Under the pieces are notes generated by a model. It did no database searches, was not told the origin of the DNA, and saw nothing but the letters and a program-made list of their open reading frames with translations. Both the position numbers and the translations under genes were made by a program. Positions 1-58,947 of a DNA stretch of 58,947 nt are shown here, one piece after another; the first letter of the stretch is position 1, and the number at the start of each line of letters is the position of its first letter. The DNA is from a virus. The stretch spans positions 1 through 58,947 of the IMG/VR virus record IMGVR_UViG_3300031857_000198; one strand, 5' to 3'.

Positions 1-1482
1 TTTGAATACTTGAGTAAGTCCACTAATCATGTCATTAATTAATGGAAGAACATCAAAGAACATCATCTTTAGGTTCATGAACAGTTCAGATAGCGCTGTT
101 ATGAATCCACCAATACGCTCACCAAATTCTTCTACATTGTCAGCATTTTCGACAAGCAAATCTTTCATAAGGAACAGGTTGTCCGCTCCGCCCTTAATTG
201 CTTCCCATACTGGGTTTAATGCCCTATATAAAACGCGAGCACCATCAATCAGTGGGCGCAGGTAGTCAAGAGTTCTGTTCCATCCCTTTTGGAAGTTATC
301 CATCCAATCGCCAATTCTGTCGAACATACCAACAGCCTTGGGCAGGTATTCACGAATCATTTTGACCATGAAGTTTGAGGTTTTGTCAATCATGCTTACG
401 AAACCATCGATATAACCATCTGTTCCGATGGTTATTTGAACAGCGCCCATGATTCTGGCGATGTCCCTCTTGAGGATGTGGAATATTTCGTTAAAGGCAA
501 CCTTTAGTGGTTCAAGAAACTGGTCACCAAAGTCTGCGAAAACCGTTCGCATCTGCGTCATATAGCTTTTTAGTTGCGCAATAAGGGTGCTATTGATTGC
601 CCCAAATTGGCCTTCTACGCCACCAAGTCGGGCTAGTTCTCCTGAATACAGAAGTTCGGAAAATTGCTGTTTTGTCTGAACGTTTGCGGCCTTAAGCGCT
701 TTTTCCATTTCTGGACCAAGCTTTTTAGCTTCCGCCCTAACTGCAGCCATGCCCTTCTTTGGGTCATTAAGTGCCTGAACAACAGAGGCAACTGATTGAA
801 GTCCTTTTGCTGGGTCTTGGCCAGCTGAACCAAAGTCCATCAATGCTTTTAGCGCTCCGGTGCTTCCTGCGATTTGACGAGAGTTCATCGTCGTTGACAT
901 AATGCCGTATGCCTGGTTGAGGGCATCCACGCCAAGCGTCGCCAAACTTGCGTCAGCTTGAAGCGCCCTCATCGCCATTCGCGTCTGACTCATGGCTGAG
1001 CCAAATTCCTTAGCGCCCTTGCCTCGGTAGGCGTATATTGCGGCTTGCTGCTCACGAATTGCTGCCGATACCGCCGCTATGGCAACCACGGTTCCTGCGG
1101 CCGCACCAGCGACCAGCTGCATAGCCCCTCGATAGGCCTTCATTATCAGCTGACCAGCAACAAACACGCCGTGGACGGCAATCATGGAAGCGCCAAGGAG
1201 GCCCATTTCGATAATTACACCTTTGATGGCCATCTTGAGGAATCCACTAAGACCCTTGCCCATCATTTTAATTCCGGCGTCAACAGCATCAAAGTGGCGC
1301 TTCCAGCCCTTTGTCATGCCGTTTAGTGCGCTGCTTTGGTTCTTTGCATAATTCTGCATGCGAGAACCGCTAGCAAGGCGTTTTTCGACAGCCTCAAGAG
1401 CCTTGAGCTTGGCAATAACTTGGGTCAGCTGCCTATCGTGGGCATCTACCTTAAGTTTTATGCTGACAATCTCGTCGGCCAT
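1..1482 (-). CDS. Tape-measure protein, N-terminal part (cut by window edge)
   Basis: An uninterrupted frame runs from the ATG at 1482 (MADEIVSIKLKV) through position 1, giving 494 residues with no stop. The N-terminus is charged and helical. Residues ~78-145 are a long Ala/Gly/Val-rich hydrophobic stretch, followed by amphipathic helices, as in phage tape-measure proteins that set tail length and thread the tail tube. It lies directly after the tail-assembly chaperone and tube/sheath genes, the standard myovirus order. The real C-terminus lies outside the window, so any lytic or peptidase domain there cannot be seen. Identification rests on composition plus position rather than a signature motif. 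Confidence 0.85.
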   Translation of the reverse strand, partial: MADEIVSIKLKVDAHDRQLTQVIAKLKALEAVEKRLASGSRMQNYAKNQSSALNGMTKGWKRHFDAVDAGIKMMGKGLSGFLKMAIKGVIIEMGLLGASMIAVHGVFVAGQLIMKAYRGAMQLVAGAAAGTVVAIAAVSAAIREQQAAIYAYRGKGAKEFGSAMSQTRMAMRALQADASLATLGVDALNQAYGIMSTTMNSRQIAGSTGALKALMDFGSAGQDPAKGLQSVASVVQALNDPKKGMAAVRAEAKKLGPEMEKALKAANVQTKQQFSELLYSGELARLGGVEGQFGAINSTLIAQLKSYMTQMRTVFADFGDQFLEPLKVAFNEIFHILKRDIARIMGAVQITIGTDGYIDGFVSMIDKTSNFMVKMIREYLPKAVGMFDRIGDWMDNFQKGWNRTLDYLRPLIDGARVLYRALNPVWEAIKGGADNLFLMKDLLVENADNVEEFGERIGGFITALSELFMNLKMMFFDVLPLINDMISGLTQVFK

Positions 1483-1547
1483 TACGTCTCCAGGTGAGTT
1501 TTTAATTCACGTGAGTGTAAGGGCGGCCGAGCTATGAAGCCTGAATA

Positions 1548-1784
1548 TTAGGTCTTCTGAGTCTTCGACTGGCGCTCTTGCTCTTCGCGGTCGTTACTAA
1601 TAACTGTAGCACAAGCCATCAGTATCATCCAGTCAGTGTCGTCAACGTTTAGCAGCTCCAATGGATTGACATTAAAGAGTTCTCCAAGTCTTGCTGCTGA
1701 CTTGATGTAAGAATCTTCGGCTAGTTCGTCGAAGATTCCTTCGTAGGGTCCACGGCTGCCACCGTATCCGAGTAACCAGCAGCA
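1548..1784 (-). CDS. Tail-assembly chaperone, -1 frame extension (gpG-T type)
   Basis: A 78-codon open frame lies in the -1 frame relative to the upstream chaperone gene. It opens after a TGA at 1785-1787 and ends with TAA at 1548-1550. It has no ATG or good start of its own and overlaps the last ~60 nt of the upstream gene. This is the arrangement in which ribosomes slip back one base to make a longer chaperone before the tape-measure gene (lambda G/GT logic). A possible slip point is GGACCCT (1745-1751, minus strand), where a Pro-tRNA can re-pair from CCT to CCC. No textbook slippery heptamer is present. The translated stretch (PYEGIFDELAEDSYIKSA) looks protein-like. A full fusion would be about 238 aa. 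Confidence 0.55.
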   Translation of the reverse strand, partial: CCWLLGYGGSRGPYEGIFDELAEDSYIKSAARLGELFNVNPLELLNVDDTDWMILMACATVISNDREEQERQSKTQKT

Positions 1785-2263
1785 TCAAGGATTGCGAGAG
1801 CTGCGGACTCTACATGTGGGTCCACGCCGAAAAGGGCGCGAACAGCGTCAGGGACTGGACGAGTTGTTTCGGTCATCTCCAGAATCTGTGGATGTCCAAA
1901 GGTCATTTGGGTACCGTTATCGTCAAACACTTCTTCGTCATCCATGTAGATGCCAATTGTTGTGTGCCCAATAACTAGACATGCAAACTTTGTCGCATCA
2001 AGGCCATTTCTGGAGTCCTCACCAGCATTCTTACGCCAGTTCTTCATCTGGGACTGGGTAATGTTGGGGCTTACCTTCAGGCTGACACCAGGGCGTTCCG
2101 GAACAGGTAGCAAGACAATAGGTCTTTCGACCTTCTTGCTTACAATTCCGCGAAGCTTCTGGAGCTGCGTTTCCTCGTGCGACTTAGTGGACTCACGACC
2201 CTTCTTGGGGGTCTTGTTATCCTCGTTGCCGTCCTCAACTGTGAAAAATGCGTTATCACTCAT
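1721..2263 (-). CDS. Tail-assembly chaperone, zero-frame product
   Basis: The 180-aa acidic protein begins MSDNAFFTVEDGN, has a Lys-rich early segment and then a compact C-terminal domain (DAVRALFGVDPHVES). It has no enzymatic motif. Its place between the tail tube gene and the tape-measure gene, and the open -1 frame at its 3' end, mark it as the short form of the tail-assembly chaperone that wraps the tape-measure protein during tail assembly. Identification is from gene order and frameshift architecture rather than sequence family recall. Confidence 0.7.
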   Translation of the reverse strand: MSDNAFFTVEDGNEDNKTPKKGRESTKSHEETQLQKLRGIVSKKVERPIVLLPVPERPGVSLKVSPNITQSQMKNWRKNAGEDSRNGLDATKFACLVIGHTTIGIYMDDEEVFDDNGTQMTFGHPQILEMTETTRPVPDAVRALFGVDPHVESAALAILDAAGYSDTVAAVDPTKESSTN

Positions 2264-2312
2264 GAGGTAGAACCTAGCATAGTGACATGCGCCGGAAGCG
2301 CAACTCTGTTAG

Positions 2313-2810
2313 TTATGCAGCGTCGACGTCAGAAATTGCGAACGTTAGGGCGAACGTAGCTGGGGCTCCAGATGAGGAGTCGCCTTCTGGCTCGGTCATT
2401 CCTACCAATAGAGCGTTTGTATAAACGCGGTCATTGGTTGGGTCCTTGATGTCACAGTCGTAAACAGATACTGTAACGTTGTAGTACGCAACACCAACGT
2501 AGCGGCGGAGCTTCTGCAACTTGTCTCCGATACCAGCGGCGGTATCAGCTGGGGTAAAGTCGTCGTCGTAGTGCGCCGTCAAGGTGATATCACCAATCTC
2601 GGATGGAGCACACAGCACCGTTGGACGTGACTTACCACCTTCGTAAATCTTCTCAACCGAAGCAGTGATTTCACCACCAGAGACCTGAGCAAAGCGGAAG
2701 TCATTCCACTTGGGCAGGTTTGTCTGGACGTTTGTCTGCTGCTTAGCGTTGTCAGTGAAGGTGCTTGGGACAATCGTCGCAAGTACTTGTCTCTGCGAAA
2801 TTTTTGCCAT
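2313..2810 (-). CDS. Tail tube protein
   Basis: A 165-aa protein (MAKISQRQVLATIVPSTF) of the size of myovirus inner-tube subunits. It is rich in beta-prone segments (GEITASVEKIYEGG, DITLTAHYDD, YYNVTVSVYDCDI) and ends with a short loop and strand (FALTFAISDVDAA). It lies 16 nt downstream of the sheath gene and upstream of the chaperones, exactly where the tube gene sits in contractile-tail phages. The tube is the rigid inner channel through which DNA passes. Confidence 0.8.
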   Translation of the reverse strand: MAKISQRQVLATIVPSTFTDNAKQQTNVQTNLPKWNDFRFAQVSGGEITASVEKIYEGGKSRPTVLCAPSEIGDITLTAHYDDDFTPADTAAGIGDKLQKLRRYVGVAYYNVTVSVYDCDIKDPTNDRVYTNALLVGMTEPEGDSSSGAPATFALTFAISDVDAA

Positions 2811-2826
2811 TGCTTATTTCCTCCGA

Positions 2827-4293
2827 TTAAACCACTGATGAGGTTAGGTTGGACTTGACGATTTCGATTTCAATCTTGTCGCCAACGCTGCTCACTCGAA
2901 CACCGACAGTAGCCTTGACCAAACCGGTCGCTAGCTGAGAGGCGGGGTTGAGCGAAGCATCGCATCGTACGGTGTATCCCTGGTCAAGCTGACGGCCATT
3001 GGCGTCAAAGGCTGGGTACAGAGCGCCAATGTTGCGCATGACGGAAAGAATTGAAAGTAGTCGTGATTCGACGTTCGCGAAAATTGTGTTTCTTCCGTCG
3101 ATTGCACTGAAGACGACATCTTCGATTGAGCGGTAGCACTCCGTCACGATTGAGTTAACAACATCCTGCTGTGTGATATAGCGGAAGTTGTCAGTATCTG
3201 AAGAGCATGAGCGCGCACCATAAATTCGTATGGTGTTTTGAATAACCCTCAGAGCATTCACGTAGTTCTCGTCAAGGTCATCACCAACAGTCTTATTGAT
3301 GCTGGACTTGAGCCCAACTACGAAGCGAGCAACCGAGAGGAGGCCAGCCGCAGGAAGATGTGGTCCTGTCTGATTGTGAGCAAGGGCACGCTTGCCGGCA
3401 ACATATCCAACTGGTGGAATGAAGCGTGTTACGCCAGGAGTTCCTGTTGGCACTTCAACCCATGGGTAGTAGTAAGCGGCGTGCTCGGCGTGGTTTTCTG
3501 TCTGTACGTCAAGAGCGGCCTGCTTGATTGTTGCAACGCTGTTGGTTTCTCCGCCAAACAGTAGAGCAATTCTGCTGTATGTGTTGGCATGGGCAACCAG
3601 TCCCTGAACAACCTCGGTAGCTGAGCTCTCTGGGCATGTTACCGCACCAGAGCCAAGAGCATCGTTGAACAACTCAAGGCTTGCTACGTAGCTAGCATCG
3701 TTAATTCCGGCTGTGTCGGAATCTCCGCCAGAGAATGCACCGTTTTCTGCAGCCAGGACTGCCGGAATGAGGGTGTCGTCCTCGACAGTTGCAGATGCAT
3801 ACTGAGTCGCAATAGCTGAAGAGTTGATTCTGCCAGCTGCCTGAGTCGCTGATGTCACTGTTCCTGTTGAGTAAACAAGAGCTGAGTCGTAATAGAAGTT
3901 GACCTTAAATGTTGAGCCAGGTGTTGGCTGAGTAACTTCAACTTCTAGGTTGTCTGACCAGTCTCCAGCACCATTGGCGGTGAGGGTCAGAACGTCAACT
4001 GCGCTTGCTGACTGAAGTGTGAGTTCACCAATTGCAGCAGCACTACCAACGGTTCTACCGATGTAGGCGCGTGTTCCACCCTCTTCAAAGAATGTCTCAA
4101 TTGTTGGATGCAGATAAGAACCTGAAATATACCCACCAAAAATCGACTCAAACTCTGCCAGGCTCTCAACCACGACTGGTTCATCGGATGGGCCGCGCTC
4201 GGCCTGGCCGACGACAAATAGCTGTGAAGATTCGCGAACCGTCGCTGATGATGGGCCGGTTCTCACTGAAGTTGAAATGACTAAGCCAGGCAT
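2827..4293 (-). CDS. Tail sheath protein
   Basis: A 488-aa protein starting MPGLVISTSVRTGPSS after a GAGG ribosome-binding site. Near the N-terminus it has the sheath pattern of a hydrophobic strand with a Gly/Pro turn (FVVGQAERGPSDEPVVV), followed by FESIFGG and TIETFFEEGGTRAYIGR. These typify the N-terminal fold of contractile sheath subunits. The C-terminal third (QQDVVNSIVTECYRSI; DASLNPASQLATGLV; GVRVSSVGDKIEIEIV) matches the conserved C-terminal domain whose strands link neighbouring subunits. Sheath contraction drives the tube through the host envelope. This gene is the main evidence for a myovirus. Confidence 0.93.
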   Translation of the reverse strand: MPGLVISTSVRTGPSSATVRESSQLFVVGQAERGPSDEPVVVESLAEFESIFGGYISGSYLHPTIETFFEEGGTRAYIGRTVGSAAAIGELTLQSASAVDVLTLTANGAGDWSDNLEVEVTQPTPGSTFKVNFYYDSALVYSTGTVTSATQAAGRINSSAIATQYASATVEDDTLIPAVLAAENGAFSGGDSDTAGINDASYVASLELFNDALGSGAVTCPESSATEVVQGLVAHANTYSRIALLFGGETNSVATIKQAALDVQTENHAEHAAYYYPWVEVPTGTPGVTRFIPPVGYVAGKRALAHNQTGPHLPAAGLLSVARFVVGLKSSINKTVGDDLDENYVNALRVIQNTIRIYGARSCSSDTDNFRYITQQDVVNSIVTECYRSIEDVVFSAIDGRNTIFANVESRLLSILSVMRNIGALYPAFDANGRQLDQGYTVRCDASLNPASQLATGLVKATVGVRVSSVGDKIEIEIVKSNLTSSVV

Positions 4294-4403
4294 AGGACCT
4301 CACTGTTCGAGCTTTGGATTAACTCCCGTATGGTTCTAATTGTACAGATGGGTAGGTAATATTTTGTGCAACTATGAATTTAACTTTATTGCAGAAGCTG
4401 CAA
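4294..4403 (-). other. Leader region of the sheath gene with a small hairpin
   Basis: A 110-nt non-coding gap. At 4389-4403 there is a perfect 6-bp inverted repeat with a 3-nt loop (TTGCAG-CTT-CTGCAA on the minus strand), immediately after the stop codon of the upstream neck gene. It is too short and lacks a U-run, so it is only a weak terminator candidate. Further down is a TACAAT box without a well-spaced -35. The sheath ribosome-binding site (GAGG) is at the end. Separate expression of the sheath operon is possible but not proven. Confidence 0.3.
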
Positions 4404-5018
4404 TCACTCTTCTGGTTCCGTTAACTCTTGATTTGGCCCGACTGAGAATGTTGTCAACTGTATTTCTGAAACAGTTCCCAATCCGACCCGTGTTACAACC
4501 TCATCAAGATTCAATGTGTATCCAACATAGGCCCCAGCCATCATTCGGTCGCCCTTTAGAAGCGTAATATCCGAGTATTCTTCACGAATTGTTCCTTCAT
4601 CAATCATTGCCTTGAAGGATGTTCTTGAGTCATAAGCCTTTAAGCACGGGTAGTCAAGTAGCGAAGACCGCAGAACGGTTACGAGTCGGTCACGCATTAA
4701 TGTTACGCCCTCTGAACCTTCTGACCTAACCCAAACATATGTGCGCATGTTGTAAGAAACTCTATACAGCGGGTCTGGACCATCGAATCCGATTCTGTTT
4801 ATATTATTCATTGACAGGGCGACGGTGATTATTGATGGCCACTCATCTATGGCTAGTGGTTCATAACTTATGTACTGCATTGGGTCCGGCAACTGAGAGC
4901 TATCTAGGTTCCAGCCGTTCCTGTAACGAATGAGTCTGATTGGCATGTCTTGTTTTAGGTAATCCGTCACAAACTGCTTGGCAAAATGTGAACCATTCAT
5001 TAGAGCTTCTGAACTCAT
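4404..5018 (-). CDS. Neck or tail-terminator-like structural protein
   Basis: A 204-aa protein starting MSSEALMNGSHFAKQFV. Its ATGA start overlaps the stop of the preceding gene by 4 nt, indicating translational coupling. No catalytic motif is visible. Its length, mixed alpha/beta character (YRVSYNMRTYVWVRS, VTLMRDRLVTVLRSSLLDYPCL) and position between the gpG-like neck protein and the sheath suggest the tail terminator or tail-completion protein that caps the tube and sheath at the neck. The assignment comes from context. Confidence 0.55.
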   Translation of the reverse strand: MSSEALMNGSHFAKQFVTDYLKQDMPIRLIRYRNGWNLDSSQLPDPMQYISYEPLAIDEWPSIITVALSMNNINRIGFDGPDPLYRVSYNMRTYVWVRSEGSEGVTLMRDRLVTVLRSSLLDYPCLKAYDSRTSFKAMIDEGTIREEYSDITLLKGDRMMAGAYVGYTLNLDEVVTRVGLGTVSEIQLTTFSVGPNQELTEPEE

Positions 5019-5515
5019 AGCCCGTTAGCTCCATTCTTCACATACTTGGCAACCTTCTTTGCAAAGTCGTCCTCAAAGTCCCTCGGGGTAAAGACAAGCC
5101 TACGAGCTGGCATATTCTCCGTTCCGTACTGATGGAACTTTGCTATGGGATTATCAACAAAGAACGTGGCTTCGCTGTTCGTGGTTGAGTTCGCCGGTGA
5201 CTGAGCCAAATCTGCAACACTGCGGAAAAGTCTTGCCGTTGGTCCAATCATCATTGGCGTTGGCTGGTTTCTAAGCTTCCATGATGCGTACTGTGGGTCA
5301 AGTGGCGGCCACGCCCCTTTCAGCATCGCTCTGGCCGATTCTGAACCCATGCTGGTGAAGTTGTTTGAGTAGGCGCGCTCAAGCTCTCTTTTACCCCAGG
5401 CGAAAACAGGGCGCATGTCATTGGCCCTATCCTGCATGTCTTGAAGGTTCTCTATCGTCTCCTCGGCGTGGACGATTACCTTGACAAGAACGTTTGCACT
5501 ACGCCTGCGCGCCAC
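5015..5515 (-). CDS. Phage virion morphogenesis (Mu gpG / HK97 gp10-like) neck protein
   Basis: A 166-aa protein with a GTG start 2 nt from the previous stop. The segment KFHQYGTENMPARRLVF is the hallmark of the virion-morphogenesis / gp10 family: a strand ending in YGT, then a MPAR-R turn. These proteins join the head to the tail or complete the tail. A coiled N-terminal part (residues ~15-60) precedes it. The 3' end overlaps the next gene by 4 nt, so the neck genes form one translationally coupled operon. Confidence 0.75.
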   Translation of the reverse strand: MARRRSANVLVKVIVHAEETIENLQDMQDRANDMRPVFAWGKRELERAYSNNFTSMGSESARAMLKGAWPPLDPQYASWKLRNQPTPMMIGPTARLFRSVADLAQSPANSTTNSEATFFVDNPIAKFHQYGTENMPARRLVFTPRDFEDDFAKKVAKYVKNGANGL

Positions 5516-5517
5516 GC

Positions 5518-6165
5518 CTAAACACGCACCCTGCGGTATTTACGCACTGATGAAAGTTCGGTTTCCAGAAAACCCGTAACCAATGGTCCAGTGTTTCTGG
5601 TGTTCAGGTCTTTGACACCGACAACATCGTCATGCATATTCTGCATTTCTCGTGATGCGGCACGGAGTATGAGGAGCTTAAGTACTGGGATACTTGCGCC
5701 ATCAAGGCCGGCAGTGTAGGTCATGGTCAGTAGGTCATCTGCGTAGCCGTAGTAGTAGTCGATACCGTACGGCCGCTGTACGTAGTCCAGCTCATTTTCA
5801 AGAACTCTTTCGCTACCAAACAGCGGCTTAACCCTTATTTCTTCAATTTCCACAATCGGGGTGTTCTTGAAGTAGATAGCTGGTGGTGGGTCCGCATACT
5901 GGGTGGCGTTCTGTCTTGGGCTAGATGTTGTGAATGATTCGTTATAAACATTGTCATTTGCCGTAAGAAATGTCCCCATCGGAACACCGGTATGCATTGC
6001 ATCAAGCCTGTACTGCTCAACAAACTGAGTCGGCTCTATTGGTCTACGCAGGAATGCCTCAAGCTCACTCTGAAGTCCGGCAAGAACAAGTGTTGCGGCA
6101 TCTTCCTGCCGCTGAGTGAACGAGATGTCCATATAGTTTCTGATTTCTGAAAGTGAAACAATCAT
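5518..6165 (-). CDS. Head-tail connector (adaptor) protein
   Basis: A 215-aa protein beginning MIVSLSEIRNYMDI and followed by alpha-helical stretches (TLVLAGLQSELEAFLRRPIEP). This is the typical start of gp6/gp15-type connectors that dock under the portal: an LxxIRxYMxI helix, then ALxxASxxIExYLxRxxxP. The C-terminal half contains TPIVEIEEIRV and DDLLTMTYTAGLDG, also usual in this family. It is the first gene of the leftward neck/tail operon, with the divergent region 6166-6275 upstream. Confidence 0.75.
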   Translation of the reverse strand: MIVSLSEIRNYMDISFTQRQEDAATLVLAGLQSELEAFLRRPIEPTQFVEQYRLDAMHTGVPMGTFLTANDNVYNESFTTSSPRQNATQYADPPPAIYFKNTPIVEIEEIRVKPLFGSERVLENELDYVQRPYGIDYYYGYADDLLTMTYTAGLDGASIPVLKLLILRAASREMQNMHDDVVGVKDLNTRNTGPLVTGFLETELSSVRKYRRVRV

Positions 6166-6240
6166 GACACCTCGTCAAGAGATAGAAAAATCTGTGTTCT
6201 AAATTTTAACACCTTTAAGCGATATGGGCCGTGAATTCCA

Positions 6241-6269
6241 TTGACTGAATGCTTTAAGTGATGTAGATT
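6241..6269 (+). promoter_or_regulatory. Sigma-70-type promoter for a leaderless mRNA
   Basis: TTGACT (6241-6246), a 17-nt spacer, and TAGATT (6264-6269) match a housekeeping promoter. The ATG of the downstream gene begins 6 nt after the -10 box, so transcription would start at or next to the start codon with no ribosome-binding site. This is common in actinobacteria. The same -10 hexamer at the same distance precedes the paralogous next gene. Confidence 0.7.
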
Positions 6270-6275
6270 CGTGGA

Positions 6276-6581
6276 ATGGGAAACGCTTCAATATTTGAGC
6301 CAGTTAAGTTTTTTAGCGAACAGGAGCGCATTGGGGCAAACACGGAAATCACTGACCACATAGTTCAGATACTGTTCGCATTTTTTGCAGATACTGAAGA
6401 TGGCTTGGGTGATGACGACGAGTTCAATGGGTTTGTTGATTCCCTGACAGATATTGCCTGTCTCGTAATGGCAGTAGCTGGAATGGAAGTAATTGGGGAA
6501 AATAGCGATGGCAAGATAGTTGCCAAATTTAACCCCATGGCATCGATGTCTGATTTTGCTAATAAGTACAACATCTCTTGA
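6276..6581 (+). CDS. Small acidic protein, paralogue A (unknown function)
   Basis: A 101-aa protein, MGNASIFEPVKFF, with a predicted helix (EITDHIVQILFAFF), an Asp-rich turn (DGLGDDDEF), a hydrophobic helix (TDIACLVMAVAGMEVIG) and a short strand (GKIVAKFNP). It aligns along its length with the next gene, so the two are tandem duplicates. It is read rightward inside an otherwise leftward structural block and has its own promoter. That makes it moron-like, possibly expressed early and independent of virion genes. I do not recognise a known family. Confidence 0.7.
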   Translation: MGNASIFEPVKFFSEQERIGANTEITDHIVQILFAFFADTEDGLGDDDEFNGFVDSLTDIACLVMAVAGMEVIGENSDGKIVAKFNPMASMSDFANKYNIS

Positions 6582-6586
6582 TGCTA

Positions 6587-6615
6587 TTGCGCTTGGCATT
6601 TTTGAAAGATAGATT
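6587..6615 (+). promoter_or_regulatory. Promoter for leaderless paralogue B
   Basis: TTGCGC (6587-6592), a 17-nt spacer and TAGATT (6610-6615) lie with the -10 box ending 6 nt before the ATG at 6622. The geometry and -10 sequence are identical to the promoter at 6241-6269. The pair of genes was therefore duplicated with its promoter, or converged on the same leaderless design. Confidence 0.6.
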
Positions 6616-6621
6616 CTGTCT

Positions 6622-7023
6622 ATGAACAAGAATCAAGAAGTTGTCGTTTCTCAGTATTTCGGCACTGAGAGTGAGCGTCGAGCTGCTGCTGTGGCTGTGG
6701 GTGAGAAAATTATGAAAGTTCTTTTCTTTTACTTTGAAGAAGACCAAGAAGAACTTGATGACGAGGGGGCCATGGATGAGTTCTCCAATTACCTCTGGGA
6801 CGTAACTAGTTCAGCACTGGCAGCAGCAGGAATTTCATTTATAGGCAAGGACGATAGGGGTAGGATTATTGCCGCCCTTGAGCCATGTGCTTCAGTAAAA
6901 GAATTCCTAATCAATGAAGATATCGGAGAGGATGACCACATCTTCTACGAGGATTATCTTGAGGACGTTGGTCCAGATTCCGGTTTTGGAAGGCACGACG
7001 AAAAATTAACTAGCGAAATCTAG
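6622..7023 (+). CDS. Small acidic protein, paralogue B (unknown function)
   Basis: A 133-aa protein homologous to the preceding gene. The matching segments are YFGTESERRAAA with FFSEQERIGAN, IMKVLFFYFEED with IVQILFAFFADT, and AAAGISFIGKDDRGRIIA with AVAGMEVIGENSDGKIVA. It carries an extra acidic tail of about 35 residues. No catalytic motif or membrane segment is evident. It is strongly acidic, as DNA-mimic or protein-inhibitor proteins often are, but that function is inference only. It ends 17 nt before the convergent stop of the next leftward gene. Confidence 0.7.
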   Translation: MNKNQEVVVSQYFGTESERRAAAVAVGEKIMKVLFFYFEEDQEELDDEGAMDEFSNYLWDVTSSALAAAGISFIGKDDRGRIIAALEPCASVKEFLINEDIGEDDHIFYEDYLEDVGPDSGFGRHDEKLTSEI

Positions 7024-7040
7024 TTAAATCAAACGTTCAA

Positions 7041-7757
7041 TTACCTGCGCCTGCCGCCAGTTCTGCCCTTATTCGTAAGGTCCCTGGTTGCGCCAGCAAC
7101 AGCCCTCTTCCTTGCTCTCTGTTGAGCACGAGCCTGTGATTTTGGAAGTGCTGGCCTAATTGAGGCTCCGGTCTTTCTTACTGTCGTGACACCACGCGGT
7201 CTGTTGGCTATATCGCTAGCCCCAGCACCAACCTTGGCGACATTTAGTTTATCCGTCTGGGCCAAGAACGTGTTGGGCTTAACTGAGCCTTTAGCAATCG
7301 AGACTTTCCCAAATTTAACACCATTGCGATTTGCTCGCCTTTGAGCCCTGGCTTCCAGGTCGCGGAATTTCTTTGGCCTCGTTCTGCCTGCGTACCATGC
7401 ACCTTGTGGGGTTTTGGCGCTACCAGCCCTTCTCACTCCGCCACCACGGTCAGCAAATTCCTGCGCAACCGACTTTTTCATGTCTCCACCAGTTCGCCAG
7501 CTTCTAGCTAGTTTACTGCGTGATTTAGAGCCGCCGTATCTAGCCATTTCACCCAACTCACCAAGCTGACCCCTGTCAAAACGGTCGCGACCCACACCAA
7601 ATAGGTCCCTAGCGTAAGTTGCAAAGCTCTCATACTGGGTTGTCTGGCGCTTATTGAGTCTTCCGCCGCGACGCAGGACAGCCTGAAGCTCCTTGACCCT
7701 ATCCACGACGAATGCAGCGTCATCAGAAATATCAGGACCGTAACGTACTCCTGGCAT
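7041..7757 (-). CDS. Very basic protein of unknown function
   Basis: A 238-aa protein, MPGVRYGPDISDDAA, that becomes extremely Arg/Lys/Gly-rich (RAQRRANRNG, RAQQRARKRAV, GRTGGRRR at the C-terminus). The first ~75 residues look folded (DAAFVVDRVKELQAVLRR); the rest is probably disordered and nucleic-acid binding. Its place at the border between neck genes and the DNA-handling genes would suit a DNA-condensing or minor virion protein, but no family is recognised. Confidence 0.7.
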   Translation of the reverse strand: MPGVRYGPDISDDAAFVVDRVKELQAVLRRGGRLNKRQTTQYESFATYARDLFGVGRDRFDRGQLGELGEMARYGGSKSRSKLARSWRTGGDMKKSVAQEFADRGGGVRRAGSAKTPQGAWYAGRTRPKKFRDLEARAQRRANRNGVKFGKVSIAKGSVKPNTFLAQTDKLNVAKVGAGASDIANRPRGVTTVRKTGASIRPALPKSQARAQQRARKRAVAGATRDLTNKGRTGGRRR

Positions 7758-7803
7758 GGCTCTCCTCTGGTGTTTTTCTAAATATACCAGAAAAAGACTT
7801 TAC

Positions 7804-8361
7804 TTATCTGTCAGGATTTGGTGGTCTTTCTATAACCATTGATTCCTGGTCTTTGTAGCCAGGCGGAGCCTCAATCGGAACCCATGCTCTTGCATAGTTG
7901 TGCTCCTTGATTTTTCTAACCTTGAATAGGCTTCCGTCAAGCATTAGCGATAATTCTTCTGACCTCATGCAGAGCATGTCTTCAAAATCGGCTGCCCCAT
8001 ATTTACCGGAACGACGAACCGAACGAATTATTTCAGAAGTTTTGGCCGCAATCACATGAGAATGACCCCTATTGAGGCGGAGATGCAGCATCATTGCGTC
8101 GATTTTGTCAACATCATGAAATACAACTGGTATTTTTCCATCAGTATGAGCCAGGATTGCCGGAATACTGGTTGCCAGTAAGTATCTCTCTGAGCCGTTG
8201 ATTATTTCACCAGTTGATAGGCGAACGTGAATCGGTTCAATAAATCCAAACTGAGAGAGCGAGGCGGAAATCACAAGCATTTCAGGTCTAACGGTATATG
8301 TGGCTCTCCATTCTGGAACACTCAGTACCGATGGGTCAACATAATCAATTTTCATCTTCAT
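7804..8361 (-). CDS. ParB-like nuclease-domain protein (IbrB-like)
   Basis: About 185 aa with the ParB/sulfiredoxin fold signature: a preceding strand, then FGFIEPIHVRLSTG and EIINGSERYLLA, the substrate loop of ParB-like proteins. A helical C-terminal half follows. It overlaps the 3' end of the PAPS-reductase-like gene. Of three in-frame ATGs (8367, 8361, 8355), 8361 has the best spacing (9 nt) to an AAAGGG site. ParB-like plus PAPS-reductase-like neighbours match the IbrB/IbrA pair known from E. coli and many phages. In this pair the ParB-like partner has no proven plasmid-partition role. It probably binds nucleotide, but the exact reaction is unknown. Confidence 0.75.
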   Translation of the reverse strand: MKMKIDYVDPSVLSVPEWRATYTVRPEMLVISASLSQFGFIEPIHVRLSTGEIINGSERYLLATSIPAILAHTDGKIPVVFHDVDKIDAMMLHLRLNRGHSHVIAAKTSEIIRSVRRSGKYGAADFEDMLCMRSEELSLMLDGSLFKVRKIKEHNYARAWVPIEAPPGYKDQESMVIERPPNPDR

Positions 8362-9490
8362 AAACATCTGCCCTTTCCATCTCTATTGCCCTGACAGCAT
8401 AGGCTTTCGTCTTGGGACCAACAGGGGTTGGTGAATTGACGTCAATCTCATTGAGCATCAAGTTTCTGATTAACCAACTAACAGGATAGCCATGCGGGTC
8501 TGTTAAATGCTTCTTACGAAACTTATTTACATATGCCCTGGCTTCTGTTTTTCTTCTATCGCCAATCAGGTATTCGTCAATAAAGCGTGAAGCTCCGTCA
8601 AAACCATCTTTGGCATATTTATCAATCAGTTTTTCTGAATCAAATTCAGGCCACAAGCGACGCTGTGCGTCAATGTATGGAAAACACTCAAATAGTCTGT
8701 CGTAGAATTCTGGCTCAGTTGCAATGACGTCACCGATTCTCCTAATGGCTGTTGCGTGGAGTGGAATCCCCACGCGAGTATTACTTCCCGTAGTTACAGC
8801 AAGGTCATAGTATTCACAGTATTCAGCCCCATGCTCCTCAATAATGAACTTGAACACATCATTTGTATTCCAGTCATAAATTACCTTGGCAAACTTAAGG
8901 GGGATACCGCGTTTCAGTTTGTATGGGGTATTGATGTAGTTCTCGTGAAGCTTCTGAACTATTGAGCGATAACGAACCATTGATTCACTGGCTCTAACGC
9001 CGGTAAGGAACGCCACGTTTCCTCTTTTTCCCTGCATTGTGTAATAGTCGGTCTGCTCTGGAAGGGAGACACTGTGCGAAAGACCAAAATTCTTGCCGCT
9101 AATGGCCCAGGGTGGCATGGGCCTGACCCATCTGTCCTGCTCAAATCTTTCCTGGCTCCACAGGATTGTGGTTAAACGGTAACCAAGAACCCATATCTCG
9201 GCTGGGTATGGCAGGCAATACCACTCCATATCAACCCAGTCGTAATTTCTTACCTTCTCAACATAGGCAGCAACAGTTGGGCTAACCATTTCCTCATCAC
9301 GGAAAATAACTTTTACAGGCCCAAGACCTCGTTCTTCGTGGACTTCCTTGGCAAGAAGGAGGACAGCTGTGGAGTCCTTTCCTCCGGAAAATTGAACGCA
9401 GACAGTATCAAATGTGTCGTATACGTGCCTAATGCGTTGACGAGCTGCATCAACACAGGACATATCAAGGAAGAGTCTCTGTCTTGTCAT
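8345..9490 (-). CDS. PAPS reductase-like PP-loop ATPase (IbrA-like)
   Basis: A 381-aa protein with a clear PP-loop, FSGGKDS at residues ~34-40, preceded by a strand (TVCVQ). This loop binds ATP in PAPS reductases, DndC and tRNA-thiolation enzymes. It is followed by VKVIFRDEEMV and DWVDMEWYCLP, as in the IbrA/phage PAPS-reductase-like family. A C-terminal helical domain (FDRLFECFPYIDAQRR) is typical of these longer proteins. The lack of a classical Cys-containing reductase tail argues against true sulfate assimilation. It starts with ATG overlapping the stop of a 51-aa gene (TAATG) and ends inside the ParB-like gene, so the three are one operon. Confidence 0.8.
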   Translation of the reverse strand: MTRQRLFLDMSCVDAARQRIRHVYDTFDTVCVQFSGGKDSTAVLLLAKEVHEERGLGPVKVIFRDEEMVSPTVAAYVEKVRNYDWVDMEWYCLPYPAEIWVLGYRLTTILWSQERFEQDRWVRPMPPWAISGKNFGLSHSVSLPEQTDYYTMQGKRGNVAFLTGVRASESMVRYRSIVQKLHENYINTPYKLKRGIPLKFAKVIYDWNTNDVFKFIIEEHGAEYCEYYDLAVTTGSNTRVGIPLHATAIRRIGDVIATEPEFYDRLFECFPYIDAQRRLWPEFDSEKLIDKYAKDGFDGASRFIDEYLIGDRRKTEARAYVNKFRKKHLTDPHGYPVSWLIRNLMLNEIDVNSPTPVGPKTKAYAVRAIEMERADVYEDEN

Positions 9491-9645
9491 TAGTGTTTAC
9501 CGGTCGATAGTTTCAATATCTCCGCTTTAGCATCATTGATTTCTTGAAGAACCCTAACCGCCATTGAGCGCCAGTAGTCTCGGTCAGCTTCAACCTCAGC
9601 GAGGTTCTTCTCTAGTTTCTCGATTCTTTCTTCTGGAGTATCCAT
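9490..9645 (-). CDS. 51-aa coiled-coil protein
   Basis: A short gene (ATG at 9645, TAA at 9490-9492) encoding an almost wholly helical peptide with a heptad-like pattern (RIEKLEKNLAEVEADRDYW) ending LKLSTGKH. It begins 4 nt after the stop of the second ParB-like gene, and its stop overlaps the start of the PAPS-reductase-like gene by one base. The tight packing on both sides supports real translation. Function unknown; a small oligomerising partner of the neighbouring proteins is possible. Confidence 0.65.
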   Translation of the reverse strand: MDTPEERIEKLEKNLAEVEADRDYWRSMAVRVLQEINDAKAEILKLSTGKH

Positions 9646-9649
9646 GCTG

Positions 9650-10528
9650 TTATATTTCCGTGTGTTGACCGATGAAGTCCATTAGTCTTTCAGCGGTTGT
9701 TACGCCAACCACTGCTGGGTCACTTCTGAGCCACTTAATGAAGTCGTACCAGCGTCTCTGCTGCTCGTGGTTATCAAAAACAAGCGTGTACTGAACTATC
9801 GCTTGAGGCGCAGAGCCTGGTGTAACAGTTGTTGAACCCCTAACCACAGCATCATCCTGGTCAACACCGGGTCGTGCGCTAATCCTCTGTTGTCCATCTT
9901 CCGTCGTAGTGATTGACACTGCGTTTCTGTCAATTGACGGCGATGGCTGTGTTGGTGTTGTTAAACCTTGAGGCGATAGAGCATCTTCGTACTCTTCTTC
10001 ATCATCATCGTCTATCCTGTCGAATCCATTGCTTCCGTTAGAAACAATAACTGGCGGCATGAATCCCGAGCCTGGTTCAACAATCTGATTATCCTGACGG
10101 ATTATCTTCTGCTCTATTTCCGCAGCAGCAAACTCATCCCAGCCGAGACCCTCCATGAGTTCTGGGTAAAAGTCAGACAACTCCAGTATCGCTTCCCCAA
10201 GAAGTTCCGGCTCTGTGTATCCGAGCTCCATTGTCCTATTGTCAGCAAGAGCGAAGGCAATTGCCTTTCTGTCGTCGACGTCGTATGCGACAGCAGCAAT
10301 CTTGTCCCAACCAAGTCTCTTTGCTGCCTCTAGCTGGTGGTTGCCAGCGATAACGGTTGCAGTACCATCCGAGTTTGGTCGAATAACTATTGGTTTAATT
10401 TGTCCGAATTCACGGTACGAGGCCATGATTGCCTCAACATTTCCACGACGCGGGTTTCCGTCTAGTGGTGAAAGAGTATTTATGTCTACAGCAAGCTCGC
10501 TGAGTGACTCATGTATTCCATTCGACAT
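9650..10528 (-). CDS. ParB-like nuclease-domain protein with C-terminal extension
   Basis: About 292 aa from the ATG at 10528, just after the upstream stop (TGACATG). Residues ~10-100 contain the ParB-like core: FGQIKPIVIRPN, then TVIAGNHQLEAAKRLGW, then AFALADNRTMELG. The middle is a low-complexity Thr/Ser/Pro/Asp linker. The C-terminus (YTLVFDNHEQQRRWYDFIKW, ending MDFIGQHTEI) resembles small phage domains used for protein contact. It differs from the shorter ParB-like gene 1.3 kb downstream, so this operon carries two ParB-fold proteins. Role unknown; possibly DNA modification or partition-like. Confidence 0.75.
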   Translation of the reverse strand: MSNGIHESLSELAVDINTLSPLDGNPRRGNVEAIMASYREFGQIKPIVIRPNSDGTATVIAGNHQLEAAKRLGWDKIAAVAYDVDDRKAIAFALADNRTMELGYTEPELLGEAILELSDFYPELMEGLGWDEFAAAEIEQKIIRQDNQIVEPGSGFMPPVIVSNGSNGFDRIDDDDEEEYEDALSPQGLTTPTQPSPSIDRNAVSITTTEDGQQRISARPGVDQDDAVVRGSTTVTPGSAPQAIVQYTLVFDNHEQQRRWYDFIKWLRSDPAVVGVTTAERLMDFIGQHTEI

Positions 10529-10529
10529 G

Positions 10530-10865
10530 TCAGACCTGTGTTCTAACGTTTGCATTAAGTGTGCGAATAGCATCAATTGATGACCTGATTGAAAGAAGAA
10601 CTTCGCGCTTTGCTTTGACTAGGGCCTCAGCGCACTTGTATTCGAAAAGCTGCTGGTCAAGCTTGTAGTCTGCCCATGCTTCTCGTTCTTTGATTGAGCC
10701 CTTTGCTGATATGTACTCTTTGGCCCAATTAGACTTATAAAGAGCTTCCTTTTTAGCCATATCCATGGCGACTGTTTCAAACTGCTCCGTCTCGTTCTCT
10801 AATCTATTCACCAGTCGAATCAATTCCTGCTCAATTTCTATCTGGCTAATAGGTGTAGTTCTCAT
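10530..10865 (-). CDS. 111-aa helical protein of unknown function
   Basis: Starts ATG after a GAGGA site 8 nt away. It is almost entirely alpha-helical (IEQELIRLVNRLENETEQFE, KCAEALVKAKREVLLSIRS). It lies between the resolvase and ParB-like genes, with 1-10 nt spacing on both sides. Small coiled proteins at this place in phage recombination operons are common, but I cannot assign a family. Confidence 0.6.
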   Translation of the reverse strand: MRTTPISQIEIEQELIRLVNRLENETEQFETVAMDMAKKEALYKSNWAKEYISAKGSIKEREAWADYKLDQQLFEYKCAEALVKAKREVLLSIRSSIDAIRTLNANVRTQV

Positions 10866-10875
10866 TTATTAATCC

Positions 10876-11412
10876 TCACAAATTTGTCTTATCGTTTTCA
10901 ATGTTGTCAATTGCGGTCCAGTCTACTTTGGCCAAGGCTAATAATTGTTCCTTTGTCCAATCCCACTCCGAGTTACCTAAATAGGCGATTCCCATCTGCT
11001 CAAGCACCCAAGCGTCGCACTCATCGTTTCCACCAGCACCGGAGAATACTTTTCCAGTTTTTGCTGATATCGCTGAAATTACCTCACCCTTGCTTGCGTT
11101 TCCTTTTCCGGTAGCAAACTTAGCCCTGCATGTTGGTGGGATGTCTACAAAGGGTATTTGGTTCTCCCAGAGTCTCATTCTCACGCATCCACCAAGCTCA
11201 CCAATACTGTGTGCTTGGGAATTCCTTGAGGAAAATGAATACCCCTCTATGAGGGCGCAATCAATTCTCTCAGATAAACAAATATCAGCTATTTGTCTGC
11301 TCACGATAGAGAGGCGTTCTGGCCCTCTCTCTTTGACCGCGATGACATGCGTACTGCCATTAATTGAAACACCCGTTGATGTAAGTGATAAATCAAGACC
11401 AACGAGCCGCAT
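10876..11412 (-). CDS. RuvC-like Holliday-junction resolvase
   Basis: A 178-aa protein with the RNase-H-fold resolvase motifs: VGLDLSLTSTG (Asp7), ALIEGYSF (Glu56) and GNDECDAW (Asp130/Asp133). These carry the metal-binding acidic residues of RuvC. ELGGCVRMRLW between them is the usual helix. Phage RuvC-like enzymes resolve branched DNA before packaging. It is preceded by a TATAGT box whose end is 7 nt from the ATG, so it may have its own leaderless start even though it follows a terminator hairpin. Confidence 0.85.
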   Translation of the reverse strand: MRLVGLDLSLTSTGVSINGSTHVIAVKERGPERLSIVSRQIADICLSERIDCALIEGYSFSSRNSQAHSIGELGGCVRMRLWENQIPFVDIPPTCRAKFATGKGNASKGEVISAISAKTGKVFSGAGGNDECDAWVLEQMGIAYLGNSEWDWTKEQLLALAKVDWTAIDNIENDKTNL

Positions 11413-11419
11413 AGTTTCG

Positions 11420-11425
11420 ACTATA
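11420..11425 (-). promoter_or_regulatory. Candidate -10 box (TATAGT) for the resolvase gene
   Basis: TATAGT on the minus strand ends 7 nt before the ATG at 11412. The predicted -35 position falls in the terminator stem and is not a good match. The TATAGT is also half of a small stem (ATAGT-CGAA-ACTAT). Its place just after a strong terminator supports fresh initiation here. Confidence 0.4.
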
Positions 11426-11427
11426 AC

Positions 11428-11470
11428 AAAAAACGCAGAAGTAGGGAGGCTTTATCTCCCTACTTCTGCG
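11428..11470 (-). terminator. Strong rho-independent terminator (15-bp perfect stem)
   Basis: The arms at 11434-11448 and 11456-11470 are perfect inverted repeats of 15 nt with a 7-nt loop. Reading leftward, the stem is followed by six U (11428-11433). It would terminate transcripts coming from the HNH gene. It is separated by one base from the 18-nt 23S rRNA-identical sequence, so both would be on the same 3' RNA end. Confidence 0.9.
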
Positions 11471-11471
11471 C

Positions 11472-11489
11472 CTATAACGGTCCTAAGGT
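11472..11489. other. 18-nt exact match to conserved 23S rRNA (core of I-CeuI site)
   Basis: CTATAACGGTCCTAAGGT is identical to the nearly universal segment of bacterial 23S rRNA around helices 69-71 (inside the 26-bp I-CeuI recognition sequence). The identity stops at both ends (GCGC before, GATT after), so this is not a piece of an rRNA gene. It lies 12 nt beyond the HNH stop codon and 1 nt from a terminator stem. The plus strand reads as rRNA sense; the leftward mRNA would be antisense to rRNA. Confidence 0.85.
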
Positions 11490-11501
11490 GATTACAGTGT
11501 A

Positions 11502-11921
11502 CTACTTTTCCCAGGAGTGTTTTGCTAATCCTAAATTAAAAGACAACTCAGGATATTCACCTATACGTGTGTGGCACGGCCTGCAAACTGCGAGTACATT
11601 TTCTTCGTCAAGTATCGAGCCACCCTGTGAACGTCTGACTAATTCATGAACATCGGTGCTCTGGTTTACCCAAAAAACTGCCCTAGCATCATGTTCGGCA
11701 AAAACTGGACAGGCCTGACAAAATGGTCTTTCCGAAAGTATTTTTTTGACAAACTTCCGCCTGTCAACGTACTTATCTTCCATCTTCTTGCTTCTGTGAG
11801 CAATTTTTTTAGAAGAACGATTTATGGGTTTATTCTGTTTTAGGCCAGTTTTTGACTGTAGTTGTTTTTTTGCTTTTAGTGGCGTTTTCTGCTGTAGCGG
11901 TTTTTTTCTCTGTAGCGCCAC
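11502..11921 (-). CDS. HNH endonuclease
   Basis: A 139-aa protein with a GTG start. Residues 1-60 are very Lys/Gln-rich. The HNH core follows: Cys68-x2-Cys71, the DVHELVRRSQGG motif (Asp90, His92), Asn108, and CRPCH (Cys113, Cys116, His117). The two Cys pairs form a structural zinc site and the His/Asn/His residues the betabeta-alpha-metal nuclease. It is part of the leftward recombination cluster. HNH proteins in phages act in packaging or as homing nucleases. The adjoining 23S-like sequence makes a mobile origin worth considering. Confidence 0.85.
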   Translation of the reverse strand: MALQRKKPLQQKTPLKAKKQLQSKTGLKQNKPINRSSKKIAHRSKKMEDKYVDRRKFVKKILSERPFCQACPVFAEHDARAVFWVNQSTDVHELVRRSQGGSILDEENVLAVCRPCHTRIGEYPELSFNLGLAKHSWEK

Positions 11922-11932
11922 GGCGTTACCAC

Positions 11933-12496
11933 CTATAGGTTGTCGTTATTTACGGAATCAAAGTTCCACTGGTTATCCAGAGTATCCCATAGAGCTCTAT
12001 CGATAGAAGTGTCCTCAAGGTCAAACTGTCTCATCAGATTACGATGCTCAATTATGGCTTTTCGATAGAACTCAACCTGGTCCCATCCGTCAGAATTAAT
12101 GACATCGCCAGTATCAATCATCACGCAAACTTCGTCGAGTCTCTTATCTACATGAAACTTAAATCTACGAACTCTTGTGGCCTTTGTGTCGTAGTAGCTA
12201 TTTGACTCGCGAGCAAGTCTTGTTCCGGTCTTGCCCAGGGACGCATAGCGCCTCTCGTCAGAGATTGCATCTGCTTCAATGCTTTCAATCTGACGTTGAA
12301 GATTTTCTGAAAGAGCAATAAGCGCTTCTCTCCAGCGCTCCCAATTATCTTCTTTCATCAACTCCTGTTTGTGGACAGGGGAGATTTTATTCTTAACCTC
12401 CTCTGCAACCATCCTTGCAAAAGCGTCATCGTTCATATCGATGAACATAGCAGGTATTAAAGCCTGCGGTTTTATTGTTTTTCCTCTTACTGCCAT
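11933..12496 (-). CDS. Unknown protein of the recombination operon
   Basis: About 187 aa from the ATG at 12496 (MAVRGKTIKPQAL); a TTG at 12505 is also in frame but sits too close to the AAAGGA site. The protein is charged and helical (ERWREALIALSENLQRQIES; DERRYASLGKTGTRLARE; FHVDKRLDEVCVMI). It overlaps the end of the nuclease gene upstream by 10 nt, implying coupling. No family recognised. Confidence 0.65.
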   Translation of the reverse strand: MAVRGKTIKPQALIPAMFIDMNDDAFARMVAEEVKNKISPVHKQELMKEDNWERWREALIALSENLQRQIESIEADAISDERRYASLGKTGTRLARESNSYYDTKATRVRRFKFHVDKRLDEVCVMIDTGDVINSDGWDQVEFYRKAIIEHRNLMRQFDLEDTSIDRALWDTLDNQWNFDSVNNDNL

Positions 12497-13260
12497 GCTG
12501 GGCAAATCCTTTTATATCCACACCAATTGCAAAGAATTGATTTATTTGGCTCAAACTCACCGCTTCTGCAGCGTGAATCTATTCCTTCTCGGACCTCTTG
12601 AATCACCTCGATGACTTCTTGAACATCTTCTGGTGAAACGACTTTTTCAAACCTAACGCCATCCTTGAGGTAGAGGAGCTCTAGTGACATTGATTCTGGA
12701 ACAATATCAATGCTCTCCAATAGTTGACTATAGATAATCAACTGGAAGAACTTATCCCCCATGTACTTGGGTTTTGGTGTTTTGCCGGTCTTGTAGTCGG
12801 ATATTTTGGCGACGCCATTCTCGTAGAAAAGACGGTCGATGTAGCCATGGAGACGAATGCCGCCAACAACACCCTCAACATGCTCCTCTATTGCCCATGG
12901 GGTCGTATTCAGCGGGTCCTCAAGTCTCCAGAGGTTCTCTATACACCACCATGCTGTCCATCTAAAAAAGTTCAGTTCCTTTTCAGAATGAATAAGACCT
13001 GCCGCCTTCTCTCCCCAAGATTCAGTCCACAACTGTCTAGCTAGTGCTTTTGCCGTTTCCTGCGTTCTCTGCTCAGGGGGCAGTGCATACATTGTTTCAA
13101 GAACTTCATGAACGAAATTACCGAGAACAGTCGCGTCTGTCGGCGCATCGGGTAAGCCATCGATTTTGCTGTACTTAAACTTCAGTGGACACTGGCGAAA
13201 AGTGGAGATTGACGAAGGGGAAAGCCTGTCTGGTGCTACCAGAATTGGCTCACTCATCAT
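12487..13260 (-). CDS. Cas4/RecB-like PD-(D/E)XK nuclease with Fe-S cysteines
   Basis: A 257-aa protein beginning MMSEPILVAPDRLSPSSIST, then FRQCPLKFKY, the usual start of RecB/AddB/Cas4 nuclease domains. Catalytic elements: His51 (GNFVHEVLE), Asp142 (GYIDRLFY), and Asp155-x-Lys157 (ISDYKTGK). Cys24 together with Cys244, Cys247 and Cys253 (CNWCGYKRIC) has the spacing of the 4Fe-4S cluster of Cas4 and AddB. Such exonucleases process DNA ends for the neighbouring single-strand annealing protein, a Red/RecET-like partnership. It overlaps the annealing gene. Confidence 0.88.
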   Translation of the reverse strand: MMSEPILVAPDRLSPSSISTFRQCPLKFKYSKIDGLPDAPTDATVLGNFVHEVLETMYALPPEQRTQETAKALARQLWTESWGEKAAGLIHSEKELNFFRWTAWWCIENLWRLEDPLNTTPWAIEEHVEGVVGGIRLHGYIDRLFYENGVAKISDYKTGKTPKPKYMGDKFFQLIIYSQLLESIDIVPESMSLELLYLKDGVRFEKVVSPEDVQEVIEVIQEVREGIDSRCRSGEFEPNKSILCNWCGYKRICPAWQ

Positions 13261-13933
13261 TCTTCACCGGAGTAGCGCCGAACGACAAAGCCATGGCCTT
13301 GACAACCAGGGCATCAATATCTTCAATCGTCGCTGTTGTTTTTGTTGGCTTGGGCCGACCTGAAGAATGTGTCTCCCAGAATGCATTCAGTTCGTCTTTT
13401 TGTTCTTTTGTGAGGAGTTTCGTTACAGTGATGAAGTTATCCCAGCGTGATTCAATCTCTGGGTCCACTGCCTGCTGTGGAGCGGAAGAACTTTCCGTAG
13501 CCTGCATTGCCTCTTCAATATCAAGAGCATCAGCGGAACGAGCAAGATATAGGCCGATACCAAGATTCTGTGCAGCCTTTTTCAACGCATCAGAAACTGC
13601 ACCCTTAAAGTCATTTCCAAGGTCAACGGGTCGGCCGTCCTTCTTTGAACGCTTCACACTAATTCCACCAAATCCGTGCTTGACAACGGTCTTGTCACCG
13701 ATGAGCGCAGTAAGGCTTACGTGGGCGATGATTTCATCCTGGTCAATCGTGTCTCTATTGACAGAGATAATTTCAAAGGACCAGTTATCTACGCCAATGA
13801 CGCGATTGAGCCGGTTGATTACCTCGCTAACAGGCAGGTAGACCAGCTCCACGCCGCTCTTGACAATTACCTTCTCCATCTCCTGCGGAAATGGCTCCGC
13901 TAGGTGGTTGTAAAGTTCGGAAGAGTTTTCCAT
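13250..13933 (-). CDS. Rad52/Rad22-like single-strand annealing recombinase
   Basis: About 227 aa from the ATG at 13933 (GAGG upstream). The core shows the Rad52 pattern: YLPVSEVINRLNRVIG, DNWSFEIIS, a conserved strand set, then VKHGFGG, DLGNDFKGAVSDALKKAA and LGIGLYL. The last segment is the most conserved of phage Rad52 relatives. These proteins coat ssDNA and anneal homologous strands, here beside a RecB-like nuclease, a RuvC-like resolvase and a distant SSB. The C-terminus (about residues 150-227) is a Ser/Pro/Thr linker and tail. Confidence 0.88.
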   Translation of the reverse strand: MENSSELYNHLAEPFPQEMEKVIVKSGVELVYLPVSEVINRLNRVIGVDNWSFEIISVNRDTIDQDEIIAHVSLTALIGDKTVVKHGFGGISVKRSKKDGRPVDLGNDFKGAVSDALKKAAQNLGIGLYLARSADALDIEEAMQATESSSAPQQAVDPEIESRWDNFITVTKLLTKEQKDELNAFWETHSSGRPKPTKTTATIEDIDALVVKAMALSFGATPVKNDE

Positions 13934-13943
13934 GTTCAATGCC

Positions 13944-14441
13944 TCAGATTTCCTTTGGTTTACGCACGATGATGCTAGTGCGCAGTTCGCCAACTTCGCA
14001 GTAGTTGTCGGCATTAACGCCGAGTTTATTTAGTTCCTTGATTCTCCAGTAAGAGGGAGCACAGTAGGTCAACATTTCTGCAGCTATTTCCTGTGGAGAC
14101 TTGATGACTTCACCAGTATCCATATCAACCGACATCTGAACAACTTTTTGGGCAACGACGGAGGCAAGAGCCTTGTGGTCCCAACCCTTTCTGTCGTACG
14201 AGGATTTCTTCTCAATAGTTGAGCCATCGGGGAGCGAAATATTTTCTGTCTCTCCCATAATTCTAGAGACTGCCCTAGACAGATGGTCATACACATACGA
14301 GACATCCCTCTTGAGGATGTTCATTTCAACTAGGGCTGAACAAGCCTCATCCATGGATGGCTCAGATGAAACGAATGCATCGATATCGAACTCAAGTTTT
14401 GTAATAAGTTCTTTTATCTCGGCAAGTTTTTCTAATGACAT
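13944..14441 (-). CDS. Unknown protein upstream of Rad52-like gene
   Basis: A 165-aa protein from the ATG at 14441, preceded by AAGGGG 6-7 nt away. The N-terminal half is acidic and helical (MSLEKLAEIKELITKLEF), the second half mixed (GSTIEKKSSYDRKGWDHKAL; YCAPSYWRIKELNKLGV). Similar-size proteins accompany exonuclease/annealing pairs in actinophages, but I cannot name the family. It ends 10 nt before the Rad52-like start and is co-transcribed. Confidence 0.65.
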   Translation of the reverse strand: MSLEKLAEIKELITKLEFDIDAFVSSEPSMDEACSALVEMNILKRDVSYVYDHLSRAVSRIMGETENISLPDGSTIEKKSSYDRKGWDHKALASVVAQKVVQMSVDMDTGEVIKSPQEIAAEMLTYCAPSYWRIKELNKLGVNADNYCEVGELRTSIIVRKPKEI

Positions 14442-14468
14442 TAATAATCCCCTTAGCAAGTAGGTGGC

Positions 14469-15782
14469 TTAGAGGAGTATATGTACCCGTTTTCTCTGGG
14501 GCAACCCCAGTCCGGTCAAATATGTAAAAGCCCCAACGGCAGAGTCAACCTGGTCATCATGATTGGTTGCTTCTGGAAACGATGAAAACTCGTCAAGCCA
14601 GTTTGTTAGCCATGCCCCACGGACTAATCTCACATTCCCATTGGCAACGGCTGCAGCGAATGGGCGCGCTCTCGTAACTTTGTCCCCCGTGGGCTTCATC
14701 GCGCCAAAGTCGTATCCTGGAACTACATATCTAGCGAACTGGTCAACCAGTGCCTTACCCGATGAACCAGGTTCCTGTTCCATTCTGATTGGAACGCCAT
14801 GACCATCCTCCGAGGCTGTCTGGGCCATTAGCTCTTCAACCTTCTCGCCACGAACACGAGCTCTTCTAACATCGAGCACGTAAGCAATGCCACCGTCGAA
14901 CATCATCAAAGTACCAACCGTCCAGTCCGGGTCGGGATTTGACGCGGATGGCTCGGTCGCTGCCAAGTCCCAGTATCTGACAACCCGTGCCGAACTGGTG
15001 ATATTCGGAATCTCGCTTCCGTCGATTATTACAAAACCGGTTCTGTCAAATAGGGTACCAAGAGTTGTCGACCACCAGTCGCCTTCCTCAAGCCTGCGAC
15101 GCTCAACAGGGTCAAGGGCAGACAACGACTGTCGATAAGAATCGGCGTCAATTCCAGGGTTGTCGGTAAGTCGTGAAGGAACGAAAATTCTTCCCTCTTT
15201 CCTTCCTTCAACAATAAATCTCTGTCTAACCCAGTTGGGAGCGGGGTTTGATGCCGCTCTCATTCTGAGGGGTATTTGGGACACGGGACCATTCGCGGGA
15301 CGACGCAAACGGGAGAACATGTATCGGTAGTCAGATTCGCGGATTTCTGTAACTTCGTCCATGCCAATGAACTGAAATTCTGAACCCTTGTAGCGAAGGT
15401 AGTCATTCTGATTGTTTAGGTAACCAAAAGAAATTCTCGCCCCAGAAGGAAATGTCGCAATAAAAGTATTGCTGTTCCAGTGAATGTCGTCGTAGTTGGA
15501 CATCCAAGATTTAAAACGGTCCATCAGGGCGCCAGGAAGGGAGAGGTCGGCAAAAGTACGACGGAAGAGAATGGCTGAATATCCAGGAATGTCGACATAC
15601 TGCAGGGCGGCCATTAGCAAAGCCGAGGACTTGCCACCGCCTGCTGCGCCACCAAAAAGGGCCTCGATTGCGTTTGTCCTCAAGAAGACTTTTTGGTTTA
15701 TGGAGGGTTCTTCTGGACAAAACGGAGTTTCTTTAGGGGTTAAGTATTCAAGAACTTCTTCCCAGTTTGGTTTTTGAGCCAT
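14469..15782 (-). CDS. Terminase large subunit
   Basis: A 437-aa protein from the ATG at 15782 (MAQKPNWEEVLEYLTPKE), following a GGAAG site. Walker A is GGAAGGGKSS (residues 44-53), Walker B FIGMDEVTE (~Asp142-Glu143), and the C-terminal RNase-H-fold nuclease begins at RYWDLAATEP (Asp272) and ends with an HDDQVDS-type metal site. It is the packaging motor that cuts and pumps DNA into the prohead through the portal. It is divergent from the portal gene, and the small-subunit candidate lies 35 kb away at 50450. Confidence 0.95.
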   Translation of the reverse strand: MAQKPNWEEVLEYLTPKETPFCPEEPSINQKVFLRTNAIEALFGGAAGGGKSSALLMAALQYVDIPGYSAILFRRTFADLSLPGALMDRFKSWMSNYDDIHWNSNTFIATFPSGARISFGYLNNQNDYLRYKGSEFQFIGMDEVTEIRESDYRYMFSRLRRPANGPVSQIPLRMRAASNPAPNWVRQRFIVEGRKEGRIFVPSRLTDNPGIDADSYRQSLSALDPVERRRLEEGDWWSTTLGTLFDRTGFVIIDGSEIPNITSSARVVRYWDLAATEPSASNPDPDWTVGTLMMFDGGIAYVLDVRRARVRGEKVEELMAQTASEDGHGVPIRMEQEPGSSGKALVDQFARYVVPGYDFGAMKPTGDKVTRARPFAAAVANGNVRLVRGAWLTNWLDEFSSFPEATNHDDQVDSAVGAFTYLTGLGLPQRKRVHILL

Positions 15783-15844
15783 AATCAATTCTTCCTGCAC
15801 TCTTTCCGCCACGGCGAGCAATTTTGTGCGCTACTGTATGTTAT

Positions 15845-16090
15845 ATGCCAAAACCCAAGACAAATATTAAGAAGCGCCTCAGAGTTACCATGGCGAACAC
15901 CCGCTCAAGGCTTAGAGTGGCAAGAATAAGGGTCAGAACGGCACTCAACAGAGGCACGTTCGCCAATATATTCATGCTTTGCTTTATAATATTGACCAGT
16001 ATTGGAGCGGGAATGATTTTCTTCCCCGCTGGGTGGATTGTGGCTGGGGTTTCATGTGGCGTTTTCGGATTTTTGCTGGGTGCTGAGTAG
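15845..16090 (+). CDS. Small membrane protein upstream of portal
   Basis: An 81-aa peptide: a basic N-terminal part (MPKPKTNIKKRLRV, RSRLRVARIRVRT) followed by two hydrophobic segments (NIFMLCFIILTSIGAGMIFF; WIVAGVSCGVFGFLLG), so positive-inside with a hairpin across the membrane. An upstream in-frame ATG at 15824 would add 7 residues; a TACTGT box 7 nt before the ATG at 15845 favours the shorter, possibly leaderless, form. It ends 7 nt before the portal start. Function unknown. Confidence 0.6.
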   Translation: MPKPKTNIKKRLRVTMANTRSRLRVARIRVRTALNRGTFANIFMLCFIILTSIGAGMIFFPAGWIVAGVSCGVFGFLLGAE

Positions 16091-16097
16091 ATAAATC

Positions 16098-18194
16098 ATG
16101 GCGTGGAACTCAAGACAAAACAAGTCCCTTGATGGACCTCAGGCTAAGCAGCTCGGCTACGGGTTGCCTATTTCAAGCAATCCATCGTTCGTTGGCAAGT
16201 CCTATAGGGACTCGTGGGACATTGAGCGCGCATACCGCGAGGGCATGTCCAAAATTACGTGGGTTAATCGCTGTATTGACGCTATTTCCGGGAACCAGGC
16301 GAGACTTCCAATAATTCTCCGCAAAGACAACTCCAATATGGGTGAGATTGTTGTTGGGCGCGAAGCAAACAGGTCCAATCTTTTGGAGATTCTTAACAAT
16401 CGTGCCAACCTTGGGGAGAACTCGTTTATCTTCCGTTACCGGCTTTCGGCTCAGTTGCTTCTCGGTACTCGCGGTGTTTTTATCGAGAAAATCCGTGGTC
16501 GAGACGGCGGAATAATTGCTCTGAACCTTCTTCCACCGCAATCAACTGCGCCAATTCCAGACCCCAAGACTTTCGTCAAGGGCTACGAAGTGATGATGCC
16601 TTATGGTGAGAAGAAATTCCTAAAACCAGAAGATGTCTGCTGGATTAGGCGACCACACCCACTCGACCCATACTTGTCCCTGACCCCGCTGGAAGCAGCC
16701 GGTGTTGCGATAGAAATTGAAAACCTTGCCAAGCTTTATAACCGCAACTACCTCCTTAATGACGGTAGACCAGGCGGACTCCTTGTTGTTCGTGGAGAAA
16801 TCGACGAAGACGACAAGGAAGAGTTGAAGTCTAGATTTCGTGGGAACCTCGCGAAGACTGGCCACACAACGGTAATTGCGGCAGATGACGGAGTTGATTA
16901 CGTCGACACCTCGGCCTCCCCAAGAGATGCCGCATATATTCAGATGCGTCAGGTCACCAAGGAGGAAATCCTTTCTGCGTTTGGTGTTCCCGAGTCGGTC
17001 ATCGGAAATGCTGCTGGAAGAACATTTAGTAACGCAGCAGAGGAAATTCGCGTTTTCTGGATGGAAACAATGCTTCCTCACCTAGAGCCAATTGCTCGCG
17101 CGCTTGATGAACTGGATGATAAGTACTACGTCGACTTCGACACTTCGGAAGTCCCCATCCTTATGCTTTACAAGCAAGAGCGAGACAGATACCTCCTCCA
17201 GGAGTTCCAGGGCGGCCTGATTTCGGCAAACGAGTACAGAACTGGCTCGTCACGCAAGGAAGTTGAAGCCGACCTTGCTGACTCACTATTAGCAAACCCG
17301 AACCTCATTCCGATTGCCAACACCAAGAAGAAGATGGAGGAGAACGCAGCACAGGTCCCCGGCGCACCTGGAATGCCTGGAATGCCTGGAATGCCTGGAA
17401 TGCCTGGAATGCCACCAATGCCGGGTGCCCCAATGCCTCCTGGGGCACCAGTACCCCTTGACCCAAACACAATGCAGGGAGCGATGGCTGAAGCAGCTGG
17501 TGCGGGCGAGTTGGCCCAAACAACCGTTCCGGCCGAGGCCGCACCACCAGTAACTCCGCCGCCCCCAGTACCCGGAATGACGATGGCTGGCGCAGACGCT
17601 TCTCTAGTTGAAACAAAGACTGAAGAAGATGAAATAGAAGAAAAAAATGACTCTTACTTCGAAGACAAGTCGGAGATGGCTATCGAAAGATGGGCCGAAA
17701 TTCTTTCAAGAAGCATTGAGCGCGTCATAGAAAGACAGCAAAGGGTCGTTCTTGAGAAGGTGACTGGAATGAAGGCCAGAAAGGCCCTATCTGCTGGAAC
17801 CCTTGAGGTGGACGCAGTTCTAGCTATCGATACTTGGGATAGACAGATGGAAGAGGACATTAAGCCAATTCTTTCTGCGATTATTCGCGACTCTCACGAT
17901 GCTAGAAAAGAATTTGGCGAAGCTAACGGAATCAAAGTAAAGAGCCTGCCAAAACTTGACACGGTAAAGACCGTTGACTCTCAGGTTGGTGTAATTAAGT
18001 CACTCAACAGGGAGAACGTCAATGAAATACAGCGCCTCTACATTGACAGCCTTAATCTCATTGACGGAGATAGTAGAGCGTCGATGATTCGTGAGGGAAT
18101 TGTCGACATGTACACCAACTTTTTTGCCAAAGAACAGGCTGAAATTGCTATGGATGTTGCCAGAAGTACCTGGAATTACGCCCAAACTGTTTAA
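16098..18194 (+). CDS. Portal protein (HK97-like) with collagen-like repeat and C-terminal extension
   Basis: A 698-aa protein. Residues ~1-410 match phage portals of the HK97 type: ITWVNRCIDAISGNQARLP, SFIFRYRLSAQLLLGTRGV, PEDVCWIRRPHP, NRNYLLNDGRPGGLL, and EEILSAFGVPESVIGNA near the clip/stem. Residues ~417-490 are a Pro/Gly/Met-rich linker with GMP repeats, and an additional helical domain follows (RWAEILSRSIERVIERQQR, YTNFFAKEQAEIAM). Ordinary HK97 portals are about 400-450 aa, so some 250 residues are extra. The portal is the dodecameric DNA gate on which terminase and connector dock. Confidence 0.9.
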   Translation: MAWNSRQNKSLDGPQAKQLGYGLPISSNPSFVGKSYRDSWDIERAYREGMSKITWVNRCIDAISGNQARLPIILRKDNSNMGEIVVGREANRSNLLEILNNRANLGENSFIFRYRLSAQLLLGTRGVFIEKIRGRDGGIIALNLLPPQSTAPIPDPKTFVKGYEVMMPYGEKKFLKPEDVCWIRRPHPLDPYLSLTPLEAAGVAIEIENLAKLYNRNYLLNDGRPGGLLVVRGEIDEDDKEELKSRFRGNLAKTGHTTVIAADDGVDYVDTSASPRDAAYIQMRQVTKEEILSAFGVPESVIGNAAGRTFSNAAEEIRVFWMETMLPHLEPIARALDELDDKYYVDFDTSEVPILMLYKQERDRYLLQEFQGGLISANEYRTGSSRKEVEADLADSLLANPNLIPIANTKKKMEENAAQVPGAPGMPGMPGMPGMPGMPPMPGAPMPPGAPVPLDPNTMQGAMAEAAGAGELAQTTVPAEAAPPVTPPPPVPGMTMAGADASLVETKTEEDEIEEKNDSYFEDKSEMAIERWAEILSRSIERVIERQQRVVLEKVTGMKARKALSAGTLEVDAVLAIDTWDRQMEEDIKPILSAIIRDSHDARKEFGEANGIKVKSLPKLDTVKTVDSQVGVIKSLNRENVNEIQRLYIDSLNLIDGDSRASMIREGIVDMYTNFFAKEQAEIAMDVARSTWNYAQTV
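17367..17411 (+). repeat. Five tandem copies of a 9-bp unit in the portal gene
   Basis: The unit CCTGGAATG occurs five times head to tail, exactly 45 bp, coding for repeated Pro-Gly-Met. It lies in the linker between the portal body and its C-terminal extension. Identical units suggest recent slippage expansion, and copy number may vary between relatives. Confidence 0.95.
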
Positions 18195-18297
18195 TTGCTG
18201 TAAATATTATCTTTATACAGCTATAAAAATCGAAACTTACACTGCTCAGACTTAATAGTGGTTTATTATCAGATAGTCCACTACGGAAGGTAGCCCA

Positions 18298-21200
18298 ATG
18301 CCAGGTGAGGTTTTTGAATACAAGACAACTGCGCTAGGCACTGCCGAGGGCAAGGCCGACTCAGTTAACCTCAATGAGGCGCAGGGTATTGTCGAGTGTT
18401 TCGTTGCTGGCATCGGAAACAAGGACTCAGTTGGTGACATCGTTGCCACTGGTGCTTTTACAAAGAGCTTGATGCGTAGAAAACCACGTGTTGTATGGGG
18501 CCATAACTGGAATGACCCGATTGGTAAAGTTCTAGAGATTTACGAAGTTCCTCCCACCGATAATCGCTTGCCAATGAAGATGAAAATGGCTGGAATTGGT
18601 GGACTTTTTGCTCGCGTCCAGTTCAATCTTCAGTCCGAGAAGGGCCGGGAAGCCTTTGCAAATGTTGCCTTTTTTGGCGAGGAGCAAGAGTGGTCAATTG
18701 GTTACAAGACGCTACGCGCTCAGTATGACCAGAAATCTCAGGCAAATGTCATCTTTGAGCTTGAACTATACGAAGTCTCCCCCGTTCTGCATGGTGCAAA
18801 CCAGCTAACTGGAACAATCTCAGTTAAGTCAGATGAAAAGGGCGGAATGATGACCCCATCACCGATGATGATGATGGAAGAAGACGAGACAGACGAAATC
18901 CAAAAGCAGCTATCGATGGTTATCGGTTCAAAGGTCATGATTGATGACGTTGCTGATGACATGATTACCTTCTCGCGTAGGGAAGACGAAGGAAAAGTGG
19001 GCAAGTACAAGTGCCACTACAGCCGTGGACCTGCCGGATTTATGTTTGGCCCACCACAGCGTGTTCCTATGGCTCCAAAGCCAATGCCAATGATGCCAAT
19101 GGCTTCACCTGGAATGCCGTCAGTCCCAGAAAGAATTATGCGTCCTTCGCAGATGCCGGGAATCCCTGTTGCAATCAAGCCAGGCGAGGCTGGGATGCAA
19201 ATAGTTCCGCTTCCGCCAGTTGATTACGAGGACTCAGGTAAAAAGCCTCGTCCGCAGTTCGACCCGAACAATATCGACTCAGAAGAGGCTGACCTCCGCG
19301 ATTCTCTTCTTAAGATAGTTAAGCGCTATGGCAAGTTTAATGAAGACGCTGATGGCGTTTGGGCTGGGTACACATCGGCCGCAGAAAATGATGTCAAGAA
19401 CATCGGCGTCAAGTGCGCCAACTGCGTATTTTTCAAGGGTGGGAACTCTTGCCAGATAATCGACCTCGACATTGAATCTGAAGGTAAGTGCAGATTTGCA
19501 GTCATTCCTAAGGGTGTAGTCAAGGGTGATGTTGTCATCAAGAAGTCTTACGAATACCAGACAGAAGCAAATGAAGAGGATTACCTTGAGGACCTTGAGG
19601 TTAAGTATCCAGGCGAACTAGCCGTAGCTGCTCTAAGAGGAATTATTGGGCGTAAGCGCAAGAAGAATCGTAAATACAAGAGCCTCGCTGACTTCGGTCG
19701 CGAGGGCGATGACATGAATGGCGCATACTGCATTCCGGTAATGCCGCAGTATGCGTTCCGTGTAAAGCAGGCTCTCGACCCAATTTTTGATTACCACTAT
19801 GCCGACGCTTATGTGGATACGGATGGAATTGTTATCACTTCGGGGGCCAGCTTTGAGCTCATCGACGCAATTGATACCGCGCTTGATAATTTAAAAAAAA
19901 AATCCTTAAATGATGGTGGCATAGAAGAAAAGGCTATTGGCTACCGCCTAGGCAGGGCAATTGGTAGCCGAATGGTTGACCGACCAAATCTTGGTGGCGG
20001 TCGCTCTCGTGGAAGATTCTTCACCAGCTCTGGTGCTCAGGACTTTGACCCATTCACCGCAAGAGACGTTGACCTTGATGGAATTGTTGGTGAGGGCCTA
20101 TTCATGCGAGGCACACCCCTTGCGCAGGCCGACCCAACCCCAGACGGTCCTGGCTCAATACGCAACCCAAAGCCATCCCCCGAGCAGCTCAAGAAGCCAG
20201 GCGCACCTGGCGCGCCAGTATCAAAGCCAGCAACAGGACTTTCGAGTGGAAAGCTCTATGAGGTTCCACGTGTGGATGACCCAGATGTTGCGTCGTTTGA
20301 CAAAATGGCCATGGCTGAAGAGCAGAGAGAACAGCTACAGGGTGTTCTTGATGGGGCAAGTGACCCAGACCAAATAAAGAGACTGCGTAAGGCAATCAAC
20401 GAACTCGACAAATACATGAATCGTGTCGAGAAGATGTCAGAGCGCGAAATGCGTCAGCAGGATGCTGGAGACGTAACCAAACTCTCAAGCGGTTACCAGC
20501 GCTTCCTCAGCACCCCAGACAATAAGCGTAGCGATTTTGACAAGGTTAAGTATCAGGGCCCACTCAACAAGTTCAAAGAAGGTGAAAGACTTTCCTCTGG
20601 AAAGGTTCTTGACTCCGACAATGTAACCCCAGAAGAGCAAAAGCAAATTCTGGATGATGTTTATGCCAAGATGACAGAGCAGATTATTACTGCTCTTGAA
20701 GAAATTGCCAAGAATCCAGGCAATGCGAGATGGGAAATCCCGTGGCGCCAACTGGAAATCATGGCGAGAAACGCAACTGGCCAGAAGCGTGTTTATCAGG
20801 GAACAAACCAGCTGATGCTGACACTAATCAGCAGCGCTAGGGGCTACAAGACGAATCGCTGGGCCGGAGCTGGTCAGTGGAAAAAGATTGGCGGCAAAAT
20901 AAGCAAGGAGGCCATGGAAAAGCGTGGCGTCCAGATTCTTGCTCCGAACAAAACAGAGACAGCCATACTCGATAGGGATGGAAATGTAGTTGGCAGCTAT
21001 CGCGGCTTCCACACAACCACAGTCTGGAACGTCGCAGACGTTGAGGGTCTCCCACCAGAAATGTATGAATTAGATGATGTTCTTCAGTTGTCACCAGAGC
21101 AGAGACTCCAGGACCTGGAAGATGTAATCAAAGAAATTGCTCCAGCATGGAAGGAAGTCAAGGGCAATAGGGCTTTCTATAGCCCAATGGCTGACGAAAT

Positions 21201-24200
21201 CACAATGCCGCAGTTTGAGCAGTTCAAGGACCCATTGAACTTCTACTCAACGCTATTCCACGAGACCGTTCACTGGACATCACACCCATCAAGAATGAAC
21301 AGAAAACTTGGCAAACAGTTTGGTGATGCTGATTATGCATTCGAAGAACTTATTGCCGAGATTGGTTCGGCATTTGCTCTTGGCGCAATGGGTGTTGAAG
21401 CTCCAGTGAGAAAAGACCACGCACCGTACTTGGCTTCATGGCTCCAGGCTCTACGTAGCCGTCCAGAGGCATTGAAAGACGCAATTACTCAAGCTCAGCA
21501 GGCTGTTGACTTCCTGATGAATCGTTCGGCAACCATGCGCAAGCGTGCTGGTATTCCGGATGGCGAGCGCAAGGGCAAGGACGAGGCAACCGCTGAAGTC
21601 CCAATGATTGTTGGATTTGAGGATTCACCAAAGATTCCGACAATTGGTGGCGTGCGTGGAACATTTGGCGACGAAGACATTGAGGACATAGTTCCTCCAG
21701 CTCCAGCAGAAAAGCCAAAGAGAACGAGGAAGGGCTCAAAGGCCTCCGGCGAGGCTTCAACCGAGGCCCTGTCTAGCGGCGCAATGATGAGCAACCTCAA
21801 TACCGTTGATGAAGACATTATCGGCGGCGGCTATATCCGTCGTGAGGGTCGCGACGGGTTAGCTAAGGACGTATCTGGACGCTTGTCCAGTGGTGCATCG
21901 CGTGGTTCAGTCCAGCATAGGAGCGGTGACGAAGCTCGTGCCGTAAAACGCTCACCAGGAACGGCACATTTCGGAAGCCTATATGGATTCTCTTATGAGC
22001 CAACAGAGCAGCAGAAAGACATCATCGATACTGGTCTTGCTTTAATGTTTGGCGAGCAAAAAGGCATCATGACTGTTTCTGCTGGTGCCGGCTCAGGGAA
22101 AACAACAACCCTCAAGGCATTGATGGCCGCAGCTGAACGCGAGTTTGATATCACGCGATTCATTAATCGACCGGAAGCCCTAAAGGAAAAACTGGATTTC
22201 ATCTCCGAGAAGTACAGCACCGATGATGACAAGTTTGACCTTTCCTCAATGTCGGAAGAGGACAGGGATACAAAACTTTCTGAACTTAGAGACAAATTTA
22301 AGTCACCAACGGCGTACTACGTTGTTTTCAACAAGAAGAATGAAGAAGAGGCTGCTGCTGAATTCAGCGACAACACTGGTGTATCAACACTAAACAGGCT
22401 GTCTTGGTGGTCATTGTTGCTCGGTCAGGGTGACGAAAAGTATGGCAAGAAGTTCCGCGACAAGGTAAAAATTTCCACCCAGGATAGAGGGACATTTGCC
22501 AGAAGAGACAAAGACGGAAAACTTCAAACAATCAAGTTCACAAAAGTTGATGGAACAGAGGGTGAGACGGTTGGGTACGACCCGGGCTGGAGAGACCTTG
22601 GTTATTTGAAGCTATCTGACTCAAACGGCTGGATTAAAGCACTCAAGCTCACCGATAGAGAAGAGTTCTCTGCTGGCAAGGGTGCCGGAATGCCAACCCC
22701 AATAGCGGGAGTAAATCTAACAGTTAGAGACTATGCAGACATTCTTAACAAGGCACTCAAGGCATTCGCAAACAGTGCTGACGAGAAAATCGGCCCACAG
22801 CACTTCAAGAGAGCAGACATCAACAAGGGCAGAGCATCTGATTCAATTGTTGACACTGAATGGCCTTCAATTCCAGACCAGTGGTTGAAAGACGCCAATG
22901 ATGGTTGGAACATGGTTACCGACCCGGACAGCATCGTCCTTCCAGACCAAGGGCAGACAGACAAACTCTGGGCGATGACCGACCCAGACCTGAGAAGCGA
23001 CCCTGGCTTGATTGGTCATGCCACAGGAAAAGACCTAGAGGCAAACGTTCAGGTTCCAAAGGAAACAAAAGTTGGGGACATTCTCCCTGACGGACGTGTG
23101 GTTATCTCTGTAAAGACAGGCCAGAAAGGCAAGAACTTCCAGGCCACGGTCGCGCGGAGATACGCAACTAAGGATAACCCGCTGTCAATGTTCATGATTG
23201 ACGAAGCTCAAGATATGAACCCAGTAATGGAGCAGGTGTTAAATAAGAACAGAGACAATCTCTCTATTCTACTTGTTGGCGACAAGAGGCAAGCAGTTTA
23301 TGCGTTCCGTGGTGCTAAAGACATTCTTTCCTCACTAAACGGCGACTATGACCTCCCATTGAATGAGTCGTTCCGTTATGGACCAACTGTTGCTTGGTTG
23401 GCAAACCTGATTCAGTCACAGGGCAATATTGACGATTCTGAATTGGGAATAGAAGACAGATTCCACCACGTTGCCGGTTTGGCTGTTGATGTAATCAACA
23501 ACGACTTCGACATGGATGGCCTTTCCCCAGAAAGAGCCCGCGAAGCCTTAGTAAAGATTGAGTCAAAGTACAAGAGCGACAGAATCAGAATTGCCCAAAA
23601 AGGCATTCGTGATGATTTCGATATGACAAGCATGACTGTTGACCAGAGAAGAGAAAAGCTCAAAGCAGCAGACAAGAAGTACAAGACAAAGCTTGCATCT
23701 TTGTCTGATGATGAAATTGTTTCAGGTATTGAAATCAACAAGGCTCTCTCCAAGGAGCTCCGAAAAGTAGAAGATAGTTACGTTGCTCTTGCCGATATGG
23801 ACGAGGCAGCAAGAAGCAAGGAGCTTGCGTCACTAAAGGATGTTCTTTCAAAAGAAGCAGCTGGTGAGTTTGTTGCCGACATGAAGGACGCTGACGCAAT
23901 CCTTACGCGCGATAATGCAACAATTATTTATGAAGCATTGCAGTTCATCCAAAACTTCCAGCCGAGATTCACCAGAAACGGACAGGAACTCCCTCCCGTT
24001 GTGATGATTCCAGCGACAAAACACAGAGAAATGAAAGCATTCTTTGAGCACTTGTCGTTCGTAATGGATACACCGGTAGATAAGCAGATAGAGCTGACAA
24101 AGAAGGGGTTGCGCCCGAAAGCGTCTTCATGGATTGGTGATGTTTGGGATGCTGGCGAAATAAAGCGCAGGGCTCAACAAGAGCAGTATGCACAGCTCAA

Positions 24201-27200
24201 GTCAATGTACAAGCTTGTTACTCGCGGCAATAAAAACCTCGGAATCCCACCACGCAGGGCATGGGAATACCGAAACATGTTCGCTAATGGCGTAACGCCA
24301 GGAATCAAGGCGCCAGTCATTGTTCCAGAGAGAAAGATGCTCAATCTTTCCAAGCTCAAGGACGTAAATGTTGATGACCTAAAGACCATATCTGCACAGC
24401 GCGGAACGGGTTTCACCTCAACGTCAACAGCAAGTCGTGCCAGAAGATTTGAGGTAATTCCAGACACAACCGGTAAAGGAAAGAGCAAGGTTCAGTGGCA
24501 CCTCCAGCTCGCGGATGTGAACGGAAAGCGTGAGGGCGAATGGACGGGGGCCATTGAGTTATTTGACTGGGGCATTGATAGCGGTGGTGAATACACCGAT
24601 ACCAAGACTGGAAAAGTCGTAAAAGCGCCACAGGGTGTCTACTTCAGAGACATGATGAGAATCCTAGAGGATAGTGATTACTACGGTGGAAAAGTCCAAT
24701 TCAAGAAGAACGGTCTCCGAAACAAGGAAGGTTCTGGAAAAGAGTTTGGAGACACTGTTGTTATCAAGGGCGATACCGACGAAGAAACTGCTTTTATTCT
24801 CAACGACATAGTAAGCCGCATGAGGACTTCAGCAAAAACGCCAAATGCTGACGTTGAAATAACAACCGCGCAGCTATCCAAGGGTAGAGAGTGGGATAGG
24901 GTCCGCGTTGCTTCTGACTTCCGTAATCCTCCAGACCTCGACATAGACCCAGAAACTGGAAAACCAGTTGAGAGTCGCTCCAGAAGAGAGGAACTCAACA
25001 TTGTTTATGTTGCTCTAACTAGAGCAAAGAGAGCAATCGACCCGGGCAAGGCAATATACGACCTTTACCTCTCTGACACTGTGTCGGCAAGACAAAGGGA
25101 GGCAATCGACAAGGCTATTGAGGACGGCAGAATGCCCGACTATCTCAATAAGCCGGAAGGCCTGTTTGACCCATACTCTGGGGAAATAAATGCACCAACA
25201 CCAACAATCGAAGACGACGACGATGAGCCTGGCGACTACGAAGTTGGTGGTGGCGATGATGGCAAGTCAATTGACGACATAATCAAAGAAAAAGAAGAGG
25301 AAAAAGAAGACGAAGACGCCAGCATCGACGGAATCGAAGACATCGGTGACGAGGACGCGTCCAATAGTCCAGACATGGACCAGTTCGTTGACTTCCTTTC
25401 CTCTGGTCGCTCAGGTCGCGGACGCAGAAACCGCAGACTAAATCGTTCCCGTCAAACCCCATGGTCCGACGAAGACAGGCAAAGATTTGCTGACCGTGAC
25501 AGGCTGAGGGCAAATCGTCGCCCTGGCAAGCGGAATGATGGTCCGTCGCCAGAAGAGTTCTTCTCTAGCGGTCGTACCGATGTGGAGCTAGAAGGAAGAT
25601 TTGGTCGCAGACTGCGCCAGGGCGGAGCTCAGCGCGCACCAAGGAATGCAAGACCAAGCACACAAGGAATTGCAGGTCTGAGGTTGTCTGGAAACCCAGA
25701 AACAAACTCTAAAGCTAGACGCGAACTCGATTATTCAATGCGCGTATGGGACGGATTCAAGAGAACCGGCATAGCCCTTGACGTGAATAGTGATGATTCT
25801 GGAACTGATGCAAGACAGAGACAGATTCGCGAAGCGATGAACAACGTTTCACAGAGAATGGCAGACAGACCACAAATTACTGTTGGTAGCGTTTCGTCAA
25901 ACAACCCTAACCAGAACCCAACAGCCTCAACATGGATGCTCTCCACGGAAAAACTGAAGGATACGATAAGAATTCCAACGGAATACTCTGTCCAGACCGA
26001 CCCAGGAACCGGAAGAAAAGACATTACTTGGACCCAATCGCGTCCACTAAGCAATGATGAGCTGGCATCCCTGCTGAACCTTGACAAGCCAAATGCGGCA
26101 AAACTTTCGGACCCCGATGCCGGAATTAACCACGATGCGGTACGCATGCTTGTTGCCGAACTTGGAAAACAGCCAGAGTTTGCTGGATGGAGGCTTTTTG
26201 CCCCTGTCACAAGAGCAGACGAAGACTTTGCTGAAATGAACGTAATGGAACGATTTGCGGAAAATCTTGGCAGGGCCAACATGCGTGACCGATTCATAAT
26301 CGAAACATTTGGCAAGGACGCATTCCCACACTGGTTTGACGAGGAAGAAAATAACCCAATCTCCCCAGAGGAATACGATTCACTTGGTGAGGTGAGCAGG
26401 GTTTCACAATTCCGTGCTAGCGGCCGATTCGATAAAGATAGCGCCACCAGGGGTGACTCACCAGTTGAGGAAATGCTCATGGAGGAGTCAATTGATGAGG
26501 CAGAACTTCCTGACATACAGGAGCCAGATGTTTCTGCGGAGGAGCTAAGGGCTGACAAGACTGCGCGCAAGGACTTTGAACTTGACGCTCTTCTCAAGTA
26601 TCTGGGTATCCCAGAAAAGGGATGGCAACAGAGAATGCGCGAAAGACTGCAGCAGTCGTTCGGCATGGATGATGTTGGTCTTGGCGCACAGAGTGACTGG
26701 AAGAAAAACGGAGTTCCAATCGCGTATATCAACCAGATGATAAAGGCTGGTCTCATTCCAGACGCCAGTTCTGTTTGGCGAGATGGAGACTCCGGTTCAA
26801 AACTGGATTCAGAACTCAGCAACGCGAAACATGCTGTTTATGAGGCACTTAATGAATTTATTGACAAGAGTTTTCCGAATTCGCCGCAAAACAGCACAAA
26901 AACGCGCAACTACATAACAAACAGCACAGATATGGCCCTATATCTGTCGGAGTCAGCAAAGAGAAAAGGTTCCGTATTCAGCCCAAGAAAGGGCGATGAA
27001 CCAAGATTCAGCAGCAACGAGCTACAACAGATTGTCAACAGATTCAATGAAGCATTTGGAACGAATCACACCATTGAAGACATCTTCAGTAGAGAGCAGC
27101 TAGAGACAGCACGCAGAAGAATTGAAGAGGATGGCGAGACACTCTCTGGAAAAAAACGAGAGAGAAGAAAGGTTAAGCCAGACAATTTCGCCAACGATTA

Positions 27201-27201
27201 A
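18298..27201 (+). CDS. Giant fusion: prohead protease, ArdC-like antirestriction metallopeptidase, UvrD-like helicase
   Basis: A 2,967-aa protein with a GGAAGG site 7-8 nt before ATG. (1) Residues ~1-185 are the HK97-type prohead protease: GHNW His69, EWSIGY Ser133, Glu159 of YEVSPVLHG. (2) Cys373, Cys376, Cys385 and Cys398 form a metal-knuckle-like domain. (3) Residues ~560-605 are a Gly/Arg linker with RDVDLDGIVGEG. (4) Residues ~782-1118 are ArdC-like with zincin motif HETVH (988-992) and EELIAE (Glu1021). (5) Residues ~1235-2290 are an SF1A helicase: Walker A AGAGSGKT (1262-1269), IDEAQD (1634-1639), QAVYAFRGA, NESFRYG, SKGREWD, YVALTRAK (2237-2244). (6) The rest is unrecognised. LSSG-type motifs sit between domains at 576, 648, 729, 765, 1158, 1196, 2367 and 2422. 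Protease next to portal and capsid is standard; the remaining fusion is exceptional. Confidence 0.93.
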   Translation: MPGEVFEYKTTALGTAEGKADSVNLNEAQGIVECFVAGIGNKDSVGDIVATGAFTKSLMRRKPRVVWGHNWNDPIGKVLEIYEVPPTDNRLPMKMKMAGIGGLFARVQFNLQSEKGREAFANVAFFGEEQEWSIGYKTLRAQYDQKSQANVIFELELYEVSPVLHGANQLTGTISVKSDEKGGMMTPSPMMMMEEDETDEIQKQLSMVIGSKVMIDDVADDMITFSRREDEGKVGKYKCHYSRGPAGFMFGPPQRVPMAPKPMPMMPMASPGMPSVPERIMRPSQMPGIPVAIKPGEAGMQIVPLPPVDYEDSGKKPRPQFDPNNIDSEEADLRDSLLKIVKRYGKFNEDADGVWAGYTSAAENDVKNIGVKCANCVFFKGGNSCQIIDLDIESEGKCRFAVIPKGVVKGDVVIKKSYEYQTEANEEDYLEDLEVKYPGELAVAALRGIIGRKRKKNRKYKSLADFGREGDDMNGAYCIPVMPQYAFRVKQALDPIFDYHYADAYVDTDGIVITSGASFELIDAIDTALDNLKKKSLNDGGIEEKAIGYRLGRAIGSRMVDRPNLGGGRSRGRFFTSSGAQDFDPFTARDVDLDGIVGEGLFMRGTPLAQADPTPDGPGSIRNPKPSPEQLKKPGAPGAPVSKPATGLSSGKLYEVPRVDDPDVASFDKMAMAEEQREQLQGVLDGASDPDQIKRLRKAINELDKYMNRVEKMSEREMRQQDAGDVTKLSSGYQRFLSTPDNKRSDFDKVKYQGPLNKFKEGERLSSGKVLDSDNVTPEEQKQILDDVYAKMTEQIITALEEIAKNPGNARWEIPWRQLEIMARNATGQKRVYQGTNQLMLTLISSARGYKTNRWAGAGQWKKIGGKISKEAMEKRGVQILAPNKTETAILDRDGNVVGSYRGFHTTTVWNVADVEGLPPEMYELDDVLQLSPEQRLQDLEDVIKEIAPAWKEVKGNRAFYSPMADEITMPQFEQFKDPLNFYSTLFHETVHWTSHPSRMNRKLGKQFGDADYAFEELIAEIGSAFALGAMGVEAPVRKDHAPYLASWLQALRSRPEALKDAITQAQQAVDFLMNRSATMRKRAGIPDGERKGKDEATAEVPMIVGFEDSPKIPTIGGVRGTFGDEDIEDIVPPAPAEKPKRTRKGSKASGEASTEALSSGAMMSNLNTVDEDIIGGGYIRREGRDGLAKDVSGRLSSGASRGSVQHRSGDEARAVKRSPGTAHFGSLYGFSYEPTEQQKDIIDTGLALMFGEQKGIMTVSAGAGSGKTTTLKALMAAAEREFDITRFINRPEALKEKLDFISEKYSTDDDKFDLSSMSEEDRDTKLSELRDKFKSPTAYYVVFNKKNEEEAAAEFSDNTGVSTLNRLSWWSLLLGQGDEKYGKKFRDKVKISTQDRGTFARRDKDGKLQTIKFTKVDGTEGETVGYDPGWRDLGYLKLSDSNGWIKALKLTDREEFSAGKGAGMPTPIAGVNLTVRDYADILNKALKAFANSADEKIGPQHFKRADINKGRASDSIVDTEWPSIPDQWLKDANDGWNMVTDPDSIVLPDQGQTDKLWAMTDPDLRSDPGLIGHATGKDLEANVQVPKETKVGDILPDGRVVISVKTGQKGKNFQATVARRYATKDNPLSMFMIDEAQDMNPVMEQVLNKNRDNLSILLVGDKRQAVYAFRGAKDILSSLNGDYDLPLNESFRYGPTVAWLANLIQSQGNIDDSELGIEDRFHHVAGLAVDVINNDFDMDGLSPERAREALVKIESKYKSDRIRIAQKGIRDDFDMTSMTVDQRREKLKAADKKYKTKLASLSDDEIVSGIEINKALSKELRKVEDSYVALADMDEAARSKELASLKDVLSKEAAGEFVADMKDADAILTRDNATIIYEALQFIQNFQPRFTRNGQELPPVVMIPATKHREMKAFFEHLSFVMDTPVDKQIELTKKGLRPKASSWIGDVWDAGEIKRRAQQEQYAQLKSMYKLVTRGNKNLGIPPRRAWEYRNMFANGVTPGIKAPVIVPERKMLNLSKLKDVNVDDLKTISAQRGTGFTSTSTASRARRFEVIPDTTGKGKSKVQWHLQLADVNGKREGEWTGAIELFDWGIDSGGEYTDTKTGKVVKAPQGVYFRDMMRILEDSDYYGGKVQFKKNGLRNKEGSGKEFGDTVVIKGDTDEETAFILNDIVSRMRTSAKTPNADVEITTAQLSKGREWDRVRVASDFRNPPDLDIDPETGKPVESRSRREELNIVYVALTRAKRAIDPGKAIYDLYLSDTVSARQREAIDKAIEDGRMPDYLNKPEGLFDPYSGEINAPTPTIEDDDDEPGDYEVGGGDDGKSIDDIIKEKEEEKEDEDASIDGIEDIGDEDASNSPDMDQFVDFLSSGRSGRGRRNRRLNRSRQTPWSDEDRQRFADRDRLRANRRPGKRNDGPSPEEFFSSGRTDVELEGRFGRRLRQGGAQRAPRNARPSTQGIAGLRLSGNPETNSKARRELDYSMRVWDGFKRTGIALDVNSDDSGTDARQRQIREAMNNVSQRMADRPQITVGSVSSNNPNQNPTASTWMLSTEKLKDTIRIPTEYSVQTDPGTGRKDITWTQSRPLSNDELASLLNLDKPNAAKLSDPDAGINHDAVRMLVAELGKQPEFAGWRLFAPVTRADEDFAEMNVMERFAENLGRANMRDRFIIETFGKDAFPHWFDEEENNPISPEEYDSLGEVSRVSQFRASGRFDKDSATRGDSPVEEMLMEESIDEAELPDIQEPDVSAEELRADKTARKDFELDALLKYLGIPEKGWQQRMRERLQQSFGMDDVGLGAQSDWKKNGVPIAYINQMIKAGLIPDASSVWRDGDSGSKLDSELSNAKHAVYEALNEFIDKSFPNSPQNSTKTRNYITNSTDMALYLSESAKRKGSVFSPRKGDEPRFSSNELQQIVNRFNEAFGTNHTIEDIFSREQLETARRRIEEDGETLSGKKRERRKVKPDNFAND

Positions 27202-27254
27202 CAGGCAAGCAAATTAGCAAACGTTACTAATTAGCGCGCAAGGTTCTGATACGT

Positions 27255-27260
27255 TATAAT
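27255..27260 (+). promoter_or_regulatory. Consensus -10 box (TATAAT)
   Basis: TATAAT lies in the 117-nt gap between the giant fusion and the acidic protein gene. There is no good -35 (TTAGCG at 18-nt spacing is weak). It could start an independent mRNA for the acidic protein and genes downstream. Confidence 0.4.
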
Positions 27261-27318
27261 TTAAGCAAATTGATTGGTTAATGTCCCTATGGCATTTCCC
27301 TGCATTTACGGGAGTTCT

Positions 27319-28896
27319 ATGAGCTACGACGAGAAAGCCACAGTCAGCATTGACGCCGAGGGCAACGTTCTTAAGTGCGCCAAAGGCGCTAGTGCCGCTG
27401 ACTGCGGTTTTGTTAAGGGTTCGGAGTTGTGCGCAAAGTGCGGCGCCATGCCTGTTGAGATGAAGATGGTTCCCGCCTCTGAGTTGGAGGAGAAGGAAAT
27501 GGCCATGGAAGCTCCGGAAATGAAGCCGAAGAAGAAGCCTGCAGAAGGTGGCGTTGTTGGCGTAATGGAAGTTGACCTTGAGGCAGACACCGAAGAGGAA
27601 GAAGACGAAGACGGCGAGCCAATGGAGAAATCATCTAAAGAGATGAAGCCCAAGAGGGTCCCAGTTCCTGGCCAGGTAATAATGGCTGATGACGAGGGCG
27701 AAGAGGCAGCGCTTGACGAAGCCGAAATGGACATGGAGTCAATGGGTGACGAAGACGAGGAGTCTTCTGCTCAAAGAACTATGGGCAAGGCGAAGGCTGC
27801 AAAGCTTGAGGTAGAAATCGACTCAGAAGATGATGACGAAGAGTCAGACGACGAAGAAATGTCGGAAGACGAAGAAATGTCAGACGAGGACGAAGAGGAC
27901 GAGGAATACGAGGAAGACGAAGACGATGAGCTCATTATGGGCGAGAAGTCATTCTCTGCTCGCGACTCAGAGTGGGAAGACATTCGCAGGTCACGAATTA
28001 AGTCCCTTGGAATAAAGACAGCTGACCTTGGCGCTCACGGATATCTATGTGCAATAGAGAGAAAAGCCTATGCGGGTTCTTCTCCTGTTTGCGACGACTG
28101 CCCAGGTGGTTGTGTTGCTGAAAAGGGTCTGCCCGGACTGCTACACGTCGAAGGTTTGGCAGAAAAAATGTTCGATGGTGTTGTTGTTGACTCCGGCTAC
28201 TCGCAGCCAGCAGACATGTTTGTTGTTGACGTACAGACAAAGGATGGTTCCGTCAAGGAAGTATTCATCGACGGAACAAGCGCAGAAGTTTTGGGCTTCC
28301 AGAAGCTCGATGAATCAGAATTTGAACAGAAGTCTGGCTTTTCTGAATACAAGCTCATTGATTTCACCGAAGCAGCAGAAATCGCCGTCAAGTCAATTGA
28401 TGGACATGTTGTTGCGGTAGAGCCAGATGTTTTCGAAGGTTTTGATGCTTATGCTGTAGAAATCGAAGGATTTGACGGAAAGTCGTACGACGTCTTCGTT
28501 GCCCTTGATGGCGAAGTGCTCGGTTATGACAAGTATGAAGCTGATGAGGTTGAGCAGATTGAAGCAGAAGCAGCTGAGATTGCAATCAAGAGAGCTTTTT
28601 CTGAAGAGAGAAGAATGGAACTTGCCAAGGAAGGTATGGCTCTTCCTGACGGTTCATATCCAATCGTTTCAGAGTCCGACCTAAGAAATGCAATTCAGGC
28701 TTTCGGTAGGGCAAAAGACAAAGAGGCTGCCAAGCGCCATATTATGAAGCGCGCTCGCGACCTTAAACTCGAAAGCCTTATCCCCGCAAACTGGCTTGCC
28801 GGAAGCAAGGAAAAGAGCGAGGAGCTGGGTGATGCGGATTTCATGGCGGCCCTCGTCGAGTTCCAGCTTCTCGAAGACTCAATCGACGATAAGTAA
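27319..28896 (+). CDS. Acidic head-module protein with PepSY-like and DUF6582-like regions (scaffold or decoration candidate)
   Basis: About 525 aa from the ATG at 27319, which has GGGAG 5 nt upstream; an in-frame ATG at 27289 (MAFPCIYG) and a TTG at 27274 are alternatives. The N-terminus holds a Cys set (VLKCAKG, ADCGF, ELCAKCGA). The centre (about residues 75-210) is highly Asp/Glu-rich. A second Cys cluster (CDDCPGGC) follows, then a PepSY-like repeat region (EAAEIAVKSIDGHVVAVEP, DVFVALDGEVLGYD). The C-terminus (MALPDGSYPIVSESDLRNAI, GRAKDKEAAKRHIMKRA) matches a domain (DUF6582) found in actinophage capsid assembly genes. Between protease and capsid genes, a scaffolding or virion role is likely. 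Confidence 0.75.
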   Translation: MSYDEKATVSIDAEGNVLKCAKGASAADCGFVKGSELCAKCGAMPVEMKMVPASELEEKEMAMEAPEMKPKKKPAEGGVVGVMEVDLEADTEEEEDEDGEPMEKSSKEMKPKRVPVPGQVIMADDEGEEAALDEAEMDMESMGDEDEESSAQRTMGKAKAAKLEVEIDSEDDDEESDDEEMSEDEEMSDEDEEDEEYEEDEDDELIMGEKSFSARDSEWEDIRRSRIKSLGIKTADLGAHGYLCAIERKAYAGSSPVCDDCPGGCVAEKGLPGLLHVEGLAEKMFDGVVVDSGYSQPADMFVVDVQTKDGSVKEVFIDGTSAEVLGFQKLDESEFEQKSGFSEYKLIDFTEAAEIAVKSIDGHVVAVEPDVFEGFDAYAVEIEGFDGKSYDVFVALDGEVLGYDKYEADEVEQIEAEAAEIAIKRAFSEERRMELAKEGMALPDGSYPIVSESDLRNAIQAFGRAKDKEAAKRHIMKRARDLKLESLIPANWLAGSKEKSEELGDADFMAALVEFQLLEDSIDDK

Positions 28897-28910
28897 CCGA
28901 GGTCCCCGAT

Positions 28911-31900
28911 ATGTCGGGTGAACCGGTAAAGCACAGGGTAATAACGTCTGGACGTCTAGTATCTCCAGTTGCCTGCTGTAGGGACTTCGATGCTAGAGCG
29001 CTTCGTTTCAAGCAATCAATCAACGGAAGCGTCTACTCAGGCAGGCTTCAAGCAGATATAGCCGTAAAGGCGCTTGGTTGGGACATCTCTCGCAAACAAG
29101 ACGAGGGAAACACTGACAATAAAAAGCGTGAATTCACCGGGGAATCAATGCCCGGTGTTGAAAAAAACGCATACGGGTATAGGTGGAAACCAGAAGCCAG
29201 ATGGGAACCGGGCTCAAAGCTTGTTCTATCGCCAACAATTGAGAGCATTCGCGGAATGGATATCGAGCCTAATTTTGGCTGGATTCCAGAAAAGGAACGC
29301 GAAGTTGATTCGTTTGACAAGCTGCTGAATAAGCTGCGAAATAAACCACACATAAAAATATCTAAGTTTGATGTAAACCCTAAGACTGACGAAGTTGACA
29401 CATCTTCTGAAAAAATTGTCGACCCATTTGCAATGTCAACAGGCATGACAATGGAGGAACGCAGAAGAAGGCTCAACAAGGGCAAAAACGTAGAAGAAAA
29501 ATCATTAGGACCCAATCTTGGTGCGCGAGTTCCTGGCGGTTCATTGCTAGCAAGGGCAGCTGCAGCAGTTGGAATACTTAGAGATGAAAATAATAAGTTT
29601 AGGTGTCCTCCAGGAACGCCAGCAGCTAACCAGTTTACGGACGCCATGGGCTCAAACTGCTTTGGGTTCAGTGCTAGTAGATTCGCAAGATTTGCTGCTC
29701 GCCAGGCCGCAGAACTCTCCAACCAAGGAGAAATGCAGGGACTTAGAAACACTGCACGAAATGTACTTGACTTTGTTTACAACGGAAGATGGTTTCGTGA
29801 CCTAGCTGATGCTGACCCAGCAAGAATTGGTCGCAGTCCATGGTATGACGCAGCAACTGGCGAAAGAATAGAAACACCTGACTGGCGTGACGTTGATGGC
29901 CCAGAAAATCTCCGCGTAACAACTAATGGGATGATTAACGCGCAAGATGAAATTGCGCGAGCTGATGCTGAAGTTCTCAGTCTACTGGATGACCTTGGTG
30001 TCGACATAAGTGATGAGGCGAGAGCCACGAATGAAGACCTTGGTCAAGCATTTGACACACTGCGACAGATGGCTAATAATGGCGACCCACGCGGATGGGA
30101 TGTAAACCTTGTCAACGCAAACGGAGTAGACCAGCCAAGACTGACACCACAACAAGTCGAGCAGTTTGTCACAGCCCGCCTACAGGCCGTTCAGGGATGG
30201 ACTTCACTCTCAAAAGAAGAACAAGACCTCATGGTCAAGGCTGATACTGCAAGATATTACGAAACCGAAAGAGCATTCCTTGAGTCCCTGCTAGTTCAGT
30301 TCAAGAGAAACCCATCTGCAGCAAAGTTTCTTGGAACAATCATGTACGACTCGGACTCGAACCACGAGGCCGGAACATCACTAATGCGCGATGCTGCTCA
30401 AATTATCGACATGACTGACCCTGTTACTGGGAAAACAAGAAAAGTCAAAATACCCGGGGAAATGCGTGGGGTAATCGACTTCAACATGGACATGATTATG
30501 AGCAACCAGGAAACCATGCTTCCAAACATGGGTGCTGGCCAGCGCCTGTCAATAGCTGCCATTGGCGGAAGAACAGACGCCGAATCTCAGATGGCTCTTT
30601 CACATTTTATGCTAAACGCTGACCTTGCGGCTCGCCACATGGCTGGACTCGTAGATGGTCCAAAATCATTCACAAGACACATAGGGATACACGAATTTGC
30701 CCACTTGGTCCAGGCTCAGGGATTCATGGAGGAGATTGACCGCAGAGCAAAAGCCGGAATGCTTGAGGTTCCGCAGTTCTCTAAGCGCGGCGACTATCTA
30801 GGGCAGAAAAAGATAAATAGCCTTTACGACTTAAGCGCTGGCGACATCATGAACATGATGACACAAACAGCTGACGGGATAAACCTTAAAGAACTTGGTG
30901 ATGTGATGAGCCGCCTAGAGGGTGTTGCTCAGTTCTCTGGCGCATATCCAAGAGAATATGAAAAGGGAAGCGAAATATGGGCGCTCGAAGCCCTTGCTGA
31001 ACTTTATGCGCTGAGGGAACAAAAACTTATAAGCGGCGATGACGTCGACTCGGTTCTGGAGTTCATGGATGACATCATGGCAAAGAGAGCTGAAACTTCG
31101 GCAGCAATCGCAAGCGCAACATATGACCTGGATGAGGTTGATTCTCCAGACATTGATTCACCAACAGCAGACGTTCTTCCTGGAATAACGCCAGAAGAAC
31201 TAGACGCAATGGCAGAAGAAGCGCTAGTCCGTAGGGTTGCCGACAGGAGAGAAACTCTAAAAGCTTTCAGAAGTGACTATTCGGGACTCACTCAGGAGGA
31301 GATGTTTGATGTTGCTACAGAAATAGCGACAGATTACACTATCGCTAAAGAAAGTCTGGATGAAATAGAAAAGTCGGAAATCCCATCTGGCTTAACACCG
31401 GAAGAAACAGATGCTGCAACAAGAGCCAGACAAGAGCTTCTTGATATAGCCATAGAAGAGGCTCAATTCCATGAGAAGAAGTACGACGATGCACGTCGTG
31501 AATGGAAAAAGAAGTATGGAATTGGTGCTCGTTCGGAAAACGCAAGATTTGACGCAGAAGTAGGGTCACTAAGGGAGTCTCGCGGCCTACTTAGTCCATC
31601 GGAAGCTGCTAAAAATGCAAGAGCAAGACAGCTTGATGCTATTTCTGAAGACATAACACAAATCGATGATAAAAAAGCCATCAGAAAAATGGCCGACACC
31701 CAAGTTCTGATGAAGGCAAATTCTGATGATGTCGACAAATCAGTAGAACTAGCTGAAGAATTCGACACCATGAAGAATGCCATGATTGAAAAACTTAGGG
31801 CTGGTGGAGATAAACGCAGCAGGTCGAGAATTAGTAAAGAAATCGATGAAAAAATTGAAGCCCTAAACAGCCCTAAACCAAAACCAACTAGAAAATTCAA

Positions 31901-34900
31901 ATCGAAAGCGGATGCTGATTCATTTGTTAAGTCTCGTAGGGCGAGTCAATCAAGACGACTTACGCCACGTCAACGTGAAGCCATTCGCCAGATTGGTACT
32001 GGTGAAGACGTGGATATCTCTAATGTTTTGGACCCACAGAAACAAGTTTCCGCTGGTCGTGCAATAAATCGTCGCAACGCTCGCCTTGCAAGGCTTGGTC
32101 TTGAGGTAGATGAAAATTCATCTTCTGAAGCCCCCCTTGATAGGCAAGTGCAGAATGTTTTGATTCCAACAATGGAGGCGATAGATGCCACCTCCATAAC
32201 AGAGCCTTTCGAGATTGAGGCAATCGTAGAAGTTGAGTCTGGTAAGGTTTCCGGCCGCTCTGTTGGAAAAGATGTTCAGATAGACAGCCTCGTTACGGGC
32301 AGGCTTATGCCCAAGGGCCGTAGACCAACGAAGCTGACAAGACAGCAAGAATCTGATGCCCCCGAAGGCAAGAAGAAGAAGCGCGTTGTAATTTCTCTGA
32401 AGGAGGGAGACAAGGGAATATTCTCGTCTCCTGGAGAAGATGGGGAGAGCAGATTCATTCTACCTCCCGGCTCTTTGCGTGTTGTGTCTCGTGGTGACGA
32501 TGGAACAATCTACATGGAGGTTTCATCTCAGAAGAATGCAGTTGAGGCTGCCGAGTCATTGAGGGATTCTCTTTCTAACGGCACTGATGACGCAATTTGG
32601 CGAAAAGGTGCATCCAATAGGGTTGGCAAGGTTGTCAATGAATATGTGACTGCACGCCGGGAAAGCAGAGATATAGATTCCCCTAGAAACGACAGCGATA
32701 AACAGATAGCAGAGACAAACTCATCCATCAATGAACAGGTAGTTGATGCTGGCTCAAGCTTTGGTGAAGGTATAGATGATGTTGACCTTCAGGGCGCAAG
32801 CGAATCATTGTCATCCGGACGTTCAATATATGGTCCAAAACAAACAAGAGCACAGAGAACCGAGTCTCGACGCAGTAAAATCTCCAGCAACGCTAAGGAA
32901 ATAAGAAACATACTTTCAGGCAAAGGCTCAAAAGAATTCCCAGAACTATCAAAGGAAAATATTGACCCACGTGTTGCCGAATTAATTATGAACCTTCCAG
33001 ATGAAGAACTTCATTCACTAATCGAGGAAACCGCATACAGAATGCATTCTGGCCTAGATAGGCGCGCCCGTGTGAGAATGAGGGAATCAGAAGTTGATGA
33101 AATGCTCATAACTGGAACGGTTCGTTCACCACTCGCATCAAGCTCTGACGATTCTCCAGTTGCTTCAAGACGCATAGAAAGAATACTGAGACGCAACTCA
33201 TCTGGCACAAGAGAAGACGGCTTCAGAAGAGCCATGCAAAGCGAATCCCTTAGCAGTGGGGCAGTCAAAAAGGGCATCGGTGAGCGCCTAAAGGGCAGGG
33301 CGATGAATCAGATAGCTGAACGAATGGGCCTCGATGATGAAGAGAAAGAAGTCATGGAGCTTGTCGTTGATACGGCCGCAGCGATGCGTTTTGGTCCTCA
33401 AGCTGCACTCACGAAACTTGGAATGGAACTAGCCAGAAGAGGAAGCAGAGACCTAGCAGAGTTTGTTGTTGAAAAACTTAAGGAAGACGACAGAATCAAC
33501 GATGAACAAGCAAAGATGATTCTTAAGAGAATGAATAGAGTTGCCCCAGAGGGGCTGCCCGAACCGCTCAAGGATGCCGCAGTTTCTGCAGCAAGGGGCG
33601 CGCGCAGGATGGTTGATACACCAGAAAACAGGGAAAGAATAGCTACAGCGCGTGAATCTGCTGGACGCAGAGCAAGGCGCTTACGAGATGCAAGCGCAGA
33701 ACGAGTGCGCGAAATGCGAGACAGAATAACTGGTGTTGAGGCAATCAACGACGCGGGCGAAACTGGGCCTCCTATCGGGCTACCGCCAGTGCCGGTTCTT
33801 CGCGGCGAACCACGAGTGACCCTCTCTAGCGGAAGGGTGGAGAGAACACTTAAGCCTGGCTCGATATCCCCACAAACTTCCAAAATAAAGAGCAGTCGTG
33901 CTTCAATCTCTCTCGGGGAAAATTGGCGTGACCAAATAGAAGTTTACGAGATAGGCGGAAAGCGTGTCGCCTTCGGTGTTCCCAATGAACAGTCATGGGA
34001 ATCAGATATATCTGATGTTGAAGTTTTACCAATTAACCCATTTGTTATTTCTGGGCTTGACGAGACATCTGACGAGGGCCGGGAGTTGGCCATTAAGTGG
34101 ACACTTGCCGGAATTGGACTTAATGAAGAAGGTAATGATTCAAAAACAGAAGCAAGTTCAATACTTTATGCAGCAACGCGCGGTGACACTGACGCACAAA
34201 AGAGACTTGATGACCTTGCCGAGGCCGGACAGAAGACAGTTGACGCAAGTCGCAAAAACATAGCCCAATTACGACAGGAAACAATCGATAGGGAAGCTGC
34301 CGCAAGAGAGAAGACCCTAAGTGAACTTAGAAGGGCATTGCCAGACGCTTCAGAAGAAGAAATACAAAGAAGAGCACGCCCCTCTCGGTCCAACGGCTTT
34401 AGTGGCCTGTCAGTAGACGACCTGTATCTCGTCCACGAAACTACATATGAACCACAGTACGACAGTGATGGTAATTTAGTTATAAGACCAACAGGCGACT
34501 ACCCAATGCTTGATGAAAATGGTCAACCGCTACTCGATGACAATGGTAGACCGTGGGATACATATAGGGGAACAATACATTTTTCTATTAACCACAGGGT
34601 TTCCGGACATCAGCAAAGAGAGACCCCAGAAGCAAGCAATGTAATAATGATTCCGTTAAAGGACGTTATTGCGGCCAACCCTGGAGCACTCGACAACCTT
34701 TACGGAGTTGATACATATTTAACGCCACCACCGGGGGAGCCACTCAAACTTCCTGCGTCTGCAGTTAGGACACTCAAACTAGAAAAGGGTGAAACCGACC
34801 CATGGGGCAAGGTTCATACTGAGCTTGAAAGCATGGGAATGAGTCCTGATGTCAGGATGTATGGAGGCACAGACTCTGTTGGCCTCGATGCCGACCAGAG

Positions 34901-35123
34901 AATAAGTGGAATAGCTGCCCAGCTTGACGTTGAGAATAAAATGCACTCACACTCAGATAATGCACACTTTGAAAAAACAAGAAAACATGATGGTATGTCA
35001 TTCCCTGTTACTCCTGGAATATTTGCTAACTTAAGTCGAAATGCTCTTCTGCGTTTAATGCATCAAGATAGATGGTCTGGGGCAAACAACTCACTATCTG
35101 AAACAACAAGAAGTGTTGTTTAG
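28911..35123 (+). CDS. 2,070-aa multidomain head-module protein with zincin motif and LSSG junctions
   Basis: Starts ATG 15 nt after the previous gene. The N-terminal ~200 residues are unrecognised. A Cys motif (RCPPGT at 231, second Cys at 252, with FTD between) is shared with the 680-aa protein at 37791. Residues ~584-700 form a metallopeptidase-like segment, GIHEFAHLV with HEFAH at 594-598 and Glu693/697 in a following helix. Residues ~800-1080 are helical and highly charged. LSSG occurs at 1300-1303, 1447-1450 and 1638-1641. Residues ~1655-2070 are homologous to residues ~170-530 of the 1,210-aa protein at 51491 (shared YLVHET, TIHF-NH and LPPP-type segments). No overall family recognised; probably a capsid or ejected polyprotein. 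Confidence 0.85.
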   Translation: MSGEPVKHRVITSGRLVSPVACCRDFDARALRFKQSINGSVYSGRLQADIAVKALGWDISRKQDEGNTDNKKREFTGESMPGVEKNAYGYRWKPEARWEPGSKLVLSPTIESIRGMDIEPNFGWIPEKEREVDSFDKLLNKLRNKPHIKISKFDVNPKTDEVDTSSEKIVDPFAMSTGMTMEERRRRLNKGKNVEEKSLGPNLGARVPGGSLLARAAAAVGILRDENNKFRCPPGTPAANQFTDAMGSNCFGFSASRFARFAARQAAELSNQGEMQGLRNTARNVLDFVYNGRWFRDLADADPARIGRSPWYDAATGERIETPDWRDVDGPENLRVTTNGMINAQDEIARADAEVLSLLDDLGVDISDEARATNEDLGQAFDTLRQMANNGDPRGWDVNLVNANGVDQPRLTPQQVEQFVTARLQAVQGWTSLSKEEQDLMVKADTARYYETERAFLESLLVQFKRNPSAAKFLGTIMYDSDSNHEAGTSLMRDAAQIIDMTDPVTGKTRKVKIPGEMRGVIDFNMDMIMSNQETMLPNMGAGQRLSIAAIGGRTDAESQMALSHFMLNADLAARHMAGLVDGPKSFTRHIGIHEFAHLVQAQGFMEEIDRRAKAGMLEVPQFSKRGDYLGQKKINSLYDLSAGDIMNMMTQTADGINLKELGDVMSRLEGVAQFSGAYPREYEKGSEIWALEALAELYALREQKLISGDDVDSVLEFMDDIMAKRAETSAAIASATYDLDEVDSPDIDSPTADVLPGITPEELDAMAEEALVRRVADRRETLKAFRSDYSGLTQEEMFDVATEIATDYTIAKESLDEIEKSEIPSGLTPEETDAATRARQELLDIAIEEAQFHEKKYDDARREWKKKYGIGARSENARFDAEVGSLRESRGLLSPSEAAKNARARQLDAISEDITQIDDKKAIRKMADTQVLMKANSDDVDKSVELAEEFDTMKNAMIEKLRAGGDKRSRSRISKEIDEKIEALNSPKPKPTRKFKSKADADSFVKSRRASQSRRLTPRQREAIRQIGTGEDVDISNVLDPQKQVSAGRAINRRNARLARLGLEVDENSSSEAPLDRQVQNVLIPTMEAIDATSITEPFEIEAIVEVESGKVSGRSVGKDVQIDSLVTGRLMPKGRRPTKLTRQQESDAPEGKKKKRVVISLKEGDKGIFSSPGEDGESRFILPPGSLRVVSRGDDGTIYMEVSSQKNAVEAAESLRDSLSNGTDDAIWRKGASNRVGKVVNEYVTARRESRDIDSPRNDSDKQIAETNSSINEQVVDAGSSFGEGIDDVDLQGASESLSSGRSIYGPKQTRAQRTESRRSKISSNAKEIRNILSGKGSKEFPELSKENIDPRVAELIMNLPDEELHSLIEETAYRMHSGLDRRARVRMRESEVDEMLITGTVRSPLASSSDDSPVASRRIERILRRNSSGTREDGFRRAMQSESLSSGAVKKGIGERLKGRAMNQIAERMGLDDEEKEVMELVVDTAAAMRFGPQAALTKLGMELARRGSRDLAEFVVEKLKEDDRINDEQAKMILKRMNRVAPEGLPEPLKDAAVSAARGARRMVDTPENRERIATARESAGRRARRLRDASAERVREMRDRITGVEAINDAGETGPPIGLPPVPVLRGEPRVTLSSGRVERTLKPGSISPQTSKIKSSRASISLGENWRDQIEVYEIGGKRVAFGVPNEQSWESDISDVEVLPINPFVISGLDETSDEGRELAIKWTLAGIGLNEEGNDSKTEASSILYAATRGDTDAQKRLDDLAEAGQKTVDASRKNIAQLRQETIDREAAAREKTLSELRRALPDASEEEIQRRARPSRSNGFSGLSVDDLYLVHETTYEPQYDSDGNLVIRPTGDYPMLDENGQPLLDDNGRPWDTYRGTIHFSINHRVSGHQQRETPEASNVIMIPLKDVIAANPGALDNLYGVDTYLTPPPGEPLKLPASAVRTLKLEKGETDPWGKVHTELESMGMSPDVRMYGGTDSVGLDADQRISGIAAQLDVENKMHSHSDNAHFEKTRKHDGMSFPVTPGIFANLSRNALLRLMHQDRWSGANNSLSETTRSVV

Positions 35124-35140
35124 TTGGGTGGATGATTTAA

Positions 35141-36658
35141 ATGACAAGTAACAACAATCAGCGCGGATTTAGCGCAAGAAATATAACGAAGTCAGAAAAG
35201 GCTCGGGCAAATAGATTTATTTCTGCCGCTGTTTCTCGTTCTGGTGCCAGCAAGCAGGAATCAGACAATATTAAAAAAACCATTTGGGAGCTTCGTTCAG
35301 TTGTTTCTCGTGACAGAGACTCGGGGTATATGAAAGCGGCTACGTCTGTAGCTACGGACATTGGGCCGGATTATGCAATTGCTGCAGTCTCAAGACTCGG
35401 TGATATGGGGCTTGTTGGTGACATCGAAGTTGAATCAATGATTTCCGCGATAGAAAAGAAGCACAAAACCAACAGAAATAATTCGGTGCGAATAACCCGA
35501 TTATTTAATCAGGCAGCAGATGCTGTTACGGAGTCAGGAATTGGTCTTCTCGCCCCAAAGGTTATAAATGGCAGAACGATAGGTTCGGGCGGAAACCGCA
35601 ATAGAAGTGCAACCAGTGAGCAAAAACCTTTAGGTGGAGAAACCGTAGAAAGAGCGGCATCGGACATTGCTAGGGATTATTACGCAAGCGTTGGTCTTGG
35701 TCAGGATGTACCTGACGAGCTAATGCCGGTCTCTGGGTACGTAATTCACGAGGACCAAATCAAAAAGAAAAGACAGCTCGCAATGTCTTCAGGTATTGGC
35801 AACGTTGAGTCAGATGCGATATTTGAATTAGGTGACGAAGATATTCTCGGTGATGGATTGACCGCCCATGGGGAAATAGAGGTTGTGCTAAAGCCCGGCG
35901 TATCAGGAAGAGTGTCATACGGAATGGGTAATGGGGTGAAAAATGGCAATAAGCCTGTTCGCCTTAACTCAACAAATAAAGAAGATGTATCTGACGCCCT
36001 ATCTAATCTAGATGGCTCAAACGGAAAAATAGAGTCAATGGAGACAATGCTTAATCTGCTTGCGGCAAGTATTGATAAGGATTTTGCAGACGTCAACAGC
36101 TCACTCGATGAGTCTGGCTCAATGAGGCGCTCTGGGCAATTTGATTCAGAGAAAAGAACCCATAAACCGCTTGAAGCACATGTGCTTGGTGGATTTGACA
36201 TAGATGAAATTGAGCAAATTAACTACCCGTTCACCAAGTTGCAGAAAATGGCCGCCAATCAGGATATAAGCGATGTTGTTAACGAATCATTTATTAACAA
36301 CACCCTTGTTAAGAACGGATTTACTATTGAAGAAATTGAGTACATGTCTTCTACGGGGATGACTTCACGCACAAACACCGAAAGTATGGACATGCTTCGC
36401 TCCTACAGGCTTGCCGTAAAGATGCGAGACAAGTACCAGGAGTCAGGCATAAACAAATTAATGATTGCTCACCCATCTGGCATAAATATCTTTAACCCAC
36501 TAAGCCACTCTAAAGCTGCGAGGCCAGGACAAGATGTTGAAGAGGTTTTGAAAGAAAACATAGAGATAGAGATAGCCGAGATGGGCAAGAAGCTCATGAA
36601 GGAAATAAGAAGCAGTGAAAAACCTTCACTTATTTCAAGACGAGGCGGCAAGCTATGA
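35141..36658 (+). CDS. Unknown head-module protein (505 aa)
   Basis: Starts ATG after GGTGG, 17 nt downstream of the 2,070-aa gene. The N-terminal 130 residues are basic and helical (KARANRFISAAVSR; MISAIEKKHKTNRN). The middle part (PVSGYVIHEDQIKKKRQLA, then AMSSGIGN and GEIEVVLKPGVSGRVSYG) looks folded. The C-terminal part is helical with NKLMIAHPSGINIFNP. It ends by overlapping the next ATG (ATGA). Catalytic motifs are not apparent. It contains one SSG motif like those in the giant proteins. Confidence 0.7.
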   Translation: MTSNNNQRGFSARNITKSEKARANRFISAAVSRSGASKQESDNIKKTIWELRSVVSRDRDSGYMKAATSVATDIGPDYAIAAVSRLGDMGLVGDIEVESMISAIEKKHKTNRNNSVRITRLFNQAADAVTESGIGLLAPKVINGRTIGSGGNRNRSATSEQKPLGGETVERAASDIARDYYASVGLGQDVPDELMPVSGYVIHEDQIKKKRQLAMSSGIGNVESDAIFELGDEDILGDGLTAHGEIEVVLKPGVSGRVSYGMGNGVKNGNKPVRLNSTNKEDVSDALSNLDGSNGKIESMETMLNLLAASIDKDFADVNSSLDESGSMRRSGQFDSEKRTHKPLEAHVLGGFDIDEIEQINYPFTKLQKMAANQDISDVVNESFINNTLVKNGFTIEEIEYMSSTGMTSRTNTESMDMLRSYRLAVKMRDKYQESGINKLMIAHPSGINIFNPLSHSKAARPGQDVEEVLKENIEIEIAEMGKKLMKEIRSSEKPSLISRRGGKL

Positions 36659-37167
36659 AAGCAGCACTTGTAGGGACCGTTGGAGACGACAAGCTTTACT
36701 ACATAATCGACGCCACGGTCAATGACAAAGATGGCGCAATTGAGAGAGAAGATGGAACTGTTGTGAGGATTGACTTTATGTCCTTTTCCTCAAGTGCTCG
36801 CAGTTTAAAGAAAATAAGGACATCGCCATTCCATAGAAAACTATGGGATGCCCCAAGAAACATGTCTTCCGGTAGCTGGTATGAAACATTCATCTCAAAG
36901 GAAAAAGAAGTGGATGAGAAGATGCTTGCCGGGTTGCCTGTTTATTCTGCTCTTGGAAAAGACCGCAAGAAGATTGACAAGATTAATGAGAAATCTCTTG
37001 AATTTTCATCCAGTGGTTTAGCGAATCAAATTTTGAGCAAATCGGCTAATGGGCCAGTGGTAAAGTTTGATAAGCCAAAACGAGTATTCAATACGAAGCA
37101 GGAGCGGAAAGACGCATGGCTCGCCATGCACCTGCTCCGAAAAATAGAGGAGAGCGATAATGCTTGA
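36655..37167 (+). CDS. Unknown head-module protein (170 aa)
   Basis: Overlaps the preceding stop by 4 nt and the following gene by 8 nt, so it is translationally coupled. It begins with a beta-rich section (MKAALVGTVGDDKLYYIIDA, TVVRIDFMSFSSSARS). It continues with FHRKLWDAPRNMSSGSWYET and SLEFSSSGLANQIL, two SSG motifs matching the putative processing sequence, and ends with a basic helix (KQERKDAWLAMHLLRKIEES). No known family. If processed, it would break into three short pieces. Confidence 0.65.
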   Translation: MKAALVGTVGDDKLYYIIDATVNDKDGAIEREDGTVVRIDFMSFSSSARSLKKIRTSPFHRKLWDAPRNMSSGSWYETFISKEKEVDEKMLAGLPVYSALGKDRKKIDKINEKSLEFSSSGLANQILSKSANGPVVKFDKPKRVFNTKQERKDAWLAMHLLRKIEESDNA

Positions 37168-37813
37168 CAATGAGCAGATTAAGGCCGACCCGCTTGGCGG
37201 CATACTGCCACAGGAACTGGTCACTGGTGACATACTTAGGGGGTACGGCCCCAGAAGAGGCAATCTTGAGCGCCTACTTAGGTATTGGCGACCAATCATG
37301 AAGAAGCCTGGTGGATTCAGAAGATGTCGAGTGATTCTTGCAAACCATCCAGAGCTTTATCCACTTAGCAATATATGCGCCTGGCTGCACCATGAGACAA
37401 CTGGTTTATGGCCAAACGAAGGATGTCATCATCCGGGCATGAAAAACTGCAGAAAAAAGCTTCGCAAGTTAACAAACTGGACTGATGCGCAGTTTTCTCA
37501 GTCTCTCGCTGGCAAGAAACCAAAGAATGTGGTTAGAAATCTTAAAAAGAGTGACTCCATTGAAGAGTTGGACATGTTCTTTTACGACAGGGAGTTTGCC
37601 ACTGAGGAAAAGGGTCTAAACCAGGTCGTAACAGAAGGTGACATTGAGTACGCGATGAAGGTCTTGTCGGAATTTGCCGACATGGAGCCAGATTTTATCA
37701 AGTTTATCGGTGACGATAAAAATTGGCAAATAGAAGGCGAAAACGAATCTGGAACAAAGGTTTATTCTGCGTTCATTAGTTCAAAATCGGATGAGGAAAA
37801 CTGCTGTGGATGA
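37160..37813 (+). CDS. Cys/His-rich unknown head-module protein (217 aa)
   Basis: Opens MLDNEQIKADPLGGILPQEL. Residues ~50-95 are conserved-looking and rich in possible metal ligands (FRRCRVILANHP; NICAWLHHETTG; GCHHPGMKNCRKK). The C-terminal half is acidic (DIEYAMKVLSEFADMEPDFI). The gene overlaps its neighbours at both ends (8 nt and 23 nt). I do not recognise the family. The Cys/His segment may bind zinc. Confidence 0.65.
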   Translation: MLDNEQIKADPLGGILPQELVTGDILRGYGPRRGNLERLLRYWRPIMKKPGGFRRCRVILANHPELYPLSNICAWLHHETTGLWPNEGCHHPGMKNCRKKLRKLTNWTDAQFSQSLAGKKPKNVVRNLKKSDSIEELDMFFYDREFATEEKGLNQVVTEGDIEYAMKVLSEFADMEPDFIKFIGDDKNWQIEGENESGTKVYSAFISSKSDEENCCG

Positions 37814-39833
37814 ACTTCTTCCATGTTGCGACAATAACGAGCTTATTGTAACAAGAGTGGTACTTGGCGACCTTTTTGGGAAGTCAAACGTGGACCATCT
37901 ACGTGGAAGAAAGCAGCTTTCCCATGCCCTAATTCAGTACAGGGCTCTCTCAAAAAGAAACGGCAACACTAAGAGAAGAAAAAGTCAGACAGGAAACAAT
38001 CAAATCAGCTTCAAGGCAAATGCACTACGCCAAATAGGAAGCACGATAGGAAGCACTCTCGTTCCTGGAGACTTAGGTCCGGTAAGGTCGCCTGTTCGTT
38101 CTGCTTTTTATAGAGCAGCCACTCCAGGTTTTGGTGGAGGCCGTCGTGGCGGTTCACTGCCTGGTCAAAACCGTGCGGCCAGATGCCCCGAGGGGTATCA
38201 GTATGGTGGAAGATTTACAGACAATAGGTTTACAACTTGCGGTCAACAACTTTTCGACATACCATCAGTCCTTGGTGCAGCAGTAAGAGAAATACGCAGA
38301 GCACAGACTTCTGGACTACCGGATAGGGTGTCCGGAAGGGATATAACTGGCGGAATAGCACCAAGTTCAATCATTCAAAGTCGTGCCCCCCAGATTCCGC
38401 GTGTCGGAAACGAAAATCGCTCAATCTCTATGGGTAGAACAAGAGACATTATCCGTGACGTTGGTCAGTTTAATTCTTCGTCGTCGACGCGGGTGAGACG
38501 AATGGTAAGACGTGACGGATTTGTTCTTGAGCCGGTCGTACCAAGCCGCGTTTTGCGAGCAATACCCGACAACAGGGACATGGAAGGCGCTTCATTCATA
38601 ATGTCAGCATTGTCTCCATCTGATATTGGTGGAGAAGAGCTGGGTCTTCTTTCAAATACGGGAATAAGGTCTCTTATTTATGTTCTGCCTGGTGGTTCTT
38701 CGCTGACGCTTGAAAAAGCAAGGAAGCTCACTGTTGGCGAAAGAAGAAAGCTTGGGCGGGTAGTTAACACTGCACAGGAGATAAATAACTCAACAAACCC
38801 AGCAGCAAGACTGGTAAACGTTTCTCAAGAAATTGGCGACGGGATTCAGTACTCAGAAAAATTTGTTGGGATAAAGAACCCAAACGAGCCAGTTGGCAAG
38901 ACAACCAGATGGGCACAAGAGCTCCTTTTTTCAAAGAGAAGAAAAAAGCCAGTTGATGTTTCCACCTCGGAATCAAGAGAAACTGTGTCTTTTGATGCAA
39001 AGCGTAAGCTTATTAAAGATATTGACAGGGCAATGGCTCACCTATCTGGGGGTGGCTCTCTCTCTGCAATCCACCCAGACATTCTTTCTGAGGTAATTAA
39101 GCGTTCCAACGCTATCCAGAAACAGAAAATGGGCAACAACATTACTGCAGTTGTATCTGGGCCAGAAAAGTATTTCATGTATGAGCGTCCAGCAAAATTC
39201 CAACATCTCGGTGAAAGGTTTGCTTCAGACGTACAGCAGTTCCTTGGGCTTAGCTCACCTGACGTGCTTTTTGTTGGCAAAGCCGGCGATAAAAGAACGT
39301 ACTTGCGCCAGGATGTTGAAGCAGCAATACCGGGTGGCGTGTTTAATCCAAATGCAAAGTTTCAGGACATAGGTTACGAGGATGTGGCCCGGATGATTGT
39401 TGCCGATTTCCTTACTGACCAGAGAAATAGGCCATCAACATCGATTTATCCAATAGATACCCCTGATGGCACAAGGGCAGTGCTTGCACAAAACACTACT
39501 TCTGGTCTGACAGACCTATCCAAGATAGAAATCACCAAAAGAATGAAATTGAGACTCAATGACTTCTATGAATCAGGCCTGACACCAGCATATTCTGAGT
39601 ATTACCAGACTTTGAAGGCTGAACAAAGGGTTCTATTGATTCAGTTCATTGGTCAGCTCATTAATAGGGCAAGAAAGTTCAGTACTTCCAATTTCCAGAA
39701 CGATATGAACAGATATGGAATGTCTGCAGGCGAAAAGATACACATGGAAATCATGGAAAAACTTTTCACAGAGCGACTTGATGTTCTTAGAAATCAAAAA
39801 AACATCCTAAACACGATAATCAGAGGCGCCTAA
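37791..39833 (+). CDS. Unknown structural-region protein (680 aa)
   Basis: Starts inside the end of the previous gene. After a basic N-terminal region it carries RCPEGYQYGGRFTD with Cys132 and Cys150 (TCGQQLF), a motif also seen in the 2,070-aa protein. The middle is Arg/Ser-rich (TSGLPDRVSGRDITGG). The C-terminal half, from about residue 450 (YERPAKFQHLGERFASDVQQ, then LFVGKAGDKRTYLRQD, then MIVADFLTDQRNRPS), looks like a compact globular domain with an invariant-looking DFLTDQRNR. No catalytic assignment is safe. It sits directly in the head operon before the capsid gene. Confidence 0.7.
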   Translation: MRKTAVDELLPCCDNNELIVTRVVLGDLFGKSNVDHLRGRKQLSHALIQYRALSKRNGNTKRRKSQTGNNQISFKANALRQIGSTIGSTLVPGDLGPVRSPVRSAFYRAATPGFGGGRRGGSLPGQNRAARCPEGYQYGGRFTDNRFTTCGQQLFDIPSVLGAAVREIRRAQTSGLPDRVSGRDITGGIAPSSIIQSRAPQIPRVGNENRSISMGRTRDIIRDVGQFNSSSSTRVRRMVRRDGFVLEPVVPSRVLRAIPDNRDMEGASFIMSALSPSDIGGEELGLLSNTGIRSLIYVLPGGSSLTLEKARKLTVGERRKLGRVVNTAQEINNSTNPAARLVNVSQEIGDGIQYSEKFVGIKNPNEPVGKTTRWAQELLFSKRRKKPVDVSTSESRETVSFDAKRKLIKDIDRAMAHLSGGGSLSAIHPDILSEVIKRSNAIQKQKMGNNITAVVSGPEKYFMYERPAKFQHLGERFASDVQQFLGLSSPDVLFVGKAGDKRTYLRQDVEAAIPGGVFNPNAKFQDIGYEDVARMIVADFLTDQRNRPSTSIYPIDTPDGTRAVLAQNTTSGLTDLSKIEITKRMKLRLNDFYESGLTPAYSEYYQTLKAEQRVLLIQFIGQLINRARKFSTSNFQNDMNRYGMSAGEKIHMEIMEKLFTERLDVLRNQKNILNTIIRGA

Positions 39834-39834
39834 A

Positions 39835-40572
39835 ATGAAAAAAGTCGCAATAATCAAAGATTTGTTCAGAAACACCCCTCATGTTGTTATTTCCGATAAT
39901 GACGGTGTAATTGAATCAAAGAGTTTGACGGAGTACGGGAAGCGGATAGTTGCAGAAAGCTCTATATCTGCAGATATAGAGCAAATAGCTCTTCCCGAGG
40001 GGTTTGTTTGCACTGGATTCAAGTCCGTAACCCCATCGATTGAAAAAATGCTTGGTTCGTTTGCCTCGGACGCCATAGAAACCAAGTCACTAAAACAAGA
40101 TTACGTTACTGAAAAACCATCGCAGGCCTTTCGCATGTTTAGCAATAGACACACAAACACTGAATTAAGTGAAAACAAGCCCTCATCAGAGCTATCAATA
40201 GCAAAATTTTCTTCTGTTGAGTCAAAAATGAATGCAATTGATTATAAGGCAAGACAATTCGAGGTCGCTTCGCGGATTTCGTCCATCATTTCCCCCATAA
40301 AGAGTGGAAAATTTGGTTTCGATACAACTAAGTCAGCATTTGTTCCACGAAAAAATAATGCAATCTCTCTACTTGCCTCCGAAATTGCAGAAAAATCTGT
40401 GCCTGAATCAATGATGGGCAGATTTCTTTCAGATGACGGAAAACGCGATAGGACCACAGCCAGAAGAAGACTGAAGAGAAGAGCGAGAAACCTGTCTCCA
40501 GTTATTGATGGCAAAAAAATGCTTTCTGGTAAGCAAAGAATAACAATTTCAATTAAGTCGAAACTTGGGTAA
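39835..40572 (+). CDS. Unknown head-module protein (245 aa)
   Basis: Begins 1 nt after the previous stop. The N-terminus is a small beta-rich domain (KKVAIIKDLFRNTPHVVISD, IALPEGFVCTGFKSV). The centre is Ser/Lys-rich and probably flexible. The C-terminus is very basic (RDRTTARRRLKRRARNL, ending MLSGKQRITISIKSKLG). Function unknown; DNA or capsid-interior binding is plausible from charge. Confidence 0.65.
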   Translation: MKKVAIIKDLFRNTPHVVISDNDGVIESKSLTEYGKRIVAESSISADIEQIALPEGFVCTGFKSVTPSIEKMLGSFASDAIETKSLKQDYVTEKPSQAFRMFSNRHTNTELSENKPSSELSIAKFSSVESKMNAIDYKARQFEVASRISSIISPIKSGKFGFDTTKSAFVPRKNNAISLLASEIAEKSVPESMMGRFLSDDGKRDRTTARRRLKRRARNLSPVIDGKKMLSGKQRITISIKSKLG

Positions 40573-40574
40573 TC

Positions 40575-41213
40575 ATGGCACGCGAAAAGAAATTAGTCGA
40601 TAAAGTTCAGGCACTTGCAATGGCCAGAGAAATTGGCTGCACTGGTGCGCATCTTTCCGCAGACGGAAACTGGATGCCATGCGAGACAATGGAAGAAATG
40701 GAGAGAATCTCCAATATTGCGGAAACATCGAAATGGAGAACAGTTGTCCCCGGTTACAGCCCTAAGAAAAAACGCGAGATGGGTAAGAGGAAAAAGAAAA
40801 GAAGTGATTGGGAGAACCTCCGCGAAGCCCCAATAATGGGCATAGCTACACTCCCTGGCGGTGGACTCGTGTCGGCAACTTCTTTTGGTGGCAAATCAGT
40901 CGGCCCAGAATATATCCGCGAGACAGACATGGATGTATTTATGGACCCAGAGTCAGCTAGGGCTCGTTCAAGACAGCTTGGGTGCATCGGCATTAGTAGG
41001 CGGGTCAGCAAAAATGGACGCTCGGTATGGATGCCGTGCAGCAACATGACGGATTATGCAAACAGGGCTGGCTCAACGGCCCTTGGTAGACGAAATATCT
41101 CCAAAAGAAGAGACAATGAAACCAGGGAAGCAGTTCGGGTTGTTCTTTCAGAACGAGGAAATAAGCCCGTAAAACGCAAGTCAAGCATCCCTGAAGAACT
41201 AAGGCACAAGTAG
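40575..41213 (+). CDS. Protein with duplicated Cys domain (212 aa)
   Basis: Two copies of one pattern are visible: AREIGCTGAHLSADGNWMPC (residues ~17-36) and SRQLGCIGISRR followed by GRSVWMPC (residues ~135-156). Each has a GCxG turn and WMPC separated by about 11-15 residues, so each could form a small Cys-stabilised or metal-binding unit. The linker is basic (KKKREMGKRKKKR). It starts 2 nt after the previous stop and ends the gene cluster before the capsid promoter region. Unknown family. Confidence 0.7.
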   Translation: MAREKKLVDKVQALAMAREIGCTGAHLSADGNWMPCETMEEMERISNIAETSKWRTVVPGYSPKKKREMGKRKKKRSDWENLREAPIMGIATLPGGGLVSATSFGGKSVGPEYIRETDMDVFMDPESARARSRQLGCIGISRRVSKNGRSVWMPCSNMTDYANRAGSTALGRRNISKRRDNETREAVRVVLSERGNKPVKRKSSIPEELRHK

Positions 41214-41227
41214 CAGTAAAAAAACTA

Positions 41228-41257
41228 TTTACACACTTTAATGGCAAAACATAATTA
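41228..41257 (+). promoter_or_regulatory. Candidate promoter of the major capsid gene
   Basis: TTTACA (41228-41233) and ATAATT/TAATTA (from 41251 or 41252) lie 17-18 nt apart in an AT-rich 166-nt gap before the capsid gene. An AGAGG ribosome-binding site precedes the ATG by about 8 nt. A separate strong promoter plus the downstream terminator would give the capsid gene its own abundant mRNA. Confidence 0.5.
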
Positions 41258-41379
41258 GTTCCACTAAATGATGTCAATCATCTGTTATTTTTGATTATTA
41301 GCAGGGCTGGGTGCTTACCTAAGCCATCCGCTGAAAAGCAATTAATCCAACCCTTCAACTTCAATAAGAGGTAAACACA

Positions 41380-42741
41380 ATGTCGGAAGACAAAGCCCGC
41401 ATCTCAGAGCTCCAGTCAGCTCTAAGAACCAAAATGGACGAGAATAAGGCAATTGCCGACTCGTTCCGCGTTGAGGACGGCACAGTAGTCGTCTCCTCAG
41501 ACCAGAAGACAGCGTTCGACAAGAACATGCGCGACATCAAAGAAATCAAGTCGCTTCTTTCGGACCTTCAGACCATCGAAAACGTTGACAGCTGGTCAAA
41601 TCAGCCAGCAGGTGACTCGGTTTCTTCAGCCTATGCTGCTGCTGCCGCTGACCTCACCCAGTTGACATCACGTGAAATCAAGAGCATCGGCCAGATGTTC
41701 CTTGAGTCAGCTGAGTTCAAGGCCCTCAACGGTGGACGTAATGGCGCAAACATGGCCGCTCCATGGCAGGTGAAGGCTTCCCTCACCAGCTTCTCAGGTG
41801 GTTACAACGTCAAGGACGTCTTCTCAGGTATGCCAAGCGGTGACATCACCACTGGCCTTGGTTCAGTTCAGCGTGACGCAATCGTTACTCCTCCAATGCG
41901 TACCAAGCGCGTTCGTGACCTTTTCCCGGTCCGTCGCACAAACGCAGCGGTTATCGAGTACTTCCGTCAGCTCGGGTTCACCACACTTGAGGCTGGTCAT
42001 GGCGTAAACAACGCTGCGACAGTTGCAGAGCGTGGAACCGGCGCAGCGAGCGCGACCTTCGGCATCAAGCCACAGTCGTCATTCGCTTTCGTTGGCGAGC
42101 AGGCTCCAGTGCGCACACTCGCACACTGGGAAGCAGCACACCGCAACGTTCTTGCCGATGAGCCACAGCTGCGCTCAATCATCGACAACGAGCTAATGTA
42201 CGGTCTGCGTCTCCTCGAAGACAACCAGATTCTGAACGGTGACGGAACCGGCGAGAACCTTCTCGGCGTGCTCAACACACCAAACATTCAGGAATACGCA
42301 TGGTCAGATGGAGAAACCGCTCCAGTTGCTGACACCAAGGCTGACGCAATTCGTCGTGCTGCTACCCTCTCGTTCCTGGCTTACTACGAGCCAAGCGGTG
42401 TTGTTCTACACCCGAACGACTGGGAAGACATCGAACTGACGAAGGACGAGCAGGGTCAGTACCTAATCGCAGTTTCGGTTGCGATGGGTGGTGAGCCAAA
42501 GGTCTGGCGCATGCCGCTGGTGGACACCCCAGCCATCGATGAGGGCACTGCTCTTGTTGGTGCCTTCGGTACCGGCGCTCAGTTGTACGACCGCGAGGAA
42601 GCCAGCATCCGTATTTCGGAACAGCACTCAGACTTCTTCGTACGCAACGCCATCGTCATCTTGGCCGAGCAGCGCCTAGCCCTAGCGGTGAAGCGTCCAG
42701 AGGCCTTCGTGAAGGTGTCATTCGACAGCGCACCTGTCTGA
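41380..42741 (+). CDS. Major capsid protein (HK97 fold)
   Basis: A 453-aa protein. Residues ~1-130 are a helical delta-domain-like N-terminus (KARISELQSALRTKMDENKA; DIKEIKSLLSDLQTIE). The capsid fold follows: PPMRTKRVRDLFPVRRTNAA, IEYFRQLGFTT, FAFVGEQAPVRTLAHWE (E-loop and spine), NGDGTGENLLGVLN, GVVLHPNDWEDIELTK, and a C-terminal P/A-domain strand. SFSGGYN at 137-142 marks the end of the delta region and resembles the LSSG sites of the giant proteins. Codons look more optimised (many GAC, AAC, CGT) than in neighbouring genes, typical of the most abundant virion protein. Confidence 0.95.
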   Translation: MSEDKARISELQSALRTKMDENKAIADSFRVEDGTVVVSSDQKTAFDKNMRDIKEIKSLLSDLQTIENVDSWSNQPAGDSVSSAYAAAAADLTQLTSREIKSIGQMFLESAEFKALNGGRNGANMAAPWQVKASLTSFSGGYNVKDVFSGMPSGDITTGLGSVQRDAIVTPPMRTKRVRDLFPVRRTNAAVIEYFRQLGFTTLEAGHGVNNAATVAERGTGAASATFGIKPQSSFAFVGEQAPVRTLAHWEAAHRNVLADEPQLRSIIDNELMYGLRLLEDNQILNGDGTGENLLGVLNTPNIQEYAWSDGETAPVADTKADAIRRAATLSFLAYYEPSGVVLHPNDWEDIELTKDEQGQYLIAVSVAMGGEPKVWRMPLVDTPAIDEGTALVGAFGTGAQLYDREEASIRISEQHSDFFVRNAIVILAEQRLALAVKRPEAFVKVSFDSAPV

Positions 42742-42769
42742 TAACGACCAACGCGTAGCAACGCAAGAG

Positions 42770-42813
42770 AGAACCCTGGGGCAACGGGAAACCGGAACCC
42801 CAGGGTTCTTTTC
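42770..42813 (+). terminator. Rho-independent terminator after the capsid gene
   Basis: Perfect 12-bp arms AGAACCCTGGGG (42770-42781) and CCCCAGGGTTCT (42798-42809) with a 16-nt loop are followed by TTTTCT. It lies 29 nt after the capsid stop codon and would end capsid-gene transcription. Confidence 0.9.
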
Positions 42814-42837
42814 TATCTACAAACAACTTTCATGGGA

Positions 42838-42843
42838 TAATGT
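42838..42843 (+). promoter_or_regulatory. Candidate leaderless -10 box (TAATGT)
   Basis: TAATGT ends 6 nt before the ATG at 42850, just after the capsid terminator, and there is no ribosome-binding site. It has the same TANNNT-N6-ATG geometry as the other leaderless candidates. The -35 region is poor. Confidence 0.4.
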
Positions 42844-42849
42844 AGCTAT

Positions 42850-43674
42850 ATGGATGAAACCAATAACGAGAATCTTGACTCCCTCTTTGAGCAGCTTCTT
42901 AATATTTCTGACGCCATAGACGTCGAAGAAGAACTTGCCCTAATTGCTGAGCAGTCAATAGTCGAACTAAAGAGCGATTCAATGATGCCGATATTCGATG
43001 AATACTACGGTGGGAAAATCTTAAATGACTGCATTGAAGGCAAGGCAGCCAAGAAAAGACTCAAAGACCCCAAGGGTGGTCTCACTGCTGCTGGGCGCGC
43101 CTACTTCAAGCGCAAAGAAGGGGCAAACCTAAAACCCGGAGTAATGGGGCCAGCAAATACTCCAGAAAAGATGAGAAGGAAGGGCTCCTTCCTAACACGC
43201 TTCTTCACGAATCCATCCGGGCCAATGGTTGACGAAAAAGGTAGAGCCACAAGGCTTGCGCTCTCTGCCGCAGCATGGGGTGAACCAGTACCCAAAAATA
43301 TGGAAGATGCAGCAAAGCTTGCAGCAAAGGGGAGAAGACTTCTTGAGCGTTATAGCAAGGTTAAGAAGAAGTCAGAAAATCCCGAAGAATTTAGTTTGTC
43401 AATATTTGGCTCGACACAAAGAAAATCGGCTGACCGCAGTATTCATGATACGGACCTCACCGGTATTGGCGTAATTAGTGAACTCTATACCCCGGAAGAG
43501 CTAGTTACAGACGAATCGGTAACCACACTTCGCGATGAGACCAGGAAAGCAATGTTGATGCTTTCCCCATCTTTTATGAAAGGCGACCGAATGTTTGCTG
43601 GTGACGAATCCGTCATGGCCAGAATGAACAGGGCGTCACGACAAATGGCTAAAGCGAGAAAAGATAAGCGCTAA
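42850..43674 (+). CDS. DUF6321-like phage protein (274 aa)
   Basis: Begins MDETNNENLDSLFEQLLN (acidic). Residues ~72-150 contain the pattern DPKGGLTAAGRAYFKRKEGA, NLKPGV, KMRRKGSFLTRFF and ALSAAAWGEPVP. This resembles a short domain (DUF6321) found fused or free in phage structural regions: KGGLTxxGR, then NLKxGV, then RxxSFxxR. The C-terminal part is helical and charged. Presumed virion-associated; the role is unknown. It converges with and overlaps (4 nt) the next leftward gene. Confidence 0.7.
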   Translation: MDETNNENLDSLFEQLLNISDAIDVEEELALIAEQSIVELKSDSMMPIFDEYYGGKILNDCIEGKAAKKRLKDPKGGLTAAGRAYFKRKEGANLKPGVMGPANTPEKMRRKGSFLTRFFTNPSGPMVDEKGRATRLALSAAAWGEPVPKNMEDAAKLAAKGRRLLERYSKVKKKSENPEEFSLSIFGSTQRKSADRSIHDTDLTGIGVISELYTPEELVTDESVTTLRDETRKAMLMLSPSFMKGDRMFAGDESVMARMNRASRQMAKARKDKR

Positions 43675-44033
43675 TTAGTTTTCGCGTGCTCATTGCATAG
43701 CGTCTTGATGTAGCCAGAGTTCCTGGTTGCCCCAGGAGAACCACAGAGCTCGCATGTCGAAGAAGACATCTTTTCATATTTAGAAACAACCCCACACATC
43801 TGCTTGTAAAGAGATGGGTTACTAGAAGAAAAGTAATACTTGAGTGTTCCAAATTTCTCTTTAATCTGGGCAATCGTATACTCGTCATCTATTGTTTTTA
43901 ACTCCTGATGGCAGTTGGCGATAATTTCATTCCACCCATGCTCGCAATCTATTATTGCGGGAAAACCAGACTGGAACCGGGACAATATATCCCTAAAGTC
44001 ACCAAGTCTCTCTGTTGGTTCGAATTCAGCCAT
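43671..44033 (-). CDS. Small zinc-knuckle-like protein (120 aa)
   Basis: From the ATG at 44033 (MAEFEPTERLG). It shows IIDCEHGWNEIIANCHQEL, QIKEKFGTLKYYFS and a C-terminal CELCG with TLCNEH. These resemble a widespread phage protein of unknown function (GW, QIKEKFGxLRxY, CxxCG and a terminal Cys). The Cys set may bind zinc. Its gene lies next to the tRNA cluster in the same direction. Confidence 0.7.
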   Translation of the reverse strand: MAEFEPTERLGDFRDILSRFQSGFPAIIDCEHGWNEIIANCHQELKTIDDEYTIAQIKEKFGTLKYYFSSSNPSLYKQMCGVVSKYEKMSSSTCELCGSPGATRNSGYIKTLCNEHAKTN

Positions 44034-44065
44034 CCGAACATTGTACACCTTATGCGGTATTTATT

Positions 44066-44141
44066 TGGCTGGCGAGGCAGGGCTCGAACCTGCGACCAAA
44101 GGATTAACAGTCCTCCGCTCTGCCAACTGAGCTACTCGCCA
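44066..44141 (-). tRNA. tRNA-Asn (GTT)
   Basis: 76 nt with a complete cloverleaf: acceptor TGGCGAG/CTCGCCA, D-arm with AGTTGG, anticodon loop CTGTTAA (anticodon GTT), T-arm GCAGG-TTCGAGC-CCTGC. Discriminator G and CCA are encoded. Confidence 0.93.
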
Positions 44142-44160
44142 ATGATTGAATACTACCTTG

Positions 44161-44241
44161 TGGGCTAGGCGGGATTTGAACCCGCATCCCTTTCGGGAGA
44201 GGATTTTAAGTCCTCCGTGTATGCCATTCCACCACTAGCCC
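44161..44241 (-). tRNA. tRNA-Leu (TAA)
   Basis: 81 nt with acceptor GGGCTAG/CTAGCCC, anticodon loop CTTAAAA (anticodon TAA), a long class II variable arm (TCCCGAAAGGGAT), and T-arm GCGGG-TTCAAAT-CCCGC. CCA is not encoded (A then CAA), unlike its two neighbours. Confidence 0.9.
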
Positions 44242-44276
44242 CCTGCTGCTGGGCTACGCACCCCACGCTGTCAAAA

Positions 44277-44352
44277 TGGCGCGTCGGGCAGGACTCGAAC
44301 CTGCAATCGACAGATTAGAAGTCTGTTGCCTTATCCATTTGGCCACCGACGC
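44277..44352 (-). tRNA. tRNA-Arg (TCT)
   Basis: 76 nt with acceptor GCGTCGG/CCGACGC, anticodon stem ACAGA/TCTGT, loop CTTCTAA (anticodon TCT, reading AGA/AGG), and T-arm GCAGG-TTCGAGT-CCTGC. Discriminator G and CCA are encoded. AGA is frequent in the giant phage genes. Confidence 0.92.
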
Positions 44353-44360
44353 ATTTGTTG

Positions 44361-44397
44361 GTGGCCACCCCGAGTTCGTACTTTTCGGGGTGGCCAC
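44361..44397 (-). terminator. Hairpin between RNR gene and tRNA-Arg
   Basis: Perfect 12-bp arms (44361-44372 and 44386-44397; GTGGCCACCCCG) with a 13-nt loop lie between the reductase stop and the tRNA gene. On the minus strand there is no U-run after the stem. It may act as an attenuator, mRNA 3' stabiliser or processing signal for the tRNAs rather than a classic terminator. Confidence 0.5.
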
Positions 44398-44403
44398 TTA
44401 CAA

Positions 44404-46329
44404 TCACTTTACCGGGCAGGCTCCAGTTGCGCAATTCTCTAAATCGAACTCTGCGTCAAACTTGCTCTGGACCAAAGGTAGGTCGAAATTAATCTTCGAA
44501 ACAGTCTTCGTGTACTGCTCTTCCGTAATTTCCTCATATGGAGGTAGGGCAAAGTTGTGGTCACTATGCAAGAGGAACGAAACAGATTTTACGCCTTTGT
44601 CATAGTTCTGGCTCAACCATGACTTGATGTCATCAAGCTCTTCTTTACGGTAATAAACAGTCACAGAAACTGCATTATCTGCCCACTGTGTCTGCATTTT
44701 CTTAACCCACTCAAGCTGCTCGATTGCTGTCATATCTTTTGCGAGAACTGAACCCTCTGGTGACATGCAAGGGAATTCAACAACGAAACGCGTATGGTCC
44801 TCACGCCCATCAAGGCCGACGTCCCACTGAACCTTGTATCCACGCTTGCGGCATGCCTCAACCAATGGGTCAGAGGCACCGAACCGAACACGACGAATGT
44901 AGTGACTAGCAAAAGCTGGGTGAATTCCAGGAGTAACCCCAGGCAGCAGAGAAAGTGTGCCGGATGGCTGAACCGTCGTTATTCTGACTGACTCAGGGAA
45001 ACCATTCTTTGCTGAATATTCCTTATCGATATCGCGCAAATATTGATAAGTGCCGTCGAGCCATGACAACTGCTTCTCCGTTGACTGAAGAACTCCAGTG
45101 ATGCTCTGCCCAAGACGAGCGTTCTGACGAACAATCGAAGTTGTCTTCTCATATGGATAGGGCAGACGCGTGATGTGCTTCTGTGTCATGTAAAGCAAAC
45201 GAGCAATGCTGTGCAACTGCTTCTCTGATGTGATATTCGGAAGGAAAACCGTTGCTAGATTGCACGACTCGCCGTCCCCAAGGGCAATTTCGGCACAAGG
45301 GTTGAAGCCCTCGATTGTTGGGTCTGGACGCTTCTCTCCAAGACGTCCATACGTGCGAGCAAGTTTTCTGTTTACCAAACCGTATGGTTCACCAGAACCG
45401 TCATAACCCTTCCATAGCTCGGAGGGGATTTCATTCCAGCCATCCGCGTAGAGGGAGTTGTTGCTGTTTGCTCTCCATGCCGGAATGGAACCAGACGCCC
45501 AGTTTTTGGCTCGGAGAAACAAAACGTCATCTGGGTCACCCATTGAAATCTGAGCCGAGCGGCGAGATGAACCAGAGACAACAATGCGCCCGATGATGTT
45601 GCAAATATCTAGCACGTCAACAGAGCGAAGTTTCTTGCCAACACGGTTGTCTAGCACTTTACAGATATCTGCTATTCCATCAATGAGCGCGCCAGGTCCG
45701 CTGGCAGTTCCACCAAACGTTTTGAGTGGTGCTCCAAATTCGCGAACCAGAATCGTGGAGTATGAGAATGACTTACCGGTGTCAAAGTATGACTTTAGTA
45801 CGCCGTGAAGAAGGCGACGCCAACCGGTTCGTGAGTCCGGAACAATGATGTCCGCATCATTAGTGCGTTCATGCGTAATCGTTACACCTGTCTTGATTTT
45901 TGGCAGGTCATGAATCTTGGAGCGCTCAACAGAGAATCCAACACCACCGCCAAGCATGAGCATGTCAAACAAGAACTCAAAATCCTCGATTGTTTCAACG
46001 TTTACGAAATAACAGTTATTGAGCGATGCTCCACCAAACTTCTTAACCATAGGTGTTCCAAGTTGCCACAATGCTCGTCCGCTCATTGAGCAACGAAGGT
46101 TGTACATGTGGTCAAAAAGTTCTTCAGCTTCTTTTTGTGTGTAGGGGACTCCAATTTCAATTGCGCCATTTATAACGCGCTGGATTGTGTCAGCCCAGGT
46201 TTCGAGTGTTCCATCTTCTTTGGTGCGGCTATACGTACGGAGAAAAACAATCTCCCCCATGCCATTAAAACCCCAAGGTATTGGCTTGCCGTTATAGGTG
46301 TTTACAAATTCGTCGCTAATTACGCTCAT
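44404..46329 (-). CDS. Adenosylcobalamin-dependent (class II) ribonucleoside-triphosphate reductase
   Basis: A 641-aa monomeric reductase. Residues ~85-140 include SMSGRALWQLG and ASLNNCYFV (first redox Cys); the loop with GFNPCAEIALGDGESCNLA carries the radical Cys (NPC) and the second redox Cys; IRRVRFG and TTVQPSGTLSLLPG are typical. The C-terminal CATGAC is the swinging dithiol. It needs no beta subunit or oxygen and makes dNTPs for phage replication, fed by reducing power from thioredoxin (gene at 58132). The length is near the Lactobacillus RTPR family, slightly shorter. An inverted repeat lies just upstream. Confidence 0.93.
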   Translation of the reverse strand: MSVISDEFVNTYNGKPIPWGFNGMGEIVFLRTYSRTKEDGTLETWADTIQRVINGAIEIGVPYTQKEAEELFDHMYNLRCSMSGRALWQLGTPMVKKFGGASLNNCYFVNVETIEDFEFLFDMLMLGGGVGFSVERSKIHDLPKIKTGVTITHERTNDADIIVPDSRTGWRRLLHGVLKSYFDTGKSFSYSTILVREFGAPLKTFGGTASGPGALIDGIADICKVLDNRVGKKLRSVDVLDICNIIGRIVVSGSSRRSAQISMGDPDDVLFLRAKNWASGSIPAWRANSNNSLYADGWNEIPSELWKGYDGSGEPYGLVNRKLARTYGRLGEKRPDPTIEGFNPCAEIALGDGESCNLATVFLPNITSEKQLHSIARLLYMTQKHITRLPYPYEKTTSIVRQNARLGQSITGVLQSTEKQLSWLDGTYQYLRDIDKEYSAKNGFPESVRITTVQPSGTLSLLPGVTPGIHPAFASHYIRRVRFGASDPLVEACRKRGYKVQWDVGLDGREDHTRFVVEFPCMSPEGSVLAKDMTAIEQLEWVKKMQTQWADNAVSVTVYYRKEELDDIKSWLSQNYDKGVKSVSFLLHSDHNFALPPYEEITEEQYTKTVSKINFDLPLVQSKFDAEFDLENCATGACPVK

Positions 46330-46348
46330 TTTTATCTTTCGCTTGCTA

Positions 46349-46369
46349 GGTGTTCAACAGTGGAACACC
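46349..46369. promoter_or_regulatory. 21-nt palindrome upstream of the reductase gene
   Basis: GGTGTTC-N7-GAACACC is a perfect 7+7 inverted repeat located 20-40 nt upstream of the reductase ATG. It could be an operator for a dimeric repressor or an mRNA hairpin. It does not fit the NrdR box or the actinobacterial LexA box that I know. No protein is assigned. Confidence 0.45.
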
Positions 46370-46420
46370 GAGTGTAGCGCAAGAATGAATAGTGAAAAAG
46401 TCGAGGGACTATAGTAATTT

Positions 46421-46747
46421 TTAAATGAGTCCTAGATTTTTTGCTTCCTCAAGGGGTATGTGTTTCCCCTTCTTGTGGATAAGTATCCGCGTCACTAAAC
46501 CGGGCGCAATTTGACGCTCTTCGTAATAATCTTCTTCAACATAAAAAGTCAGTTTTTTATCCAGGGTTGAATTTGTATTGAACCCCCAAATAGTTTCTGG
46601 CGGACCAGAATCCCCGGTGCAGTCACCAGTTGGGTGACCACAAACAAGACATGGCTTCCTAGCCGCCCTCAAATACGGGATGCCATGAATCTCCCCAGAC
46701 TCGGATTCCTCCCCCCCAAAGGCAGGGCTATCGTAGAATGCTCCCAT
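46421..46747 (-). CDS. Small protein with Cys knuckle (108 aa)
   Basis: From the ATG at 46747 (MGAFYDSPAFGGEES); an upstream TTG at 46768 overlaps the previous gene and is less likely. It contains KPCLVCGHPTGDCTG and a C-terminal segment ILIHKKGKHIPLEEAKNLGL. A similar arrangement occurs in actinophage proteins of unknown function: GHPTGDC, then a basic hairpin ending in an eAxxLGL helix. The Cys motif could bind a metal. It follows the 213-aa gene by 10 nt. Confidence 0.65.
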   Translation of the reverse strand: MGAFYDSPAFGGEESESGEIHGIPYLRAARKPCLVCGHPTGDCTGDSGPPETIWGFNTNSTLDKKLTFYVEEDYYEERQIAPGLVTRILIHKKGKHIPLEEAKNLGLI

Positions 46748-46757
46748 AGTCAATAAA

Positions 46758-47399
46758 TTATACGTCAAAAAATTCTTGCATTAGAAAGCCGATTTCATTT
46801 ATTTCATCCCTGACTTGCACCAAGTGGGCCGACGTAACCTCTTCTACTGGCTGCACCATGAGTGACCTGCGAATCATGGTTGGGTATTTGGCGTTCTTGA
46901 TGTGGGAGTCGGCCTTTTCTGGATAAACCAAAATGTCGTTCCACATTACGTTTTTCCCAACACCCATCCTGTATGGTGCGGCAACCATTGACACTGGACT
47001 AATCCTTCCACCATCATCTAGTCCGGCGTGCATGACGGTGAGGCACTCCATGACTGGTTTTGTTGGGTCCACGAAGGCCTCGGCAAGGTCGGTGTCCCCA
47101 GTGGCCGCCCTGTCCAGGGAGCAGTAGCCCTCAGAAACCATGGTTATCGCCGTAATCCACCAATACTGCCTAAGGATGCTACATAGGTTCATGGACGCGG
47201 CAAATCGGTCCTCTTTGTCGCTCTTGGAGAGGGATTCTCCCATCTGGCAAATCAGCCCCAAACTGTCTCCCACCCATCCTAAAAAATGGACAGCCAGCTC
47301 CTCGCCAACACCGTGTTCCTTGACAGCCTCATCCTTGGCCATCTGTCCAGATGTTAGGGCGAGGGCCATCTTACTTATTTCACTGACGTACTCCTGCAC
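46758..47399 (-). CDS. Unknown protein (213 aa)
   Basis: A mostly helical protein (EYVSEISKMALALTSGQ, LAVHFLGWVGDSLGLICQM, FAASMNLCSILRQYWWITAI) with an acidic C-terminus. No catalytic motif, signal peptide or clear membrane helix. It is transcribed leftward ahead of the 108-aa gene and the reductase. Unrecognised family. Confidence 0.65.
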   Translation of the reverse strand: MQEYVSEISKMALALTSGQMAKDEAVKEHGVGEELAVHFLGWVGDSLGLICQMGESLSKSDKEDRFAASMNLCSILRQYWWITAITMVSEGYCSLDRAATGDTDLAEAFVDPTKPVMECLTVMHAGLDDGGRISPVSMVAAPYRMGVGKNVMWNDILVYPEKADSHIKNAKYPTMIRRSLMVQPVEEVTSAHLVQVRDEINEIGFLMQEFFDV

Positions 47400-47495
47400 A
47401 GAAAGATACTAAATCCCCTTTTAAAATTTTTCCGTAAATACTTAATCGACGAATATTTGCAGACAACAGCACTCTTGTGTATTAGTATTTCCGGC

Positions 47496-47801
47496 ATGGC
47501 CAATGACAAAAAACCAGCAAAAAAGACAGCAGCCCCAAAGAAAGCTGCACAGAAAAAAGCCCCAGTAAAGAAGGCTGCTCCGGCAAAGAAGGCTGCTCCG
47601 GCAAAGAAGGCTGCAGCATCCAAAACTTCAGCAACCCCCAAGACGGTGGAAAACGTTTCTTTTGAGGCTTCCATTGCTCCCGTGACACACAGCAAGCCAA
47701 TCATTCAAAATAACATCATTCAAAATAAGATGATTGAACAAACCACCCCAGCGAAGCCAGCAAAAAAGCGCTCACTGTTTAGCCGACTCTTCGGTCGCTA
47801 A
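47496..47801 (+). CDS. Histone H1/HupB-tail-like Lys-Ala-Pro protein (101 aa)
   Basis: From the ATG at 47496 (MANDKKPAKKTAAPKK). Residues 1-50 consist of repeated KKAAPAKKAA blocks like eukaryotic H1 and the C-terminal tail of actinobacterial HU (HupB). The remainder is polar with PIIQNNIIQNK and ends KKRSLFSRLFGR, an amphipathic basic helix. A DNA-condensing or nucleoid-targeting role is likely from composition. There is no Shine-Dalgarno; a TTGCAG-N17-TATTAG promoter-like pair lies just upstream. It is divergent from the 213-aa gene. Confidence 0.7.
   Translation: MANDKKPAKKTAAPKKAAQKKAPVKKAAPAKKAAPAKKAAASKTSATPKTVENVSFEASIAPVTHSKPIIQNNIIQNKMIEQTTPAKPAKKRSLFSRLFGR
47567..47614 (+). repeat. 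18-bp tandem repeat in the H1-like gene
   Basis: AAAGAAGGCTGCTCCGGC occurs twice in full and a third time partially (12 of 18 bp) head to tail, coding for the KKAAPA repeat. Confidence 0.9.
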
Positions 47802-47809
47802 AAAAATAC

Positions 47810-48220
47810 ATGACCACGGAGCGAAGAAAAGCTCCAAGACGGTCTGTCACAAAAATTGAGAGAGCTGGTTCTTGGGGTAACGTCATCTACAGACACTTTC
47901 TCTCCTGTGGTCACGTCGAGGAGCGCAAACGTGCGGCTTCAACGCCAGAACTTGCGTGCACGTGGTGTCCCAAGGCTGAACAAAAAGAACAAGAGATAAA
48001 GGCGCTTTCACGCCCTGGGATACTTGTTGCCTACGAGCCAAATCTTGCCGACCAAGAATTAAAAATAGAATCATCGAGAGCCGCAATAGCACAGAGACTC
48101 GGTGTCCCACTTGATGCTGTAGATATTGCTTCAGAAGATATTGCTGGCGAACTGATTATCAGGAGCGCAACTATTTACTTATCTGCACGAGATGTAGCAA
48201 GGATTGTTGACAGCAGGTAG
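47810..48220 (+). CDS. Zinc-ribbon-like small protein (136 aa)
   Basis: Basic start (MTTERRKAPRRSVTKIERA), then FLSCGHVEERKR and LACTWCPKAE, a C-x-H with C-x2-C arrangement that may bind zinc. The second half has a small alpha/beta look (SSRAAIAQRLGVPLDAVDI). Similar small proteins occur in actinophages next to WhiB and replication genes. It starts 8 nt after the H1-like gene stop, so co-transcribed. Confidence 0.65.
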   Translation: MTTERRKAPRRSVTKIERAGSWGNVIYRHFLSCGHVEERKRAASTPELACTWCPKAEQKEQEIKALSRPGILVAYEPNLADQELKIESSRAAIAQRLGVPLDAVDIASEDIAGELIIRSATIYLSARDVARIVDSR

Positions 48221-48256
48221 CATTCACAAACAGGTTGAACTGAACATGGAGGGGCA

Positions 48257-48625
48257 ATGTACGAAGAAGTAATCTACGGAATAAACAGGATTACAAGAAT
48301 CGATGAGCCCCCGCGAGATGGCGCATGCAAGGGTCATGACCCAAGAATGTGGTATCCACACGCATCTCGTAGTGATGAAGGCAACTACTCAGAGAATTAC
48401 AAAAAGGCTATTGAGGATGGGAAAGCGGCGAAGAGGATTTGTCTCGGCTGTATCAAAAAACTTGAATGCCTCAGTTATGCGTTATATCATGAGGGGCATG
48501 GAATATGGGGAGGAAAGACTGAGCGTGAACGGAACGCCATTAGACGACTTCTCAAAATTCAAATGGTTCCTCGTGAGCCCTTTATCATGGTCTCGCGTGA
48601 ACAGGTGGCCTTGAGGGATGAGTAA
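48257..48625 (+). CDS. WhiB-family transcription factor
   Basis: A 122-aa protein with GGAGGGG upstream of the ATG. Four cluster cysteines: Cys24 (ACKG), Cys62, Cys65 and Cys71 (ICLGCIKKLEC). The turn GIWGG (82-86) is followed by ERERNAIRR, the defining WhiB signature (4Fe-4S cluster plus G-I-W-G-G and basic helix). WhiB-like proteins occur only in actinobacteria and their phages. They bind the primary sigma factor and can redirect host transcription. The stop overlaps the primase-helicase start by 8 nt. Confidence 0.92.
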   Translation: MYEEVIYGINRITRIDEPPRDGACKGHDPRMWYPHASRSDEGNYSENYKKAIEDGKAAKRICLGCIKKLECLSYALYHEGHGIWGGKTERERNAIRRLLKIQMVPREPFIMVSREQVALRDE

Positions 48626-50453
48626 TCACCCATCAGAACAAACAGAGAACTTCCTTAGCAGACTTCAAAATGTAAGAAAGTCTGGCAAGGGTTGGGTTTC
48701 TAGTTGCCCCTGCAGAAGTGATGACGACAACCCATCGCTTTCAATCTCTGAGGGTAACGACGGTCGTGTTCTCGTAACTTGTCACCGTGGTTCTGGCTGC
48801 AACTTTGAGCAGATTTGTGATGCTGTTAGTCTCAAACCAGCAGACCTTATGCCACCGAGTTCTGAAAGCTTTTCTATCGATAGATTCGGCAGTAAAGCGC
48901 CAGCACCAATCCGCACTCTCAAGCAACCAGAAAAAACAGAAAAAAATCTGAATATCCTGCCGCAATCTAAACCAAAGTTTGTTGAGTCATACGACTACCT
49001 GGACGAGAACGGTGTTTTACTTTTTCAGAAACTGCGCTACGTGGATGAGAATGGCAAGAAAACCTTTAGGCAAAGGAAGCCTGATGGCGCTGGTGGATGG
49101 GAGTACTCGCTTGGCGACATACCTCGACCTCTTTATAATCTCCCAGCAGTATTGACAGCAAAGCAGCAAGGCTTCCCTATCTGGGTTGTTGAGGGCGAGA
49201 AGGATGCCAACACCCTCATTGATGTTGGGATTATCGCAACCACTATGCCTAATGGTGCTGGTAGCTGGATGGATATCCACACAGAAGCCCTAGCGGGGGC
49301 AACAGTAGAAATCATTGCTGACAATGATGAAGCGGGCAAGAAGCACGCACAACAGGTGCTTGATGAATTAACCAACGCTGGGTGTAGTGCGCAGGTTTGG
49401 TATACACCCAAGCACAAAGACATTACGGACCATCTTTCCGCCGGCCTAGGAATCGATGACCTTGAGTATATGGAAAGCTTTAGCGAAGAATCGTCTAGCA
49501 CCACCCCACTCATAGATGAAGTAATAGAGGTAGAAGAACTTTCACCAGAAGAGCAGGCATTACACAAGCTGCAAGAACTTCTGCAAAGAGATGATATCGA
49601 TATAAAGCAGAAGATTTTAAAGAGCAATCTAATTCTTTCGACGGCTACTGTTTCTTTCGTTCTCGACACAGGAAGGCTCGTTCACTGGAATGACTTCCTC
49701 CAGGAGACAACTGGTGAAAAGTATGAGTGGGTAATCCCTGGTCTGCTGGAGCGTTCCGAAAGGGTTATTGTTGTTGCCGCAGAGGGTGTTGGTAAAACAA
49801 TGCTCGCACGACAAGTTGGGATTCTTTGTTCTGCCGGCATTCATCCTTTTTCTTTCCAGCCGATGCCAAGAATTAAAACACTTACTGTTGACCTAGAAAA
49901 CCCAGACAGAATTATTCGTAGAACATCTCGCGGAATAGCGGAGAGAGCCATGGGAATGGCACGCACATCCAGACTTGACGCTCACCTGCTGACCAAGCCA
50001 TCGGGAATGGACCTACTCAAGGCCGCAGATAGGGCAATACTGGAAGAAGCACTGGATGAGGTGAGGCCAGAGCTCCTTGTTATAGGACCTCTATACAAAG
50101 CATTCCTAGACCCAGGTGGGAGAACATCGGAATCAATTGCTATTGAGGTCGCCAAATATCTTGACACAATCAGGACCGTGTACAGATGTGCCCTATGGAT
50201 TGAGCATCACGCACCATTGGGTACAAGTATGTCAAGCAGAGATTTAAGACCATTTGGTTCTGCCGTATGGTCCAGGTGGCCAGAATTCGGTATCTCGTTG
50301 CAGCCAGACCCAATGGCTCTCGGTGATTACGTCTACGATGTTAGACATTTCCGAGGTGCCCGTGACGAGCGTCAATGGCCGACTAAAATGAAGAGGGGAA
50401 AGACTTTCCCATTCGAGGTGCTCGAATTCATGACGGTCGGCAAAGACAAATGA
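48618..50453 (+). CDS. Primase-helicase (TOPRIM plus RepA/RecA-like ATPase)
   Basis: A 611-aa protein. The N-terminus has a CHC2-like zinc site (SSCPCRSDDD; VTCHRGSGC). A TOPRIM fold follows: WVVEGEKDANTLI and IIADNDEAGKKHA, with the metal-binding acidic residues of a primase. From residue ~350 there is a RecA-like ATPase: VVAAEGVGKTMLARQ (Walker A), TLTVDLENPD, LLVIGPLYKAF (Walker B-like) and IEHHAPLG. Phage primase-helicases of this type unwind DNA and lay primers at the fork. It overlaps both WhiB and the following HTH gene. Confidence 0.88.
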   Translation: MSNHPSEQTENFLSRLQNVRKSGKGWVSSCPCRSDDDNPSLSISEGNDGRVLVTCHRGSGCNFEQICDAVSLKPADLMPPSSESFSIDRFGSKAPAPIRTLKQPEKTEKNLNILPQSKPKFVESYDYLDENGVLLFQKLRYVDENGKKTFRQRKPDGAGGWEYSLGDIPRPLYNLPAVLTAKQQGFPIWVVEGEKDANTLIDVGIIATTMPNGAGSWMDIHTEALAGATVEIIADNDEAGKKHAQQVLDELTNAGCSAQVWYTPKHKDITDHLSAGLGIDDLEYMESFSEESSSTTPLIDEVIEVEELSPEEQALHKLQELLQRDDIDIKQKILKSNLILSTATVSFVLDTGRLVHWNDFLQETTGEKYEWVIPGLLERSERVIVVAAEGVGKTMLARQVGILCSAGIHPFSFQPMPRIKTLTVDLENPDRIIRRTSRGIAERAMGMARTSRLDAHLLTKPSGMDLLKAADRAILEEALDEVRPELLVIGPLYKAFLDPGGRTSESIAIEVAKYLDTIRTVYRCALWIEHHAPLGTSMSSRDLRPFGSAVWSRWPEFGISLQPDPMALGDYVYDVRHFRGARDERQWPTKMKRGKTFPFEVLEFMTVGKDK

Positions 50454-51124
50454 GCGAAGACAACAAGCCAAAACCAATACAAACGAAAGAATTCCTCAAT
50501 GAGAGGGATATGCGCATTTTTAAGATGCGTCAGGCCGGCACGTCCGTAAACGAAATAGCCAGAAGATTTGGTATGTCGACCAGTTCTGTCTCTAGGTCAA
50601 TTCAGAGACAGCTAGAAAAGATGAATCGCGAAACCATCCTTGCTTATCCAGAGGTTCTTCGAATGGAGCTAGAAAGATTGGACAACCTCCAGCAGGCAAT
50701 CTGGCCAATGACACAGCACCGAAGAGTCCAGATGGATGACGGAACAGAAATGCAAGTTGAACCAGACCTAAAAGCAATACAGCAGGTTCTTTCTATTATG
50801 GATAGAAGAACAAAACTTCTTGGCATGGAACAGACGAACTTGAATGTCAATGTGGATACAAATAGTTCAGCAATACGTGCAGTTATCGCTGGGCAGCCAG
50901 GACTGAATAAACCAGCCACGGGATTCGATGCCGAATCTGAAGCAAAGAAACTTCTGGAACTCATGGCCATTGCTGGCGTTCTGCCAGAGGGGACGATTAA
51001 GTCTCTCCTGGGTGCTGACCAAGCAGAGATTATTGATGCCGAAATAGTTGGGATAGAAGGTTCCGCTACGGACGAGTATCTTGAGATAGGTTATGATGAA
51101 GACGAGGACGGCGATGAGCAATAA
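50450..51124 (+). CDS. HTH protein, terminase small subunit-like
   Basis: A 224-aa protein whose ATGA start overlaps the previous stop. Residues ~22-55 form a helix-turn-helix (MRQAGTSVNEIARRFGMSTSSVSRSI). It then has ELERLDNLQQAIWP and LSIMDRRTKLLGM, a helical oligomerisation region like phage terminase small subunits. The C-terminus is acidic (EIVGIEG, then EYLEIGYDEDEDGDEQ). The large subunit is 35 kb away and on the other strand, so the pairing is inferred. It could also be a replication or regulatory HTH protein. Confidence 0.6.
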   Translation: MSEDNKPKPIQTKEFLNERDMRIFKMRQAGTSVNEIARRFGMSTSSVSRSIQRQLEKMNRETILAYPEVLRMELERLDNLQQAIWPMTQHRRVQMDDGTEMQVEPDLKAIQQVLSIMDRRTKLLGMEQTNLNVNVDTNSSAIRAVIAGQPGLNKPATGFDAESEAKKLLELMAIAGVLPEGTIKSLLGADQAEIIDAEIVGIEGSATDEYLEIGYDEDEDGDEQ

Positions 51125-51437
51125 CCCAGAACATTCAAATATTCGCGCAGCAATGGACAAGGTTGCGGAATCTATTGAGCCGACCATTGCTACAAGCAAT
51201 ATTGACGAAGAGGGGCCAGCCGACAAGCAGGTCCTCATACGGACAAATGAAGCAGAAAGAGAGCGCTGGAAAAGCGCAGCTGAAAAAGAAGCAATGACAC
51301 TCTCTGCATGGATTCGTAAGGCATTGAATGAGTCAGCCTCAAATGTCCTTGACTGCCCTCACCCGATTGACCTCATCCGCTTCTATCCATGGGCCGGCGG
51401 CAAAAAGGTTTGCACCCGCTGCCGTCAAAGGTTATAG
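51114..51437 (+). CDS. Ribbon-helix-helix-like protein with C-terminal Cys motif
   Basis: About 107 aa from the ATG at 51114, overlapping the previous stop. Residues ~40-75 (KQVLIRTNEAERERWKSAAE, then MTLSAWIRKALNE) are the strand-helix-helix of Arc/MetJ-type regulators. The C-terminus has CPHPIDLIRF and CTRCRQRL, a possible zinc ribbon. A DNA-binding regulator is likely. It is the last gene before the 1,210-aa fusion. Confidence 0.65.
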   Translation: MSNNPEHSNIRAAMDKVAESIEPTIATSNIDEEGPADKQVLIRTNEAERERWKSAAEKEAMTLSAWIRKALNESASNVLDCPHPIDLIRFYPWAGGKKVCTRCRQRL

Positions 51438-51490
51438 CACTAAATTACCTAAATTTATTGAGCACCAAAGCAATGGTATTATTGCTTTGA

Positions 51491-54400
51491 ATGTCTGAGA
51501 ATAAAGAATTCCCTATTCCCTTTGATGAGTCACGTCGTGGAAAGCGTGCAGGTCATGAGGAGAAGTCAATTGGCCGTCGACTCCTTGGTCGCGCAATAGA
51601 TAGACCATCAATTGGAAGAAATAGGGGTCGAAACAACAATGTTGACCTACCCACTGGGGGCAAGCCAGGAAAACGCCGCCCAACGGGAACAACGAGAGAC
51701 ATCGACGGCGATGGCTGGGTTGATGAAGGAACCACGAACCCCAGATGGATGGGGGTCCCGAGCGGGAATGGGAACAGCCCTGGGGTACCTAATAGGAATA
51801 GAAAAAATCCCAACGTAAAACCAAACGCCCCTAAGTCAAGCCGCGAAATAGAGTCAATATTTCTTTCCAGTGGGAAACTTCGCGAGCGTCCAGTAGTCGA
51901 AGAGATAGACAGAAACCTGAAAGATGGCTCACTTAGCACCTCTCCCAACAAGGGAATTATTGGTATGCGTGATGGCGGATTTTCGGTCGCAAAAAAGCCA
52001 AGTGAGTCTGATTCATTTCTACGTCAGGAATACCGTGAATGGTCAATCGGTGACGAGAAGGTTATCTTCGGCATACCAGAACGCCCTGCATCAATGGCCG
52101 ATGACCCCGGTTACTACGACGGTGATGCAAAAATCGTACCCATGAACCCTTATGTTATTTCAGGATTGCCAGCAGACTCCAAAGAGGGGCAAGAAATAGC
52201 AAAAAAGTGGGCTTATGCGAAATCGTCAGCAGAAGTTGCCGGCGACGAAGAACCTACATACATAGAGGCACTTCTATATGCTGGGTCGCGTGGTGACTCC
52301 GAGGCAATGAGCATATTCGATGAATTTGCCAAAGTGGGAAAAGCTGCTGCAGATAAGGCAAAAGAAGAAAGAGCTGCGACATATCTTCAGTCATACAACA
52401 GAGAAGATGTTCAGCAGGACCTAAAAAGAGCCGGTCTCGACAACCTCTCGATTGATGATTTATATCTAGTTCATGAAACCAAATATGAACCGGAATTCGA
52501 CGAAGATGGCAACTTGATGCTTAGGCCTCTTGGTGATTGGGTTCTCAAGAATCTAGATGGCCAGGATGCAACATACGATAGGGAAACAATTCATTTTGCA
52601 ATGAACCACCTTGCCGGCGGCCATCTTATGAGGCAGAGAAACGACGAGGGTGAAAACAGGTACATCATAGTATCCAAGCTTTCAGACGTTCTTGAAATGA
52701 ACCCCGGCTCCATTGATGCCTTAAATCCTGTAGATGTTGGGCTCGTTCCACCACCCAATGAACCATTGAGGCTTCCAAAGAAATCCATAAAAGTTTTAGA
52801 AAATCCAGATACGGAAGACGTCGACTCCCTTGTGTCACAAACTCTCAGGGAAATGGGTGCAAAACACATATTCACTGCGGGTGAGTACGGGAATAAAACC
52901 GAAACAAGTGCAATTCTAAAGATTGCCTCAGAACTAGGCGCAAATGTTGAGCTTCACGCAAATACACCGAGTGGTTCAATTGAGCAAATTGACAAGGGCA
53001 CAAATTTATCTGGCTCTTTCATTGGTGCCAACTGGCTTGGTGAAATGAGCGAAAACTCAATAGCGCGACTCGGCAATAATTCAAAATGGCACGGATTAAA
53101 GGAAACCGGCTACTCGATGCGCCGAGACGAATATGAAGATTTGCTAAATTCAAATTCTGGGAAGCTCGGTTCTGACACTGGTAGAAGTGAGGTTCTTTTT
53201 AGCGGCAAAGCTCCACAGTATCCACGTCCACCGGCATACGGTCCACTTATTGGCGGAGCGGAAGAATATTTCGATGGAGTTAAAGACTGGCAAGAATTCG
53301 CAGAAAAGTACCGTGGCCGAGATGTTGTATGGATTGACTATGAAACAACTGGGTTAGTTTTTGATGAGTTTGGCAAAAGCTCGGCAAATGGCAAACCGGT
53401 TCAGCTTGGTGCCGTCAAAGTAAGAGATGGCAAAATAGTTGACCGATTTAATGTATTTATAAATCCAGGCGAACCACTTGGCGAATGGTCGAGACAGTAT
53501 CTCCGTGGTCCAGGTGGTGAGAACCTTACTGACGAATGGCTATCTACTCAGATGTCTTTATCTGACGCTCATAGACAATTTGCTGAGTTTGCTGGAGCTG
53601 GTGCAATACTTGGCCTCCAGAATGCAGCTTTCGATAAAAACGTTCTCGAAGATGAACTCAAGGAAAACGGCATAGATTGGCAACCAACTGGGTACATCGA
53701 CACCATGGACATGTCCGCCATGACCTTGCCAAAGTGGACGCCAGAAAACCAAGATGGGCCATCAATGGTCGGCCGCGACGGAGAAAGACGTGCATCCAGC
53801 AGTCTTAAGGCCATAACGGAATACCTGGATGTCGAGCTTGGTGACAAGCACCACACAGCCGACGCTGATGCTGAAGCGGCAGCCATGGTTATGGAGAACC
53901 TCATTGCTAGGGCCATAGAAAATGGCTGGACAGCTGACGCAATAAAGCCAGATACGCGACGCGAGTTTGTGGAGAAGCGTAAAAAAGAATTTGACGAAAA
54001 AGTAGCAAAATTTGAAGAAGACAAGAAGTCTTACCTTGACGCGTTAGCCAATGAGTCCGATGGAGACAAACTTTCATCTGGGGCAACCAAGACAAAAGCA
54101 CGTAAATACGGAGATAGCAAACCTGGCGGTGAGGAACGATTTATTAGAAATAGTTCAACATGGCTAAAAGGCTTAAGCTCAAAACAGATTGCAGAGCTTG
54201 TTGTTCCCGAATCCCATGAACAGTACATAGAAATGCTGCTTGATGATTACTTCCCTGCCCGAGATGGTGAAAATCCAGGCTTTGTGGATGCATTTAAAAA
54301 CAACTTGATTGAGTCAATGAAGAGGAGTCCGTGGATTAAGGGCGACTACTCAGAAGAATCGACTGAAAAGATTAGAGAACTTGTTGAGTCTTCTCTTGAG

Positions 54401-55123
54401 GCCAGCCCGTCACTGAAGTGGGCATTTGAGAACTTTGGTGCCCCCATGTTTGTGATGCTTACGCCAGAAGGTGCATCGCTTTATGAGAATCAGCCAGCGC
54501 TAAAGGCTAAAAGAGAACAAATAATGCAGTCTCGTGGTTTAAAAAGTGAGCCGTTCGTTAGGGGTATACAATTCACTGGCAAAGACCTTATTTCATTCAA
54601 TAGAAAACTGATTGTTGACCAGATGTCAAATGACCCAGACTTTGAGACATCCCCATTGATTGCAGATGCCAATCACGTTGTTAGACCGGGAAGGGCAAAT
54701 ATTGACATAGCAGCATCATCTACGCTTTCTCACGAGTATGGCCATTGGCTTCAGAAAAGAGCACTGCGCGAAAATGAGCGCACGGCGAAATCAGTTACCG
54801 GAGTCAAGTACGGCGGAGAACAAGTACCTAGCTCTAGAATGCCACTTGTTATAAGAATTGCTGAAATGTATGAAAATGCCGAAGTTGATGAGTTGATTGG
54901 CAAAGCTCACAGGGACGGAATGCCCCTAGAGGCGACTCCATCAATACCAAGAACACTAACAACGTATGCCCACACAAACGGCAGGGAGATGATTGCCGAG
55001 GGATTCAGTGCATTCTTTCATCCAAATCCAGATGTCAAGAATCAGGCAATCAATAAAAAACTGCTAGATGATGTTTATCGAATGCTTGGTCTGGAACCCG
55101 GCGAAGCACCGTGGTCGGCTTAG
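51491..55123 (+). CDS. 1,210-aa fusion: shared VHET domain, DEDD 3'-5' exonuclease, C-terminal zincin
   Basis: Residues ~1-115 are Gly/Arg/Pro-rich with a calcium-loop-like DIDGDGWVDEG (70-80). LSSG sits at 125-128, and a domain homologous to the C-terminal part of the 2,070-aa protein covers ~170-530 (YLVHET at His328; TIHFAMNH at 366-373). LFSG occurs at 569-572. A DnaQ-like exonuclease spans ~595-810: WIDYETTG (Asp616, Glu618), NAAFDKNVL, and HHTADADAE (His788, Asp793). LSSG recurs at 861-864. A C-terminal metallopeptidase follows: SHEYGHW with HEYGH at 1081-1085 and REMIAEGF (Glu1166/Glu1170). Each SSG motif falls between domains, which suggests proteolytic release. It lies outside the main head operon. 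Confidence 0.9.
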   Translation: MSENKEFPIPFDESRRGKRAGHEEKSIGRRLLGRAIDRPSIGRNRGRNNNVDLPTGGKPGKRRPTGTTRDIDGDGWVDEGTTNPRWMGVPSGNGNSPGVPNRNRKNPNVKPNAPKSSREIESIFLSSGKLRERPVVEEIDRNLKDGSLSTSPNKGIIGMRDGGFSVAKKPSESDSFLRQEYREWSIGDEKVIFGIPERPASMADDPGYYDGDAKIVPMNPYVISGLPADSKEGQEIAKKWAYAKSSAEVAGDEEPTYIEALLYAGSRGDSEAMSIFDEFAKVGKAAADKAKEERAATYLQSYNREDVQQDLKRAGLDNLSIDDLYLVHETKYEPEFDEDGNLMLRPLGDWVLKNLDGQDATYDRETIHFAMNHLAGGHLMRQRNDEGENRYIIVSKLSDVLEMNPGSIDALNPVDVGLVPPPNEPLRLPKKSIKVLENPDTEDVDSLVSQTLREMGAKHIFTAGEYGNKTETSAILKIASELGANVELHANTPSGSIEQIDKGTNLSGSFIGANWLGEMSENSIARLGNNSKWHGLKETGYSMRRDEYEDLLNSNSGKLGSDTGRSEVLFSGKAPQYPRPPAYGPLIGGAEEYFDGVKDWQEFAEKYRGRDVVWIDYETTGLVFDEFGKSSANGKPVQLGAVKVRDGKIVDRFNVFINPGEPLGEWSRQYLRGPGGENLTDEWLSTQMSLSDAHRQFAEFAGAGAILGLQNAAFDKNVLEDELKENGIDWQPTGYIDTMDMSAMTLPKWTPENQDGPSMVGRDGERRASSSLKAITEYLDVELGDKHHTADADAEAAAMVMENLIARAIENGWTADAIKPDTRREFVEKRKKEFDEKVAKFEEDKKSYLDALANESDGDKLSSGATKTKARKYGDSKPGGEERFIRNSSTWLKGLSSKQIAELVVPESHEQYIEMLLDDYFPARDGENPGFVDAFKNNLIESMKRSPWIKGDYSEESTEKIRELVESSLEASPSLKWAFENFGAPMFVMLTPEGASLYENQPALKAKREQIMQSRGLKSEPFVRGIQFTGKDLISFNRKLIVDQMSNDPDFETSPLIADANHVVRPGRANIDIAASSTLSHEYGHWLQKRALRENERTAKSVTGVKYGGEQVPSSRMPLVIRIAEMYENAEVDELIGKAHRDGMPLEATPSIPRTLTTYAHTNGREMIAEGFSAFFHPNPDVKNQAINKKLLDDVYRMLGLEPGEAPWSA

Positions 55124-55144
55124 TAAAATACAGAGGAAATACAA

Positions 55145-55639
55145 ATGAGAGAATTTAAATCAGTAGGCGAATCAGCGGCATGGGTTGAGGAAAGTATCGA
55201 CTCGTTCGTTAATGAAGCTCCAGAAATTCTGGTTAAAGCCGCAAACATGACATACACAAAGCCAGAATTGCGTGAACGTCTGAAAAAAAGAATTATGGCT
55301 GGGTCTAAAGGTGGCAAACCAGGGCAATGGTCAGCCAGAAAAGCACAGATGCTCGCAATGGAATACAGAAAAGCTGGTGGCGGATACAGGGGCAAGCTGG
55401 GAAAGAATCAGCGTTCGCTAAAAAAGTGGACAAAAGAAAGATGGACGACATCAGATAATAAGCCAGCTATCAGAAAAGGTGGGACGAGGAGATACCTCCC
55501 TGCTAAGGCATGGTCTAGGCTTACCCCAGCACAACGAAGAGCCACAAATCGTAAAAAAATTCTTGGCAGCCGTAGAGGCGAACAGTTTGTTAGAAATACA
55601 GAAGCAGCAGAGACTGCCGGAAGGAATGCGAGAAGTTAA
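55145..55639 (+). CDS. DUF5872-like basic protein (164 aa)
   Basis: Residues ~36-140 show the conserved pattern YTKPELRERLKKRIMAGSKG, GKPGQWSARKAQMLA, SLKKWTKERW, KPAIRKGG, RRYLPAKAWSRLTPAQR and ATNRKK. I recognise this as a domain of unknown function (DUF5872) found in large viruses, phages and algae. It is very basic and likely binds nucleic acid. The N-terminal 35 residues are acidic. It follows the 1,210-aa fusion by 21 nt. Confidence 0.8.
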   Translation: MREFKSVGESAAWVEESIDSFVNEAPEILVKAANMTYTKPELRERLKKRIMAGSKGGKPGQWSARKAQMLAMEYRKAGGGYRGKLGKNQRSLKKWTKERWTTSDNKPAIRKGGTRRYLPAKAWSRLTPAQRRATNRKKILGSRRGEQFVRNTEAAETAGRNARS

Positions 55640-55640
55640 A

Positions 55641-55817
55641 ATGGGTAGGTCGTTTGACCAGGATGATGATGAGTACATCGAGCTACTAGCCGAGTACGAA
55701 AGATACGTAAAGTCAAGCCCTGGGGCATATGAAGACTTTGATGATTGGCTAGAAGTTGAATACGGCCAGTCAAAGAAAAAAGTCATAAAACGAACAAGAA
55801 GACGAGAAAGGGAGTAG
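55641..55817 (+). CDS. Small acidic protein (58 aa)
   Basis: From the ATG at 55641, one base after the previous stop. It is acidic at the start (MGRSFDQDDDEYIELLAEY) and has a Lys/Arg-rich end (KKKVIKRTRRRERE). The reading frame extends upstream inside the previous gene, but that part is an overlap artefact. Unknown function. Confidence 0.55.
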   Translation: MGRSFDQDDDEYIELLAEYERYVKSSPGAYEDFDDWLEVEYGQSKKKVIKRTRRRERE

Positions 55818-55819
55818 AT

Positions 55820-55999
55820 ATGACAACTCCATGGATTGGTCTAGATGACGCTGACCTCGACTATGTTGCAGAAATTGGCGACACCGAAAGACGTGAAGGC
55901 TACGAAGAGATGATGGACATGATTGCCATCTACGAGCACACAAAGAATAGGCTCGCCAAAAAAAGTGGTAGCGAAAATGAAAGCGATGAGGCCGAGTAA
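55820..55999 (+). CDS. Small acidic protein (59 aa)
   Basis: ATG at 55820 preceded by GGGAG 6 nt away; stop at 55997-55999. The sequence MTTPWIGLDDADLDYVAEIG continues with a helix (REGYEEMMDMIAIYEHTKN) and an acidic tail. It is spaced 2 nt from the previous stop, so it belongs to the same operon. Unknown function. Confidence 0.6.
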   Translation: MTTPWIGLDDADLDYVAEIGDTERREGYEEMMDMIAIYEHTKNRLAKKSGSENESDEAE

Positions 56000-56021
56000 T
56001 ACTCGACCCCACCGCAATCAA

Positions 56022-56261
56022 CTACTTACGAGTGCTTTTTGTCCTTTTTGCGGGGGAGTTTTCTGAAGCAAGAGCCTTGAGTTCCTGCTCATAAATTTCC
56101 GTGAACTCACCCGAGTGTCTGTTCTTTAGAACCAGGTGTGCTCTCCTGCGCGCCTCTTGACGAACAGCATTTCTAGCCTGAGATTCTGCCTTTTGTTCCG
56201 GAGTATGGCGAGGCCTTCCTCTACCCATTCCCTTTTGCTTGAGCTTGTCATATTCAGACAT
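56022..56261 (-). CDS. Small basic protein (79 aa)
   Basis: MSEYDKLKQKGMGRGRPRHT, a Lys/Arg/Gln-rich helical protein with GRGRPRHTPEQ (AT-hook-like GRPR). It ends KRTKSTRK. It converges with the preceding plus-strand operon (22-nt gap) and is well separated from SSB by a terminator. Probably DNA-binding; function unknown. Confidence 0.6.
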   Translation of the reverse strand: MSEYDKLKQKGMGRGRPRHTPEQKAESQARNAVRQEARRRAHLVLKNRHSGEFTEIYEQELKALASENSPAKRTKSTRK

Positions 56262-56364
56262 GTCTATAACTCCCCTTTTCAGTAGGTGTTTTGTTTAGGT
56301 GTTGACATAGTAACCAGTATGTCCTACCGGGACAACCCCAATCAAAGAAATATTTTTAGAACAC

Positions 56365-56404
56365 AAAAAAGGGGTCCACCGCAGGTTTTCCCACGGTGGA
56401 CCCC
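56365..56404 (-). terminator. Rho-independent terminator downstream of ssb
   Basis: Perfect 11-bp arms GGGGTCCACCG (56371-56381) and CGGTGGACCCC (56394-56404) with a 12-nt loop are followed leftward by six U (56365-56370). It lies 16 nt after the ssb stop codon. Confidence 0.88.
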
Positions 56405-56420
56405 TTCGGGGGGGGCTATA

Positions 56421-56906
56421 TCAGAAGGGCTCTTCTGATGAGTCCATGCCAGGGATTGTTGAGGCACCAACGCCAGCCGGGGTGGCTGGACGCTGACGAC
56501 GCTGCTGATTGCCCTGTGGGCGCTGCTGACCGCCCTGCTGCGTGTTTCCACTAGAGGTACGGCGGGTAACCTCTTCGATTGAACGGGTGGAAATTCCAAC
56601 CTCCTCGGCAACTAGCTCAATGAATGAGCGATTATTGCCTTCCTTGTCCTCGTATGAGCGCTGTTCAAGGCGACCATATACGATGACTCCGATTCCCTTT
56701 TCGAGGGTTTTGGCTGCGTTCTCTGCGACATATCGCCATGCGGCAACATTAAAGAAGCTGGTCTTTTCCTGCTTGGCACCATCATTGTCGTACCAGATGT
56801 GAGAAGCGGCGACTGTGAAAGTCAGCTTCATCTGGCCTGAAGTGGTGAATGTTGCCTCTGGGTCAGCGGTAAGATTACCGATGACAGTGATTGGTGATGT
56901 ATTCAT
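56421..56906 (-). CDS. ssb: Single-stranded DNA-binding protein
   Basis: 161 aa from the ATG at 56906 with AGGAGA 3-4 nt upstream. The OB fold begins MNTSPITVIGNLTADPE and contains TFTVAASH, FFNVAAWRYVAENAA and VIVYGRLEQRSYEDKEG, the classical SSB strands. A Gln/Gly/Pro-rich linker follows, ending in the acidic tip DSSEEPF that recruits partner proteins. It supports replication and the Rad52-like annealing pathway. It has its own near-consensus promoter. Confidence 0.95.
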   Translation of the reverse strand: MNTSPITVIGNLTADPEATFTTSGQMKLTFTVAASHIWYDNDGAKQEKTSFFNVAAWRYVAENAAKTLEKGIGVIVYGRLEQRSYEDKEGNNRSFIELVAEEVGISTRSIEEVTRRTSSGNTQQGGQQRPQGNQQRRQRPATPAGVGASTIPGMDSSEEPF

Positions 56907-56936
56907 TTTTCTCCTGAACTCACGGGTTGGGACATC

Positions 56937-56966
56937 ACTATATCCACGGATGTAGTACGCTGTCAA
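56937..56966 (-). promoter_or_regulatory. Near-consensus sigma-70 promoter of ssb
   Basis: On the minus strand TTGACA (56961-56966), an 18-nt spacer and TATAGT (56937-56942) precede the ssb ATG by about 30 nt. The -35 lies 3 nt from the ATG of the divergent gene at 56969, so the two start regions overlap. Confidence 0.8.
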
Positions 56967-56968
56967 CC

Positions 56969-57202
56969 ATGCCGAACCCAGAAGCAAAACTTAAACTTAG
57001 TGACAGTATTTATAACGTAATTTATGAAGTTATCGATAAAGGTGACGGCAGTCAGGACGACCTCATGGAGGCAAGACTTTCAGCAGAAGACCTGTCGATG
57101 ATGATTGTCGATTCAGTTTTTTCTGACATATCAGAATCACTTGACGCATCGGGCGCTATCGTCGCTACACTGAATACCACTGGTCCGCTCGACGAAGAGT
57201 AA
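56969..57202 (+). CDS. Small acidic protein (77 aa)
   Basis: From the ATG at 56969 (MPNPEAKLKLSDSIYNVIYE). Helical and acidic (LSAEDLSMMIVDSVFSDISE). There is no ribosome-binding site and little room for a leader, so it may be leaderless. It is divergent from ssb. Unknown function. Confidence 0.6.
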   Translation: MPNPEAKLKLSDSIYNVIYEVIDKGDGSQDDLMEARLSAEDLSMMIVDSVFSDISESLDASGAIVATLNTTGPLDEE

Positions 57203-57230
57203 ATCCAGCCCCAACAAGAAGGTACTAACT

Positions 57231-57677
57231 GTGGCTGCTGAATTTGACATACCTGCACGGACTTTTGACTTCAGGGCAGACCTTGCATACGGACAAGAGG
57301 GGGAAACTCTTGTATCCGGATTCCTTGATTCGCTTGAGGGTGGAGATTTTGAAGTAAAAAGCGACCGATACAGAAATGGGCGTATGGTTGTCGAAACCAA
57401 CCAAAACCCCAGGGGGTTGCGAGTTGATGGCGAGCAAGTATGGGTTCCTAGCGGAATCAACATTACGACTGCTAAGTGGTGGGTTTACATATATTCTCCG
57501 GACGGAGCATTTGTAATTATCTCTGTATCCAGATTAAAAAGATATCTCCGTGCTAATACTGCACTATTTAATGAGTCAACAAAACGCAACCTTGGTGGTG
57601 CGGATAATCCAGCTCGCGGTTTTCTGTTGATGACAGAAAATGTTCTTGACATGTTGACAAACTCAGCATACGATTAG
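57231..57677 (+). CDS. Putative PD-(D/E)XK-type nuclease (148 aa)
   Basis: GTG start with AGAAGG 8 nt upstream. The core reads AYGQEGETLVSGFLDSLEGG then DFEVKSDRYRNGRMVVETN, with possible catalytic residues Glu (helix 1), Asp and Glu-x-Lys (FEVKSD). NITTAKWWVYIYSPDGAF and SRLKRYLRA follow. This pattern recurs in small phage proteins annotated as nuclease-like. Catalysis is inferred from the GDFEVKxD motif only. It belongs to the plus-strand cluster leading to thioredoxin. Confidence 0.6.
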   Translation: MAAEFDIPARTFDFRADLAYGQEGETLVSGFLDSLEGGDFEVKSDRYRNGRMVVETNQNPRGLRVDGEQVWVPSGINITTAKWWVYIYSPDGAFVIISVSRLKRYLRANTALFNESTKRNLGGADNPARGFLLMTENVLDMLTNSAYD

Positions 57678-57704
57678 CTCATCTACTAACACTCTGGAGG
57701 GGAA

Positions 57705-58115
57705 GTGCAGACATTCGTTCCTTATGCGGATATTTGTGAATCTGGAATGGTTCTTGATAGAGCCCGTCTCGGCAAACAGCGAGTTGAAACATTTCAACTT
57801 ATTCGCTGCAATCTCGATGTGTCACTTGGGTGGAAAAATCATCCAGCGGCAAAGATGTGGGCAGACAACATTAACGGCCTAATTGCTTATGGTGTCGCAA
57901 TTTGTGATGCATGGATAGCAAGGGGGTATAAAGACACATGTCGGGAAAAGATTCTCTCCTACGGAGAGCCGGACGCATCTGATATGCCTTTTTGGTGGGG
58001 AGACGAGCGAGTCCACTCATCGCATCGTGCAAATCTACTGAGAAAAGATTTCAGTCATTATTCCCAGTTTGGATGGGGCGAAAATCCCGAGATGCCGTAT
58101 TTCTGGCCCGCCTAG
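57705..58115 (+). CDS. MSMEG_6728-like protein (pyrimidine-dimer-glycosylase-related)
   Basis: 136 aa with a GTG start after GGAGGGG. It begins MQTFVPYADICESGMVLDRA, then RLGKQRVETFQLIR, GWKNHPAAKMWADN and WIARGYKDT, and ends SHRANLLRKDFSHY with GWGENPEMPYFWP. These features define the actinobacterial MSMEG_6728 family, related in sequence to the T4 endonuclease V/pyrimidine dimer glycosylase fold. A DNA-repair role is plausible but unproven. Confidence 0.82.
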   Translation: MQTFVPYADICESGMVLDRARLGKQRVETFQLIRCNLDVSLGWKNHPAAKMWADNINGLIAYGVAICDAWIARGYKDTCREKILSYGEPDASDMPFWWGDERVHSSHRANLLRKDFSHYSQFGWGENPEMPYFWPA

Positions 58116-58119
58116 GATG

Positions 58120-58125
58120 TATAGT
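58120..58125 (+). promoter_or_regulatory. Candidate leaderless -10 box for thioredoxin
   Basis: TATAGT ends 6 nt before the ATG at 58132. There is no Shine-Dalgarno at normal spacing. The -35 is not recognisable. Same geometry as the promoters at 6264, 6610 and 42838. Confidence 0.45.
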
Positions 58126-58131
58126 CAAATC

Positions 58132-58461
58132 ATGATTACCGAATTAACTCCAGACACCTACGACGAACTTGTCGGCTCCTCCCAGACTCCGGTAGTAGTT
58201 GATTTTTGGGCTCCATGGTGTGGTCCATGTAAGCAAATCGCTCCAGTCTTGGAAGAAGTTTCTGGTGAGATTTCATCAGAAGTAACAATCTTCAAAATGA
58301 ACATCGAGGATTATCCGGAGTTCGCTGTTAAGTACGACATTAAGTCAATCCCGGCTCTTGTCGTCATCAAGGAAGGCTCATACGTGGGTAGGGTTCCTAT
58401 TACTGGTTATGGGAAAAGCAGTCTCATTGAACGAATACGAATAGCCATAGCTGACAATTAA
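58132..58461 (+). CDS. trxA: Thioredoxin
   Basis: 109 aa from the ATG at 58132; an in-frame ATG at 58117 would add five residues. It has VVVDFWAPWCGPCKQIAPVL with the active site WCGPC (Cys30, Cys33), the cis-Pro segment IPALVVIKEG, and the normal full length. It is a cytoplasmic dithiol-disulfide reductant, and the likely partner of the class II ribonucleotide reductase, whose C-terminal dithiol needs reduction each turnover. Confidence 0.95.
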   Translation: MITELTPDTYDELVGSSQTPVVVDFWAPWCGPCKQIAPVLEEVSGEISSEVTIFKMNIEDYPEFAVKYDIKSIPALVVIKEGSYVGRVPITGYGKSSLIERIRIAIADN

Positions 58462-58473
58462 AAATCAGCTTTG

Positions 58474-58548
58474 GCTGAAGTATCGGCTCACTCTTATAAA
58501 GTGTAGAAACCGTAGGGGTACACGTGGGTTCAAATCCCACCTTCAGCA
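58474..58548 (+). tRNA. tRNA-like element with non-canonical core
   Basis: The ends form a proper acceptor stem (GCTGAAG/CTTCAGC, 7 bp), and the T-arm is perfect (GTGGG-TTCAAAT-CCCAC). The 43 nt between do not fold into standard D and anticodon arms. One option is CACT-CTTATAA-AGTG with anticodon TAT but no D-arm; another is GTGTA/TACAC with a 13-nt loop. CCA is not encoded. It could be a divergent tRNA, a decayed tRNA, or an attachment-site fragment. Confidence 0.45.
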
Positions 58549-58558
58549 CTGAGGAATT

Positions 58559-58720
58559 ATGACCAATAACAAACAATACACAAAACTTGTTCTTCATGTC
58601 TCAGAGGAGCTGAATCAACGCATTCAGGATGCCGCAGCAAAAAACAAATTGTCCACTGGCTCAGTTATTAGGGAGGCACTTGTCAAGTACCTTGACGATT
58701 CGGAAAAGGGAAAGAAGTGA
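58559..58720 (+). CDS. Small ribbon-helix-helix protein (53 aa)
   Basis: ATG at 58559 after a GAGGA site. The sequence YTKLVLHVSEELNQRIQDAA continues with TGSVIREALVKYLDD, the strand-helix-helix of Arc/CopG regulators. The stop (TGA 58718-58720) overlaps the next GTG start. Likely a DNA-binding regulator acting as a dimer. Confidence 0.75.
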   Translation: MTNNKQYTKLVLHVSEELNQRIQDAAAKNKLSTGSVIREALVKYLDDSEKGKK

Positions 58721-58947
58721 GCAACACTGTTTTTGTCTTGGCCATCTTTGCTTCACTCGCCGGCCTGTGGGGTGGCTTAAGGGCGGTTGGTGCATTTCTA
58801 GAAACAGCGAAATGCGCCTCTTGTGGTTACTACAGGCCGAGAGAGTACATGGTCATCATTCGCCTGGACAATGGCAAAACCGCATACGTGTGCGATGAGC
58901 CTGGTCGGTGTATTGCGAGAATTGAAATTTCCCAAAAACCTAGATAA
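58717..58947 (+). CDS. Small membrane protein with zinc-ribbon-like Cys pairs (76 aa)
   Basis: GTG start overlapping the previous stop (GTGA). Residues 2-28 are hydrophobic (VFVLAIFASLAGLWGGLRAV), an N-terminal membrane anchor. CASCGYY and VCDEPGRC provide four cysteines, probably a zinc ribbon facing the cytoplasm. The stop TAA is the last codon of the window. Function unknown. Confidence 0.6.
   Translation: MSNTVFVLAIFASLAGLWGGLRAVGAFLETAKCASCGYYRPREYMVIIRLDNGKTAYVCDEPGRCIARIEISQKPR

Follow-up and report, generated by a model that had tools for sequence, protein, structure and literature searches.

The window (the whole stretch of DNA that was analysed, 58,947 nucleotides of the IMG/VR virus record IMGVR_UViG_3300031857_000198) encodes three giant proteins, here called polyproteins A, B and C, and a free-standing 505-aa ORF (Table 1). 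The gene for polyprotein A starts at 18298, downstream of the portal gene (16098-18194) and ahead of the major capsid protein gene (41380-42741), which places its protease between portal and capsid. Several distinct effector domains, including ArdC and MPTase, lie in one chain, as in polyvalent proteins. Each of the three proteins has a zincin-type HExxH motif, and one of these is the Pfam domain MPTase-PolyVal (3.4e-38). The leader-like stretch of polyprotein A resembles the N-terminus of polyprotein C (38% over 122 aligned columns, E 2e-8 in a single comparison). Polyprotein C consists of four units set apart by its tags, namely the leader (residues 1-128), a paralogue of the end of polyprotein B, the exonuclease and the HEYGH segment.

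Table 1. Giant genes, domains and candidate tags in the window (coordinates are window positions)
Feature	Coordinates	Strand	Remarks
Polyprotein A, 2,967 aa	18298..27201	+	S78 prohead protease, leader-like stretch, ArdC and zincin, UvrD-type helicase
Peptidase_S78 domain	18379..18819	+	A residues 28-174
Leader-like module	19930..20157	+	A about residues 545-620; DxDxDGxxxEG loop; resembles N-terminus of the 1,210-aa protein
TSSG 576	20023..20034	+	A; candidate tag within leader-like stretch
LSSG 648	20239..20250	+	A; tag
LSSG 729	20482..20493	+	A; tag
LSSG 765	20590..20601	+	A; tag, directly ahead of ArdC
ArdcN and MPTase-PolyVal	20656..21483	+	A residues 787-1062; cargo
LSSG 1158	21769..21780	+	A; tag
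LSSG 1196	21883..21894	+	A; tag
UvrD-type helicase	22048..25035	+	A residues 1251-2246; cargo
LSSG 2367	25396..25407	+	A; tag
FSSG 2422	25561..25572	+	A; tag
Polyprotein B, 2,070 aa	28911..35123	+	Residues 1-1299 tag-free, with HEFAH; tagged modules after
LSSG 1300	32808..32819	+	B; tag
LSSG 1447	33249..33260	+	B; tag
LSSG 1638	33822..33833	+	B; tag, opens C-terminal module
C-terminal module of B	33834..35120	+	Paralogous to C residues 139-538
505-aa ORF	35141..36658	+	Free-standing in window; fused into polyprotein B in 21 relatives
Polyprotein C, 1,210 aa	51491..55123	+	Leader, paralogous module, RNase_T exonuclease, HEYGH segment
Leader module	51491..51865	+	C residues 1-125
LSSG 125	51863..51874	+	C; tag
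LFSG 569	53195..53206	+	C; tag, directly ahead of exonuclease
RNase_T exonuclease	53327..53890	+	C residues 613-800; cargo
LSSG 861	54071..54082	+	C; tag, other border of exonuclease

The SSG positions that the preliminary description had listed in the three proteins were all reproduced, and NSSG at residue 1429 of polyprotein B is an addition to that list. All eight SSG sites of polyprotein A are [L/F/T]SSG, with T at 576, F at 2422 and L at the other six. The three proteins together contain 11 LSSG, compared with a mean of 0.20 and a maximum of 3 in 2,000 shuffles, which rejects a chance origin. [LFT]SSG occurs 13 times, with 0.40 expected by shuffling. Only one LSSG is present elsewhere, in the 41,172 aa of the remaining heuristic ORF set of a near-identical 151-kb contig (Fisher p 2e-9).

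The tag-bearing family is a large group of tailed phages, known here as metagenomic virus contigs. The sample consists of 50 contigs (47 of 80 capsid-search loci and three further loci), 36 of which were analysed together with the window, giving 37 region sets; another 14 were excluded as near-duplicates or because they were short, with G033 and G045 excluded for their size. The S78 match is absent from the analysed stretch in seven of the 37 sets (G004, G021, G025, G028, G031, G044 and G052), in several of which the contig or the analysed stretch starts within the gene. A second series of 155 loci (L160-L314) includes several of the same contigs under other numbers (e.g. L160 and G041). Enough giant sequence was available in 104 of these loci for comparing the residue before EQEWS, described below, and in 66 for the motif-significance test.

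[LF]SSG is found in both neighbouring giant genes in 25 of the 37 sets, with up to 18 copies in one protein. The giants of the LSSG clade contain 265 LSSG where 4.5 are expected and 65 FSSG, and the small ORFs contain 7 LSSG where 5.2 are expected; the tag sites have common ancestry, so counts of them, here and below, are not independent. TSSG occurs only six times in genes A and B of 25 genomes, and TSSG 576 is the weakest candidate site in the window. Homologous giants of other lineages repeat other tags, namely GMRS (45 observed, 0.2 expected), ISGxM, including ISGRM (33, 0.2), GMAS (11, 0.1), GLAS (13, 0.2) and AGM[AG] (14, 0.4). Tags of foreign lineages number 0-8 per group, and a few of these exceed expectation. 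In 27 of 36 region sets, the 4-mer that ranks first in the first giant alone is also enriched (p<0.05) in the remaining giants of that genome; the other nine sets do not show this. The preference for L or F in gene A follows that in gene B (Spearman 0.67, p 3e-4, 25 genomes, uncorrected for kinship). A significant motif was absent in 44 of 103 gene sets. Four of the 59 significant sets (L220, L275, L277 and L294) are topped by PGMP/PGAP low-complexity strings.

Borders shared by genomes of different tag class carry the tag of each genome more often than expected. Both partners are tagged with their own motif at 117 of 1,137 distinct border pairs, where 500 shifts gave a mean of 25.5 and a maximum of 52; a less strictly de-duplicated count gave 124 of 1,105 against 24.5, with a maximum of 50. 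At the border of LFSG 569, ahead of the exonuclease of polyprotein C, relatives show LSSG, FSSG, GMRS or ISGRM. The outcome named beforehand as speaking against the cleavage-site proposal, conserved linkers from which the motif is missing, was not seen for the clade taken together. Between clades one repeated motif is exchanged for another and not lost.

Cultured phages with related capsid proteins were compared as well (GMA6, Cantare, Chidiebere, DalanDe, ScarletRaider and Gilgamesh), and none of the portal-to-capsid proteins examined in these six carries [LF]SSG more than once. The same proteins show different short repeats, such as ARTP/PTAH in Chidiebere. The 2,070-aa protein has no match in cultured phages at E 1e-5. 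A search of genome contigs for a host found five loci with no clear tag. One, at 40% identity, is in Sinosporangium album, and the other four, which may be misbinned phage, are in MAGs from different phyla.

The tags lie outside recognizable domains, as had been proposed when the sites were placed mainly in linkers. Two of the window proteins have Pfam matches, and all 11 of their tags lie outside the matched domains; across seven proteins 0 of 73 tags fall within a Pfam domain, with 11.4 expected. In the LSSG clade, the median distance from a tag to an end of homology is 5 aa (325 tags, 50 proteins), compared with 31.7 aa in shifted controls (25 in the lowest of 200), and 76.9% of tags are within 20 aa of such an end, versus 38.5% in controls. 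The non-LSSG tags, with 102 sites in 18 proteins at low conservation depth, are no closer to boundaries than controls (median 76.5 versus 78.6), and 29% are within 20 aa of a homology end, versus 22% in controls. The surroundings of the tags are stretches of low conservation enriched in P, D, S and G.

Protein ends are poor in tags, with 3 of 435 tags within 60 aa of an end and 9.5 expected. A search of 80 aa at compared ORF ends found the genome's own tag at 0 of 14 N-terminal and 0 of 78 C-terminal ends. At the internal joints that match such ends, a tag lies within 40 aa in 18 of 77 N-terminal cases (9.9 expected) and in 23 of 71 C-terminal cases (10.6 expected). A junction motif that is common to the units and missing at their natural ends is the pattern of virus polyproteins, here with exceptions. 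That a short signal for recognition marks domain borders in more than one gene is strongly supported, and it reaches further than first proposed: it recurs in relatives, other lineages have their own tag at homologous borders, and the ORF ends that were compared lack it. The 505-aa module illustrates the exceptions: among its 21 fusions, the own tag is no more than 40 aa from the joint in eight, 119-181 aa upstream in six and 67-69 aa away in G010, and six have no tag near the joint (G004, G018, G024, G043, G044 and G046). The leader loop is present in only 25 of 92 tag-bearing ORFs, and on this count was rejected as a universal partner of the tags.

Polyprotein A is indeed headed by a maturation protease, as previously annotated, with a PF04586 score of 40.6 bits (cutoff 21) and a match to the phrog_80 head maturation protease (2e-24). 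H69 and S133, which we take to be the catalytic His and Ser, are invariant across 12 aligned S78 sequences. The S78 structure model has a mean pLDDT of 67; its best fold match is T4 gp21 (probability 0.93, E 0.026, TM 0.38), followed by herpesvirus proteases including those of VZV and HCMV, and all of these matches are weak. In 26 proteins the first tag lies 275-769 aa (median 520) past the catalytic serine, where [LFMT]SSG was counted for the LSSG clade.

The protease tree agrees with the tag themes, with 12 of 37 inner branches well supported and GMRS at two places in the tree. Across tag classes, S78 domains share 74-89% identity, which speaks against S78 as the reader of the tags, since only a few residues could account for a shift in specificity. 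One variable residue precedes EQEWS and is E128 in the window. Glutamate stands there in 20 of the 21 rows of the LSSG clade, and also in G048, where no tag was found, G027 (VSGxM), L171 (VSGKM) and L233 (LSGSM). A role for this residue as a specificity switch is suggestive only.

It is rather probable that the [L/F]SSG motifs are processing tags in cargo polyproteins, cut by a trans-acting phage protease that would most likely be S78. At the level of sequence this is supported by the enrichment, the placement at borders and the avoidance of ends and domains, as well as by tags that are specific to a lineage and differ at homologous borders, and by the agreement of tag themes with the protease tree. 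The giant proteins would probably be carried into the prohead, where the S78 domain of polyprotein A would cut at or beside every tag in trans and would also be freed itself. Single enzymes, such as the ArdC/zincin unit, helicase and exonuclease, would be set free and delivered with the DNA. Genome position and the S78 fusion are what point to packaging and injection of the polyproteins. The bond cut, S78 as the cutter, the prohead as the place and the leader module as a targeting signal are what we infer.

Each phage lineage would have its own tag, and modules common to several genes or genomes would take the local one. There is about an even chance that this constitutes a private, lineage-specific cleavage code, in which one prohead protease reads a 4-5-residue tag in several giant polyproteins, the code changes genome-wide as lineages diverge and cargo cassettes jumping between phages take on the local tag. 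One branch would then use GMRS, GLRS, GLAS/GMAS/GFSS and LSSG, and the other ISGxM/VSGxM/AGM.

The major capsid protein counts against S78 as the reader of the tags, as this classic prohead-protease substrate is untagged. The own tag is present in 0 of 33 sets with both a capsid match and a defined tag (of the 37, three have no capsid match and G048 has no defined tag), and a tag in the capsid protein was therefore rejected. The L[ST]S[RH] found in it at the delta/N-arm junction is likewise present in G031 and G027, two sets with different tags, and shows no switch to F in F-tag genomes.

Cutting by the zincin-type metallopeptidases of the polyproteins themselves, in the head or after injection, is an unlikely alternative. 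The HExxH motifs of the window proteins and the MPTase-PolyVal match would suit it, and autoproteolytic release by such domains is proposed in the main text of Iyer et al. 2017 (PMC5512222). However, HExxH is missing from the S78-headed giants of G019, G032, G046, G047, G049, G050 and G053 and from the first half of the G022 giant, which would require a zincin acting in trans. Tags also adjoin the MPTase, a cargo in its own right, and the HExxH motifs of P0002 and P0003 have no Pfam peptidase match.

The tags might instead remain uncut and serve as docking peptides for a co-evolving capsid or scaffold protein, in the style of cargo loading, which also seems improbable. A binding partner would likewise yield lineage-specific tags across genes and the agreement in L and F, and some tags are closely paired (19 of 379 spacings below 20 aa). 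Against docking stand the avoidance of protein ends and the missing tag at ORF ends that match internal joints, and the separate leader module is a better candidate for targeting. A neutral, flexible S/G-rich linker with no recogniser is strongly disfavoured: it would suit the poorly conserved, P/D/S/G-rich surroundings, but linker composition does not explain why distinct genes of a genome have the same fixed tetrapeptide, or why a different fixed tag stands at the homologous borders of other lineages. An origin as a by-product of a DNA repeat, recombination site or composition bias, for which homologous modules in different genes and genomes might speak, is refuted in the window, where 11 different 12-mers encode the 11 LSSG and the signal thus sits in the protein, and has next to no chance of being correct.

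RNA-virus polyproteins hold several enzymes in one chain that includes a protease, and the joints between the enzymes have a short site in common. The present case differs in that it is a DNA phage with several separate polyproteins and another protease fold, and processing is only proposed here. Herpesvirus assemblin (S21), two of whose members (VZV and HCMV) are among the weak fold matches of the S78 model, is released from its own precursor at the site (V/L/I)-X-A↓S and processes a scaffold, not a string of cargo enzymes. Proteases of the T4 type are closer, as passages of two papers describe for T4 gp21, phiKZ gp175 and SPN3US gp245 one phage protease with a very short motif, several substrates, autocleavage and proteins delivered with the DNA (PMC9026906, PMC10052503). 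By these accounts, gp21 cleaves after L/I-X-E (PMC9026906), and gp245 cleaves after A-X-E and releases its own C-terminal propeptide (PMC10052503). In those systems the motif is reported to serve mainly in removing propeptides and core proteins, with the major capsid protein among its carriers, whereas here the tag occurs up to 18 times per chain between enzyme modules, depends on the lineage and is missing from the capsid protein.

Polyvalent proteins are phage proteins that combine several domains, with ArdC, MPTase-PolyVal and helicase among their effectors; Iyer et al. 2017 liken them to RNA-virus polyproteins freed by embedded peptidases (PMC5512222). Their assemblin-like peptidases are described there as always C-terminal, unlike the N-terminal S78 protease here. 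A term search of that main text returned no report of a repeated junction motif, and no paper on such tags was found in the open-access literature searched. The lineage-specific multi-site tags appear to be new; T4-type head processing and polyvalent proteins are related systems.

If the proposed processing is correct, DNA phages would handle cargo as RNA viruses handle polyproteins, which would account for the packaging and unpacking of very large polyvalent proteins. The standing proposal that polyvalent proteins are processed would become directly testable, with cut sites predictable in proteins that have no experimental data. The sequence record would be a natural experiment in which a protease and dozens of sites shift specificity jointly, and it would offer orthogonal protease-tag pairs. 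The tags would also provide a route to listing the enzymes that these phages may inject.

All of the [L/F/T]SSG-type sites that the preliminary description had put forward as candidate cleavage junctions of the prohead protease are present at their positions in the three giant proteins, and LSSG occurs 11 times in these proteins versus 0.20 times in shuffled sequences (maximum 3 in 2,000 shuffles). The 11 copies are encoded by 11 different DNA 12-mers, and the remaining heuristic ORFs (near-identical 151-kb contig) contain a single LSSG in 41,172 aa. Polyprotein A (2,967 aa) has an S78 prohead protease, ArdC and MPTase-PolyVal domains and a UvrD-type helicase. Polyprotein B (2,070 aa) has a HEFAH motif and no Pfam match, and polyprotein C (1,210 aa) has an RNase_T exonuclease and a HEYGH motif. 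Hypothetical cuts after the final glycine of every tag (the short repeated peptide) in polyprotein C would give pieces 1-128, 129-572, 573-864 and 865-1210. The second piece contains a module paralogous to the end of polyprotein B, where LSSG also precedes it.

The [LF]SSG motif is family-wide. A capsid-protein search gave at least 506 relatives, of which the 80 best were kept; 36 joined portal-to-capsid regions, together with the window, make up 37 sets. Genes A and B both carry [LF]SSG in 25 of these, and the related contig G004 has three LSSG in a single truncated giant. The highest load is found in a 4,740-aa protein, with 18 [LF]SSG and two MSSG. The consensus over 314 distinct contexts is [R/G/K/S]-[L 249, F 65]-S-S-G-[R/A/K], and the L/F balance of gene A tracks that of gene B (Spearman 0.67, 25 genomes). 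In the G022 region (locus L130) polyprotein A consists of two overlapping ORFs, at 2210 and 9727, the first half stopping within 10 aa of an LSSG; the split is either a recent fission or a sequencing error. Streptomyces phage Gilgamesh encodes a 4,624-aa protein between its portal and capsid genes (L021, 2657-16531), in which no repeated [LF]SSG was found.

Features of the window, with their positions
Feature	Position	Observation
Leader module IGxR...IDRPxIG...DxDxDGxxxEGT	51491-51865 and 19930-20157	recurs, ahead of the first tag, in several giants of different lineages
505-aa ORF	35141-36658	free in the window; in many relatives it makes up the C-terminal part of polyprotein B
Paralogous modules in two different polyproteins	33834-35120 and 51875-53206	common LVHET and TIHFxxNH stretches; no match in Pfam search
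Very acidic 540-aa protein	27274-28896	lies between polyproteins A and B; 34 of the 37 region sets contain relatives; candidate scaffold
212-aa protein	40575-41213	GCxG...WMPC repeat, twice (by eye)

Other lineages repeat other tags. Over-represented 4- and 5-mers, ranked in the giants without a prior motif, were led by GMRS (G050, G046), RGMAS (G047), GLAS (G049), ISGRM (G041, G042) and AGMA (G053). Two more scans with the protease as query added loci carrying GFSS, GFAS, GLRS, FASxS, LRSSG, VSGKM, LSGSM and EAGM, mostly in 4-8 copies each. Counting non-redundant contexts, 59 of 103 gene sets beat the best shuffled score, with PGMP/PGAP on top in four of the 59. In the giants of each lineage its own tag is strongly over-represented, and foreign tags number 0-8 per group. 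When the leading motif of a genome's first giant was tested on its remaining giants, it was enriched in 27 of 36 region sets and failed in nine, two of them narrowly (G043, p 0.053; G044, p 0.052). The GMRS tag occurs 38 times across four giants (loci L158, L159 and L109; G050), one of which has a zeta-toxin domain and pentapeptide repeats.

LSSG-clade tags lie a median of 5 aa from the end of homology versus 31.7 in shifted controls, a test that somewhat favours tags, because an alignment may run further where both sequences have the tag. Non-LSSG tags alone, with far fewer alignable relatives, did not pass it (76.5 versus 78.6). Tags keep out of Pfam domains (0 of 73 in seven proteins, 11.4 expected) and rarely come within 60 aa of the end of a protein (3 of 435, 9.5 expected). 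Some ORF ends align to the interior of a giant in another genome. At 18 of 77 such joints (9.9 expected) and at 23 of 71 (10.6 expected) the giant carries its own tag within 40 aa; the ORFs are tag-free over the 80 aa next to the matching end (0/14 and 0/78). The clearest free-versus-fused case is the 505-aa ORF beside polyprotein B, which is fused in 21 relatives. Their own tag lies within 40 aa of the joint in eight (G005, G007, G009, G015, G017, G021, G026, G036), 119-181 aa upstream in six and 67-69 aa in G010, with none nearby in six. Its history may be either gene fusion or fission.

The strongest single result is the replacement of tags between lineages. Between genomes of different tag classes, both partners have their own tag at 117 of 1,137 distinct homology borders, versus 25.5 (maximum 52) in 500 shifts, and each of the five non-LSSG classes gives 18-22 pairs against LSSG; a less strictly de-duplicated count gave 124 of 1,105 versus 24.5 (maximum 50). 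Where the exonuclease module begins, the tag is LFSG in the window, ISGRM in G041, LSSG in G034, FSSG in G025 and GMRS in G050, in each case within about 15 residues of one shared P-x-x-PR-x-P stretch. Such different own tags at homologous borders point to a specific recogniser in each lineage.

For this recogniser, the natural candidate is the S78 domain at the head of polyprotein A: the first tag follows its catalytic serine by 275-769 aa (median 520, 26 proteins), its model matches T4 gp21 best and herpesvirus proteases next, all weakly, and tag themes agree with the S78 tree, as they would with any vertically inherited gene. T4 gp21 is described as cleaving after L/I-X-E (PMC9026906), and SPN3US gp245 after A-X-E (PMC10052503). 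A hydrophobic-x-small theme can be read into LSSG, GLAS, GMRS and ISG. AGM[AG] matches it poorly and the theme can be aligned in several ways, so no scissile bond is named. Against S78, the domain is nearly invariant across tag classes, and the own tag occurs in the capsid protein in none of 33 testable sets. Zincins are a possible alternative recogniser of the tags, as is a partner that binds them and does not cleave.

Published work already describes polyvalent proteins, compares them with polyproteins and proposes autoproteolysis (PMC5512222); short prohead-protease motifs are likewise published (PMC10052503, PMC9026906). The literature searched yielded no account of junction tags that are repeated and specific to a lineage.

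Five further giants contain ArdC, MPTase-PolyVal, UvrD helicase, RNase_T, sigma-70 region 4, KTSC, zeta toxin and pentapeptide repeats (Pfam). These domains are plausible effectors of early infection. Of 92 tag-bearing ORFs, 25 have a short leader containing a DxDxDG loop, and 24 of the 25 loops lie upstream of the first tag. By analogy with the T4 capsid targeting sequences (described in PMC9026906), the leader module may be a (capsid) targeting signal.
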